Assembly: GCA_947650365.1 (NCBI GenBank) | Contig: OX393552.1 | Location: 21,691,512-21,755,511 of the forward strand | Source: Chamaelirium japonicum | Taxonomy: Eukaryota > Streptophyta > Magnoliopsida > Liliales > Melanthiaceae | DNA length: 64,000 nucleotides | Direction: 5' to 3' | Part shown: in pieces, positions 1 through 64,000 of the stretch | Numbering within the stretch: the first letter of the stretch is position 1 | Layout of the letters: every line of letters begins with the position of its first letter | Position numbers and translations under genes: made by a program | Notes under the pieces: model-generated | The model's input: the letters and a program-made list of their open reading frames with translations, nothing else | The model's database searches: none | What the model was told of the DNA's origin: nothing

Positions 1-1970
1 AGATGTACGATGATTTGCCAGTAAAAGGGTGTGCTCTTCAAGAGATGTAATGTCATCCCAAAGAGCCGTTACAAGAACCAAATATGCATTCAATTCTTCC
101 TTCAGGCTACCATTTTCTCCCTCCATGGATGCAAGCTTTTCCCTCGACTCATCCATATTTGCATTTCTTACTGCGAATTCCTCATGCAAAGTCTCTATTT
201 GTACCATAGAACTTATCTCACATGCTATTAACAGCTCAAGTACTTTTTCTTCAAACACTGCTGCATTGACTGTGGCGATATGATTGCCATTTAATAATGT
301 TTCAATTTCGATCTCGCACGACTTCACCTCATCTACTCCTCTCTGCTGATCGTAAATTAACTGTTCTTCCTTGGCTTTATGGTCTTCAACTTCTTTATGT
401 AACTTGTCATTTTCTTGACGAATAAATGTGATCTCATTTTCTCTTTGCGCATTCTCTTTAGACAAGGTGAAAACCTTATTCTCCAACTCTTCTCTCACCG
501 ACATAGCCCTCTCAATATCCAGTTGAAGAACCTCAAGATTCTTATATGATTCTGTGTTTTTGTCTTGTATGGAAAGGAACCGATGATTTTCTTGTAACAG
601 CTCAATGTCTTTCTGTGCTAAAAGACCTTTCCCCGATTCAATCTCTAGATTCAATTGTTTGCAGAGATCTCTTGTTGTGTGGAGGTCATCCTCTAGATGA
701 ACATTTTCAGCCTCCACTGATGCCAACTTTTCATTCATCAGTCTGATCTCCTGGTCAAGGCCATTCTTAGCTCCACAAAGAGAATCCAGATCACTCCTTA
801 ACGACTGCAGCTCTAATGCTTTCTCTGCGCTAGAACTCCTGAAAATCAAATAGAGGTACTCCATGGTCATAACCTCTGCAAGGACAACACTGTTTTCCTC
901 TTCAAGAGTGTTCGCCTTCTCCCTCAAGTCATAGAATTCCTGCCTTAACTGTTCATTCCTCTCCAGGAGTTCAAGCTCCTTGCTTTGCAGCGCTGACAAC
1001 TCCTCGGTTCTTGTTTTAGATTCTTGCTCAAGAGCGATCTTTTCCATTGTCAGATGCATGACATTCAGCCCCAACTGCTGCAGGATGGTGATGATAACTG
1101 ATTTCCCAAGAAGAAGATGTTGATTCTCATCCTGCGCATCAGAAATAGAATTCAGCAGGCCTCTAATTTCACTCAAAGTGAGCTGCAAAAGAATTTCATC
1201 TTCGATGCCATCCAAAGACTCGCAATCCTTATTGGCGCAGAGTTCCTTCAACATCAGTTGAATCCCCACCTTCAGGTTTCTGTTACGCACCGACGATGCT
1301 GTTAACTTTTCCTTTTGCGCGAGAAGTTCCTGTTTGAGGTCTGAGATCACTTTCTCTGCACATTTTAACTCATCTAGATGCTTCTGACAAGCAACTGAAA
1401 GAATAGAGTTATTTTCATTCGTATCACGTAAACACCTCTGCAAGATGAAATTCTCGATCTGAGCATCCAAGACTTCATATTGTTCCAATTCAAACTCCTC
1501 CTCCCGAAGTCGACCTTCTTCTTGTAGAAGACTTATCTGGTTTTCTAAAGTACTCAGCTGAGATTTGCTGGACAGAATGATGGACATAATAAGAGTTTCA
1601 TACTCTTCTTTTTCTCGTTTGAAGGAATCTTTTAGCTCCATCATATGACGAAGTGGTAAATCCTTTTCCCTCTCTAGATTCAAGTGCCTGACTTCTAAAT
1701 CTTCATACATATTTTCCAGGTTTTCCAGACTCTGGATAGTTCTTTCTACCTGACATGGAAATGATGGAATCAAAACCGATTTACTAATACTAAGAAATTT
1801 GTTATTCATGAAAGAATACAAATGATAAGAGGCCAACAAAAAGAATTTAGAAAGATTGAAGCTTAGAAGATAGAGTAATACAAGGAGCACATGACATGAT
1901 TGACCAAGTTTTCCAAATATTGGGCTAGTCATTAAAACAACAAGAGGGAAGCAACATCAAAGTCCGAGTC

Positions 1971-2019
<49 letters not shown>

Positions 2020-2081
2020 GATTGACCAAGTTTTCCAAGTATTGGGCTAATCATTAAAACAACAAGAGGGAAGCAACATCA

Positions 2082-2172
<91 letters not shown>

Positions 2173-5100
2173 GAATGGAAGGATAAAGGGTTCTTGAAAG
2201 ACATACCTGAGAGACAAGAGTACTCTTTTCAGAAAGAAGACTGAAATTTTGTACATAGAGAGACTGGCAAGATTCTTCCAAGACTTTCGACTTTACTCGT
2301 AAACCTTCAAGTTCCACATTCACATCAGACAGAGAGTTCTCCAAGAATGTATTTCCCTCAGAAAGCTTCTCCATTTCTTGAGCAATAGACTCAACTTGGG
2401 AGACCAGCGCAGCCTTTTCAGATAGATGGATGGAAATCAAGCCTTTAAGAGATCCGCACGACTCTTCCAATGTCTTTATCTTCTCTATTGAACTTTCTAT
2501 CTCAGCATTGGCATCTGACAAAGAAGTTTCCAACACCACATTCTTCTCCGACATCTTCTCCATATGTTTCAGGCTCTCCAAATGAACAACTTTTTCATCC
2601 TCATGCTTCTTGCATATCTCTTTTAGCTCTGCATTTCCGGCTTGCAACTCCTTCACCGTTGCCTGAAGGGACTCAACATTACTATTGACTGCCTCTATTT
2701 TCTCTGTTAACCAACAGTGTCTCTGTTCTAAATCGTTCTTATTTTCTTTTAGACAAGAGAGCTCTTGCTGAAGAACTCTCTTTTCCTCGACATGGACTCC
2801 CACTTCATCTTCAAGCTTCACTTTTGAGTCCTTCAAGAGGATTATTTCATCTTGCAGACTTATTATCTCGAAAGCAGAAGTGAGGATTTGTTCGTTTAGC
2901 CTACCATTGTCCTTCGTAAGCTTTTGTATCTCTTCCTCTAAACCCAATTTACTAAGTTCCATGTCCTTTAACTTCTCAATTCCCCTTTGAACCTCCAGAG
3001 CCAAAGCTCTCCCCTCTTCTTGAGATTGAGAGTGCAACTTCTCCAAACGTACGCGATCGTCTTGTATCGAGATGTTTAGATTCTCCAACTCTTCTTGCTT
3101 CTTACTAAGCTCTTCCTTTTGATCTTTTGCTCTCTGTTTCAACATCTCCACTTCCAACTGTAAAGACCGATTGGCCGTATCCAGCAGAAGACATCGCTCC
3201 TCAGCACTGGTTAATTTCGACACTACCATAAGTATCTCATCATTAAGTTTCTTGAACTCTTCTTGGCAGGACGAAATTTCAGCCTCCATTTTCGATATCC
3301 TTTCCAGGGATAGCTGGTGTTGAAGAAGAGCAGCTTCTTTGTCAGATTCTAAATTGGAGATGGTTTCTTTCAGACTATGAACTGCAGCTTCTACATCATC
3401 TGCTCGCACTGACTTGGATTTGACATGCCCCTTGAGATTCTGGGTTTCCCTTGGTATCTGGGAAACTTCTTCTTGCAGTAGCTTACACTCTGAGTCGTTT
3501 CCTTCATCTTGGGCATTCAAGCCTTTCCTTGCCCTCCCTTCAGCAAACATCCCATTCAATTGTTTTAATCCTTTTTTGCTCGTCAATGCTTCGTTTTCTT
3601 CAGAATATGCCCCATTTCTTTTGATGTCATGAAACTGTGATGGAACATGCAAGGCATCCTTATGTGTATCATCAGAGACAAACATTGAACGAAATGGCGG
3701 AGGCATCTCAGGAGCATGAAGCGCCGCGTCGGTAGCAGAAGATGCGGAGGGAGATTCTTCGGACAATGCAAATGGAATTTGATTGGGAAATGCTTCTGCC
3801 ATGGTTCGCTGAGCCTGACGAAGTGCCCCAGTTGCATGATCATATCTTTCTGCTAAAGCACGGTATGCCCGATAAAATTCCTCGACTAATTTCATAAGCT
3901 CTGGTCGTTTCTTATAGTACATCTCAGCTCTCCTTGCAAAAGAATCAGCATCTTCTTCTATGAGCTTGATCATAGATTTGACCTTGATGTCCATATCTGC
4001 TAAGTTAAAAAAGTGAATTCCCTTGGTGAGATACATCATCCATTAGTTTAATGATACACAGCCATAATGGCAAATAATAGTATTTTTCTATAAATCAGTC
4101 AACTAGTCAAGGAAGAAAAAGAACCGCAAATGGTCTAATTAAGATGGAAACCAAATAAACCAAACTTTTCAGTAGAAACATTTCAGTAACTACGTATCTC
4201 CTTATAGAACCAACCTTCAAACTAATCTGCCGCAATGTATATGATTTGCTAAATACAACTATCAATTCAAGTCCAAGAGGCAAAGATACTTTACAAATGC
4301 TCTAAATGACAGGGACATCTCTAAAGTTCATAGAATCCGTTTGATTGCATTACGATTCTCCAACAATAAATAGGACTTTATGTGGTGGTTAAGATTCAAT
4401 TATCAGCACCTATCTGAAGATGCATCACTTATTCTTACAAAGGGTACAGTTGGTGTGTTGATTAAGAGAGGAAGGGGATATTACTATACAAAACAGTGTT
4501 TTCAGACTCGTTCATACTTGGATGAGTCAACTCATTTTGACTCAACTCGGTCTCAATGAGACCCGACTCGGACCGGTGACTCACAGGCCGCCTGACTCGT
4601 CCGAGCCATGGTCAGACTCGTCTCTGACTCATTTGAGTCATGGTCAGACTCGTTCTGACTCGACTGATCATTTTATCCATTATATTTTTATATTTGCATG
4701 ACTTTGATGCATTTTGTGATACTATTTGGCATATGGATGCAATATATATCTCTAATTTTTTTCAAATTTTTACTGTTTAATCTAATATTATATATATTAA
4801 TCCAACTAGTCACTATGTTTATGACTCTTACGCGCCACGAATCAACTCTTCCGAGTCGCGTCGCTAAGGGTCGTAAAGAGTTGCTTTCCGAGTCCGAGTC
4901 TGAAAACATTGATACAGAGCATAAAAGGAACTTCAAACATCATACCATCGGCGGTGAATTACTACTAGACTATTGGTAGCTCTAAATGCAAAGGTGTAAC
5001 TTCTTAGAAGCTAACTCCACTAGTGCATGTAGAGTTCTTCAAGAGCTGTCTTTATGCCCTCCAACCATAGACAAAGTGAGTTGCCTTCAACAATTACTAG

Positions 5101-8100
5101 TTAGCCAAGGAACTCAAGCTTGGTAATTTACTCAAATATCTCAGACCAATACAACTGGAGATACCTCTATGGATACCCTCTAGGAAAGATCTACTAACCA
5201 CCAAACAAAGAGATCAACATCAACATTAAGTTGTGGACGGGAGTTCAAGGAACCACAAACTTCTCTAACAATGGTGAATATCAAAATTAGCTATCCACAG
5301 TTTCTTCAAACTCACTGCGGTCTAGCCAGCAATTATAGTCAAGGTAGACCTAGACTCTTACATCACATGATCTTACTCTGTCCTCAAAACTATTCAGTTT
5401 TCCCCATTCAAACATTGCACAATATTGGCTCACTGCCTGCCTGCCTCCCAGTTTACCACAATAGATGAATAGATGGAATAAATCATAGAATCCAACTTTA
5501 GAATGAGAGGAGAATCGAAAATCAAACAACAGAGAATATGAGTTTGGTGCGTGTTGAACATTGTCTTTAGAACAGAATTTGCCTCCGTCAATGCACTAGG
5601 CTTCTAGCGATCTATTCCCAAGATACAAACGGACCACAGTATTGGATATTGTGTGCACTGCAAAGTATCCAAACACACTATTGAATATCACTTCTGCTGT
5701 CACAGAAGAATGAACACCCAAAATTTCTCTCTTAGATAATCAATTAAACTAAAATCGAACCTAGGGAGATCCGTTTAAGATAACTGAAGAGACACATAAA
5801 CCAAATTCAAACACAACTGTTGGAAATGACACATCAGGAAACCTTACAATTGAAAACAAGTACCCAGAATTTATTAAAACATTTGGGGGAAAAGGCACCC
5901 AGTCCCATTTACTAGATCCTACCGAGTCGGTTGGGTTCTGACCGAGGGACAAGTTTGTTTGGGAAAAAGAAAAGGCCCCGGCTCCTGGAACGATACATAT
6001 ATGCTAAGTGCAAAGTGTGCCTCAAAAGCACCTAATGTACCCTAAATATCCAATCAACCATCGCACACGTGCGCGCACGTGCGTTACAGTGCTTCGCGCC
6101 ACTCCGATGGATTACACCTTTGCCATAGATCCCTCTTGTCCATAAAGACATAAGTCTTCTCTAAGACTTTACTTATATACCCACCTTCTCCACTTCCCTT
6201 GAGCGATGTGGGACTACAGAAATAGTGTGCATCCCATGTGCAATGTATTTTCCCTTCAAAAGAATGAAAATTTGGATCAACACATGGTTAATGGTATTTG
6301 GAGGGAACCATTCAAATTTTGGGTCACTAGAGTCCAAAAAATCAAAAAAACTTTAGCTCAAAAAAGTAGTACAAAAAGGCCAACCAACCATATGGGAAAG
6401 CATTTGGCCCTAAGTTGGTCTACTAAGAAGGCACAATAAAGCCCAAATACCCAACATCTTTACACTACTCATGATTAGAAGGGAACGATCAAGCAACATA
6501 AAGACCCTCATTTAATTTAGAATAAAATTACATAAAATAACCACAAATAGATGCCGTCGAAGAAGGATCTCCAAAATCAAAAGCTTCATGCAATGTAAAG
6601 GGAGTTGGTTTGTCACAGCTACAGAACTTCTCTAGGAGAAAATTTAACTATTGCAATTTTTTGCATGTTTCATCCTGTGATAATTTCCAGTGGAGGATCC
6701 ATAGGGATAAATTTATGGGATATTTGCATAAGACCTACTAAAACATATTGATATTACAAATATCCCCTCGCTTTGTAAGTTTTATGAATAACGCACTCAC
6801 ATATTCTGGTATTCACTAAAATACACCCATTGTTACCTTTTTGCCCTCGAGTTAAAGTAATTAAACTAAAAAAGTGAGGGGCAAAATGATGAGTTCCATG
6901 ATAATCTAACCCATCCAATTTAACATAGACAGATTCAAATCATTTTTGCAACTTTTTAACCGTAAAATCGGCAAGATATGAATGTGACAAGAACGCATCC
7001 ATTTAACATAGGCAGATTCAAATCATTTTATTCACCTTGTAAAGGACAAACTAGATAAGTTCCATGATAATCTAACCCATCCAATTATTAGAAACATATG
7101 TCTAGTTGTATCTTCCCTAGAATGACTCCCACATATGGTAATGTATCAATATTGCAGAATGAGATTCCTAGATAGGCAACTGTAACTTGCCAGAAGATAA
7201 GAACGGAGGTATGCTTCTTCTATACAACGAATACACCACACCTCAAGAAAGAACATGGAGATGGGATAACCCATATTAGTTTCGAACTATAATTTGGTTT
7301 ACATAAGTTGAAACAATAAAATGCAAAGTTTACTATATTTCATGCACATACTTTTGAAGTTTGTCGGGAAGAAAGTAGATACAATACCATCAGCTACATA
7401 AACATTAGGCAGCTTCAATTTTTAATCAATAAAATAAGTCCAAGATTTAAAGTTTATTGCCAAGAAATAAAATGCTGCATAATGAGCATAAAACTCTAAT
7501 ATGAATGTGGTCTTCAGCGTTGAGATATTAATGAAGGAAAATGAAAGAATGTTTATATAATCTCATACCCCAATATAGCAGCAGTCTAATTTATTTCAGT
7601 TGCAGGATCAAATACATGTATGACAAGTAAAATAAGAAATTAGTTATGGAGAACTATGTTTACCAAGGAATTAAATTTCAGATTTCGACCCTATACCGGA
7701 ATCCTGAAAAAGCGAGATATTTGGCCCAAAATTTTGCGAAATATCCCGATTTTTACGAGACCGTGTGTAACAGAACAGAAAAAACCGAAAATATTGGGAA
7801 TTTCGGCATGCAGATTTTGTTTCGGTACGCTAACAAAAAAAAGAGAGATTTTGCAGTGTTAGCAAAGTATCTCGATTACCCACAAACACCTGAACTTTCA
7901 AGTCAGGCTAGCACCCATAAGACAAAGAAGAGCTTGAACCAAGATGATTGTCTAAATGGCTGAAATCTGTTGAACTTACTCCTAGAGAAAGAGTTCATAG
8001 ATGTTGAAATTTGACTTTCTAAGTGACAACAAGCTATTAAAGTTACTCATAATGCAAGGGCTTTGTTTAGATATTTATCAATGTTTTTTGCGAGAATTAC

Positions 8101-8381
8101 TTCTTTAACTAATCATACTAATCAACGTCGAACAGCAAAAGTAATAATCCGCTCATAAACTTGATTTTTGATCTTTCTTGTTCATAACGTATCACTACTC
8201 ACTAGCTCTATCAATTTCCTTGAAAGAAACTGTATGCAATCCCTCAAACAAGGCAATGAAAAGGAGGAAGATATATACCGGTAAGGTTTTCCTGAAGCCA
8301 TTTAGAATTCTTTGGGCTGATATGACTGTCCCACCACCACGAATACAGGCGTCTGGACTCGGCGTGCGTCAATTTTGCCAT
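1..8381 (-). CDS. NET1: NETWORKED 1 (NET1) family actin-binding coiled-coil protein, 5' three exons, partial
   Basis: Exon 1 is 8381..8279, exon 2 is 3996..2207 and exon 3 starts at 1749 and stays open to base 1, so the 3' end lies outside the window. The ATG at 8381 is chosen because the NAB (KIP1-like) domain follows at once: residues 9-20 include [12 protein letters not shown], then [14 protein letters not shown] across intron 1 and [20 protein letters not shown] (about 45-64), ending near [12 protein letters not shown] (about 95). From about residue 200 to 1,214 the protein is heptad-rich coiled coil (Glu/Lys/Leu). Junctions are canonical: ACCG/GTATAT with CAG/AT (phase 1), and CAG/GTATGT with CAG/GTAGAA (phase 0). 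NET1 proteins link actin filaments to the plasma membrane and plasmodesmata; that role is family knowledge. They are usually about 1,700-1,800 aa, so roughly a third is missing here. Intron 1 is 4.28 kb and intron 2 is 457 bp. The subtype (NET1A-D) is not resolved. Confidence 0.93.
1750..2206 (-). repeat. Tandem duplication with two GA arrays in NET1 intron 2
   Basis: Within intron 2 a segment beginning acatgattgaccaag occurs at 1894 and again at 2016 in the same orientation. Each copy ends in a (GA)n run: 1973-2015 (43 bp) and 2087-2167 (81 bp). The non-repetitive 90 or so bases of the two copies differ at only a few positions, so the duplication is recent. The microsatellite extends an open frame from exon 2 as poly Ser-Leu, but splice signals at 2206 and 1751 remove it. 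Both arrays should vary in length between individuals. Confidence 0.85.
4494..4911. mobile_element. hAT-type MITE in NET1 intron 1
   Basis: The ends are inverted copies: CAGTGTTTTCAGACTCG at 4494-4510 and its complement with one difference at 4895-4911. Flanking 8-mers are atacaaaa (4486-4493) and atacagag (4912-4919), matching at 6 of 8 positions, as expected for a decayed hAT target duplication. The arms are rich in gactcg-like words and the centre is AT-rich. No transposase reading frame is present, so this is a non-autonomous copy. Confidence 0.6.
5530..6456 (-). mobile_element. LTR-like remnant, minus orientation, in NET1 intron 1
   Basis: On the minus strand a stretch starts TGTTGGGTATTTGGG at 6456, has a CCCACATCG block near 6205-6215, a TATA-like TATATAAG near 6173 and a long leader-like tail. 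This is the layout of a copia-type LTR. No matching target duplication or second LTR was found and the far end is a guess. It is fossil sequence with no coding remnant. Confidence 0.35.
6457..8278. other. NET1 intron 1, distal part, no gene seen
   Basis: AT-rich intron sequence. It contains a local direct duplication (tttaacatagacagattcaaatcat-like segments at about 6919 and 7007). A stretch at 7640-7860 is rich in words such as ttttgcgaaat and resembles, only loosely, the unclassified repeat seen at 20.9 and 53.6 kb. The short open frames here have no family resemblance. Confidence 0.5.
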
Positions 8382-9485
8382 TAATCCAACCAAGCAAATC
8401 AACAATATTTGCTTCGATCTCGAAAAGGCTTGATCCTTGTACCAATATAAAAATCTCGGCAACAGATCCAAGCCAGAGCAAGCAGTGAAAGAATTCACCA
8501 GACCCAGTTCAAAAGGCCACTGAATTCAATTCACAAAGCCACTGAATTTAATGAACAAATCGAAGAGATATCCGAAGCTTCGTATTTCCCACCCATGAAA
8601 TCTCACATATTAATGTTAGATTAATTACTCAGAGCTCTGCTTGCGCACACTCAAAATCACCTGATCAACAACAATCACATCAAAAAACAGCAGATGGTAA
8701 TTGGGATCCTTTAAAACCTCAAATTTTTAATGTCAAAAATATAGTAACAATAGGACAACTTGGAAATGGAAGGCAAAAACAAATCCGCGCCGTCGGTTGA
8801 ACAAAACACCGAAAGATCCAACCTTTTTTTTCTTTTTTAGAAACTTAAACAGAGGTTGGAGGTGGATTTTGAACTCATGATCTCCTTAGAGGAAAGATCC
8901 TACCTTTCTCAGCAAGGCTACTACCTAATCAACACTTAATGTGAGTTATGCAATAAGCCTTTGATCTTAATCTACCAAGGCATGATTTTTCTGTAACTGG
9001 ATGTATTAATCAAGATTAAGGAATAGGAACTTACCACCAAAGATTGGAGGTAGAGCCAGATAACAATCAAGAACAGCAGTGTGGATCCCAACCTCAGGAG
9101 AAAACCCAAAAGTCTTTATCTCAACAGAAGCATAACCCCCTGATCATTGATCAACAGCAGCAATAAGGAGGGATAAGACAAACTGATTAAACCCAGTAGA
9201 GAGAAGTACTAGATCATGCGAATCTCTTATCAGATCATGTGAAATCTCATGAAACAACAGAAAGCCTGATTACCCATCATGCCAAAGCCGCTGAATAACT
9301 GAATTAACCACTAAGAATCACAAGAACACGGCTTTCCCGCAACTGGGTGCTGATTGAAATCAGGAAAGAACACCCTTTTAATGGGGAAAAGGATCATACC
9401 ATGGAGAAAATCGAAGTGGGTTCTCGTCAAGCAGCTGTGCTGTAAGATCCCAGCTGCTTTCTCATCCACACTCAGCCCATTTCTG

Positions 9486-9548
<63 letters not shown>

Positions 9549-9760
9549 ACTGCAATTGGCAGGGAAGAACAGAGCAGCGAGGGGAAAAGGAAAGTGGGGT
9601 GTGAGACAAACGGTAGCCGTATGGGAATCGAGGGTGGGGGGGGGTCAATTTTGGTAGAATTGCGGGAATTTGGGATTGGAATCGGGGAGTTACGGCTTAG
9701 AACGATGCTTTAATTTAGTGGGAAACGGACGACCGACAATTCATTTTGGATCACAAGAGA
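8382..9760 (-). promoter_or_regulatory. Probable NET1 5' UTR/promoter region with CT/GA array
   Basis: Upstream of the NET1 ATG the minus strand carries a (GA)n run (plus-strand CT at 9494-9547) and, further out, a TATA-like TATATTAA near 9764-9771. GA-rich 5' leaders are common in plant genes and this window shows another at the TSO1-like gene. A 5' UTR intron between about 9.4 and 8.4 kb is possible, but no splice pair could be decided. The role is inferred from position only. Confidence 0.3.
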
Positions 9761-9771
9761 GCATTAATATA

Positions 9772-11282
9772 GTGGGAGTCGTCCTTTTTTATTTTTTTTC
9801 TTTTTCCTCTGTTCTTGCTGGCATTTGTCTCGGCTTAGACCTTTCGGTGTGGAATCAGAGTCCGGCTGAGGTGAGGGGACTCTTGTTTGCGATTTTTTTA
9901 CGATAATACCCAAACTACTGACCCTCCCTTCAAGTCTTGTATTTCTTTGAACTAATGATATAAAAATATTATTCTATTAATGTTATTGAGATACTTTGGC
10001 CTGCAACGTGCAACCCTGGCTGACTCTCGGTTATCGCACCGTTATCGTCGGCGGCGCCTTCCTACTGTTGTTTGAATCGTCGACTTCCACCCTATTGGTA
10101 GAAAACACTTGCCCTCCATCCGGCAGGTCGTGTAATCTAATCCTATGGATCTTCCTCCTGTTTTTATGGTTGGCTTATATCTTTCATTTGTGGCTAGTTT
10201 GTATTAACATGTGATGTACTGATCGTGAGATATCTCCGAGAGCAAGAGAGAGAGAGACCTATTTAAGACATAAACGCTATAATTGGCACACCGCTTAGAT
10301 TTGGGTGAGTATACAATCACTTGTTTATATCAAATCGTAAGTATCACAATTGAGTCATCGAGAAATGCTATTCCAACAACTAACATGTTATCGGATCACA
10401 ACCTTGTAATGCTTGGCAGTTGGTGTGTGTGTGATTCACGGGTCGAGGTGCATGGTTGTGATCCAGTGCCACATCAGGATGTTCCTGATGGATGAGGATA
10501 CTCGATGCCGAAGCTTCATTTTCCTTTCTCCATACCCAATCCTTCTCTCCACGCTTTCTATCTTCCATCTTCGAAGGATGAACACATTTTCATCTTAATG
10601 CACCCTCTTTAGCGGTCGCCATGTCACTTGTCAAGTGCGATTCATCCATCCGGGGTGCCTGCATTGGATGGCCGCGATGCCATCGGCACCCAAACCGGCT
10701 AATCCGAAATATAAAGGAGTCGATTTATGATCAAGATTCTTCTAGAATAGAAGAAGAGTGGGATCTAAGGCAGGTGAGGGATGCGTGGCTTTTAAGCGAG
10801 CCTAGTAGTAGTAGTAGTAGCCCGTGAGATATCCGCTACCTAAATCACAGTATGGTACGGAATCCCACTATTCCTTTGGTAGCGGGCCTGGTATCCGTCT
10901 GATCGCGATCCTACGGCTAAAACTGGGTCGTAGAACTGGCACAACCGGAAACGGTTAGCAGTTGGGAGGCGGATGCAGAGCACAGTGGGCCCTGGGGTCC
11001 TGAAGGTCATTTCCGTAAAAACAAAGAACAATGCAATGAAGTGGAGTCCGCGTAGGCGATGGCAGTATCGTAGATTATTGAAAAAGGTGTGGGTAGTTTT
11101 GAAGGCGACATTAAAGACTGGGCGGTGGCGGCGTCGCCAGTAGGTGGGGAGATTCGTCCACCCGCAAAAGAAGCCCACGTGCGGAATGTGACGGTCTTTC
11201 ACCACGGAATCCTGATGTTCCAGTCCACACGAGGCACACGCAGTATATATTGAAAGAGTCATGTTGTTTGAACAAAACTGAG
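9772..11282. other. Intergenic, no gene recognised
   Basis: No open frame here resembles a known protein. A short GA run (about 10246-10257) and a (TAG)n stretch (about 10801-10820) are the only simple repeats. The longer minus-strand open frames between 10.8 and 11.7 kb are Ser/Arg/Pro-rich, overlap transposon ends and lack conserved motifs. Confidence 0.5.
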
Positions 11283-12225
11283 GGCATCTCCTGATTGGTG
11301 GGACAATGGTCCATAGGATGAACCCTAGGGGAATGCCACGTGTGCGGATGGTGGCTGGCGATCGGCCGATCGGTGTGGGCAGCGGTGGCCGATGAGTCGA
11401 TGGATTGCAAGCAAGCGGCATCATGTGGTGATCGGCAAACGGCTATCGACATTAGGTGGCATTCGCAGGTGATGACCGATAAGGCCGCTATGGGTCTGTG
11501 ACAGGCGATGGTTGACAAGGGTGGTTGCCAGCTACGGTTAGGGGTGGGACTTGGGTGGGTCTGACCCGAACCCGATCCGCCCAATCCTAACAATGGACAA
11601 ACATGGACAAAACTGATTAAAAACTTGGACAGATTTGGACAATAAAATATCAACCCAATTTTAATTCGAACAGATTTGGGCACTGATCTTCCCAATCCAA
11701 GGAATCCGAGATAGTGACACACTAAGATTGAATGCTTTCGTAGTTTTTTTTATAGAAATCAAAGACTGTCTATTTGATGTTGAATGCTAAGAATTCGTTT
11801 GAAATATGTATAGGATATGCGTTGGACTTTATGTTTTCGTTATGCAAAACAAAGATTTTTTTTATGCAATTCAAAATTTTGTTGGATTTTTTTTTCATCT
11901 ATTTATGTGCACAAGCATTTCTAATTGAGCAACCCATCCATTATTTTGCAAATTGGGCAACCCAAACAACTAGAATGGGCAAGCACGAGTTGGGCTTCCA
12001 CGGGTTGCCCGGGTTTGACGGACAAAATGGGTTAAGGTTTGTGCAAGTCGGGTTGGGCATGGGCAGACCCTTCAACCCGCCCAACCCACCCAAGTCCCAC
12101 CCCTAGCTACAGTGGGGTGGTGGACGGTGACTGACGAAAGTGGTGGTTGACGGGGGCAGTTGCGGCCGATGGCAACCCCCTAGGGTTCATCCCATGGCCC
12201 ATAGTCCGGCCAATCAGGCGATGCC
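11283..12225. repeat. Imperfect inverted repeat enclosing a hAT element
   Basis: A 56-base arm at 11283-11338 (starting ggcatctcctgattgg, containing gatgaaccctagggg) recurs inverted at 12170-12225 with roughly ten differences. The arms frame about 830 bp that include a separate hAT-type insertion. No target duplication for the outer unit was found. Related words (gatgaaccctagg) occur at 19846, so the outer unit may be a dispersed foldback family. Confidence 0.55.
11539..12105. mobile_element. hAT-type non-autonomous element
   Basis: Terminal inverted repeats TAGGGGTGGGACTTGGGTGGG (left, 11539) and its complement (right, ending 12105) begin with the TAGGGGTG motif typical of many plant hAT elements. 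Flanking 8-mers are gctacggt (11531-11538) and gctacagt (12106-12113), 7 of 8 identical. The inside holds short cccgaaccc-like words and AT-rich DNA, with no transposase. Confidence 0.75.
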
Positions 12226-12324
12226 AGCGCTCCATTCATGTGGAGTTGTCCCACCAGATTGTTGAGGGAGAAATTTTCAAGCCGCCTTGATCGGGAACCC
12301 TGCCCCATAGCCTTGATTGAATGT

Positions 12325-12854
12325 TGATGGTTTGTAAAGTTAGAGATTAAAAAGTAGGTAAAAAGAAATAAGACAAGTGGAGTTGTTGTCGAAGTTCGGT
12401 CTTACGACCTACGTCTCCGGACGAGAGGTGCCACTTGGTTTCCACTATAATGAATATAAAGGTGGGGGAGCGTTTTCTCGACAGGCCGAGAGAAGCTTTT
12501 TACAGTAGGGGTTGCACGGAGCAACAAGAAAAGAACAAGGAGGAGAGAAATAAGCTCTAGCTCTGGCTTTGGGATCCTCTCTTCCTCTGATTGAATGACC
12601 AACCCTTTTTCTGAATGCCTTGGGGGGCCTTTTATAACATAGGCAAGTGCCCAATATGACAGTGATGATGTGGCACTGGTTCTGGGCCACCTTGCTGGGC
12701 CCTTATTGGGCCGTTGTGTGGGCCCAATAAGGGGGAGGGCTTGAATTGCGGGTCTTGCAGAGTGGGTCCATAAGCCCGGACGGGCTTACCCACTTGGGCC
12801 GTCGCGCGAGCCCATGCGGCTCTGATCCGGTCCGATACAATTTTTGCACCCACA
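12325..12854 (-). mobile_element. Copia-type solo LTR, minus orientation
   Basis: Read on the minus strand, the unit starts TGTGGGTGCAAAAATTG at 12854, has a TATA-like TTATAAAAGG near 12628-12637 and ends ACAAACCATCA at 12325. Flanks aatgt (12320-12324) and attgt (12855-12859) agree at 4 of 5 bases, a plausible aged target duplication. No internal domain lies on either side, so it appears to be a solo LTR of about 530 bp. Confidence 0.5.
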
Positions 12855-13030
12855 ATTGTCCCTTGTTTAAATAGCATTACTCGTATTAAAAATGTAAACA
12901 ACTTATATATGTATTAATGCATTCTATATGACCCTAAACTGCATTGAGTTACAACAACCAATTTAATTATATTCATAAATTTTAGGGTAATAAGCCTACA
13001 GCCCCCCTTTAACTAACCCAACATTTGGAT

Positions 13031-13504
13031 TAGGGGTGGCAATCCTTGATCCGACCCGCCAACCCGACCCGAAAGTAGCGGGTTTGGGTTTGGCCTAAAC
13101 GGGTTCGAGTCATAAATGACTCGACCCAATTGACCCGTTTATTTAATGGATCGGGTTCGGGTTTGCACTTATAACCCGATTGTCTCGACTTGACCCATTT
13201 ACGAAATGGGTCGTGTCAACCTGACCCGACCCGACCCGAACCAACCCAACCCAACCCAATCAAACCCGGCCCAATTCGACCTGTCTTGACCCAACCCGAC
13301 AGGTTTACATGGGTTCTGTTGAGCCAACCCGACCTGACCTGTTTAGCAAACGGGTTAAACGGGTCAGGTCGGGTCAACCCGTTTATTAGACGGGTTAGGT
13401 TTGGGTTTAAGTTTTTGATCAGTTTATTAAACGGGTCGGGTTCGGGTTAGGTGTTTTGCCCTTATACCTATGTCTCAACCCGACCCGACCCATTGTCAAC
13501 CCTA
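13031..13504. mobile_element. hAT-type MITE with perfect 8-bp target duplication
   Basis: The element starts TAGGGGTGGCAAT and ends with the complement of TAGGGTTGACAAT. It is flanked on both sides by atttggat (13023-13030 and 13505-13512), an exact 8-bp duplication diagnostic of hAT transposition. The interior is an irregular run of cccgacccg/cgggttcggg words in both orientations. It has no coding capacity. The perfect duplication suggests a rather recent insertion. Confidence 0.88.
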
Positions 13505-13744
13505 ATTTGGATAAACCAAGTGAAGTTATTCGTTTGAACTCCAATCCCTCTAACCAACCCAACATTAGGTTAAACCCCTCTTTTTAAAAAAAATCCTGAG
13601 AACACCCTCACCTCCTCTCTCGATCAGCCATGGCAGAGGCGACAGACTTGAGCAGCGAAGGCGGAGGCGAGCACGAGCGATAGAGGTGAAGACGGCAGCG
13701 GTGGCAGGGGGGTCGGTTTAGATTTGGGGTTTTTCAGTCTAGGA

Positions 13745-15716
13745 TGTTGTAGCTCGTGTGTCCTTAGCGTGGATTTTCTATATTAACATTAATAAAGATG
13801 GCTTTGGTTATTGCTTTAATTAGAATACTACTCTGGTGTATAATAATACTCATATAATAAAAGGACCTTAGGGAACATAGTAGGCCACTGAGACGCATGG
13901 AGGATCCATGCTTGGGAGACCCAGTGGACCAGTTCTGTGTAGACCTATAACTAGTTCACAGCTTAGGTGATGACGGTCGCTTCACCGAGAACAAGCTGTT
14001 GGCAGGTAGAGGATGTGGTGAAGTCTCCACCACGGGAACGTAGGATTCCCATTCACCTGACCAAGCACGATGATCGTGTTGAACAGGAACCAAGACGGTG
14101 CACAGTTAGTGATTCAGACACTGGTGTATAAACCGTCTTACTACTATAGATAATCTGTCCTTAACCCTGAGGGACCATGATCACTGGGCCAACCAGTTGT
14201 GTGGTGCTTTGATGTGCCAACGTGTGCGGACCTTCCATAGTCCAATACCACGGTGCGTTGGGTTACCCGGCTGGCGCTTGAGTGACATGTAATCCCTACA
14301 GGTTATCCGACGTCCAGTGATGGATGGGTGCGTTTTAATGAGTCAATCTATCCACACAGTTAACCCAGTCCTGGTGGTTGTCAGTATGACTGACAATGTT
14401 CCGGATGCTAGGCATAGCACCGGAAGGTGTGTGGTGTTATAGATGACAAGTCATCAAACCCTAGTCAGATGATCGATCGGGATCTGACGGTGCTCCCCAC
14501 CGCCCGAGTCGTATCATGGCACCAGTAATAGGAGGGACTAAGGATTATCGGAGTATAGTAGAGAACAGGGTTACGAGGGAGTAACATAAGTTTAGGATCA
14601 CTAGAGTTCAACTCGCGTCGCACTTTGGGTGGCTACGCGGGTTAATCGGATTAGGGCTGATTAACGGAACTTTCGGTGTGTCACCGGAACAGTTAATCAG
14701 GGATCCGGTTGGAGCTAGAGATCCCGAACCCTGAAGGTTCCACCCTGTCGTTGCGTATAGGAATTGTTCCCCGACCTAGTTGGATACGTTGGATGCAAAG
14801 TAACGCAATGGAGCGCAAGCCCGGAGCCAAAGAACCTAATTCACATGTGTTACGGGTCGTAGGGGTATTTTGGTAAATACTGAAATATGGCTCAGAACAT
14901 ATTGAATATGGATCTTAGAATGAGCGGAATAATTCCAGGAGCTCATAGGCGCTGACGGAACTCGATTCCGAGTAGCGCACCTCACTCAGTCTCTCTTTCA
15001 GTTTTTCGCTTTTCGTGAAGGGCGTTTTCGTCCAGGCTTCACGATAGACACCCGGAATCCCTAAAAACCGCCCCCCCCCCCCCCCCCCCCCCCTTATCGC
15101 TATCCACCTAGGGGCCGGCCCAAGCCTCCTTGGAGCCATGGGAGACTGACCCTATATAGGAATAGGGAGGGGGAGGGGCCGGCCCGATGGTTCTACTCCC
15201 TCTCCTCCAAAAATCCGACCCCTTTAGCCTCCTCCTTTGTGGTTTCGGCCAAGGAAAAGAGAGGAAGAAGAAGGGAGAAGGAAGAGGAAGGAAGGAGAAG
15301 GAATAAAGGAGAAAGAGGAGGAGAAAATCTCGCGGCTCGCCATCGTCTTCGCAACGGATTCCTCCGTCGGCTCGTAATCCCTGCACTCAGAGACGGGATT
15401 TCGAGGATTCTTCAATTCGCAAAGGACAAAGTGCTATCCGACAGTTTCCCTTGCGATTCCAGTGCGGTTCTTCATCGTTCCGTCGTCTCCGGATCATAGA
15501 TCCAAAAAGGTATGATGATTCTAAACACCTAACTAGATGCATGCATGTCTTCCGTAGATCGTAGTATGCCTCTAGGGTGTCCGCACATATGCTAAGATCA
15601 TAGATTTGCATGTAAATTGTTTTGTAGAATTAAGTGCAATGAAACATACACCGGATGATCTTCGGATCTTTCTTTTGCTTCCGCTGCGACTCTGATTAGC
15701 GGATCCAATTCCAACA
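13745..15716 (+). mobile_element. Solo LTR, about 1.97 kb
   Basis: The unit begins TGTTGTAGCTCG and ends GGATCCAATTCCAACA, the TG...CA form of a plant LTR. The 5-mer tagga occurs immediately outside both ends (13740-13744 and 15717-15721), an exact target duplication. A TATA-like ccctatatagg lies at about 15151-15161 and the 3' third is purine-rich leader-like sequence. No internal domains flank it, so it is what remains after LTR-LTR recombination. Superfamily is not settled. Confidence 0.85.
15071..15093. repeat. Poly-C tract of 23 bases inside the solo LTR
   Basis: A pure run of C (G on the other strand) occurs shortly before the TATA-like motif. Such a run can be length-variable and is also a place where sequencing may err. 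Confidence 0.9.
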
Positions 15717-15721
15717 TAGGA

Positions 15722-16329
15722 TTCATCCCATGACTTCTAGATCTTAGTTTAGGAAGGTTTGATTAACTCCGGCGACGGTGGAGGGGGGGGGGTACGTTAG
15801 GTCTGGCAGGGGGGGTCCATTAGGTCTGGCGACCAGGGGGGAGCGTGGCTTAAGATGAGTAGCAGTAAAGCATAAATTAAAAGTAAGATAAGGTACATTT
15901 TCGTCCACGAGGGTCTGAGCTCAAATGAAAAGAATGCTGGGATTGCAGCTTAAAACCATATCCTAAAAAGGACTTTTCACAAAGTCCCTCTAAATTTTAA
16001 TCTCAATTTGCTTGTACATTTTACAAGGTACTTGGTATGTGTACTTCCTTTTTACTCTGGAAGGACCCCACGGTAGGTGCATCGCCTGGGTAGGGCTAAT
16101 CCGAACTCGACATGATCTGATCAGAGCTCTGATAGGGTTGGATGGCTGGGTTAGGGTTAAGGTCTCAGGTTCAACCCGAACCCACCCGACATATAATCAC
16201 AGCGGTGGATGTCGCACGTGGTCATCGTCACCCGATATCGCCGGCCGTCAGATCCTATGATAGAAAAGAGGAGGAAGAATGAATGGTACGTCGAGTCCCT
16301 AGTCAGGGAGCACAACGTCTCAGCCAACA
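15722..16329. other. Intergenic; short G-rich runs, no gene seen
   Basis: Two G-rich stretches with the repeated phrase gttaggtctggc lie at about 15780-15845. A block near 16090-16195 carries gggttagggttaagg and cccgaacccacccgac words like those in the hAT MITE ends, probably a decayed relative. No conserved coding sequence was recognised. Confidence 0.4.
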
Positions 16330-18915
16330 TTTTTTTTTAGTCGATAAAGTACTATCTATTAACACAACCAAACCAACCAACTACAATAGGAACCAATTCA
16401 AAAACCTACAGCAACCAAAGAACAAAAAACTAACCCAACTCGGTCAGGGTCAAAAAAATTTCAGGGATAATAAATCAATTGTGTGTCCTGGATAGTGATC
16501 GCCCTGAGAGGAGGAGGGATGTTCCTGTATGCGCAGAAAAAGATACGGGTCGTCTTTATTGCAAACACACAAAGATTATAGATGCCGGGACCCGAGGACT
16601 CGGGGGTAGTGAGCCGGGTGCGGCGAATATTCGATCAGGAGATTGTGACAGAGATCCTCTGGAGGGTCCCTTTGATCCGCATCTCCACGTGATATTCGTG
16701 CGAGAGCTCTGAAGGGGTTGCCCAAGACAGAGGTCTTTACAGGGTGAGGGTTTTTTTGAGAGGCTAAGGAGTATCCACCGTTGCTTTTTATCCCTTCCGT
16801 GCTTCGCGCTTTCTCGGCTAGGGGTTTTTGGCTTCGTTCCTCAGTCTTCGTGTCTTCCTCGATCCTTGCTAGACCTTGGCGTCCTTGATCGTCGGTTCGC
16901 GGTGTGGATCGTGCTTTTGGCGTCGGCATTGGCTTTGGCTTTCGGCTTTGGCTTTTCTTTGGCGTGGCTCTGGCTTTTGCTTTGCTTTGGCCCTTGCGCT
17001 TGAACTTAGACGGGGGGAGACTTGCGATGCTTTCGTTCTTCCGGAATTCTCGTCGTATCGGCTAGAACGTGCGGTGCTTTGCTCGTGACCGGCGTAGTTG
17101 CTTGGCTTTGGCACTTGCGTTGCTCTGGCGCAGGCTTTACCGGGGCTTTTGCTTTGGCCTTTTGCGTTGGCTTTTGCTTCGGCGTTGACCCGATCTTCTT
17201 CTCGAACGGCGATGGCTACTTCTTCAAGGATTCTTCCGGCTTCCTCAACGATTATGGCGTCGGCTTGACTTCTTCTCTTCTTCGGGCTTCTTTGGCGTGA
17301 TTGGAGTCGGAGGCTTTGCTTTGAAGACGACGGGTGTAGCGTCGGCTTTGCTTCTCTTCTTCTTCGGGCTTCTTTGACGTGATCGAAGTCGAAGGCTTTA
17401 CTTTTGAAGATGACGGGGGTAGCACCGATCTCCATGCGACGGTTGTAGCGTCGGCTTTGCTTTGAAGACGACGGGTGTAACGACACTTCGGGTGTTCCTC
17501 TCCAAGCTTTCTTCTTTGTGAATAGAGTGGGTGTTTGTCGAAGGCGACAGGGTGATGACGCTTCGGTCTTCTTCTCCGGGCTTTTGGGCTTGATCGGAGT
17601 TGAAGGCTTTGTTGGAGACGACAGGGTAGTGCCACTTCGATCTTCTTCTCTGGCCTTTGCTTTTGGCGTCTTCGGAGTCGAAGGGTTCTTCTTCTCCGAG
17701 CTTTCTTCTTCGTGCACAGAGTCGAAGGCTTGATCTTCTTGTGCAAGGGTCTTCACTTTGATGAGGACTTTCAATGGACTAAGCCGGGCCCGAAGGGATA
17801 GACTTGCTCGTGTCTCGTGAAGCCTTGGGTCGATGAAGAGCGCGTCTCCTCTTCTGCAGAGCTCCTTTGTTTTGTCTTCAGCTCTAGCTCCGACTCCTTC
17901 GACCCTTTGAGCCTTCCCCCTCCCCCTCTATTTATAGGTGAAGGGGGGAGGGGAGAGATATGGAAAGATTTATTTGAATCCCTTTAATATCTCTCCCATA
18001 ACTATCCAAGATTTTATCCTTCCATTGAAGAGGGGAATAAACCTTTATTTGCCTTCCTTTTCTGGCCAAGTAGTTATGGCTCAATCCTTTTTAAATTTAT
18101 TTGATTCTTGCACATAAAGTCGATGGCGACCCAGCTTCGTTTCTTGTCCGTCGGATCGAGGGATCGGCGCAGATGCACGCTTATGTAGACGTCATACTCA
18201 ACCTCCCCCGCGCATGGCGGTCTTTCTTTCCTTTTTCTTCTTTTCTTTCCTTTTCTTTTCTTTTCTTGCATGGCCGGCCACCCCTTAAGGGGTTCAGATT
18301 TCTAGAAGGAGGGCCGGGTGGGCCCCACTTGGGGATGGGCCCACTCGGCCTCTTGTTTGGAGCGGGTCGGGTCCAGTTTGCCCCCCCTGAGTCGGTGCAT
18401 GCGAGTCGAGTTCGGGTCTGGATCCGAGTGTGTGTCGGGTTTGCCTCCGAACTAGCGCATGCGAGTCGGGTTCGAGTCCGGGCGTTTGCCTCCGGGTCGG
18501 TGTATGCGAGTCGGGTCCGGGTCCGAGTGCGTGTCGAATTTACCTCCGAATTAGTGCATGCAAGTCGGGTTCGAGTTAGACACAATTTATGTGTCTACAG
18601 TTCCATTGTTTGATTTGGATCCCTTCCAGCTGATGACTTGTCCTAGCCAACCAATCAGCAGCTATGTTAGCTTCTCAGAACATATGCAACCACCGAGCTC
18701 TGGGGAGACGCAGAATAAGAGCTTGGCATTCGCGAATCAAAGCATCAGTTTGTATTCATCCGGATAGGCGCTGCATGGTCACTAGCGAGTCATCTTCAAT
18801 CAAGATAGAGTAAGAAGGGAAGTGGGATAAAAATGTTCGTAGTCCACGGAATAGAGCGAACTCCTCTGCAAGCAGGACTAAAGAAGAGAATAAGGGGAAC
18901 GAACTGGACAAAAGA
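16330..18915 (-). mobile_element. LINE 3' end with RNase H fragment and poly-A tail, split by a solo LTR
   Basis: On the minus strand 18910-18640 reads like an RNase H domain of a plant non-LTR element: AEEFALFRGLRTFL, then ILIEDDSLVTM, LIRECQALILRLPR and ANIAADWLARTSHQLEG. Two in-frame stops interrupt it. After the solo LTR insertion the reading continues briefly at 16520-16450, followed by a T/G-rich 3' UTR and a poly-A tail (plus-strand T run 16330-16338) just after tactttatcgact. The 5' part is missing, as in most LINE copies. Target duplications were not identified. Confidence 0.65.
16526..18599 (-). mobile_element. Solo LTR, about 2.07 kb, inserted in the LINE
   Basis: Read on the minus strand it starts TGTAGACACATAAATTG at 18599 and ends TTTTTCTGCGCATACA at 16526. 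The 5-mer gttcc flanks both sides exactly (16521-16525 and 18600-18604). A TATA box TATAAATAG lies at about 17928-17936. Downstream of it is an imperfect tandem array (about 17250-17640) built of gaagacgacgggtgtag-like phrases, which gives long but meaningless open frames. The same family recurs at 26819-28863. Confidence 0.87.
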
Positions 18916-19057
18916 ACCTGGCCAATTTATAGGGTTGATAGTTGATATGGGCTTCAATGTGCTGATTGTTTGATCTTTCGTCTTATTTCATTCTTTCTTC
19001 TTTCTCTAATGCCACTAGACAATGTGTCTGCTCTGCTATGAAGACAATTTATTTAAT

Positions 19058-19404
19058 GGCAAATTATGAAAAACCTCCCCTAAACTATACGCGTCATTTC
19101 ATATTGGCTTCTTAATTATTTTTTTTCAAACAATTTAATCGCTGAACTATGCTCCGTCTACATTTAGCCCCCTCCATAAATTTTATTCGGAAAATATTCT
19201 TGTCCTAGTAAGCATAAATTAAATATTTTAAAACAATTTTGAGTCTTATTGAAAATTAATAAGGATATTTTCAGAATAAAAAATTGATGGAGGCGGCTAA
19301 ATACACACGGAACATAGTTCAGGATTCAAATTATTCAAAAAAATAATTAAGTGACCAATATGAAATGAGGTGTACAGTTCAGGGGAGGCTTTTACAAATT
19401 ACCC
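19058..19404. mobile_element. Mutator-type MITE forming a long hairpin
   Basis: Both ends share an inverted repeat: the left arm GGCAAATTATGAAAAACCTC and the right arm, read in complement, GGGTAATTTGTAAAAGCCTC, continuing for about 160 bases of imperfect pairing (cctccataaattttattc on one arm, cctccatcaattttttatt on the other). The 10-mer tttatttaat lies directly outside both ends (19048-19057 and 19405-19414), fitting the 9-10 bp duplication of Mutator-like elements. Almost the whole 347 bp can fold back. It has no coding capacity. Confidence 0.82.
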
Positions 19405-19414
19405 TTTATTTAAT

Positions 19415-20717
19415 GGTACAATAAAGAGGCTAAAATTGTGTACATTTGTGTTATATCCATATGGACCATATGCAATAGGCTGTAATAATGTTGTTTCCGG
19501 AACCCAACCCAATCCGAACCAATTCGGGTTGGGTTAAGTTGTGTGCAATTCAGTACCGAAGTGGGACCCAAAACTATCTCAAGAACATGAGTTGAGTGGG
19601 TGCTCTGATGTGTCCTCGTTGCATGCACACCTAGAGGACAGGCTTACTTAGGTCCTAGAGATGATTTTTGACCGAACCCATGCACATTAGAGACAATTGT
19701 TCGTCTTACCATAACTAACCATTATTTGGAGAAAAATGATGTAAAAGAATCGTACAATTTGGTACCACGCCAAACCCATCTCCACCATCCATCTCATTTT
19801 CCTTGCATCCTAGTGATTGGAGCATTATACTAGGGGCCATGGGATGAACCCTAGGTGGATGCATGAGATCCACTTGAACAGGACCAGTCCTAGGAGCAGG
19901 CGAACGAGGCAGTCACCTAGAGCCCCCAATTTTTTACCCCAAGAGGGGGCCTACTTGGGCCACCTAGCAGGCTGGCACCATGATCTAGTACAATGGTCCC
20001 AATCTTCAAGGAAAATGTCATACTGCCAGCCCGCTTTGCCAACTTTCCGTTACCAACTTGACGTGGCATGATCAAAGCCGTTGATCTAAGTTCCTATTGT
20101 AAACTGGATTTTCTAAAGCACGAAGCAACAATAACTTATTAATTTTATTTTATCTTTTTGAGTTCTTGTAATGATTTCTTTACGATCTTAATCGGTGTAA
20201 GCAAGTTTTACTAATTATGTATATAAACAAATCGTGTGTGCGTACTTGAAAAAAATAAATTATAGATTTTTTTTTTTTTGTCTTTTAGTTTGGCGGGTTT
20301 CCCAAAAACTTTCAGGCAATAGGCCCACTTCGGATTCGGACTAATCCCTCCGGAAATGTGCACTGACCCACTCGGAAGTTTCATTGCATGAATATTAAAG
20401 GGGGGGCCCATTTTACGAGTTCCGTTAGGGCTCAAAAAACCTCAGGGCCGGCCCTGCACACACACATACAGAAGCAAACAAACAAGAAGATGCTGCCCAT
20501 TATTGAGGTAATCCAAGAACTGAAAACTGTGTACTGATCAGAAATTGGATTGATCCCTTCAGTAATGCCCATCATGCAGTGCATGTTGGGATGCACAGTG
20601 CAATGATGACCGTTTCTCAATGAGCAATTATTTTCAACACCAGCTAATCTCATAAATAGATCACCTGAGGACACTCTGTAGCTGATCTGTTGATAGCATA
20701 GCAACCTTCTAGTAGTA
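19415..20717. other. Intergenic, no gene recognised
   Basis: Holds a short self-complementary aacccaaccc...gggttgggtt block (about 19500-19537), a gatgaaccctagg word shared with the inverted repeat at 11.3/12.2 kb, and a poly-T run near 20268-20279. No conserved open frame is visible. Confidence 0.45.
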
Positions 20718-20877
20718 TTTTTTTTTTTATTGAGCAACCCACATCGTCTCGTCTGTGGGAGTGTTAAGGCAGTCCCCCAACCAGTTATTAATTCGATGCA
20801 AGCGGGAATCGATCCCAGGTCTCGGGTACCAACCCCCCCGAGACTTTACCAGCTCACCTAATTGGCACTTTCTTTGT
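20718..20877 (-). mobile_element. tRNA-derived SINE
   Basis: On the minus strand the sequence has an A-box-like TTAGGTGAGCTGG followed about 45 bases on by a B-box-like GGGATCGATTCCC, the internal Pol III promoter arrangement. It ends in a poly-A tail (plus-strand T run 20718-20727). Flanks agtagta (20711-20717) and agtagca (20878-20884) match at 6 of 7. It is not a functional tRNA gene, since a cloverleaf cannot be completed. Confidence 0.65.
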
Positions 20878-20895
20878 AGTAGCAGTCAAGGTCTT

Positions 20896-21290
20896 AAATG
20901 TTGGTTTTGATTGGTCAAAAAGGGGAATTTATCGTATTTTGGTCGAAAGTTGGTAGATTCTTTTTTGCTTTTTAAGGAAAGATTTTGGTGGAAGATTTCG
21001 ATCAAATTTCAACCGATTTCTATCAAATGTTGGTCTGGTATGAAAAAAAAAAAAAGGAATAGAGGTGAAATATTGAATTTTACACAAAAAAAAATATATG
21101 TAATTTTTCAGTGAAATCGTCTGATAAAAGAACAGAATGTTGGATTTTGGTAAAATGTTGGTCATTTCAACCGGCATGTCATCATGTCGGACCAAATTTT
21201 GGTAGCACTGAAACTTTGGACAAATTTCTATGTATGATCCTCCAAAAATAGACATATTTTGGTGATTTCATAAGAAATTTATTGACATTT
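20896..21290 (+). repeat. Unclassified dispersed repeat, copy A
   Basis: Shares ordered words with 53590-54027: ggtc-aaaaaggggaattt, tttttaaggaaa, gaatgttggatt, gtcgga-caaa-ttggta and acatattttggt-attt, in the same order and orientation over about 400 bp. It is T-rich with recurring ttttggtc/tttcggtc words. No terminal repeats, coding remnant or known family was recognised. Confidence 0.65.
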
Positions 21291-22484
21291 ATTCAACACA
21301 TACATTTTAGAGGTGGTCATCGACCATCCGATCGATCCAACATGGGCTATGCACCAAACCACATCAATCCCTCGGAAAAGAAAATAATATCAAAGCTCAC
21401 ACAAGGATAGATTTATATATGTAACAATCATGCACACCGCCTCTCTCGGTCACTATCAGAGGCACTTATCTCTCCACGTCAGCGCCCTCGCACATCATCA
21501 CAAGGTGACAAAGTTCTAAGAAGACCTTATGAGTTCAGACACCATTTGAGGTGCTTGTAACACTATAAACAAACAAGTATGATCAGCTTCAGATCAATTA
21601 TTCAAAGCTAAGACCTAACCATACAGGACAGGCAATAGAAGGTTCACATCAAGCCACCTAACTGTCCGTAACTTCAGACAAGGAGGCTGGGGTTCAATTG
21701 GAGGCCTACATAACCCTACAGCACCTGCATTTGTTTGTGAATGAATCCGACGGCATCGAGGTAAAAGGTGTCTTCGATGGTGCATTAGGTGGGCGTTAGA
21801 AGCACTAGACATCAATAATGATGATCGCAAGGATTAGCACGAAATGCATAATCTAGTCCGTCGATAAAAAGATGGTAAACTTAGATTGCATCCCACCACC
21901 TTTCGAATAATAACTTCATGGGGGAGAGATGATGTGGTGCACCACATTAAGATGAAACTCTAGATATACAACCAGGCATCTGCAATAGAAGGTCTAGGCA
22001 ATGAGTAGGCAGGTGGATGTTGTATAGGTCCTTTGACAGGGGATAATACTGAGAGTTTTGGCATATATAAAGGCACTAGTAATGCTCGTGCCGACAACGA
22101 CCGCTGCAGTAACCTCTGGCGTCAACACATACCTTCGGCGGAAACACCCGTCTCCGGCGGCTCTGCCTCGGCGGACTAGCGACCCCGATACCACCACCAC
22201 CAGCCACTATCGGGACAGTCGCCGCCACTTGAGTGGATGCCTTCGGCGGTAACACCAGGTTCCGGCAGCTCCGTCCCGGCGCACCGGTAACCCCAACACC
22301 ACCACCACCTGAAATTTCCTACTCATAGGGGTCCAATAGGGAGGTTCCCAGAGTACGGAGGGAATACTCGACCAAATAAAAATTTCACACACGATCATCT
22401 GCCCTTGCAGTACAATGCAAACAAGCTGATGGGTTACTCGTTTATGTTCGCTCGCTAACTACTTGCTCTCTTAAAAAAAAATTA
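21291..22484. repeat. Intergenic with 108-bp direct duplication
   Basis: A unit starting ccttcggcggnaacacc occurs at 22132 and 22240 in tandem, each ending in a (ccaccacca)-like run. Related ccttcggc words reappear at about 24450 and 24477. The remainder has no recognisable gene. Short open frames are low in complexity. Confidence 0.5.
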
Positions 22485-23631
22485 TGTTAGATGCAATGGG
22501 ATGTGCTCTTCTCTCCTCTCAAAGGTACAAGCACAAGTGAGGACCTAGAGAACCAACTACGTGCTAAGGGAATACACATTTATGGCTAAACAGAATAGTA
22601 AAGCACGCAACCAATTTTTACGTGGAAACTCCGAGACCGTGATCCCAAAAGTGCAAGTGATCCACTAAAAAAGGCGAATGTACAAAACTCCAGAACATTA
22701 CCTTGGTAGATCTGCTGCAATTCACAACCCAAACCTGATGCTTCCCACGAACAGGCATTCCATGAGTTGCTTAACCTAGCGCACAACTGTCACTCACAAT
22801 CCTCTGTAACCTCCTTTATGTAAATTGATGCTCTTCCCACCTCGGCCTCCTAAGCACCGCTAACTTTACACCCAACTTACAAATGCACATTGCAGGTTCT
22901 CAATCCATGAGGCACCAACCACCCTTTAGTAAAGGATGAACCCAAGGGTTCCACCCCACCAAATCAACAACGGTGGGAATCCTCCAAGGATTTGTCACCT
23001 CCAATTCCCTATGGGGGAACCTTCAAGCCAAAGTGAGATTTCGCCCAAGGGTATCCGACCCTCCATGGACTTGTCTTCCTCAATTCCCTATGAGGGGACC
23101 CTCAAGCCGTGGCAGAGGATTTACACGCTCAATACACATGAGCGGCCCATTACACATGGGTTTTAAGGACGGTTTGGAAGAAATTCGAAACCAATTCGGA
23201 AAGGGGATTCAACCGACGAAAACCTCCATCACAAGAGGGATGGGAAACCAAAGTGGTCCGAGTGGAAAACTGTATGGACCAACTTGAAGCCCTCGAGGAA
23301 GTGCACAAATGTCTCCAAAGAGTGGAGGAGCGATTCCCGCTTGCACTAGATGAAAACCTCGAGCGAAGGTGGAGGGGCGCAAAAGATTTTGCAAGAACTC
23401 TCCCACACAAACTCCAAAACGTTGACAAATGAAGAGAGAAGATAGCTATTTATAGGGCTGCAGAATCAGTACTGCGGTCCAGACCACTAAAGGCACAGTC
23501 CAGACCATAGTACCAGCCTACAATCCGAACATGGGTCAGGACCGTAATATGCATCTAGGCCTTACTCCTAATTCGGTCTTGACGATTGGATTTCGGTCCG
23601 GACCGCACAGTGGGGAAGTCCATCCCAACAC
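22485..23631 (-). mobile_element. Probable LTR, minus orientation, ends uncertain
   Basis: On the minus strand the block starts TGTTGGGATGGACTTCC at 23631, has TATAAATAG at about 23450 and could end ATTGCATCTAACA at 22485, giving TGTT...AACA ends. Inside it is the phrase tttttacgtggaaactcc, common in plant LTR leaders. No target duplication was found, so the left end is provisional. Confidence 0.4.
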
Positions 23632-25799
<2,168 letters not shown>

Positions 25800-26480
25800 G
25801 ATCATGTTACTTCGCTGTCGGGATCATGTGCACGCTTCAGAAAGACGTGCGCACGATCCAAAGCGTGCACACGGCCCATTTAGTGCACACGATCCAGAGT
25901 TTGTTAAGATACGCTAGATTCTCCGGATCATATCTTAAATGTCCGGATAAATAGGATCTGAGTTGCCATGTCAACAATCGTGCGGACGACCTTGGTCGTG
26001 AGCACGATGTGCTGATCATGTGAATGACTTGGAAGGATCTGTGAATGACCTGGAGGAATTTTTATACCATTTTCCTCCAAATCGTCCGTACGATCCCTAG
26101 ATCGTGTGCACGGTGGGTTCAACCTGTTAGTTTACTATGGATTTACCTTGTTTTGAGCTGGACTTTTGGGCACTCATCACTAGGTTTAACAATTGGCTAT
26201 ATATAGACTGGCTCCCATTTATTAAGGCATCTCTCTCACACCCTAGAATCATTTTTCCTTGCTGTAGGATTCCTTGAGCTACCAAATTGGCTAGTTGAGA
26301 GAGAAATCTAGAGGAAGAAGCCCTTATTCTTCTTGAATCATCTCCTTGATCACTTGATAAGCTTCTTCCCCTAGCTATCTGCAGACAGGCTTTTCATCCT
26401 TCACTCTCCTTTCTTTTTTCTTTTCCCACCACTTGTGATCTCGGTGGAGGGTCGCCGAGCAGCAACCAATTAGTTCAACA
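25800..26480 (+). mobile_element. Copia-type LTR remnant followed by a primer-binding-site-like sequence
   Basis: The block holds several near-palindromic gatcgtgtgcacg/gtgcacacgatcc words, a TATA-like ctatatatag at 26198 and ends TTAGTTCAACA at 26480. It is followed by attggtatca, close to the TGGTATCAGAGC primer site for tRNA-Met. The 5' end is not defined (26125 or further left) and no gag follows. Fossil, broken. Confidence 0.45.
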
Positions 26481-26818
26481 ATTGGTATCACTTGTTCAAA
26501 TAAATTTGGATCCCAATTCTACAAACCTATTATCATAAACACATTAAATTAGATGATACGATTAATAGGATCCCAAGAGTGAGATGTGTACTTGTAGCAA
26601 TGCAAACCAGCATGCCCTTTGTGTGAAAGTGATGATTTTCATGTAGTACCTACTATTACTAAGTTGTTCTTCAAAGAAATTGATTCTCAGGCATAATGCA
26701 CTCAGAAAAGGAAAACATTATGTTTCTCCCCATAAAGTATTGATTATTAGGAAACAAGCATCCTAGCCAGGGGAGAAAATGTAATGATCCATATGAGCCA
26801 TGCTACCACCTTGAACGT

Positions 26819-28863
26819 TGTATGAGCAAATATTTGATTTTCACTCAAGTACAAATTTCAAAGGACTCGCTTCGAGGGAGCGGAGTACAAAATATATCAG
26901 GATATTGCGGGGAAATCCGTCTAAGATCCTTTGATACTCAATTTCGAAGTACAAAGATTACAACAAGTGAAAGAAATGAAAAGAGAAGAGCGTTGCGGTG
27001 CTTGATCCTTCCGGGCTTTGCGCGTGATCGGCTAGGGGCTTTGCTTTACTCTTCTTCTTCTTGAATCTTCACTTGTTCTTCGCTCGTTCTTCAACTTGTA
27101 TTGAACTTGAATCTTTAATCTTTGACCTCAGATCTTCTTCTTCGATCTTCGATTTTCTTTGATTTGCTTTGATCTTCGATGCTTCTTCTCTGGGATTTCT
27201 TGAAGCTTTGAAGTATCTTCGGTCGGGAGTTTTTAGATCCTTCTTCTATGGCCCCAAAAAAAAATCCCCTTCCTCTTTTCCTATTCCTCCTTTTATAAGG
27301 GTCGAAGTAGTTATTGTAGAGAATAACTACTTTGGGTGGTTGAAGCAACTTCCCGGTAGTTTCTATAACTCCCTTGGATGGTTAGAGAAACTTTCAGATG
27401 GTTTACATAACTTCTTGATGATTTAGGATAATATTTAAGTGGTTTTGTAACTTCCACTGATAGTTAATCCTTTTGAGTTTGAGTGAACCGGTCTGATTAA
27501 GACGACTTATGGTTTGGGACTTGAATCCGAATCGACTTATTGCGACTCAAATTTTAACAAGATTAACTATTAATCCGGTCTTTTTCTGACTTGGTGGACT
27601 CAACGAGTCTATTGAATCTAGCGTAAGCTTACTTGTAGGAACTTGAGCTTGATTATTCTTCGGCCTTGTATATCGGCTTGTCGAATGATGCTTATCTCTA
27701 AGTATTATTCTACTGACTTAGATATAGCCTTTGGACGATAGGGATATAGCACTTTTCTTACTCTCCCATTTTCCAGACTTAGTCAAATTTCAGAGTGTAA
27801 GGAAGAATTTCCCTGATCACTAGAGAAATAGTGCCTTCCAGACTTAGTCAATTTCTGAGTGTGGAGAAAAATTTCCTTGGTCATCAGGGAAATAATGCTT
27901 TCCAGACTTAGCCAAATTTCAGAGTGTAAGGAAGAATTTCCTTGATCACTAGGGAAATAGTGTCTTCCAGACTTAAGTCAATTTCTGAGTGTAGAGAAAA
28001 ATTTCCCTGGTCATCAAGGAAATAATGCCTTCCAGACTTAGCCAAATTTCTGAGTTTAGATCGAGATTTCCTTGGTCATCAGGGAAATAATGCCTCCCAG
28101 ACTTAGCCAAATTGCAGAGAATAGATCGAGATTTCCCTAGTCATCAGGGAAATAATGCCTCCCAAACTTAGCCAAATTTCCGAGTACAGATTGAGATTTC
28201 CCTGATCACTAGGAAAATAGTGCCTTCCAGACTTAATCAAATTCTGACTGTAGAGAAAGATTTCCCTGGCATAAGGGAAATAATGCCTTCAGATTTAGCC
28301 AAATTTCTGAGTATAAATCGAGACTTCCCTGGTCATCAGGGAAATATTGCCTCCCAAACTTAGCCAAATTTTCGAGTGCAGATCGAGATTTCCCTGGTTA
28401 CTAAGGAAATAGTGTCTTCCAGACTTAGTCAAACTTCTGACTGTAGAGAAATATTTCCCTAGTCATCAAGGAAATAATGTCTTCAGACTTAGCCAAATTT
28501 TTAAGTATAGATCGAGATTTCTCTGGTCATCAGGGAAATAATGCCTCCCAGACTTAGCCAAATTTTCGAGTGCAGATTGAGATTTCCCTGGTCACTAGGG
28601 CGATAGTGCCTTCCAGACTTAGCCAAATTGCAGAGTATAGATCGAGATTTCCCTGGTCATCAGGGAAATAATGCCTCCCAGACTTAGCCAAATTTCCGAG
28701 TGCAGATTGAGATTTTCCTGATCACTAGGAAAATAGTGTCTTTCAGACTTAGTCAAATTTCTGACTGTAGATCAAGATTTCCCTGGTCATCAGGGCAATA
28801 GTGTCGTCCAGACTTAGCCAAATTTTTGGTTTTCTGGCTTTAGACAATATTTCAATGTCTACA
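26819..28863 (-). mobile_element. Solo LTR, about 2.05 kb, same family as 16526-18599
   Basis: On the minus strand it starts TGTAGACATTGAAATATTG at 28863 and ends TTGCTCATACA at 26819, matching the ends of the 16526-18599 LTR (TGTAGACA...GCATACA). Both also share a gatcggctaggggcttt-like phrase. TTATAAAAGGAGG lies near 27290. Flanks aacgt (26814-26818) and aacac (28864-28868) agree at 3 of 5, so the duplication has aged. The upstream third is a minisatellite, listed separately. Confidence 0.65.
27770..28840. repeat. 65-bp minisatellite, about 17 copies, inside the LTR
   Basis: The word ccagacttag or a close variant recurs 17 times between 27775 and 28808 at a mean spacing near 65 bases. Each unit also carries atttccctggtcatcaggga or a variant, an inverted repeat (ccctg...caggg) able to form a small hairpin. 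Adjacent units alternate in their gtc/gcc and cat/cac variants, hinting at a two-unit higher order in places. Confidence 0.9.
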
Positions 28864-28868
28864 AACAC

Positions 28869-29419
28869 AAACCCAGGTTAATTTGCGTAAGCTTCTTTTT
28901 CCCAAATCTTTATAAAAAGAACCAATAGAGAGCAAGACAAACAAAGTTTACTCATGATATTAACACCTATAATATCTCTAATATGGCGCAGGAGGAACAA
29001 CAATAAACACGCATCTCTTCATTATGTCACACTAGTAGGGGATCGAACAGAACAGTACGTGCATCTCTACAATATTTTAGAAAGGTACGAAATAAAGACA
29101 TAAAAGTTCAGAAACATCGCGTTACAGCTGAAACTCAACAACATGTGTCGATTGTTTTTTAAAATGATTAGAAAGGATATAATTCAGCTTGATTCCCATT
29201 AAGTGAAACAGCCAATAATTTAGTACTTCACCTGATAGCAGGACACTCATGCTTGGCCGAGTATAGTAACTCAAGCAAGATAGTGTCAAATGATCGAATT
29301 ACGATATCAATCTCCAGATACTCCTGCTTCAAGACAACCTGATTCAAAATCACACAGATTATTATATAGAACAACTTTCAGAAATGGTACATCATTAATC
29401 AGAAAATCCAAGATTCACC
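28869..29419 (-). other. Downstream flank / possible 3' UTR of the TSO1-like gene
   Basis: The minus strand after the stop codon at 29420 is AT-rich. A CAG/GTTGTC junction near 29341 and CAG/GTGAAG near 29234 could mark a spliced 3' UTR exon, but no transcript evidence is available. No protein-coding sequence was recognised. Confidence 0.3.
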
Positions 29420-32400
29420 TCAGCTCAACAAAGAGGAATTGATAGAACTGTTGGAATGATTCACTGGATGTTCATTGGTTACATCACTACTGAGAGAAGG
29501 GAATGCAGGGATAGATTTTAGAATCAATTTCCTGCCTCCCTTACGGCTAGGAGACAGCCCAATTCCATTATGTGGAGGTGAAACTCTTTTACCATTAGGG
29601 GAGGCAGTCTTCACACAATTGCTGGGTGATGCATTGCCTCTTAGAATCTCCGGAGTATCATCCTCAGGAACAATTTTGATATGCTCTCCAAATCTTGATA
29701 TGCTCTCCATATTGCTGGGTGAGATTTCAGATTTTCGAAGTGTCTGACAGGTATCCAACAGAGGAGACTTTCCAATGGGAAGCGTAAAAGATCGTGGCGG
29801 TTTTCCACTCGAGAAGAATGGGGGTTTGACAGACATTCTGGAACATAAAGTATTATAATAGATTATCATGTACAAAAAAATAAGTGAACGTAAGCTTGAG
29901 CAGAAGAAAGTATGAGGTTCTGAACCTGCAAAATTGGGCAGGTGTTGTGAATAAAACGTTTTCTGGAAAATGGCATTCGTCTTTTTCGATATCAGCATTG
30001 TTTTGTCCTTCATCGGACTCCTTCTCACAAGCATCCATTTCTTCCTCTCCAGGTTCAATTTCCTCAACTCCCATGGGCACAACACCTGTCAAAGAAAGAT
30101 AAAAAAATAAAAATAAAGCTAAACAGGATGGATATATTGCAGCATGCTAAAGACAATTTTTAGATGCATTTTTATTTTGATCAATTCCTTCATATTATTG
30201 GTAATAATGAAACCATAACTACCATGTGTTATAGTGGGTCAAAAATTGTTATGTGAAGATACAGCAAGGAAAGACCACTAAACAAATTATTTGGTTTCAT
30301 ATTATTACAAGATTCCTCTAAAGGAAGCATCATGATATCATAGGAACTATCCTAGAATCCCACATAGCAAATCTCGAAGAGAATGATACCTCATATCTTG
30401 TTTAGGTGTGGTTGGAATACTTAATTACGAAGATAAACTCAAAACCATTTGTATCCAGAAACAGGGACATAGATGGCCTTGACATAGTATTTTTTTTGGG
30501 ATTTTTTTAAAATAATATGTAAAAATTAAATATTTAAAACAATAGCATTTGGCCAAAACTATTTATCAGAGTAGCGCTCTGACTGCCCCGTCGACTGATC
30601 ACACAAGAAACTGAGTTCCACGTTGGACTTATGCATCAGCGACAAACCCGGCATCTGTGATAACGAGTTTAAAACCGGCATGAAGAAGGCCGGTTCAGTA
30701 GAAACCCACCCGCAACAAAGTGACTCTGGACTGATTTGTGCCAAGGGTGTATAAACCCGGCCTTCTGCATGCCAGTTTTAAACTTGGCATCACAGATGTC
30801 GGGTTTGTCGCTGATGCATAAGTGATTCTGGACTGATTTGTGCCAAGGGCTGTATAAACCCGGCCTTTTGCATGCTGGTTTTAAACTCGGCATCACAGAT
30901 GCCGGGTTTGTCGCTGATGCATAAGTCCGACGTGGCACTCATATGAAGAACAGTTTGAGGCAAGAAAATGGGTAGCATTTCAATTGGTAGAAGTAACTTA
31001 TCATGAATGAGATGCAGACCGATGGTGATCATATGGTAAATCAGTGTGCAGGTAATAATAGATCTGTCAATTATACATAAGTGGTAATATGGCACTCACC
31101 ATCTTTCCTTCCAAATGCATTCTTGCACCCTTCACATCTGCAGTTGCTGGAGCATCCAACTCCGCCCTTCAAACAGAAACAAGTACGTCCAAATCAGTTA
31201 ATATACAACACAGAGAACATGTAACGAAGCTAAGCCACAAAACCTGATAACACTCGCAGTATTTCTTTAAGCAACTTGACTTCTTGCAATTGCATCCCCT
31301 TTTATGACGGGCTGAAGCTGGAGTCTTATTAGCAGCTTCCTATGGGATATTAAAAGGTTGGTTCATTAATACCAAAAAGAAACGAATGTTGGCACAAGTA
31401 AATTTACGTTTCAGTTCCTACCCTCATATCTTGAACATTATCAGAGGTGTGTATTACTTTTGGAGCAAATGCAAGTGGATTGCGAGCTTCTATCTGCTTA
31501 CGAGTAGTCAGAACTGTTTCCTCATGAATTGGCTTGTTATGACACCCTTGGCATGAACATGGCTCAATGCAGTATACTCCGGCAGCAAAACATTCGCAAT
31601 AACTGCACAAGATATCAACTGGAAAACTTATGGACCAGAATAGAAATGAATAAAATTGAAAATTTTAATGCTTGGATAATTATTTAACAAAAGCAGTTTA
31701 GGCATGAAAAAGCACACCATCGATTGTAAAATTATTATTTATAATAGAATTCAAATCATAGTCCTCTGAGCTAACAATATGAAATCTTAATATGAGACAC
31801 TTCAAACTAGTTCATACACTGAATCTGCTATTGATGAATGCATATAAAAGGAACATTAAAAATTGGCTAAAAAACTGATGAAGTTGATTGCATCCAAACA
31901 AAGCTTAAAAAATAGTGCAAAATAACATTCTTTACAAGGTGACCACCCCAAGTAATACTGTTGACAGAAACAAACCAATAATGCAAAATAAGCTTAGTTA
32001 AAAAAGAAGATAGCAAACAACAGGCATAAACAGGCTTGGAATTGTTCAAAATTTATGCTAGAAAATGAAATACGTGTTTCACGAGAGCCAGTAAGCATTT
32101 ATACCTTTCTTTTCACCATCTGAAGATAAAATATTCAGCCAATAAACTCATTCCGGTTCAATGATCTCTTTGATTTACGGTAAATATTGTATTTTTGTTC
32201 AAAAATGTGAATATATGGAGTAACGAAACACTTTTGAAAACTTAGCAAGGTTTACATCCTATACTTGTAGATTCACGAAAATGGAGGTATGATTAAAGAA
32301 TCTTACAGCTTCAAGCATTTTGACTTCTTGCATTTACAGTGCTTGCATGATTCACTTTCTCTACCTTCTGTTTTAGACCTGTACACATTAGGGTCATGGT

Positions 32401-35400
32401 TTTTCAACATTACTTATTTAGCAGAAAGCCAAAGAGAAATGAAGCAACTATCAGGCACAACAAATTTCAGAACATATAGAATACCTTTTCTTCCTGGGGC
32501 TACTTTGACTTAACTCGTCGTCACTTCCAAGTTCAGGCGTCTGCGACGAATCATCATGCATAATCTGAAGATTCTGAACTTCACTACCAGTGGGTTGCAG
32601 ATCTTTCTCAACAGCCAAGGACCTATTCAGAGATTTCTGCTTAGCTGTTCTTAAAGGAAAAGGGTCAACGGAGCATGGCATGCCGATGAGCTGCCTCCGA
32701 GAAGCCAGAGTCTCTTGAGTGGCAACTCTATCTTTACTGGCTGCCGCAAGAGTATTCAAATGTAACCCAATACCAGGTAATACACAAGGTGATGGACTAA
32801 CTCCAGGCTTCAAAGAAGCCAAATGCCTATTATCAGAAGTAAATTTTCTGTTGGATGGCAAACAATCTGAAGGATGGAGGCTCGAGTCCATGAGTGAGTT
32901 CCTTTTGGAAACCCCAGATATCTCAAAAACCAAACAGCGTCTTCGGATGCCACGCTGTTTGTGAGAGTCAGCCTAAACAAACAGCAGAAAGCCACTCTTT
33001 ACACTTTAATTTCTATGTAGATAATGTCACTAACGTCAAGGAACAAAATAAGTTTTAGGGTTGAGAGGCTACATCTCTACATGATTGAACATGTTTCTTT
33101 CTAGATGCGAGTTGCATAACTGGTAGTAAACTATGTAACAATTGTCATATCATTATGTTAGTCATATAGTATCTGTGTCAGTTAGAAAAAAGGCACCATA
33201 GAAAGCAGGAAATAAAAGCATAGGAAAACAACATAAATTGGGCTAAAATTACACAAATGCAATCGAAGGCAAACTGTAAAATGGCATATAAACATTAGAT
33301 TCGTAAACTCCTATAAACTTTCAAGCAAGGCAATGTAAATCAGACTTTTCCATTTACATTGGCAAGAAAGGTCTCTATGTATAGATCTAACTACAATGAA
33401 TTCAATGTGACAAGAGGTTTCATTTCCAGCCATCCATTGTTAATGTATCAGAGTTTCTTGCCAGTATCTCAAGACAAATGGTTCCACAACCATGCCCCCT
33501 GCTGGAAATTGGATAGGAAGCATACAGATATGTAATCAAGATGAAAATATGAGAGTAGGTGACAGCTTCCAAAATACAGTACATTCACTACCACCAGCGG
33601 CATAACCCAGTGGTTGGTTGCCCTCTCCACTTGTGGGAGGGCACTTGTTCGAATCTCGTGAGTGCTATCCATAAGTCAAATTTAAAGCACCCCTCCTTTC
33701 CCAACGGGATTAGGATTTCACATAAAGAAGAAAGTACATCCATTTATATTCGACTTGGAAAAATAATTGTGTTCAATGTAAAATTAAGATCTCTTTCAAA
33801 ATTGTTAATGTATAGAGATGGGTAGGGTTACATGTACAGTCGGGTCGGGTTGTATGGTCATACATGTACATATATATTGGGCTTGAGTCCCTCAATAGAG
33901 AGCATTCTATTCCTCTCCAAACCCTAGCCGTCATCTCCTAACATGGTATCAGAGCTCTAGGGTTCTCCCATGCGGCGACGACGACGACGGTCTTCCCCCT
34001 CCGGCAGCACCTCCCCTCCGACCCCCCTTCCTCCACCCGGCCGGCCCTCCCACCCCTTCCCTCAGCCCATCCGCCCCCCTCTGGCCTCTCTCCTCCGCCC
34101 GCAAGGACCCCCCGACCCCTCCCCTCACCTCCACTCCGCCGTCCGGCCCCCCCGCACCACCCTTCCACCCGTCCGGCCTCCCTGACTCCTCCTCTGCACC
34201 CCGCCGGCCCCCCCTCCACCCTCCCCTGCACCCCCACCCCCTCCTGCACCCCCTGAAGCCCCACCGCCTCCCCTTCTCCTCTGTCCCGAACTGCCCGTCT
34301 CCTCTGTACGGACTGCCTCAAACCTTCGTTGTGCCGGCTCGCCCTCGTACTTCAGGGGTATGGCTTCCTACAGCATCTCTCGGCTCCCATACTGCCTGCA
34401 CACCGTCGCTGATCGTCGAGTCCCTCCGTCTCCTTGTTTTGATGGTATTCTCGGGCCACGTCCCTCCACCACATCAGTCGACTGTGGACATCGTCCGGGT
34501 CTCCTCCGCTATGATGGCGAGACTGCTGCTGCTGTTGATCTCCCTACTCCAGCACCGCCTGCCACCACTCCTGCTCCGTCTCGGTCTTACTCCGACCGCC
34601 TCCAGCGCTTTGAGGAGTTACTGTTGCGATACCTCGCCTCCACCAGCTCTTCGACAGATCACAGTCTCTCTGCTAATCCGGGTACTTCTGCTCGGTCTCG
34701 GTCTTACTCCGACCGCCTCCAGCGCTTTGAGGAGTTACTGCTTCGGTACCTCGCCTCCACCAGCTCTTCGACAGCTCACAGTCTCTCTGCCACTCCGGGT
34801 ACTACTGCTCCATGGATCTTCGACTCGGGTGCCTCCTGTCACCTCACCTTTGACTCCACTGTCCTCACTGACTGTTCTCCCACTACCACCCACCAGGAGG
34901 TTCGCACTGCGGATGGGACTCTCGTCCCTATTCCGCAATGTGGGTCCGTCACTATTACCTCTGACCCTTCTGGTCGCCTGACCCTACCCCATGTCCATCA
35001 TGCCCCCCGTCTTAACATTAATCTGATCTCTATCAGTTCTCTTTGCGACTCTGGCCTGACTGTCACTTTCACCCCTTCTGTTTGTGTTGTGCAGGATTCG
35101 CGGACGGGTCAGAGGATTGGGCTAGGCCGTAGAGCAGGAGGACTTTACCAGCTGGACCATCTACATGTGTCTTCCGTTCATGTTGCGTCTGTCATGTCTG
35201 TTACCTCTGATGCCGACCTGTGGCACAGAAGGTTAGGTCATATATCGAGTGATCGACTCAAAAGCGTATTCCGTTCGGACGCTTTGGGTCGAGCGTCCTT
35301 CTCCCCTCTCTCTGTTTGTACGGGTTGTAGACTGGCAAAGCATCAAGCTCTTCCATTCTCTGCTAGTGCTTCCCAATCTGATGCTTTATTTGATTTAGTA

Positions 35401-38400
35401 CATTCGGACATTTGGGATCCTGCACTTGTTGCATCCATTTCGGGTTACATGTACTATGTGTGTTTTATCGATGACTACTCTAGGTGCACCTAGGTTTATC
35501 TTATGCATCATCGGTCTGAAGTCCCTCACATCTTTAGGAGATTCACCACTATGATACACACTCAGTTTGGTCGGCGCATCAAGACCTTTCGGTCTGATTG
35601 TACCAAGGAGTATCTCTCCTCTGAGATGCGTGAGATTCTTCAATCTCACGGCACTCTTCACCAGCAGTCCTGTCCCCACACCCATGAGCAGAACGGCGTT
35701 GCCGAACGCAAGCATCGTCATGTCCTTGAGACCGCACGAGCCTTGCTTCTCTCTGCGTCTGTTCCTCACTCTTACTGGGCTGAAGCTGTCATGACGGCTG
35801 TCCACCTCCGTCATCTGCTCTGTCTGGTGTCACCCCATATGAGCGCCTCCACTCCAGCCCACCTGACTACTCTCTTCTTCGCACGTTTGGCTGCACGTGC
35901 TTCGTTCTTCTTCCTCTCCATGAGCGCACCAAACTCTCTGCGAGGTCTGTTAGGTGTGTTCACTTGGGACTCAGTCGAGAGCACAAAGGATATCGTTGTT
36001 ACGATCCCTTGGCTCGCCGGATCCGTGTCTCCCGTCACGTTTCCTTTGTTGAGGATGTCCCGTACTTTTTCCCTGAGTCTCGGGATCTTTCCTTGCCTCC
36101 TGCGTCACCCTCCTCGCCTTCATCACCTCTCCACATCCCCGTTCTACCCCCGTTTTCTGTTGCCCCACCCACGCCTACTCCATCTCCATCTTCCCCGCCA
36201 CCACCACCTCCTCCGTCTCCCTCGCCGCCTCCACCACCACCTGTTACTCGTGTCTATGTTCGTCGGTCTGCAGCTCCTCCTCCAGAGTCGGTTCACACTG
36301 GTACTCCCTCGCCTGATACTGCTGCCCCCTCCTCCCTGGTCGTGGATCCTGCTCCTGTTCGGCGCTACCCAGCGCACGAACATCACCCTCCTGACAGATA
36401 TGACTACTCTTCGGACAGGTTTTGCTACTCTGCCTTTACCTCTGACTCTCCTGACTCCTCTGGCTACTCTGCCATTGCATCCTATTCTCCAGCTTATCAG
36501 GCTTTTCTTACCGCACTTCACACCCACCGGGAGCCCCAGTCGTACCGTGAGGCAGCTTTACACCCAGAGTGGCGATAGGCCATGTCAGTAGAGCTTGAGG
36601 CTTTTCAGCGGACCCAGACATGGGATTTGGTGCCTTGTCCCTCAGGCGTGGTGCCTGTTAGCTGCAAGTGGATCTTCAAGGTCAAGACTCGTCCTGACGG
36701 ATCCATTGAGCGGCACAAGGCCCGCCTCGTTGCTCGTGGCTTCTCCCAGGAGTATGGGATTGATTACGAGGAGACGTTTGCTCCGGTTGCTCGGATGACT
36801 ACTGTGCGCACCCACTTAGCTGTGGCAGCTGCTCGAGGGTGGCCTCTCCATCAGATGGATGTCACCAATGCATTCCTCCACGGTGACCTCTCCGAGGAAG
36901 TCTACATGGCTCCTCCTCCGGGCGTTTCAGTTCCTCCAGGGCACGTGTGTCGTTTGCGCCGAGCCATCTATGGGCTCAAGCAGGCCCCTCGTGCCTAGTT
37001 TGAGCGCTTCCGCAGTGCAGTCCTGGCCGCCGGGTTTGTTGAGCGTCACTCCGACTATGCCCTGTTCACTCGCTCCTCCAGTCAGGGTATTGCAGTTCTT
37101 CTTCTCTATGTGGATGATATGATCATCACCGGGGATGACAGTGCCACCATAGCATCTGTGTGTACCCTTCAGGTGGGCCGCGCAATAAGTGGCAAAGAAG
37201 GGGAAGAGTCGGCATGTCGTTAGAGAGGAGCAGCAACCCCCCCCCCCCTCCTTGGGCTCGGTCGGCCGGTCATCAAAAAGGGGGGGGACAACAGCCCCCC
37301 CCCTCTTCTTGGGTTCGGTCGGCCGGTCATCAAAAGGGGGGGACAACAGCCCCCCCCCCTCTTCTTGGGTTCGGTCGGCCGGTCACCAGAGGGGGGGCAA
37401 CAGCCCCCCCCCCCCCCCATTGTTTCGGTCGGCATGTCACCAGAGGGGGCCAGCAGCCCCCGCCATTACTTCGGTCGGCATGTCACCAGAGGGGGCCAGC
37501 AGCCCCCCCCCCCCCCCCTCTCTCTCTCTCATTAGGACGTGCAACGAGCCGAGGTGTGAAGCAGTAGTCGAACTCGGAGATCTCGGAGTGCTGACTACGC
37601 TCCGAGATTTCCGGCCCAAGGTGACCAGGCGCCAATCGCGCGCCACGTCCTCACTACAGCGGCGGTTGAGCTCATTGCGGGGACACATTACCCACCCGTT
37701 TTTCGCGGAGCGTCGTAACCGTCACCCCGCCACTATAAAAAGGGACCTACCCCTTCAAGGAAGAGAGGAAGAATTCTAGAGGAGACGCTGCCCGTTTCGT
37801 CCCGGAATTTACGGAGCGCCGGAGCTGCGGAGGTCGGTCGGTCGATAGCCAGAGACTGTCTGCGGAGGTCGGTCAGCAGTCAGATACTGTCTGCAGCTAC
37901 CGGTAGTCAGATACTGTCTGCAGCGACCGGTAGTCAGACGCTGTTTGCAGAGGTCGATAATTCGGGAGACCGGTCCTCAGGGTGTAATTGGGGTAAGGTG
38001 AGAGAATTGTAACCGTCGCAAGTATTATAGTGCATTCTCGCCCCACCCGTGGTTTTTTCCCCTTCGACGCTGCGAAGGGGTTTTTCCACGTAATTCCCAG
38101 TCTTCATCTTATTTTTGGCTTGTTGGATTGTGCTTGCCACCCGAACCGCCCGGTTCGACTAACCCCCCACAATCTTGGCGTCGTCTGTGGGATAGTCTTC
38201 GAGACTTCCTACTAAAGCTTTCGACTGTTGACCCGTGGGTGTCGACCAGTCCGAGGCTACCTGCAACCAGCAATCCACGATCACACGGTTGAAGAAAGAT
38301 GGCCGGTGGACCGTATCGTACCCGCTCGACATCGCAGCTCCCGTCCGAAGCCGCACCACTCGGAGATGCTAATGACGTCGGGCGTCTTGTTCAACCATCA

Positions 38401-41400
38401 GCGGACATGGAGCGCACAGTCCCACTGGTGAATCCCATACTGGGGGTCGGGGACTCCAGTCAAGCTCCGGTAGCAACCCTGGCTCCACTAACAGGGGGTC
38501 TGTCGGAAGCTTTTCTGGCCACAATGATGATGACCCAGCAAGCTCTTACCACCCAGCTCCAAACGATGCAGTGCAACTACGAGGAGTTGCGTGACTTCGT
38601 GCGGGCCGCACCGACGGGTGGTCTACTCAATCAGGGCATGTTGGCCCAAGCGGGACAGAGCCTCCCCACTCAAGCTGCCCCACCAGTACAAATGCAGCCG
38701 CAACCAGTGCCTCAGGTGGAGGTCAAGGTTAATCGCTCAGTGGAGGTCCAAAGTGCGAATCCCGACGGGCGAGACTCGAGTAGCCCGGAGCCTGCGGAAA
38801 GAAACAAACACGCCCGAGCTGTGTCGGCACGCTCGGATGTCTGGTCCCGGCTCGGAGCACACCCCCGACAGCCGCCTGCCTCCAAGCATCATTCGAAGAC
38901 GGACTCGGCACAAGTGCATCGCCCGAAGCGAGACGAAGAACATCATCGTCAACCGAGTGATAGTCATCACACTCGGATGACGCCAGCCAGTCGGCAGCCG
39001 GCTCATACTACTGATCGGAGGAGCGTACACGAACGCATTCGGGTACATGCGTCGGAGCGACTCGGGGATCGAGAGGAGATCCAGCGAGACCGACCGGGGG
39101 TCCGAGCTCCCGACCGGTTGGAGGAAGTTGCCATCCAAGGAGCCGCACGGTCGCCGCTTGTCGAGAAGCTACTCCGGGAGCCATTCCCTCGAGGATGGAA
39201 TCCTCCACGCCTTCCCAAGTTTGACGGATCGAAAGACCCGGTGGAGCATGTACTGGCTTTCCGGGATACTCTGGTCCCGCACGAGGATGATCATATTCTC
39301 TGCCGGACCTTCGCCAACAGCTTGTCGGGAACGCCCCTCGAATGGTTCCACAAGCTCAGGCCCTCATCCATCTCCTCATTCTCGGAGCTGAGCACGCGGT
39401 TCATCGACCAGTACCGATGCAACCGCCGGGAGCTGAAGACTCTAGAGTCACTCTTCGGGATGAGTATGACCCAAAAGGAGACGCTCAGACAATTCTACCA
39501 TAGGTTCAAGTCCGAATACCTGAGATTGGTGGATGCAGACGGGCAGGATCGCATGGTGATCGCGGCCTTCAAGAACGTCATTCAGCCTACCCAGCTCGTC
39601 AACGCGTCGCTCATCAAGCGAACCCCAAAGACGATCGACGAGCTGTCGCGACGCGTTGAGAAGTACATCAAGATCGAAGACGCGGACCGCAAGAGGAAGG
39701 CGGTGGAAACCAGGGTCCCGCACCAGGGCTACGCCAAGCCAGCTGCCGTGAAGAACGTCAACAAGCAACAGGGGGAGGCGACGCGGCACGACGCGAAGCG
39801 GCAGAGGCAAGACAGGCCAGCGAGGTCACAGTGGAACAGGGAGTTCACAGTACTGAACGCCCCCATAGACCAGATCCTGGAAGCTATCAAGGGCGAACCG
39901 TACTTCAAGTGGGCGCAACCGTTTGAACCCGGAGAGAGGGGAGCCAGAGATGCATCAAGGTACTGCGAGTACCACCAGAGCCAAGGCCACACTACCCTGC
40001 AGTGCCGGGCACTCAAGCATCATATTGAGGATCTCATTGAGGCCGGCCACCTTGGCTGCTTCATTGACATCCCTCAACGTAAGGAGACCAAGGCTGTAGG
40101 GGAAGTCCAGCGAGGAGCGACGGCACCGCGTTTACCGGGTCCTCCGCTAGAAAGACGTCAGCTCCGAGAGGTAGACGCAATCTACGGGTACCATGGCCCT
40201 GTACCATCATCAAATGCCGTCGACCGACAGGTGCGGCGTATTGAACAAGCAAGGCAAGTCCACCATGTGGTGCTCGACCCCGTCATTCGCCCCGAGCCAA
40301 GAGTGGAAGCAGCAGTACAGTTTTCGGCGGCTGATCTGGTTGGAATAGAGAGGCCTCACAACCATCCTCTGGTCATACGGCTGCAGATAGCGAATTGCCT
40401 GGTGAAGAGGATTCTGGTCGACGCCGGGAGTTCAGTAGACGTGCTCTTCCTCAGCGCCTTCGACGCCATGCAGCTAGATCGCGGGCATATGACTGAGTCG
40501 TCGTCGACGATAACGGGCTTCACGGGAGAGGCTGCAAGGGTGGTTGGTGAGATCACCCTCCTGATCACAACAGGGCATCTGACCAATCTTACCCGGTTCA
40601 TTGTGATTGAAGCTCACTCGGCGTACAACATCATCCTTGGAAGGCCGTGGCTCCACCACTTGGATGCGGTCCCCTCGTCGGCCCACCAAGTAGTGAAGTT
40701 TTGGACCGACAAGGGCGTGATGAGCATTCGAGGAGACCAGTCTTCGACGGCCAAGTGCGAGCTAAGCGCAATTCATCTGAAAACAACGTGCCAAATTGAG
40801 GGAGGAGAACCAGGTGAAGGCGGCACTGAGTTGGGCATCCTCAACCTCTGGACTGCGAAGCGGAGTCAAGAAGCTCCAATGTTCCAGCACCTCGCCTGAT
40901 CGAGCGTAGGAGCGCGAGGAAGCCAAGTCCTTTGGAAGACCGACCTGTCAGCTGAACTTAAAGAGCTGACAGTGATGGGGGACTTGCTGAAGACCGACCT
41001 GTCAGCTGAACGTAAAGAGCTGACAGTGTCGGGGGACCTGCTGAAGACCGACATGTCAGCTGAACGTAAAGAGCTGACAGTGTCGGGGGACCTACCGAAG
41101 ACCGACCATTCAGTTGAACATAAAGAACTGACTGCGTCGAGGAACTTGAAGAAGGCCGGTCAGTTAGCTGAACTTAAAGAGCTAACTGGTCCGAGCAACC
41201 CGATGGAGACTGACCTGCCAGCTGAAGGTAAAGAGCTGAACAGGATGACACACCCTCAGAAGACCGACCGACCGGTTGAATCTAAAGAACCGGACGAGTC
41301 GAAGAGCCCGAACACGGAGTGGGAGGAGTCACCCGCCGTCGAGCCAATTCTGCCCGTGGACTTAGGAGAAGCGGGTCATCCGAGGATAACTTTTCTCGGG

Positions 41401-44400
41401 TCGCAGCTGCCGAAGCATCATGCCGAAGCTATGACAGCATTTCTCAAGGCAAACCTGGATGTGTTCGCATGGTCAGTTGAAGACATGCCAGGCATCCACC
41501 CCGAGGTAGCCTATCACCACCTCAACATTCGAGAAGGAGCTGCACCTGTACGCCAGAAGCCCCGGTCGCTAGCGCCGAAAAAAACAGCAGCTGTCAACAT
41601 GGAGGTAGAAAAACTGCTACGAGCGGGCATCATCAGAGAGGCTCGGTACCCGAAGTGGATCGCTAACGTGGTCGTCGTCCCCAAGAAGTCCGGAGCCATA
41701 CGGGTCTGCATCGATTTCATAAATCTCAACCAAGCATGCCCAAAGGACAGCTACCCGCTACCGCGCATCGATACCCTGGTGGATTCCACGGCGGGACACG
41801 AGAGGCTGTCGTTCATGGACGGGTACTCGGGCTATCACCAGATCCCCATGAATCCAGAGGACCAGGAGCACACGACCTTCGTCACGGGTCGAGGGCTCTA
41901 CTGCTACAAAATGATGTCATTCGGGCTGAAGAACGCGGGGGCGACGTACCAAAGGCTGGTGAACAAGATGTTCGTCGACCAAATCGGAAGGAACGTGGAG
42001 GTCTACGTCGACGACTTACTTGTGAAGAGCCAGGCGGAGGAGACGCATATGCGAGACCTGGAAGAAACCTTCGTAACCCTGCGGAGGTACAGCATGAAGT
42101 TGAACCCGGCCAAGTGCGCCTTCGGCGTGACGTCGGGAAAATTTTTGGGTTACTTGGTCACCCGACGGGGGATCGAGGCCAACCCGGAGCAGATCCGAGC
42201 TTTGGAGGCGATGTCGTCGCCCAGGTCACGAAAGGAAGTCCAGAAGCTGACCGGACAGATCAACGCCCTCAACTGCTTCATATCCAAGTCTTCAGACCGG
42301 TGTCGGCCCCTGTTCGAGAGGCTGAGTAAGCTTGCACCTTTCGACTGGAACCAACGTTGTGAAGAAGCATTTCAGGAGCTGAAGACGTATCTTGGCCGAC
42401 CCCCTATCTTGACAGCCCCCCAGCCAGGTGCAACGTTGGGGGTGTATCTTTCGGTATCGAAGGCAGCAATCAGCGCTGTACTGATATGCGAATGTGAAGG
42501 AACGGAGAGGCCCGTCTACTACGTCAGCCGCATCATGACGTCAGCGGAAACAAGGTATGCGTGGATCGAGCAAGTGACCCTAGCTCTAGTGTACGTGCCA
42601 AGGAGACTTCGCCCGTACTTCGTCGCTCACCCCATCAAGGTCATCACCGAGCACCCCCTGAAGGAAGTACTGGATAACTCTACTCGGGCAGGTCGGCTGA
42701 GCAAGTGGGCTGCAGAACTGCAAGAGTTTGGCCCTCGGTACGTACCTCGGAAAGCAATCAAGGGCCAAGCACTTGCAGACTTCCTCAGCGATTTCCCGGC
42801 GGAAGACACTGCACCGGTGCCAGAGACGTTAGAAGACCTGTCGGTGGCTGCCGATCGACCCGTGGGAGTCGGTGCGGCAGCATGACAGGAGGACGAAGGA
42901 AAAGGCTGGAGATTGTTCGTGGATGGCTCGTCATGCGCAGTCGGGAGTGGTGTGGGGGTAGTCCTAGTAACCCCCGACCACACGAAGCTCGAAAAATCAG
43001 TGCGGCTACTTTTCCCGACGACGAACAACGAAGCGGAGTACGAGGCGATGCTGACAGGACTGGAGATGGCGACAGCGCTGGGGGTGACCAGTCTACAGGT
43101 CTACGGCGACTCCCAACTGGTAATCAATCAGATTACCGGTAGGTACGAAGCCCGCGACGCAAGAATGCAAGCTTACCTGAAGCTAGCCCGGGAGTTGATC
43201 GCCAAGTTCGAAGACATAAGCTTTCACCAGTTCCCCAGAACGGAAAACAAGCAGACGGATGCCCTTGCTAATCTAGCATCGGTACTCGGAGAAGACAGAG
43301 AGAAAAGGGTCTTCATCGAGGTGCAAGCTGACCCCCGAACAGTCGGCCCCGCAGAAGATAGTTGCCTGACGAGGAGGACAAAAGCCATTGAGGCAGCCCA
43401 TACTATTGCGGTCGGAGCTGATTGGGTAAGCAACATGAAGAAGTACCTACTTGATGGGATACTACCGGAGGACGTCGATGATGCCCGAAGAACCAAGGCG
43501 CACGCTCCAAGATACACCCTCATCGACGACGAGCTGTACAAGCGTTCGTTTGGCGGACCGTACCTCAAGTGCCTCACGAAGGAACAAGCGGCAGAAATCA
43601 TGAAGGAGGTACATGAAGGGGTATGTGGGAACCATTCCGGAGGAAGAGCCCTGGCACGGAAGATAAAGCTGCAGGGCTACTACTGGCCCACCATGGAAGC
43701 AGATGCGGGGGGATATGTGAAAAGGTGCTTGCAATGTCAAAAGCATGCTCCCTCCATACATCAACCAGCAGAAGAGCTGCACCCAGTATCCAGCCCTTGG
43801 CTCTTCCAACAGTGGGGGTTGGATATTTTGGGCCCCTTCCCGACGTCGCCCAACCGGAGGAAGTTTCTCCTCGTCGCCACCGACTACTTCACCAAGTGAG
43901 TGGAGGCAATCCCGTTGCTGAAGATCGGGGAAGTTCAAGTAGGAAAGTTCCTATGGAGCAACATCATCTGTCGATTCGGACTGCCGCGGGCTTTTGTTGC
44001 AGACAACGGGCGACAATTCGACACGGAGTCAATCAAGAAGTTCTGCGCCAGTAACAACATCAAGCTATTTTTCTCTACACCGCGGTACCCTCAGAGCAAC
44101 GGGCAAGCGGAGTCGACGAATCGCGCTATTCTGGACATACTGAAGAAGAAGCTAGAGCAAAAGAAGGGTTTGTGGGAAGAGGCTCTACCCGGAGTTCTAT
44201 GGGCCTATCGGACGACACCGAAGCGACCGACGGGAGAGTCCCCGTTCAGCCTTACCTATGGCTCCGAAGCAGTCCTGCCAACGGAAACCCTGGTCCCAAC
44301 ACAGCGAACAGTCGTAGCTGCCGACCCAGAGCGGAACGACGAACTCCTGCTGGATGGCCTAGACCTGCTGGAAGAGAAGAGGGAGAGAGCGAGAGAGCGC

Positions 44401-47400
44401 CTAGCCAATTATCATCAGGCCATCAAAAGGGCGTATGACCGCAAAGTCAGAAGGCGGGTATTCAAACAAGGGGACCTGGTCATGCGGAAGGTCTTCGACA
44501 ATACCAAGGAGTTGGGAAGTGGCAAGCTGGGAGCTACCTGGGAAGTACCATACATCATCGATGGTATGGGAAAGAATGGAGCCTACCGCCTGAAGACTCA
44601 AGACGGCGATGCAATAGCAAGGCCATGGAATGCCACCAATCTGCGCAAGTTCTACCAGGGTAGCTAAATGGGCGAAACGCTTGTAACCGTTCTGTAGTTC
44701 TGGATCTATTCAATAAAGATGCATTTGCTCAACGTTCTTGTTCATGCGTGAGAATAATGGTTAACTAAGGCAACATAAACCAAGTGGTATATAACACTCC
44801 GAGCGAGTTCTACCACTTGGCCGACCGGTCGACAGGTCCCTGCGAAGGGCATGACCGGCCGGTGAACACCTGGGAAGATCGGTCGACAGACCCCGCCGGG
44901 GTACAACCGGTCGACCAACCTAAACCAAGTGGTACGTAACACTCCGAGCGAGTTCTACCACTTGGCCGACCGGTCGACAGGACCCTGCGAAGGGCGAAAC
45001 CGGCCGGTGAACACCTAGGAAGATCGATCGACAGACCCCGCCGGGGTACGACCGATCGACCAACGCAAACAAGGAAGGGTATATCACCCCCCGCTGATAT
45101 AAGAGCCAGATATTGGTCGCACGTCGTCGACGTGTAATCAGAGTACGAAGGTCAAATTTTGATTGCACGTCGTCGACGTGCAGTTATGCATGTCGTCGAC
45201 GTGTAGTCAAAACATGGAGGCCAAATTTCAATGATACGTCGTCGACGTGTACTTAAGATGCAAAATCGACAAGAGAAAGACGACAATCATAGCATTCAGA
45301 TTAATCGAATTAAAGGGTCCCAATACAAACGAGCGTGCTGTTTCATTACATCACAAAATAAGACATAAGTGGGAGTGGTCAGTCATCTTTCCCAGCTTTC
45401 CACGGCCCCGGCGGGAGCTTGCTGCGCAGCTTCGTAACCTTCTTACGCCACCCCGCCGCCTGTTCTTCAAGGTACAACTTGCACTCTATGGAGAAGTCCG
45501 CATGCTGCTGAGCAAGCGCAGCCTTATGCGATGCTTCAGCCTGGTCGATAGTGGACTTCAACACGGTGATTTCGGCTTCGTAAGCCGCCTTGGTGGCCTC
45601 GGCATCCATTCGCTGCCTCCTGATCACTGAGGCCTGGTCCCTGAACCGATCCCACAGCCCGTCGATTTCTGCCTGAGCGGTATCCAGTGCCTCTTGCAAC
45701 TCGAAGGGGTCAGCAGCGTTCGCCTGCGCGACTTCGAGCTGAGCCTGGACTGCAGCTAATTCCTCAGCATGGACACGTCGTGCCTCCGCTAACTGAGTGC
45801 GGGTCTCCGCTAACCGAGTGCGGGTCTCCCTCAAGTCCTGCCGAGCAGTCTGCAGGGAGGCCTCGAGTTGCGCCATCCTTCGAGCGCCCCTCTCGGCGAC
45901 ATGGCCGGCAATCGTAGCCACGCGACCGCTCATCTGACAAAAGTGGAAGAGGTGAACCAAAGAATCAGGAGTGGAAACTACTGCAGCAATCAAGCCTACA
46001 ACGACTCGAAGACTTACCTCATGAAGGTCGCCGAGCTGGCTCCGCCAGCTGGAACTGTCCACCCCAGTATCCTCTTCCTCCACCTGACAAGCAGAGAGCC
46101 TAGGGGAGCGACGGTGAGAGGTAGCTTCGGTAACTCCGGGGGGAGAACTGGGAGGCGGCACGGCGACGCCCCCTGAAGCAGAGGAGGAAGGTGAAGCCAT
46201 GAAGCATCGAACATCCTCACGTGCGAATAGTGGAGCAGATGGTGCAGCAGGGGGTGCAGCAGGTGGTACAACGGTAGGGGCAGCAGGGGGATCGCGGGGT
46301 GAAGCGCGCCCACGCGACCCCGCAGAGCCAGACGGCATGGGTTGCTTGCCCCGACCAAGAGAGGGAGAGAAACTGTAACTGGAAGACCTCTCGGAGTCTT
46401 CTATCTCCACGTAATGTCTACCCGTCGACGGCACGTCTTCTGACCAGTCGTTGGGGAGGAAACGAAGATCGTCGCAAGCAGCACGTCGCATAGCGGGAGC
46501 GAGAGGAGAGCGGCCTTCATCGTCGTCGCTAGAGGACTCATTTAGAAGGACGCGTCTCTTTGCCTTCCCTGCGGTTGCAGCTACTTTGCGTGCAGCTGGT
46601 TGCCTGCAACCGCCAACAGCCGCAGTCGACTTAGCGCGGCGCCTGAAGACCACGCAAAGTTTAGAGGCGGCAGTATTTGGGTTGAAGCGTCTGACGGAGC
46701 TAACGTACCTGTCAGGAAGCTCAGAAGAGCAAGCAGAGGGCTCTTCTTCCCTACCCGTCGCCGCAGGCTGTTTGCCCTTCTTTGGAGTGGTACTGTAAGA
46801 CCTAACGACCGGTAGCTTCGGAAACAGCTTCCGCCAGTCGTCGTCGTTGTTCGTCACCCTCCTAATAAGTTGGTCCAACTCCTCCTCAACAGACCCAGGG
46901 CACTGAAGCTGCCTAGATGGGTAGAATTCCTCGACGGTCGCAGCGAGGAGGGAGACGGATCCAGGGATTTTGAAGCGACCCCTTCAGGGTCCTCCGACCA
47001 CGATGGGGCACTCCCTCCAACCCCTTACCGAGTCAGCTAAGCCCCCGATGGGAGGGCGACTGCCCGCGCGTGCCTGCAGGCTAAAATAGGAAAAGACGCT
47101 GCCTGGCGTCATCTTGTAGTCCTTAATGAAATAATTCTTCAGGAGGTACGCGACGCAGAGCTGCTGCCCCGCCCGTTCTTCTATCGCTTCCATGCAACGA
47201 AGAATCCTCCAGCCGTTGCCGGCTATCTGGCCTGGAGACACTTTCATGTACTCCAGCAGGCGACCAGAAAAACTTGCAAGGGGAAGCCGCAGGCCGCAGC
47301 GTAGCTTGCCGAGCGTGACGACAGTACGGTCGCCGTCTGACGGGTCCAAAGGACCAGTAGCAAAGGAAAGTGAGATCGTATCCGGAATGCCGTAAGCCGC

Positions 47401-50400
47401 CCGGACCTCCTCCATCAGAGGGAACTTCTTCGTCACGGAGAACCAGGAGAAAGGCATCTTCGACGACGACTCTCGGCGTGTATCCAAACGCAACTCCTGC
47501 GAACACGCTACTCCTCCGCGTGTATCCAAAGGAAGCTACGTGCAGCGTGTTATCAACCCAAACGAATTCTCAGCCGCAGAGGAGAAATCTGAAGCAGAGG
47601 AAAGAAATGAACCTTTGGGGTCCTATTTATAGAGAAAGTTGGAGCTGTAGGGGTTGGTTCAGATTTCGAGAAAAATAGGCGGCGAGGTGGCGACGCCTGG
47701 TGACGCCATGTGGCGAAAAGCCGGGAAAAGCCCAAACAGTTACTTGGAGTCCCTACAGCACCGGAACTAAGCTGGCACGCAAACCGAGGCGGGCAAGCAA
47801 ACCAAGACGGGCACACGCACGTCGACACGGGCGCGCAAACTGAGACGAGCACCCACGTCGACACGGGCGCGCAAATCGAGATGAGCACGCACGTCGTGGT
47901 GGGCGCGCAAACCGAGGTGGGTACGCAAATCGAGGCGGGCGCGCAAGCTGAGACTTGCACGAGAATTGAGGCTGACACGCAAATCGAGACAAAGTAATCC
48001 TGACCGGGCGGGACTAAAGACCGTCCGGTCAGGAAGGGGTATTGTGTGTACCCTTCAGGTGGGCCGCGCAATAAGTGGCAAAGAAGGGGAGGAGTCGGCA
48101 TGTCGTCAGAGAGGAGCAGCAGCCCCCCCTCCTTGGGCTCGGTCGGCCGGTCATCAAAAAGGGGGGGGACAACAGCCCCCCCCCTCTTCTTGGGTTCGGT
48201 CGGTCGGTCATCAAAAGGGGGGGACAACAGCCCCCCCCTCTTCTTGGGTTCGATCGGCCGGTCATCAAAAAGGGGGGGACAACAGCCCCCCCTCTCTTCT
48301 TGGGTTCGGTTGGCCGGTCACCAGAGGGGGGCAGCAGCCCCCCCCCTATTGTTTCGGTCGGCATGTCACCAGAGGGGGCCAGCAACCCCCCCCCCCCCAT
48401 TACTTCGGTCGGCATGTCACCAGAGGGGGCCAGCAGCCCCCCCTCTCTCTCTCTCTCGTTAGGACGTGCAACGAGCCAAGGTGTGAAGCAGCAGTCGAAC
48501 CCGGAGATCTCGGAGTGCTGACTACGCTCCGAGATTTCCGGCCCAAGGTGATCAGGCGTCAATCGCGCGCCACGTCCTCACTACAGCGGCGGTTGAGCTC
48601 ATTGCGGGGACACGTCACCCACCCGTTTTTCGCGGAGCGTCGTAACCGTCACCCCGCCACTATAAAAAGGGACCTACCCCTTCAAGGAAGAGAGGAAGAA
48701 TTCTAGAGGAGACGCTGCCCGTTTCGTCCCGGAATTTGCGGAGTTGCGGAGGTCGGTCGGTCGGTAGCCAGAGACTGTCTGCGGAGGTCGGTCGGTAGTC
48801 AGATACTGTCTGCAGCTACCAGTAGTCAGATACTGTCTGCAGCGACCGGTAGTCAGACGCTGTTTGCAGAGGTCGATAATTCGGGAGACCGGTCCTCAGG
48901 GTGTAATTGGGGTAAGGTGAGAGAATTGTAACCGTCGCAAGTATTATAGTGCATTCTCGCCCCACCCGTGGTTTTTTCCCCTTCGACGTTGCGAAGGGAT
49001 TTTTCCACGTAATTCCCAGTCTTCATCTTGTTTTTGGCTTGTTGGATTGTGCTTGCCACCCGAACAGCCCGGTTCGACTAAGAACCCCCCACAGCATCCC
49101 TTCAGCGTCACCTCCAGAGTCAGTTTGAGATGAAAGATCTGGGCTCTCTTCGCTACTTTCTGGGCCTCGAGATTGCCCGGTCAGCTCGTGGTCTGTTGGT
49201 CTCCCAGCAAAAGTACATCTCAGACATCTTTGTTGATGCTGCTCTTACTGACTCTCGTACTGCTGACACACCCATGGAACTCAATTTGAAGCTTCTAGCT
49301 ACAGATGGTGAGCCGCTCCAGGATGTCTCCCGCTACCAGAGGCTGGTTGAGATGCTCGTCTACCTCACTATGACCCGGCCAGACATTGCCCATGCTGTTG
49401 GCATTGTCCATCAGTTTGTTCAGGCTCCACGTTCAGTTCACTATGCAGCTGTCCTTCGGATTATCCGCTACCTCCGAGGCACCGTCACCCGTTCACTACT
49501 GTTTCCCTCCACCTCTCCGTTGGTGCTGCGTGCCTACTCCGATGCAGATTGGGCAGGAGATATAGCCACTCGCCGCTCTACTACAGGATACTATGTGTTT
49601 CTTGGTGATTCACTTATTTCGTGGCGCAGCAAGAAACAGGAGTCTGTTGATCGCTCCAGCACCGAAGCCGAATACAGGGCTATGTCTTCCACCACCGCAG
49701 AGATTGTCTAGCTTCGCCGCCTTCTGCTTGACTTGGGAGTTGTGATATCCGGGCCCACGCATCTTTTCTGTGACAACCGGAGTGCTATTCAGATTGCTAG
49801 CAACCCGGTCTTCCACGAGCGAACAAAACATATTGAGGTTGATTGTCATTATGTTCGCCAGGAGTTTCTCGACCACACCATCTCCTTGCCATTCATTCCA
49901 TCATCGGAGCAGACTGCTGATTTTCTGACGAAGCCCCTTATGATTGCTCGTTTCCGGCACTTTATCGGCAAACTCTCGGTTCATGATCCACCGTGAGTTT
50001 GAGGGGGAGTGTTAATGTATAGAGATGGGTCGGGTTACATGTACAGTCGGGTCGGGTTGTATGGTCATACATGTACATATATATTGGGCTTGAGTCCCTC
50101 AATAGAGAGCATTCTATTCCTCTCCAAAGCCTAGCCGTCATCTCCTAACAAAAATCATTCTATGCTCTTTAACATCATCAGTCCAAAACAACTTAACGCA
50201 TAACGGTAGCCGCACCTAGCCACCCAACCCCCTCCCCCCACACCCCATCCCTACCAAGGTTGAGTGAGGAACAAGTTATCATATAAGAAAGATTGAATTT
50301 ATTTCTTATATTGGGATAGTAGAAGATGGAACATGGAGGGCCTCGGAGTCCATAATTTGCATCGATTCCGGCTTGATGTTATGGTCAAGCAGCTTTTTGA

Positions 50401-53400
50401 TATGCTCAATAATATTTCTAGCCTTTGGAGGGCTTTCTGTTTTGACAAGTATGGGTTTTTTGTTCCCTTATGGGATTGACCTCAGCCCAAGCATTCTTCT
50501 TCCCGGATTTGCAGGTCTTAAGGAGGTCTGGCGTCAAGCTTCTTTTAATCATTGGCATGTTGCTTTGGCTAATCTCATATTATTTGCCTATTTACCTCTC
50601 ATCTATAATTTTGAGCTAGTTGCATGTTTGGCTCTATCTCGGAGGTAATGTTTGTGGATGGTCGTTGGAATGAGGCCCTTATTCATGCTCTTTTTCCATC
50701 CTTTTGATGTGGAGTTATTCTATCCACTTCTATCTTATCTACGCCGTTGTTATATTATTTAATTTGGGTTTCCACTAGTAAATCTACAATTTCACGAAGG
50801 TTCTATGGAAAGTCGATGCTTCCCCTCATGCACAAAGCTTTAGTTGAAACTTTATCATGAAAAAAATCCCCACTAAGGAACTTATTAGATTTCATCTATT
50901 GTTGCTGATTTGCCTACAATACCAACATTACTTGAGCCTGTGAGTTTGATAAACAACAGTTTGAGTCTGTGATGACTTTCATTCATCCTTGTGATAATTT
51001 GGGACTTCTAAATTGATTATCGGCATTCCTATCCTAGTGGAAGTCCATACTTACAAACAATCACTTGAATCTTGCATTGCTTGCCGCAATTAGGCCTATG
51101 ATACTCCACATTTGTTGATCGTTAGCACTCTGAATAACTTAAGTTAATTCCAAATACCTATACTTTAAATTTCTAGTTGTTAATTTGCTCTCATCTCTTC
51201 TGCATCATATGCAAGACATACTTGTATTGATACTGCATCAATGCGAAGCACATATGGTTTTGTACATGTGGTATAATGGTATTATCTAAGTCGAAGCCAA
51301 CTACAAAATTTAAGGGAAAGACGCAAAGACGTGAATGAAAACTGATGCATAAAAATCAGGTTTGTTGTACCTTATAGCCGAATGAAACACAATCACTTGT
51401 TCCATTGCCCATATTCTGACTTTGATTACTCATTACCACCTGTCTCTGAGAGACTCCTGCAACTATTTGTGGGGTATGATCAGTTTCATTTTGCTCACCA
51501 ATCTCTCCACTGTGTGTAACATGAGGATCCTGCGTGCTATTTTGAAGGCAAGGGCCAAAAGAATCATCAGTTTGTGTTTTCTGTGAATCATCAACAAATT
51601 TCTCTGTAAGATTCAATGAAAAAGAGGTAAGAGAATTTGCATCTTTGCCTCGCAATTTTTCATTCTGATCCTCGCAAGCCTCTGACTCAGTGGAGTCATC
51701 GAATACTAACAGATCATCAGTGTCATCAGAAATTAAATTCTCCCAGTCACACCCTGGCACTTCTTCCTTAATTTGCTCAGTCAGATGGTGTTCCTGCACA
51801 GCCTCAGCTGCAAACAAACGTTTTCTTTTGTCCAGACCATCTTGAACAAACTGAATTACTTCTACATGTGTGCAACCTATATCCAGTTTGGGATCCAGTT
51901 TGGCTCCAAAGCAACGTCTAACACTATGGTTCGGCCTACCACAGTCATACTGCGCTGAGTGGGGTAGATTACAAGGTAAAGTTGAACATTCATCAGGACG
52001 GTCGACGTTAAATGAGCATTTTGTATTGCAATTTTCTTGTGCAACCACAATGCAGCTGGACAGTTTGACAGCATTTGAAACACCTGCGCATAAGTTGCTT
52101 TCATCCCCATTCTCCAAAGAGTTCTCTTGCTTTGCTGAGTCTGAATACGGATGCCTGATAGTGCGAAAGATAGAGAAGTACATAATCAAGATTATCATTT
52201 AAAACTAGCACCAGCAAGTTATAGAAAAGATGCATAAGGATTTGTGGTTACCTTGTCAAAAATCTAGATTCCTTTTGAAGATTGACATGTGGAGAAGAAA
52301 AGACAGAAGAAATAGATGTGAAACCGGGCGAAGTATACGCTTGTACACTATGCAGTGATTTAACAGGCTGGATAGGAGACAAGCTATTGATGAAGCTGAA
52401 GAGTGGAGAATCCTGTAATGAATAACAAAACGTTAATAAGCCATCCCTTTTATACCAACTGTATACCCATCAACTCTTGGGGCCATAGCATGAGCCATAG
52501 ATGAGATTAATCTTTTCATATGCAGCTGAATGAAAGAAAGACTGAAGATGGGGCAAGAGTGGGCTTCTCTGAACCGTGGAGCGGCGATTCTAACCCCTCC
52601 TGAACCTGGTGGACCAGGGTCAGGAAATCCAGCGACCGCAGCAGTGAATGAACACCAAGAGGGTGCCTCCTACCTTGACGCCGTCCGCCAATCAGGTCAA
52701 TCATCTTCTACTATTTCCAAGGATTCCTTGATCGTCTTCGACTCTTACAAATAGTCAACTTGGAAATTATTGCTTTTCAGTGCTTCAGCATGAAGACCTT
52801 TCTAATGGGAAAGGTATGGAGGCTGAGGATTCGGCTGCTCCCACGTGCACTACTCGAGACCCCTCCGACTCTTCACCTTTTACTTTACCACCTCATAGTC
52901 ATGATGTTGATAAGTGATAATTCCCAGCCTACTCTGATGTTTGATGCTTCAATGAAGGTGGACATGGAATTACACAATACACCTCTGTTGTCGTCTTTGG
53001 CGATGGATGGGGCCCCTCCTGGCTTTCCTGTTCCAAAGTTACATGATAACCACCCCCATGCTTTGGCAGTCTCCCAAACCTCACATCTTCCTTCTCCATC
53101 AACCAGAGGCTAATGTCACTCCGGAGTTGAAGTCAGGGGATTCAGAGGACGAAGATAATAAGGGGAGATTCGGGGGAAGTAATCCTCATTACTACTAGAC
53201 GTTCCATAACTTTTGGCATATTTGGCCGGAATCCGGATTGTCGTGGGTTGTGTTGGATAGCTGGAAACCGGGTTGTGACAAGGTGACAAACCTCATTTAC
53301 AATGGAATAAGTCTACAGTGGGTAATATTCATCAACTTGCTAATCACTTGATGGATTCCATCTCTCAGCAAGAAGAAGTGGAAAGTTGAATTGCATATCC

Positions 53401-55502
53401 TCCCGACATGATCTGTTTTTGCATGTTGGGAGAACATGCATCATACAAGTGAGTCAGAAGAAGTGCAAAGTTAAACCACAAGAAGATGTAAATGAGAAGG
53501 TGGAGGATAGCAAAACATGGAACCTGCACTGGATCAAATGGCTACATCCAAAATCCGGATCAATGTTCCAAAAAACCAAAATTTAGTGTGTGAAATAAAG
53601 GTCGATTTCTTGTCGATTTTGGTCGGTGAAAAAAGGGGATTTTGCTGGATTTCGGTCAAATATTGGAGGGAATTTTGGCTTTTTTAAGGAAAAAATCAAT
53701 GGAAATGTCAGATTTTTTATCATATTTCATTCGATTCCGGCCAAATGCTAGTCAAACATCGGTGTTCTAAATTAAAAAAATAACTGGTGGAAAAATATGG
53801 AAATTTTCACTAGTAAAGATGGAATCTTTCACTGAAAAAGATGGGATTTGTCAGTGAAAATATCCGGAAAAAAAAAAAGAAAACGAATGTTGGATTCCGG
53901 CGGATATTTCGTGGTGTCGGATCAAAAATTGGTACTATAGAAATTTCAAACGATTTTTATGTCGGAACCTAAAAATATACATATTTTGGTCATTTTGTAG
54001 GAAATTTGTCAGCATTTGACTCCATGCTGTTGAGAATAGTTCCACATCGGTAAAGGGGTAGGAGTTCCACATCTTCATATATTGTTGCCCCCTTCCTCTC
54101 GTCACCAGTTTTGAGGGGGCATGGGAATCATAACATGGTATTAGAGCTAGGCCCCACCCCGTCTCCCTTCCATGTGGTCTCATCGCACCCTCTTTCTCCC
54201 TCCGATCAAGATCTTATCCCTCCCTCCGATCGAGAGGCGTTCTACGTGAGGGCTAGGCCCCACCCCGTCTCCCTTCCATGTGGTCCCGTCGCACCGATCG
54301 AGAGGCGCTCTACGTGCGGGCGAGTGTTGAGAATAATCCCACATCGGTAAAGGGTGGGAGTTCTACGTCTATATATATTGTTGCCCCCTCCCTCTCATCA
54401 CCGGTTTTGAGAGAGCATGGGAATCGTAACACATGCTATCAACAAACAAAAGAAATATCTTCCACTGTGAGTTCTCAATGGAATCCTACTTGATATCAAT
54501 GTTCTATCTTGAATTGATAAGCAAGAAGTGTCCATCTCCTCACCAATTGTCAGTTATAAAACCAAGACAGACTAAAATCATGCAATACCGATAAGCCTAA
54601 AATCATGCAGTACTGGGAAGTTCCACAAAGAATGCAGCAACACCTGAACCTATGCAATATGTATCTCCAAACAAAAAATGGGAAGAAATGCCCACATATG
54701 TCATACAAATCCTAAGTTCCTAAATCGGAGACCGGGAGACGTGAATAAGAAAAAATGGAAACATAAAATCGACCAAATTAACAATTTTGAGCAGCAGCAT
54801 TACATTGCCGAAACGAAGAAAGGGATATATCAAACACCCAAGAGATAAGCAAAGATCGAACCACAAAATCCACCAAACTAACAACTTTGAGCAGCAGCAG
54901 TACAATGCCGAAAAAGGGACGGAATGTATTAAAAACCCAACTTTCAACCTTGTTAGTTCCAAATACAAACCCTACTACCAGAAAGGCCCCAAGGAATAAC
55001 ACTCACAAGTTTTTAAATGCCGATTTTGATGTTGATTTTGGTTGGTAGAAAAATGGAAATTTGTCGGGATATCGGTCATATGTCGGTGGAAATTTTGTAT
55101 CTTTAAGGACTTATTTCGGTGGAAATTTGTGGAATTTCGTTCATATTTCGGTTGGCTTCGACTAAATGTCAGTCAAACATTGGTTTAATATGAAAAAAGT
55201 AAGAAATTGTGGAAAAATATAGAAATTTAGGGGGAAAAAAAGAGGATATTTCGATCGTTTGCACTCACATTTTTGCATTAGAAACTACAAATTCTATAAA
55301 ATCCGTAGAGCCTACGCCAAAACCCACACGCGCCACAAACTTGCACCCAGTGATGGAAATTCACCGACAAAAAAAAAGGCTAAATGGTGAGAAAAAGAGG
55401 GGGGAGGAGAGGAGATCCCGGGTTTCCATTCAATGGCCATCGAATCACCTCGAAGTTAGAGAGCGGCGCCCCGGCGTTCTGGCTCCTCTCCGGCGTGTCC
55501 AT
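29420..55502 (-). CDS. TSO1: TSO1-like CXC-domain (tesmin/CPP) transcription regulator, ten exons, 826 aa
   Basis: Exons (minus): 55502-55449, 52412-52252, 52154-51371, 32972-32485, 32378-32307, 31602-31422, 31339-31244, 31166-31100, 30085-29926, 29837-29420. They total 2,481 nt, a multiple of three, with every junction GT/AG and in phase. The start MDTPERSQ...LSNFE joins [19 protein letters not shown], the family N-terminal signature. [12 protein letters not shown] lies at about 339-350. Two cysteine-rich CXC repeats follow: [20 protein letters not shown] (from about 507) and [19 protein letters not shown] (from about 593), joined by the conserved [11 protein letters not shown] linker. The C-terminus has [17 protein letters not shown] proteins bind DNA (TTYGAA-type sites) and act with MuvB/DREAM-type complexes in cell-cycle and floral meristem control; this is family knowledge. 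Intron 3 (18.4 kb) holds nested LTR elements, yet the splice sites look intact. A SOL2/TCX2-type paralogue is possible. Confidence 0.94.
30613..30940. repeat. Foldback element with internal duplication in TSO1-like intron 8
   Basis: A segment containing cttatgcatcagcgacaaac at about 30629 is inverted relative to two tandem copies that contain gtcgctgatgcataag (about 30809 and 30911). The outer ends gagttccacgttgg and its near complement ccgacgtggcactc define a unit of about 328 bp. Long minus-strand open frames with repeated peptide phrases come from the tandem copies and are not genes. No clear target duplication was seen. Confidence 0.65.
33588..33732 (+). mobile_element. tRNA-derived SINE in TSO1-like intron 3
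   Basis: An A-box-like TAACCCAGTGGTTGG is followed by a B-box-like TGTTCGAATCTC, then a short A-rich end (aaagaagaa). Flanks agtacattca (33578-33587) and agtacatcca (33733-33742) match at 9 of 10, a target duplication typical of LINE-assisted insertion. The left half could be mistaken for a tRNA gene, but the molecule does not fold into a cloverleaf. Confidence 0.75.
33803..33943 (+). repeat. Copia 5' LTR
   Basis: Begins TGTTAATGTATAGAG and ends ATCTCCTAACA; 141 bp. Contains a TATA-like acatatatattggg near 33868. Confidence 0.92.
37157..38171 (+). repeat. Gypsy 5' LTR with G/C-rich minisatellite
   Basis: 1,015 bp, TGTGTGTACCC...CCCCCACA. The U3 part carries three units of about 56 bp, each with tcggtcggccggtca followed by a G run and a C run. 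TATAAAAAGGGACC lies at about 37734-37747. Short repeats of gtagtcagatactgtctgcag follow in R/U5. Confidence 0.9.
38299..44667 (+). mobile_element. Gag-pol region of the nested Tat element
   Basis: Approximate domain order: gag at 38.3-40.0 kb, with the retrotransposon gag core near 39.2-39.7; protease at 40.3-40.7; reverse transcriptase at 41.5-42.1; RNase H at 42.3-42.8; second, archaeal-type RNase H at 42.9-43.3; integrase zinc finger and core at 43.6-44.2; and C-terminal integrase to 44.67. A short tandem peptide/DNA repeat (AELKELT-like units) lies at about 40.95-41.25 kb between protease and reverse transcriptase. The region is nearly whole, with about three interruptions. Codon use is GC-rich compared with the host exons. 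Confidence 0.88.
44775..45260 (+). repeat. Tandem repeats downstream of Tat integrase
   Basis: A unit of 145 bp beginning ccaagtggta occurs at 44780 and 44925 and contains gaccggtcgacagg and cgccggggtac phrases. It is followed by four occurrences of the partly palindromic cgtcgtcgacgtg (about 45121, 45168, 45187 and 45238). Non-coding repeats in this position are known for the Tat lineage. Confidence 0.8.
45379..47529 (-). mobile_element. Antisense ORF region of the Tat element
   Basis: The minus strand between integrase and the 3' LTR encodes a domain like the plant 'putative gypsy type transposon' family: [34 protein letters not shown] and [19 protein letters not shown]. It is followed by a Ser/Pro-rich stretch and a strong coiled coil ([19 protein letters not shown] and onward). 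Such antisense ORFs are known in Tat elements and their function is unresolved. The region is open over most of its length with about one break. A TATA box precedes it at 47623-47631. Confidence 0.75.
47623..47631 (-). promoter_or_regulatory. TATA box upstream of the antisense ORF
   Basis: TATAAATAG in CTATAAATAGGACCCC on the minus strand, about 95-100 bases before the first possible ATG at 47529. Spacing and context fit a plant core promoter. No experiment supports activity here. Confidence 0.5.
47770..47997. repeat. GC-rich minisatellite before the 3' LTR
   Basis: Irregular 18-33 bp units built on gggcgcgcaaa, cgaggcgggcacgc and cacgtcgacacgg. The array is open in more than one frame on both strands, giving peptides such as [11 protein letters not shown] repeated. 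That is a property of the repeat unit, not evidence of a protein. Confidence 0.75.
48043..49093 (+). repeat. Gypsy 3' LTR with one extra minisatellite unit
   Basis: 1,051 bp with the same ends. It holds four units of the 56-bp G/C-rich repeat against three in the 5' LTR. The rest matches the 5' LTR with about 16 differences, mostly transitions, over about 630 compared bases. Confidence 0.9.
50010..50150 (+). repeat. Copia 3' LTR
   Basis: Same ends and length as the 5' LTR, with two base differences. Preceded by the polypurine tract at 50001-50009. Confidence 0.92.
50320..50830 (+). mobile_element. Probable LINE C-terminal fragment in TSO1-like intron 3
   Basis: One frame reads [20 protein letters not shown] and [20 protein letters not shown], resembling the conserved region after the reverse transcriptase in plant LINEs (GGLGIR-L--FN-ALL-KQ-W-L). 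Stops and shifts interrupt it further on. No poly-A tail or duplication was assigned. Confidence 0.4.
50831..51370 (-). other. TSO1-like intron 3, proximal part
   Basis: AT-rich intron between the LINE-like piece and the donor GTACAACAAAC at 51370. No feature is seen. Confidence 0.5.
52530..53240 (+). other. Decayed coding-like sequence in TSO1-like intron 1, unrecognised
   Basis: The plus strand has short open pieces with natural-looking composition ([31 protein letters not shown]), shifting frame several times. They faintly recall the N-terminal ORF of plant LINEs, but no diagnostic motif is present. Left as unknown. Confidence 0.25.
53590..54027 (+). repeat. Unclassified dispersed repeat, copy B
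   Basis: Matches copy A (20896-21290) in order and orientation, with words aaaaaaggggatttt, ttttttaaggaaa, gaatgttggattc, gtcggatcaaa-attggta and acatattttggtcatttt. It ends directly at the TRIM's target duplication. Confidence 0.65.
54028..54431 (+). mobile_element. TRIM (miniature LTR retrotransposon)
   Basis: Two short LTRs, 54028-54135 and 54325-54431, both start TGTTGAGAATA and end GAATC-TAACA. The 5-mer catgc flanks both sides exactly (54023-54027, 54432-54436). A primer site tggtattagagct follows the first LTR. The interior is only 189 bp and contains a repeated gctaggccccaccccgtctc phrase (about 54147 and 54252). LTRs differ at about 12% of positions, suggesting several million years. 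There is no coding capacity, as is normal for TRIMs. Confidence 0.88.
54437..55014. other. TSO1-like intron 1, with a short local repeat
   Basis: A phrase ccaaa-taacaa-tttgagcagcagca occurs at about 54774 and 54875 in the same orientation (spacing near 101 bases). No gene is seen. Confidence 0.5.
55015..55250 (+). repeat. Unclassified dispersed repeat, copy C, 5' part
   Basis: Resembles the first half of copies A and B: tgattttggttggtagaaaaatgg, tctttaagga, gtcaaacattggt and taatatgaaaaaa. It stops about where copies A and B reach their middle. Confidence 0.5.
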
Positions 55503-55529
55503 GGCCTCGGAACGCCCCAGAGCTCTCCC

Positions 55530-55534
<5 letters not shown>

Positions 55535-55605
<71 letters not shown>
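55535..55605 (-). repeat. GA microsatellite in the TSO1-like 5' leader
   Basis: Plus-strand CT run of 71 bp (GA on the gene's strand), ending 33 bases upstream of the ATG at 55502. GA-rich leaders can be bound by plant BPC (GAGA-binding) proteins; that is family knowledge, with no direct evidence here. It generates spurious Ser-Leu or Arg-Glu open frames. Confidence 0.9.
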
Positions 55606-55608
<3 letters not shown>

Positions 55609-55759
55609 CCACTGCTTCTCTCTCTCTCTAGGTCCACTGCTGGATTTGAAGAAGGGTGGCCGATGGGCGGGAAGCGATTTCTTTTCTACTGTTCTCATCA
55701 TCCCCTTCCCCACCGGTGCTTTTGTTTCTTTACATCGACTCATCGGTTAATAAAATGAA

Positions 55760-56222
55760 GGGTAAATTACACTTTGACTCAATATAGTTTAAAAAATACA
55801 TTTTGCCCCCTCCCCCCGCCCCCCCCTCATTTCAGTTCTGAATCTTCTGATCAAATAAAAATCGAATACTTAAAATAATCACCCAAAACACGGAGTCATC
55901 ATGGTTTGGGGTCAGCTATTAACATATGTTCCCACTCATTTGATCACCTGACCCTTATGATGGAGTCCCCTGGGGTTCTTCCGGAGGCCTGTAGATCTCA
56001 ACAAGCCAAAATCGTCAACTGAGACGGAATTAGCCACGATAATACTGTGGTTTGGAACGACTAAGTTAAGGGCTTTATGATAAAAATTACCAAATAAGGA
56101 AATTAAGTAATTAAGTCATTTTACTAACATTTCAACTTTAGGGTGTGATTTGGAAAAAAAATAAGCTAAGGGGGGTGAAGTGTTTTTTAGCTAAGCTCAG
56201 GGGGCAAAGTATAATTTACTCA
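55760..56222. mobile_element. MITE-like element, possibly Mutator-type
   Basis: Inverted ends GGGTAAATTACACTTTG (left) and, on the complement of the right end, GAGTAAATTATACTTTG. Flanks taaaatgaa (55751-55759) and aaaaatgaa (56223-56231) match at 8 of 9. Inside, a second unit (about 55880-56085) containing cctgtagatctcaa and ttaagggcttt resembles 56715-56955, so one element may have inserted into another. Confidence 0.5.
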
Positions 56223-57450
56223 AAAAATGAAAAGATAGAGAGTATAAAGCGTTCACATGGCAGGTGTGATAAAAAAAGAGGAAAAGGAGAAAGACAGCCT
56301 CTCATGCCTCCAAAGCGGTTGGTAAACGGAGTTCAATGCATTTTTTTTGTTATTTACTTGTCCCGATTGACTGATAAAGTCAGCCCACGTAGCCACGTAG
56401 GACTGCAACTTGGGAATGATGAACTCGATCCAACCCGAGCCCAACTCGAGTTTGGATCAGGCTGGGCTTATAAATTAAAAGAACGGGTTGGAAAAGTTAA
56501 ACCCGAACTGAATTCGGGTTGGGTTAGAGCAGAGGAGTCGCGCAACCGGAGTTCGTAACCTATACCTTAGCCAAGGGATGCCGAACAATCTTTTGGTTGC
56601 TCCTTGTTGTCCTCTACCCAAGAGCATTTTTGCTGCCCGGATGATGTGCAGCACTCTTACAGCCCGATTGGGTTGTGCCATGTCGACCATTAAAAAGAAT
56701 ATAACAGATAAATTTTATTGGAAAGATTTAAAATAGTCATTCCGAACTATGGAATTATTATAGTTCAGGATCCAGCTAACGACACTTGTCCCCTCACGTT
56801 CGATTACCCGTTCCTTATGATGGGAGCTCCCTAGGATTCTCTCGGTAGCCTGTAGATCTCAATAATCTGGAACCGTTCAATGGATCGGAATAACAAGTGT
56901 CGATGGCCGGACACCGAACCATGGTGATACCGTGGTTCAAGACGACTATGTTAAGGGCTTTAAATTTTATTGGGTTAATGTGTGAGAGGTCCCTAACAAC
57001 AGATACATCCTATGAACAGGATATCTTAAAATTTCATTTAGCCTAAGATCCCTGTCTTTTTTGATAAATCTGAAACTACCCTCTAGTTTCTTCTCCCATC
57101 TGTCCCTAGCAGCTCCAGCGGTGACGGCTAGAGCAGAGGCGGTGGGGGTAGCGGCCAACACTCCGACGACAGTGGCGAGCAGCTCCGGCGACGGTGGTGT
57201 TTGGTTCGAGGTTTGGTTGAGGACCCTAAGTCTAGGGTTCATCCCATAGCCTGTAGATCTTAGGGTTAGGGTTAGGTTAGGTTCGGCGGCGAGTAGCTCC
57301 AATGGCGACATTCGGTGTTTGGTTTGATGGCGATGAGCAACTCCGGTTCGGGTTCACTAATTCAGTGGCATGGAAAAAGAAAATTTGAATTACTGTGAAG
57401 GACATTTTCATCCACAGCATTTCAAAGTCCTTAGGCTAAACCGATCTCTT
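56223..57450. repeat. Intergenic with a second copy of the tgtagatctcaa unit
   Basis: At 56715-56955 a unit with ends tttaaaatagtc and, inverted, gactatgttaagggctttaaa contains ccttatgatggga, agcctgtagatctcaa and accatggtgataccgtggtt. The same words occur in order at about 55880-56085. A cccaaccc/gggttggg block lies at 56428-56527. The 57.06-57.32 kb part is GC-rich without a recognised protein. Confidence 0.4.
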
Positions 57451-58050
57451 TATTAGGGATAGCTCACTAAGTCCCCCAATTTTTTTTTCACCCCAAAAAT
57501 GATGAACATATCCCATTTTTTTTCTTCTATTTTTGTGTGGGGTATGACTAGTATGTCCCCGACTCTCCAACACATCCCATCCTCTTTTAACCTCCATACC
57601 CCATCTCCTTCATCAGTTATGGCATAGCCTCGCTGGCCGTTGCCTCCACCGCCCACTTCCGATGCCACTGCCTCTTCTCTTCCTATCCCCTCCTCCTTCC
57701 CCACCACCTCTCCTCCTCCAGGGGGAGGAGGATAAGGGGGGAAGGGGAGGCACCGACGTCGGAGATTGGTGCTAGAGGCGTTGATGTCAAAGATGATGCC
57801 GGAGGGGCTGGCGTCGGAGGCTTCGAGTTACAGGGGTATGCCGTGACAGACGTGCAAGCATGGAGGTAACGGGGTATGGAGGTTCAAATGGGATGAGGTA
57901 TGGAGGGGGAAAAGGATGTGGTGTGCTGGAAAGAAAGAATGGGGTATAGGATAAGGTAGTGGGGGGATTATTGTCATTAAAAATTGGGTAATGGTTGTCC
58001 ATTGGAAGCGGGGTATGTTTATCATTTTTTATTGTGAACAAAATTTCTGT
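57451..58050. repeat. Foldback-like unit with GGGG-rich centre
   Basis: atgatgaacatatccc near 57499 is complementary to gggtatgtttatcat near 58012, and several inner phrases (ccataccccat / atggggtat) also pair. The centre is rich in gagg/cctcc. No target duplication was defined. Confidence 0.35.
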
Positions 58051-58461
58051 ATAATGAGGCTTACTTGATAACAGATGTACGCTACACTTGGGTTGTCCTG
58101 CTATGCCCTTTTATTGATTGACATGGCACAACCCAATTGGGCCATAAAGCAAGTGCAGCAAACCATTTGGGTAGCAAAAATTAGGGATGCAACTTGGGCA
58201 GCCCAACCCAATTCCAACTCGAATTTGGGTAGGATTGGTTTGGGATTTTACTTATATGTTGGTTAGGCTTGGGTTGGAAAATCCCAACCTGACCTCAATT
58301 CGAGTTGTACTTGGGTAGAGGTTTTGGATAACCCGACCATTTAGTAAATAAATATTTAATATATCTTGTTGGGTTAGCCGCTTGCGGCATGAGGATGACC
58401 CGGTACAAACCCACTTGGGCTTTGGGTTTAAAATTTATGGGGCCTTAACTAAAGTTGTACC

Positions 58462-60720
58462 TGTTGGTGATATGGTTAAGGGATGAGTCCTAGCCCTTAG
58501 ATCAATACAGTAAATGGTTGGATTGATTCCAGATATTAGGATTTTGAGATGATGTACTGGTTTAGTTATAAATAAGATGTACCCCATCTATTAGGTATAT
58601 CTTCTAATCTCTTGATGATCAATTACTAAACCAGAAATACCTCTCCCTCTCATCCCTTCTCTTTCGATCTTGCGACGGCTTCGACGTGAGGAGAACGACG
58701 AGGATTTCTACCACGTGGGAGATGCATCGCATTGAGGAATCATCTACCTACGGTTCGTCACCCGGCGCGTTATGGCTGGAGATACATCTCTTCGCTTCCG
58801 CTATGAGTAGATTCAATTTTCTTGTCGGATTTCATTTGGTTTGATTAGATCTCCGTGTGGAGATTTCTTACACTGGTATCAAAGAAATTGTTTGCTCGAT
58901 CTTTTTCTCCAGATTTCGAATCGTTGTCGGGCTCGATGGTATGCCTCGCAGCACATCCCGAATATGAAGGTCTCCTGTGCATGCTGAGCTTGTGTGTGGT
59001 GTGCGCGCATGGTGCCACACGTGTCGGCGGTATCGCATGACGTGTTGGCAATGTGGAGGTCGTGGTGGCCTCTGCGTCGTTGTGTGTCCGTGAGGTGCCG
59101 TGCATGAGTACGGCGTGTAGCAGTAGGTCATTCAGTGAGAGGGTACAGGATGAGATCGGCGGCTTAAAGTTTTGGCATGCATTATCCATATGGTTTTTGA
59201 CCCTAGGTAGTCATATTACTTAAATGCTCTCATTTACTTTTTTGGATATATCAATATCCATTTACAACTGATTTGGTTTTTGACCCTAGGTAGCCATATT
59301 ACTTAACTGAAGTAGTGATCTTGCTTGTTCTTGATCATCATGACAGTAAAGATAATCATCGATCTGACTCAGAATTGGATAAAGTGTCCAGTGTTAATTT
59401 TGATGAGTGACTCCTATAAGGTGCATCATGGGATGCACATGGTTACATAAAGTTATTGTGATGGTCGTATTCTAATTATATGATAATTTGTCTATTGCCC
59501 GGTCCCAAAGGGAGGCAGTTGTCAGCATCATATATTTAGGATAGGGTGGAGTGTTGTATAGTGAAACAGAAACAATTCTAATGCCCACATGTAAAGGGAT
59601 TGTCGGTCCATTTCACCGTACAACACTCTGGCCTTCTTAAAAACCTTTTAGTTTCTAAAGAATATAGTGAAATTCATGTAGCTTACGATCTTTGCCCAAA
59701 GGGAGGTCCGAATTCCCACTGACTAACTTTAACATGGGTTATTTGTCAGATACAATTTATTTTATCATATTAATATAAGATTTGTATGTTTCTTTTTCAA
59801 CTATGTCCTTTATTAATGATCCTACCCAGCACTTTCCATTTTTCTCTAGTGATAATTATTTAGATTGGAAGGACAAGATACTCTTGGTCCTGGGATGTAT
59901 AGATCTAGACTTAGCGCTCCGTGTGGAGAGCCACTCCTGCAATGGAGAAAAGTACGCCAACTGAGGTTGCATCATACAAGCGGTGGGAGCGAGCTAACTG
60001 CTTGAGTATGATGCTCATCCAGACCCATATCGATAAGAGCATCAAGGGTTCTATCCCCGAGTGCCAACTGGTCAAGAACTTTATGAAGCCTTAGCCAGGA
60101 CCCTAATAGCCAAACTATCATCCATGAGGCTAACTGGAGATAAAAGTATATGAGAGCACATCATACAGATGTGTGATGTGGCGTCTCAGCTAAAAGATAG
60201 ACATCAACGAGTTGTTTCTAGTGCACTTCATACTGAACTTCCTACCTGCTCAGTACAGACAATTCAAGATCTCCTACAACACTTATTCAACCAACTGGTC
60301 AATAAATGATATATTGGTTATGTGTATTCCAGATGAAGGGGAGAAAATAGAGGTGGCTCACCTCGTTTCTCATAAGGCAGAGCAGTCCAAGCCTCACAAG
60401 ATAGTTCCCAAGAATAAGCAAGCCCAAGGAGTTCTAATAAAGAAATCTGATGGCACCCATAAAGAGGTAAAGTACTTATTCTGTAAGAAAAGATGACATC
60501 TCAAGAAGGACTGCACCAAGTACCAGAAGTGGCTCGCTAAGAGAGAGTCTTAAGGTAATCTAATGACCCTAGTGTGTTATGAATCAAATTTGGTTAATTC
60601 TCATAATGACTTTTAGTGGATTGACTTCGGATCTACAATCCACGTCTCTACCATCTTGCAGGGATTCCTCAATCTAAGGGAACCAACTAATGTTTTGGAA
60701 TGTGGAGCATAATTTTTTGA
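58462..60720 (+). mobile_element. Truncated copia element: 5' LTR, leader, gag and protease remnants
   Basis: An LTR-like block 58462-58872 (TGTTGGTGATATGG...GATTTCTTACA, TATA-like ttataaataag near 58567) is followed by ctggtatcaaag, a tRNA-Met-like primer site. A leader of about 930 bp leads to gag remnants (FSSDNYLDWKDKILLVLGCI and onward), a zinc-knuckle-like stretch and a protease trace. The element is broken many times. Reverse transcriptase and the 3' LTR are absent. Old fossil. Confidence 0.65.
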
Positions 60721-61400
60721 GCTGCCTCTTAACAGTTAAGTAATAATATGCTTGATTCACTTCTAATGATCTATGCATTATGATGTTGTACAAAGTAATA
60801 TTTTGCAACTTGGACTTGGTTCATATGAGATGTACAAACTAATATTATGCATTATGTTATTTTGGAATGTGGAACATAGTTTTGCGAGTTGCTTCTTAAC
60901 AATAGAGTTGTAATATACTTAATTTATTCCTTTTGTGTGAATTTGTTTTGACATGCTAGTTGTTCATATGAAAAATTATACATAGTAATATTTTAAAAAC
61001 CACTTAACAGTGGACAACTTACTTATCTTCCATGTTTGAGTACATCATGTCATAGACTACCCATTTGCAACTATTTACAATAAACAAATAAAACAGCCCT
61101 AACGAAAGGCTGTTGGACTTCTTTGCAGGCTATCCTGGGTGCGCAGTTTGAAACACCCTCTCAGCCAGCTTGGGCTCTTAGGCACCAACAGCCTTTCACC
61201 TGGTGGCCGGGTAAGGTCTATTTCTAACACATTCACCAAATCCATAACTTTGAGTTTAAAACACCATTTGAATATTTTGGACTAACATTATGAAACATCC
61301 TTTCTATCAGCTTGGACGCCCTAGGCTCCAATAGCCTTTCACCCAATTGCCGGGTAAGAACTGCTTACTTCTCTTTCCCTTTGGATGAATTATTCTCATA
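60690..61400. repeat. Two local direct duplications, otherwise unknown
   Basis: ttttggaatgtgga-cata occurs at about 60693 and 60860 (spacing near 168) and is followed in both by cttcttaaca-like words. A second pair, cag-cttggg-tcttaggc-ccaa-agcctttcacc with gccgggtaag, occurs at about 61161 and 61298. The origin is not recognised. Confidence 0.5.
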
Positions 61401-63240
61401 TGTAGCCAAATGTTTCATAGTTGTGTGCCGGATTTCTTACGTAGTTCATGATGGTGAGCTGATTTCTTACTGAAATTTGTTTTTGTTGTTGGATGATGTC
61501 ATATGGTGAGCCGATTGCTTGTTAGAGCAATTGCTACTTGTTAGAGCAATTCCACCACTTGAGTTTAAACCACCAAGTCCCTAATTTGTTTGAGGGCAGT
61601 TATAATACTATGTAGAACTATTATAAGAGAATCAAAACTTATAAGCTTCTCTTTGAGTGGAAAGGGACTTAGGAGCAACAAAATAAAACATTGCAAAAGA
61701 ATTGGCTGCACTTGGGGTTAGGTTCTGAGCCTGCACCAAAGAGAGGAGCTACATAAGAATCATCATCAATAAACAATGATGCCACCACAAAAACCAATTA
61801 GATCTTGGATCCCTCACTACCACAAAATTGATGAGCACACCATGTATAAGAACACCCATTTGCAACTAATTGTACTAAATTGGATCATACAAAGCTTCCT
61901 TAAGCATTATACTTAAACATAGTCCTTACACCAAAGTCATTCGATATAATATTTATTTAAACATTACATGCAATAGTGATAATATTAAAAAAAACGTTCA
62001 TAATTATCAACCAAATCTTAATGTCACGATGTATTGTTTGCAATATCGCTTATATCTTATCATCATGTCGGTGGTCTCAGGTGATTCCTCCTCCTTGGAA
62101 AAATGATTGTGTTTAGGTAAATATGCTTACTTTCGCACCATCCAAAATATAAACAACCCTGCATATGGATTAAATAATCAATAAAAATAAAAAATATAAA
62201 TTACGATAAATATACCACACTATATGCAAATCTTACTGTGGGTGGTTAACATTTATAATGAAACCATCCATGGTTTTTTTTTTTTCAGATTCTAGTTTTC
62301 GTACCACCAAGTATCCCAGATAATAACTAGGATATAATTTAAATGACGACATTCTGTCAAGTCGAATTTAAATAAGTTATTACCATGCAATATGACAATT
62401 CATTTAAATTTGTAGAGGCAAAACAAATTTTACACGTACAATACAACCATGATAGTAGTTCAAATACTAATTTAGGCAGCCTCAATTGTATTAAAAAGTA
62501 GAAAAGGGGGGTCATGTACCGGTTCAAATACTAATTTAGGCAGCCTTAATTACATTAAAAAGGAGAAAAAGGGAGTCATATAGTGGTTCAAATAGCTCTT
62601 CCATAGGTGCAACTAAAGTTTGTAAAAATTCGTTGGAGGCTTAGATTTGGATCATTTGAGACAACTCAGTTCAAATCAAATCCTCATTGGAATACAACAG
62701 TCATGGTATGATATTGGCTGGTCTAAAAGATTCATGAGTGCAAATAGGTCAAAGAAAACCAACTAATTCATATCGAAATCAATTTCCTGTACGTGACGCC
62801 TTAGAGACAATACATTGGCATAAAGAGTTTGAGAAATACAATAATTCAAAAAAAAACCATTGTTTTCTCACGGCAACTGATTTCCTATAACAATTCCTTA
62901 TATATAATGAAAAAAACCCCTAAAATTAAAAAAATTACCATAAAAAAACCAACCAAATATCTTTCTTGAAGACACAACAACAAATTTCCTTATCGCACCA
63001 TTGTATACAGACCCTAAACTATTTTCTCCTTTAGGGAAGCAACAATTGATCTGAGAAAATGAAAAAAAAAGAGAAGGAAAACCCTAACTTTGCTCTATAG
63101 TAAATCCTAAGCCCTCGCTCTCCTCCTTTTTTCTTCCCCTCAAAATCCTAGATTTCTCGCGTCATGAATCCGAAATTTTCCCTACTAAAATCCCCCATGA
63201 ATCGGTTAGCTCTGAAATTCTCCTTCTAGGTTAATCTCCA
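61401..63240. other. AT-rich intergenic with a 64-bp tandem pair
   Basis: A unit starting ttcaaatactaatttaggca occurs at about 62459 and 62523 in tandem with few differences. The rest is AT-rich, with no gene recognised. The last 250 bases become pyrimidine-rich, like a 5' leader. Confidence 0.5.
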
Positions 63241-63243
63241 TTG

Positions 63244-63247
<4 letters not shown>

Positions 63248-63277
<30 letters not shown>
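63248..63277. repeat. (GA)n microsatellite, 30 bp
   Basis: Pure alternating AG run directly before the ATG at 63288. Confidence 0.95.
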
Positions 63278-63278
<1 letters not shown>

Positions 63279-63287
63279 ACAAAGAGA

Positions 63288-63332
63288 ATGGTGTCTATCA
63301 ATGTCGATCAGGAATTGCATATCTCTCAACAG
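63288..63332 (+). CDS. Possible first coding exon of an unknown gene running off the right edge
   Basis: After a pyrimidine-rich leader and a GA run, ATG at 63288 opens MVSINVDQELHISQQ, followed by CAG/GTTCTT, a weak but possible splice donor. If unspliced, the frame ends after 44 codons. The leader composition and GA run resemble those of the two real genes here. No family is recognised and no downstream exon is visible. Confidence 0.2.
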
Positions 63333-64000
63333 GTTCTTTCATGGCATCAAAAGTTTTATTTTTTACTAAGTTTTTTAGCTGTTTTTTGTTCCCTTTATGA
63401 GTTGTTTCTATTGGCATTAAATTTCACTTGAAGGTTTCAGATTTTTCTTTGTTTTTCTTCCTTTTCTTCCCTTTGATCACATTTGTGCCCTTTGGGCATT
63501 AGGTTTTTGATGTTGTCATATATCTGATTCAAGTTTCTCAATAGGTTCTTTCATTGCATCAAAATTTTTATTGACATCAAAGATTTTAAGATCAGATCTT
63601 TAAGATCAGGTTCTTTCATTGCATCAAATTTTTTATTTCCGTCGTCTAAATTTGTTAATACTCCCGGGCACGGGCTTCGCTATATTTCTGAGATGTATTT
63701 ATTTAATTATTTCGGCTGCCATCTATCTTAGTAGATTACTCGCTCACCCTATCTTAGGGAGAACAATGTTACTCATGCGAGCATACCCCAAAAAATGTGG
63801 ACGTCTACGTCGAATGTATGCTTCCTCGTTGAGCATGGGCGTCTGCACAGAATGTTGCCATCCTCGAAATATTATCACGTCCCTAAAAAATATTATCATT
63901 ATTTTTAAATTATTATTTTCACCCTTAAAATATTGACTCCTCCCATAAAGTTTTGTCACGCCTTCGATTTTTTTTTTATGGCCCTTGAAATCTTTTACGT
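63333..64000. other. T-rich sequence with a thrice-repeated phrase
   Basis: ggttctttcat-gcatcaaaa-ttttta occurs at about 63332, 63543 and 63608 on the plus strand. If the exon above is real, this is its first intron. No other feature is seen. Confidence 0.4.

Follow-up and report, generated by a model that had tools for sequence, protein, structure and literature searches.

Introns swollen by transposable elements (TEs) are common in plant genomes, where heterochromatic introns are ordinary, and the locus described here is a clean example of such swelling. In rice, 4,227 of 37,866 gene models (∼11%) carry heterochromatic introns, many of them being transcribed, while TE-containing introns outside the heterochromatic introns number 980 of 1,967, about half (PMC7145194). 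Among the 454 genes commonly affected in OsIBM2 mutants, 93 have heterochromatic introns, a figure which the authors of that study state may be an underestimate (PMC7145194). Grapevine has 2,697 introns of 3-100 kb, containing 591 complete LTR retrotransposons (PMC3058033), and the introns of Wollemia reach 1.49 Mb. In Arabidopsis, the EDM2-dependent gene RPP7 yields transcripts that stop at the 5' LTR of COPIA-R7, an element within an intron (PMC7529245), and GER5, with an antisense ONSEN element in its 3' UTR, is still IBM2/EDM2-dependent.

The locus lies on contig OX393552.1 of Chamaelirium japonicum, within a stretch of 64,000 nucleotides (the window, from whose first letter all positions are counted). 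Like rice genes with heterochromatic introns, some of which OsIBM2 regulates, the gene is otherwise normal but has, close to its 5' end, a long intron laden with TEs; in rice, methylation, H3K9me2 and transcripts were measured (PMC7145194), whereas the present locus is described from its sequence. With RPP7 it has in common an intronic copia element and an intact gene; COPIA-R7, however, sits in the first intron (PMC7529245), while both elements here are antisense, nested and in intron 3. LTR retrotransposons likewise occupy the large introns of grapevine, where the part of the source covered reports more copia than gypsy elements and no gene-function bias, and does not describe a two-layer nest such as is present here (PMC3058033). 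Among the matches listed for intron nests together with IBM2 the term 'nested insertion' was unused, this being one keyword search and no proof of absence.

The host gene runs on the minus strand from 55502 to 29420 and comprises ten in-phase exons that encode an 826-residue product with no internal stop; all nine of its introns are GT-AG. The putative exon 1 (55449..55502) begins with the start codon at 55502 and its ATG frame runs to the donor GAG/gtgatt. It was picked by eye among the ATG frames listed for 52413-60500 on the grounds of a phase-0 donor and of an N-terminus that seems to resemble those of TSO1 proteins. Exon 2 (52252..52412) is followed by exon 3 (51371..52154), which closes with residue 333, and exon 4 (32485..32972). 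The first CXC repeat begins in exon 5 (32307..32378) and is completed, together with the hinge, in exon 6 (31422..31602); the second occupies exon 7 (31244..31339) and ends in exon 8 (31100..31166), leaving exon 9 (29926..30085) and exon 10 (29420..29837, stop codon included). Ten exons fall within the range of 4 to 11 found for CPP genes in Phoebe. We considered intact exons as proof of selection and rejected them as weak, since neutral decay simulated over the whole coding sequence left it stop-free in 31-69% of runs; an open frame thus does not prove present function.

The protein matches Pfam TCR (PF03638) in two stretches (E 8.6e-22) and human LIN54 (5fd3; E 9.1e-23), with nine cysteines in the first CXC repeat and nine in the second. 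Two of its tyrosines align with the pair that LIN54 inserts into DNA, the aligned residues being equated with LIN54 Tyr536 and Tyr610 from their numbering. With a pair of TCR/CXC repeats linked through a hinge, it belongs to the CXC-hinge-CXC (TSO1/LIN54) family. We searched all 826 residues for LxCxE (L.C.E) and ALM motifs and found neither, so that the protein lacks the signature of type II (TCX5/6/7-like) CPP proteins, an LxCxE within ALM that ties the DREAM subunits TCX5/6 to RBR1 (PMC8500230). TSO1, SOL1 and SOL2 are likewise without LxCxE; in the same study they were not recovered in DREAM pull-downs, although they were positive with MYB3R3 in yeast (PMC8500230). Because the LxCxE of TCX5/6 is missing, the protein looks TSO1/SOL-like; it shares two CXC repeats, the hinge and the absence of LxCxE with the type I Arabidopsis proteins TSO1, SOL1 and SOL2, a placement set by motifs rather than by a tree (PMC3207858, PMC8500230). 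The original prediction of a TSO1-like gene with ten in-phase exons is thus upheld by the gene model, the two family matches and the cysteine counts, while its term 'cell-cycle regulator' fits loosely, the protein being without the LxCxE that links TCX5/6 to RBR1. TSO1 and MYB3R1 have a role in cell division. For the six RRRCL-type motifs no literature match was found, and the likeness to TSO1 of the N-terminus and exon 4 is hence presumptive.

Intron 3 (32973..51370, minus strand) spans 18,398 bp in phase 0, from the GT-AG donor AAG/gtacaaca just after 51371 to the acceptor ctgctgtttgtttag just before 32972. It divides the protein into residues 1-333 and residues 334-826, the latter holding both CXC repeats, and read-through from exon 3 into the intron would add five residues before a stop. 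Most of its length is an outer copia element (33803..50150, plus strand, antisense to the gene) bounded by LTRs of 141 bp (33803-33943 and 50010-50150; 139/141 identical) and by the target-site duplication AAAAT (33798..33802 and 50151..50155). A primer site (TGGTATCAGAGC) and a polypurine tract, both judged by eye, complete the features of an LTR retrotransposon. Its frames match GAG-pre-integrase, Pol_BBD, SH3 and RVT_2, with rve under the Pfam cut-off and no match to gag among the frames scanned; the left frame is interrupted by a single stop. The host part of the intron also holds a SINE-like stretch (33590..33760, plus strand) with A- and B-box-like motifs.

Within the copia reverse-transcriptase gene lies a second element of 11,937 bp (37157..49093, plus strand), a Retand-like member of the Tat clade of Ty3 elements, with LTRs at 37157-38171 and 48043-49093 and the duplication GCATC on either side (37152..37156 and 49094..49098). 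When its flanks are joined the copia reverse-transcriptase frame reopens, and such a continuous frame, combined with a 5-bp duplication flanking the paired LTRs of each layer, is very unlikely to have arisen by chance. The same features bear on whether unrelated gene halves were joined through repeats during assembly, as might be feared of an intron that is mostly repeat in a window from a single assembly. Matching duplications bound each layer, the copia frame continues over the inner insertion site, both groups of exons share a strand and a reading phase, and the window is free of gaps (N count 0), and we regard misassembly as extremely improbable. An 18.4-kb intron had been predicted, about 2 kb long without its nest, in which a copia element holds a Tat element; its boundaries proved exact, subtraction leaves 2,045 bp (18,398 - 16,348 - 5), and the duplications, LTRs and rejoined frame bear out the nesting and the order of the layers. 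Two gene-sense AATAAA hexamers run counter to a clean read-through of the intron; the left copia part contains one of them and the host part 50151-51370 the other.

The gag-pol frame of the inner element (38293..44667, plus strand) contains gag, reverse transcriptase, RNase H, RVT_3 and an integrase zinc domain, and is interrupted by three in-frame stops, with an rve match under the Pfam cut-off. We take RVT_3 to be the archaeal-type RNase H. The order RT_RNaseH, RVT_3, integrase zinc domain then agrees with the Tat/Retand arrangement, in which an additional RNase H, of archaeal type, comes after the first (PMC5348765). Between pol and the 3' LTR lies an antisense frame (45379..47535, minus strand, the direction of the host gene) that has one internal stop and matches TRP28/PF04195 just under the cut-off (E 1.6e-5; 25.5 bits vs 26.2). 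An antisense TRP28 frame in this position is a feature of the Retand lineage, with which the element shares a long region between pol and the 3' LTR (about 3.4 kb) with tandem repeats; here, however, the PF04195 match falls short, the frames are broken and the likeness is one of domains rather than of a reverse-transcriptase tree (PMC11963269). Such antisense frames typify the lineage and this one shares the strand of the gene, as it would if the gene had been split into two transcription units and exons 4-10 owed their transcription to a promoter inside the nest, such as that of the antisense unit. The frame is broken by a stop, however, and exons 1-3 would have had no long-term reason to keep phase with exon 4, and we judge such a split highly improbable.

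LTR divergence (K) is 0.031 for the inner element and 0.014 for the outer copia. The inner pair looks more diverged than the outer, contrary to the age order, a difference (30/993 vs 2/141) that is not significant (Fisher p 0.42). Between the two inner LTRs there are 28 transitions and 2 transversions, a bias that suggests methylation decay. It is not specific to the nest, because a TRIM-like element in intron 1 (54028..54431, plus strand, antisense to the gene; LTRs 54028-54135 and 54325-54431, duplication CATGC, primer site TGGTATTAGAGC), used as a control, shows 12 transitions to 1 transversion. The CHG excess in the inner pair (one-sided p 0.0099, the contexts having been chosen after the data had been seen) loses strength when stricter columns are used (p 0.045 and 0.14), and with the TRIM control this reduces the supposed methylation footprint to a hint. 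CpG depletion as a sign of methylation found no support, observed/expected being 0.92 in the inner element, above the 0.76 of the window, and 0.72 in the copia parts together. The nest is probably DNA-methylated.

We consider it likely that this is a normal TSO1/SOL-like gene in which two successive LTR-retrotransposon insertions enlarged one intron from ∼2 kb to 18.4 kb, and that splicing removes intron 3 entirely. The DNA itself shows the two insertions, which of them came first, that both lie antisense to the gene, and that no exon or splice site is broken. A copia element entered intron 3, a Retand-like Ty3 element then entered its reverse-transcriptase gene, and transcription would now pass through the nest. 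We infer read-through and splicing because the insertions hit neither exons nor splice sites and because the two elements, being antisense to the gene, should carry LTR poly(A) signals oriented against its transcription. Had the insertions instead recently crippled this gene copy, most transcripts would end in the nest and encode residues 1-333 plus five intron-coded residues, cut off from the DNA-binding half in 334-826, with the exons intact for lack of time. LTR identity does make the insertions young, the simulated frame often (31-69%) stays open without selection, two sense-direction AATAAA hexamers are at hand and premature polyadenylation in TE-containing introns is documented; all exons and splice sites are nevertheless undamaged, and we think this course of events unlikely.

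Genes that depend on IBM2/EDM2 are marked by heterochromatin (CHG methylation, H3K9me2) over the intron and, in ibm2/edm2 mutants, by lost 3' transcript and premature polyadenylation. The present gene may be a client of IBM2/EDM2, which the original prediction had considered natural; from prior knowledge such a role appears possible rather than the default, and that the transcript needs these factors to pass the nest seems to us doubtful. Antisense orientation does not exclude dependence, since GER5 with its antisense ONSEN is dependent. It is very unlikely that the nest acts as a heterochromatin-sensing switch comparable to IBM1 intron 7, giving the full protein when methylated and, as methylation falls, an N-terminal fragment that lacks the DNA-binding half and is about 338 residues long. 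Such a switch, if real, could link cell division with methylation state, given that TCX5/6 belong to the family and act in complexes which repress DNA-methylation genes. By itself the locus leaves existing knowledge unchanged. It is a clean, datable case of a plant gene tolerating large insertions, in two layers that are both antisense, and, with an intron that parts 333 N-terminal residues from both DNA-binding repeats, it offers a convenient test of whether nested intronic TEs alter transcript completeness.

The TSO1-like gene, a minus-strand gene of the CXC-hinge-CXC type, was reconstructed exon by exon from 55502 to 29420 and comprises 10 exons and nine introns, with GT-AG borders in 9/9 and phases consistent throughout; its 2,481-bp coding sequence yields a product of 826 residues with a single terminal stop. 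Exon 1 was chosen by eye among the ATG frames of 52413-60500, on the grounds that a phase-0 donor closes its frame and that its start is similar to TSO1 N-termini. Intron 3 (51370-32973, minus strand) spans 18,398 bp, the remaining eight introns 77 to 3,036 bp. The original prediction had called for ten in-phase exons and an 18.4-kb intron at 32973..51370, both borne out by the rebuilt gene, and for a copia element holding a Tat element within that intron, which the duplications AAAAT and GCATC and the domain order confirm; its description of the sequence is correct in the coordinates checked. CPP genes described in Phoebe have 4 to 11 exons (PMC11902078).

The protein carries two Pfam matches to the Tesmin/TSO1-like CXC domain (E 8.6e-22), with nine cysteines per CXC repeat, and its CXC-hinge-CXC part matches human LIN54 (5fd3, E 9.1e-23). 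Tyr536 and Tyr610 of LIN54 are reported to enter the DNA minor groove (PMC4974476); from the construct numbering we infer that these are the tyrosines of the aligned CLKLYC and CLKNYC, and both corresponding positions in the TSO1-like protein are tyrosine. Neither LxCxE nor the ALM motif, described as marks of TCX5/6/7 (PMC8500230), was found in the TSO1-like protein, which therefore looks, by elimination, like a TSO1/SOL-type member.

The outer copia element (33803-50150, plus strand) has 141-bp LTRs identical at 139/141 positions; its primer site is TGGTATCAGAGC and its target-site duplication AAAAT. Two frames scanned from primer site to protease region gave no Pfam gag match, and gag may have been lost before insertion; between these landmarks lies only a C-rich, partly duplicated stretch (33944-34810). 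The inner element (37157-49093, plus strand; 11,937 bp) interrupts the copia reverse transcriptase and is flanked by the duplication GCATC; when the 150 bases on each side are joined over a single GCATC copy, one frame stays open through the junction. Its domains run gag, RT, RNase H, a second RNase H (RVT_3 type), integrase zinc domain and rve, the last matching below its cut-off. It shares the dual RNase H described for the Tat clade (PMC5348765), and its pol-3'LTR region of ~3.4 kb, with tandem repeats, resembles that reported for Retand (2.9-6.6 kb, antisense TRP28 frames, tandem repeats in about half of cases; PMC11963269), although the TRP28 match of the opposite-strand frame following rve is just below cut-off. 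This layout fits the Tat clade and the Retand lineage. Both elements look immobile now: the inner insertion splits the copia element, whose left frame also contains an internal stop, and three stops break the gag-pol frame of the inner element.

The inner LTRs (37157-38171 and 48043-49093) differ in 30/993 aligned columns (K 0.031) and the outer LTRs in 2/141 (K 0.014), a difference that is not significant (p 0.42) and so does not contradict the required order, outer first. At a commonly assumed rate of 1.3e-8 per site per year, K 0.031 corresponds to about 1.2 million years, or more in a slow-evolving tree.

Other repeats also occur in and around the gene. Intron 1 holds a 404-bp TRIM-like element (54028-54431, antisense to the gene) with the duplication CATGC, primer site TGGTATTAGAGC and LTRs of 108 and 107 bp that differ at 13 of 107 columns. 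The host part of intron 3 includes a SINE-like stretch (33590-33760) with tRNA-like A and B boxes, judged against their consensus; an ARAGORN search of the window found no tRNA. Intron 8 contains a self-complementary, foldback- or MITE-like stretch with a 103-bp tandem duplication (30612-30941), and ~600 bp past the stop codon a 65-bp unit repeated about 16 times forms a minisatellite (27771-28825). Farther away are a second self-complementary stretch (19044-19417, 75% over 385 columns) and a minus-strand frame of 662 residues with a KIP1-like domain (2054-4042; PF07765, E 5.3e-25), which long GA repeats overlap and adjoin.

Both elements of the nest are coded on the plus strand, antisense to the gene, so their LTR polyadenylation signals should not face gene transcription, in contrast to RPP7, whose transcripts are reported to terminate at the 5' LTR of COPIA-R7 (PMC7529245). 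The gene-sense strand of intron 3 has two AATAAA, in the left copia part and the right host part, a weak guide because plant poly(A) signals are loose; the antisense frame of the inner element runs in the direction of the gene. Orientation alone decides nothing, since intragenic TEs in rice are reported to show no strong orientation bias (PMC7145194) and GER5, with an antisense ONSEN in its 3' UTR, is nonetheless reported as IBM2/EDM2-dependent (PMC10241880).

Neutral simulation of the coding sequence (substitutions only, 0.75% and 1.55% per lineage, two transition biases) gave 31, 47, 56 and 69% stop-free runs across the four settings, so that the intact exons fit selection and do not prove it. 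We also compared the inner LTR copies for signs that methylated cytosines had decayed. Transitions make up 28/30 differences, and CHG sites are in excess (12/28 against 121/572 unchanged C/G sites, one-sided p 0.0099; p 0.045 with gap-near columns removed, p 0.14 for inner-LTR columns beyond the minisatellite). The TRIM-like control has 12/13 transitions and none at CHG, with just three unchanged CHG sites for comparison, and the inner element shows no CpG depletion, at 0.92 compared with 0.76 in the whole window. The pattern is at most a hint of methylation.

TE-swollen introns are common and this one is an ordinary phenomenon: grapevine is reported to have 2,697 introns of 3-100 kb containing 591 complete LTR retrotransposons (PMC3058033), Wollemia introns reach 1.49 Mb (PMC10473749), and rice has heterochromatic introns in 4,227 of 37,866 gene models (PMC7145194). 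Among 454 genes commonly changed in OsIBM2 mutants, 93 have such introns, possibly an underestimate according to the authors, given the tissue and the partial alleles; since this is about 2% of the 4,227 models, a gene with a heterochromatic intron is not thereby an IBM2 client. The putative dependence of the TSO1-like gene on IBM2/EDM2-type read-through, as originally proposed, is plausible.

Intron 3 interrupts the coding sequence between codons 333 and 334: upstream of the nest lies the N-terminal part, downstream both CXC repeats. A transcript ending within the intron is predicted to encode 333 residues plus five, without the DNA-binding part. A bolder reading builds on this position, on IBM1 intron 7 and on the report that TCX5/6 complexes repress methylation genes (PMC8500230): the nest would act as a heterochromatin-sensing switch, giving full protein when methylated and, on methylation loss, an N-terminal fragment lacking the DNA-binding half. 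We consider such a switch very improbable. The position of intron 3 is the one feature that gives the locus value as a test case.
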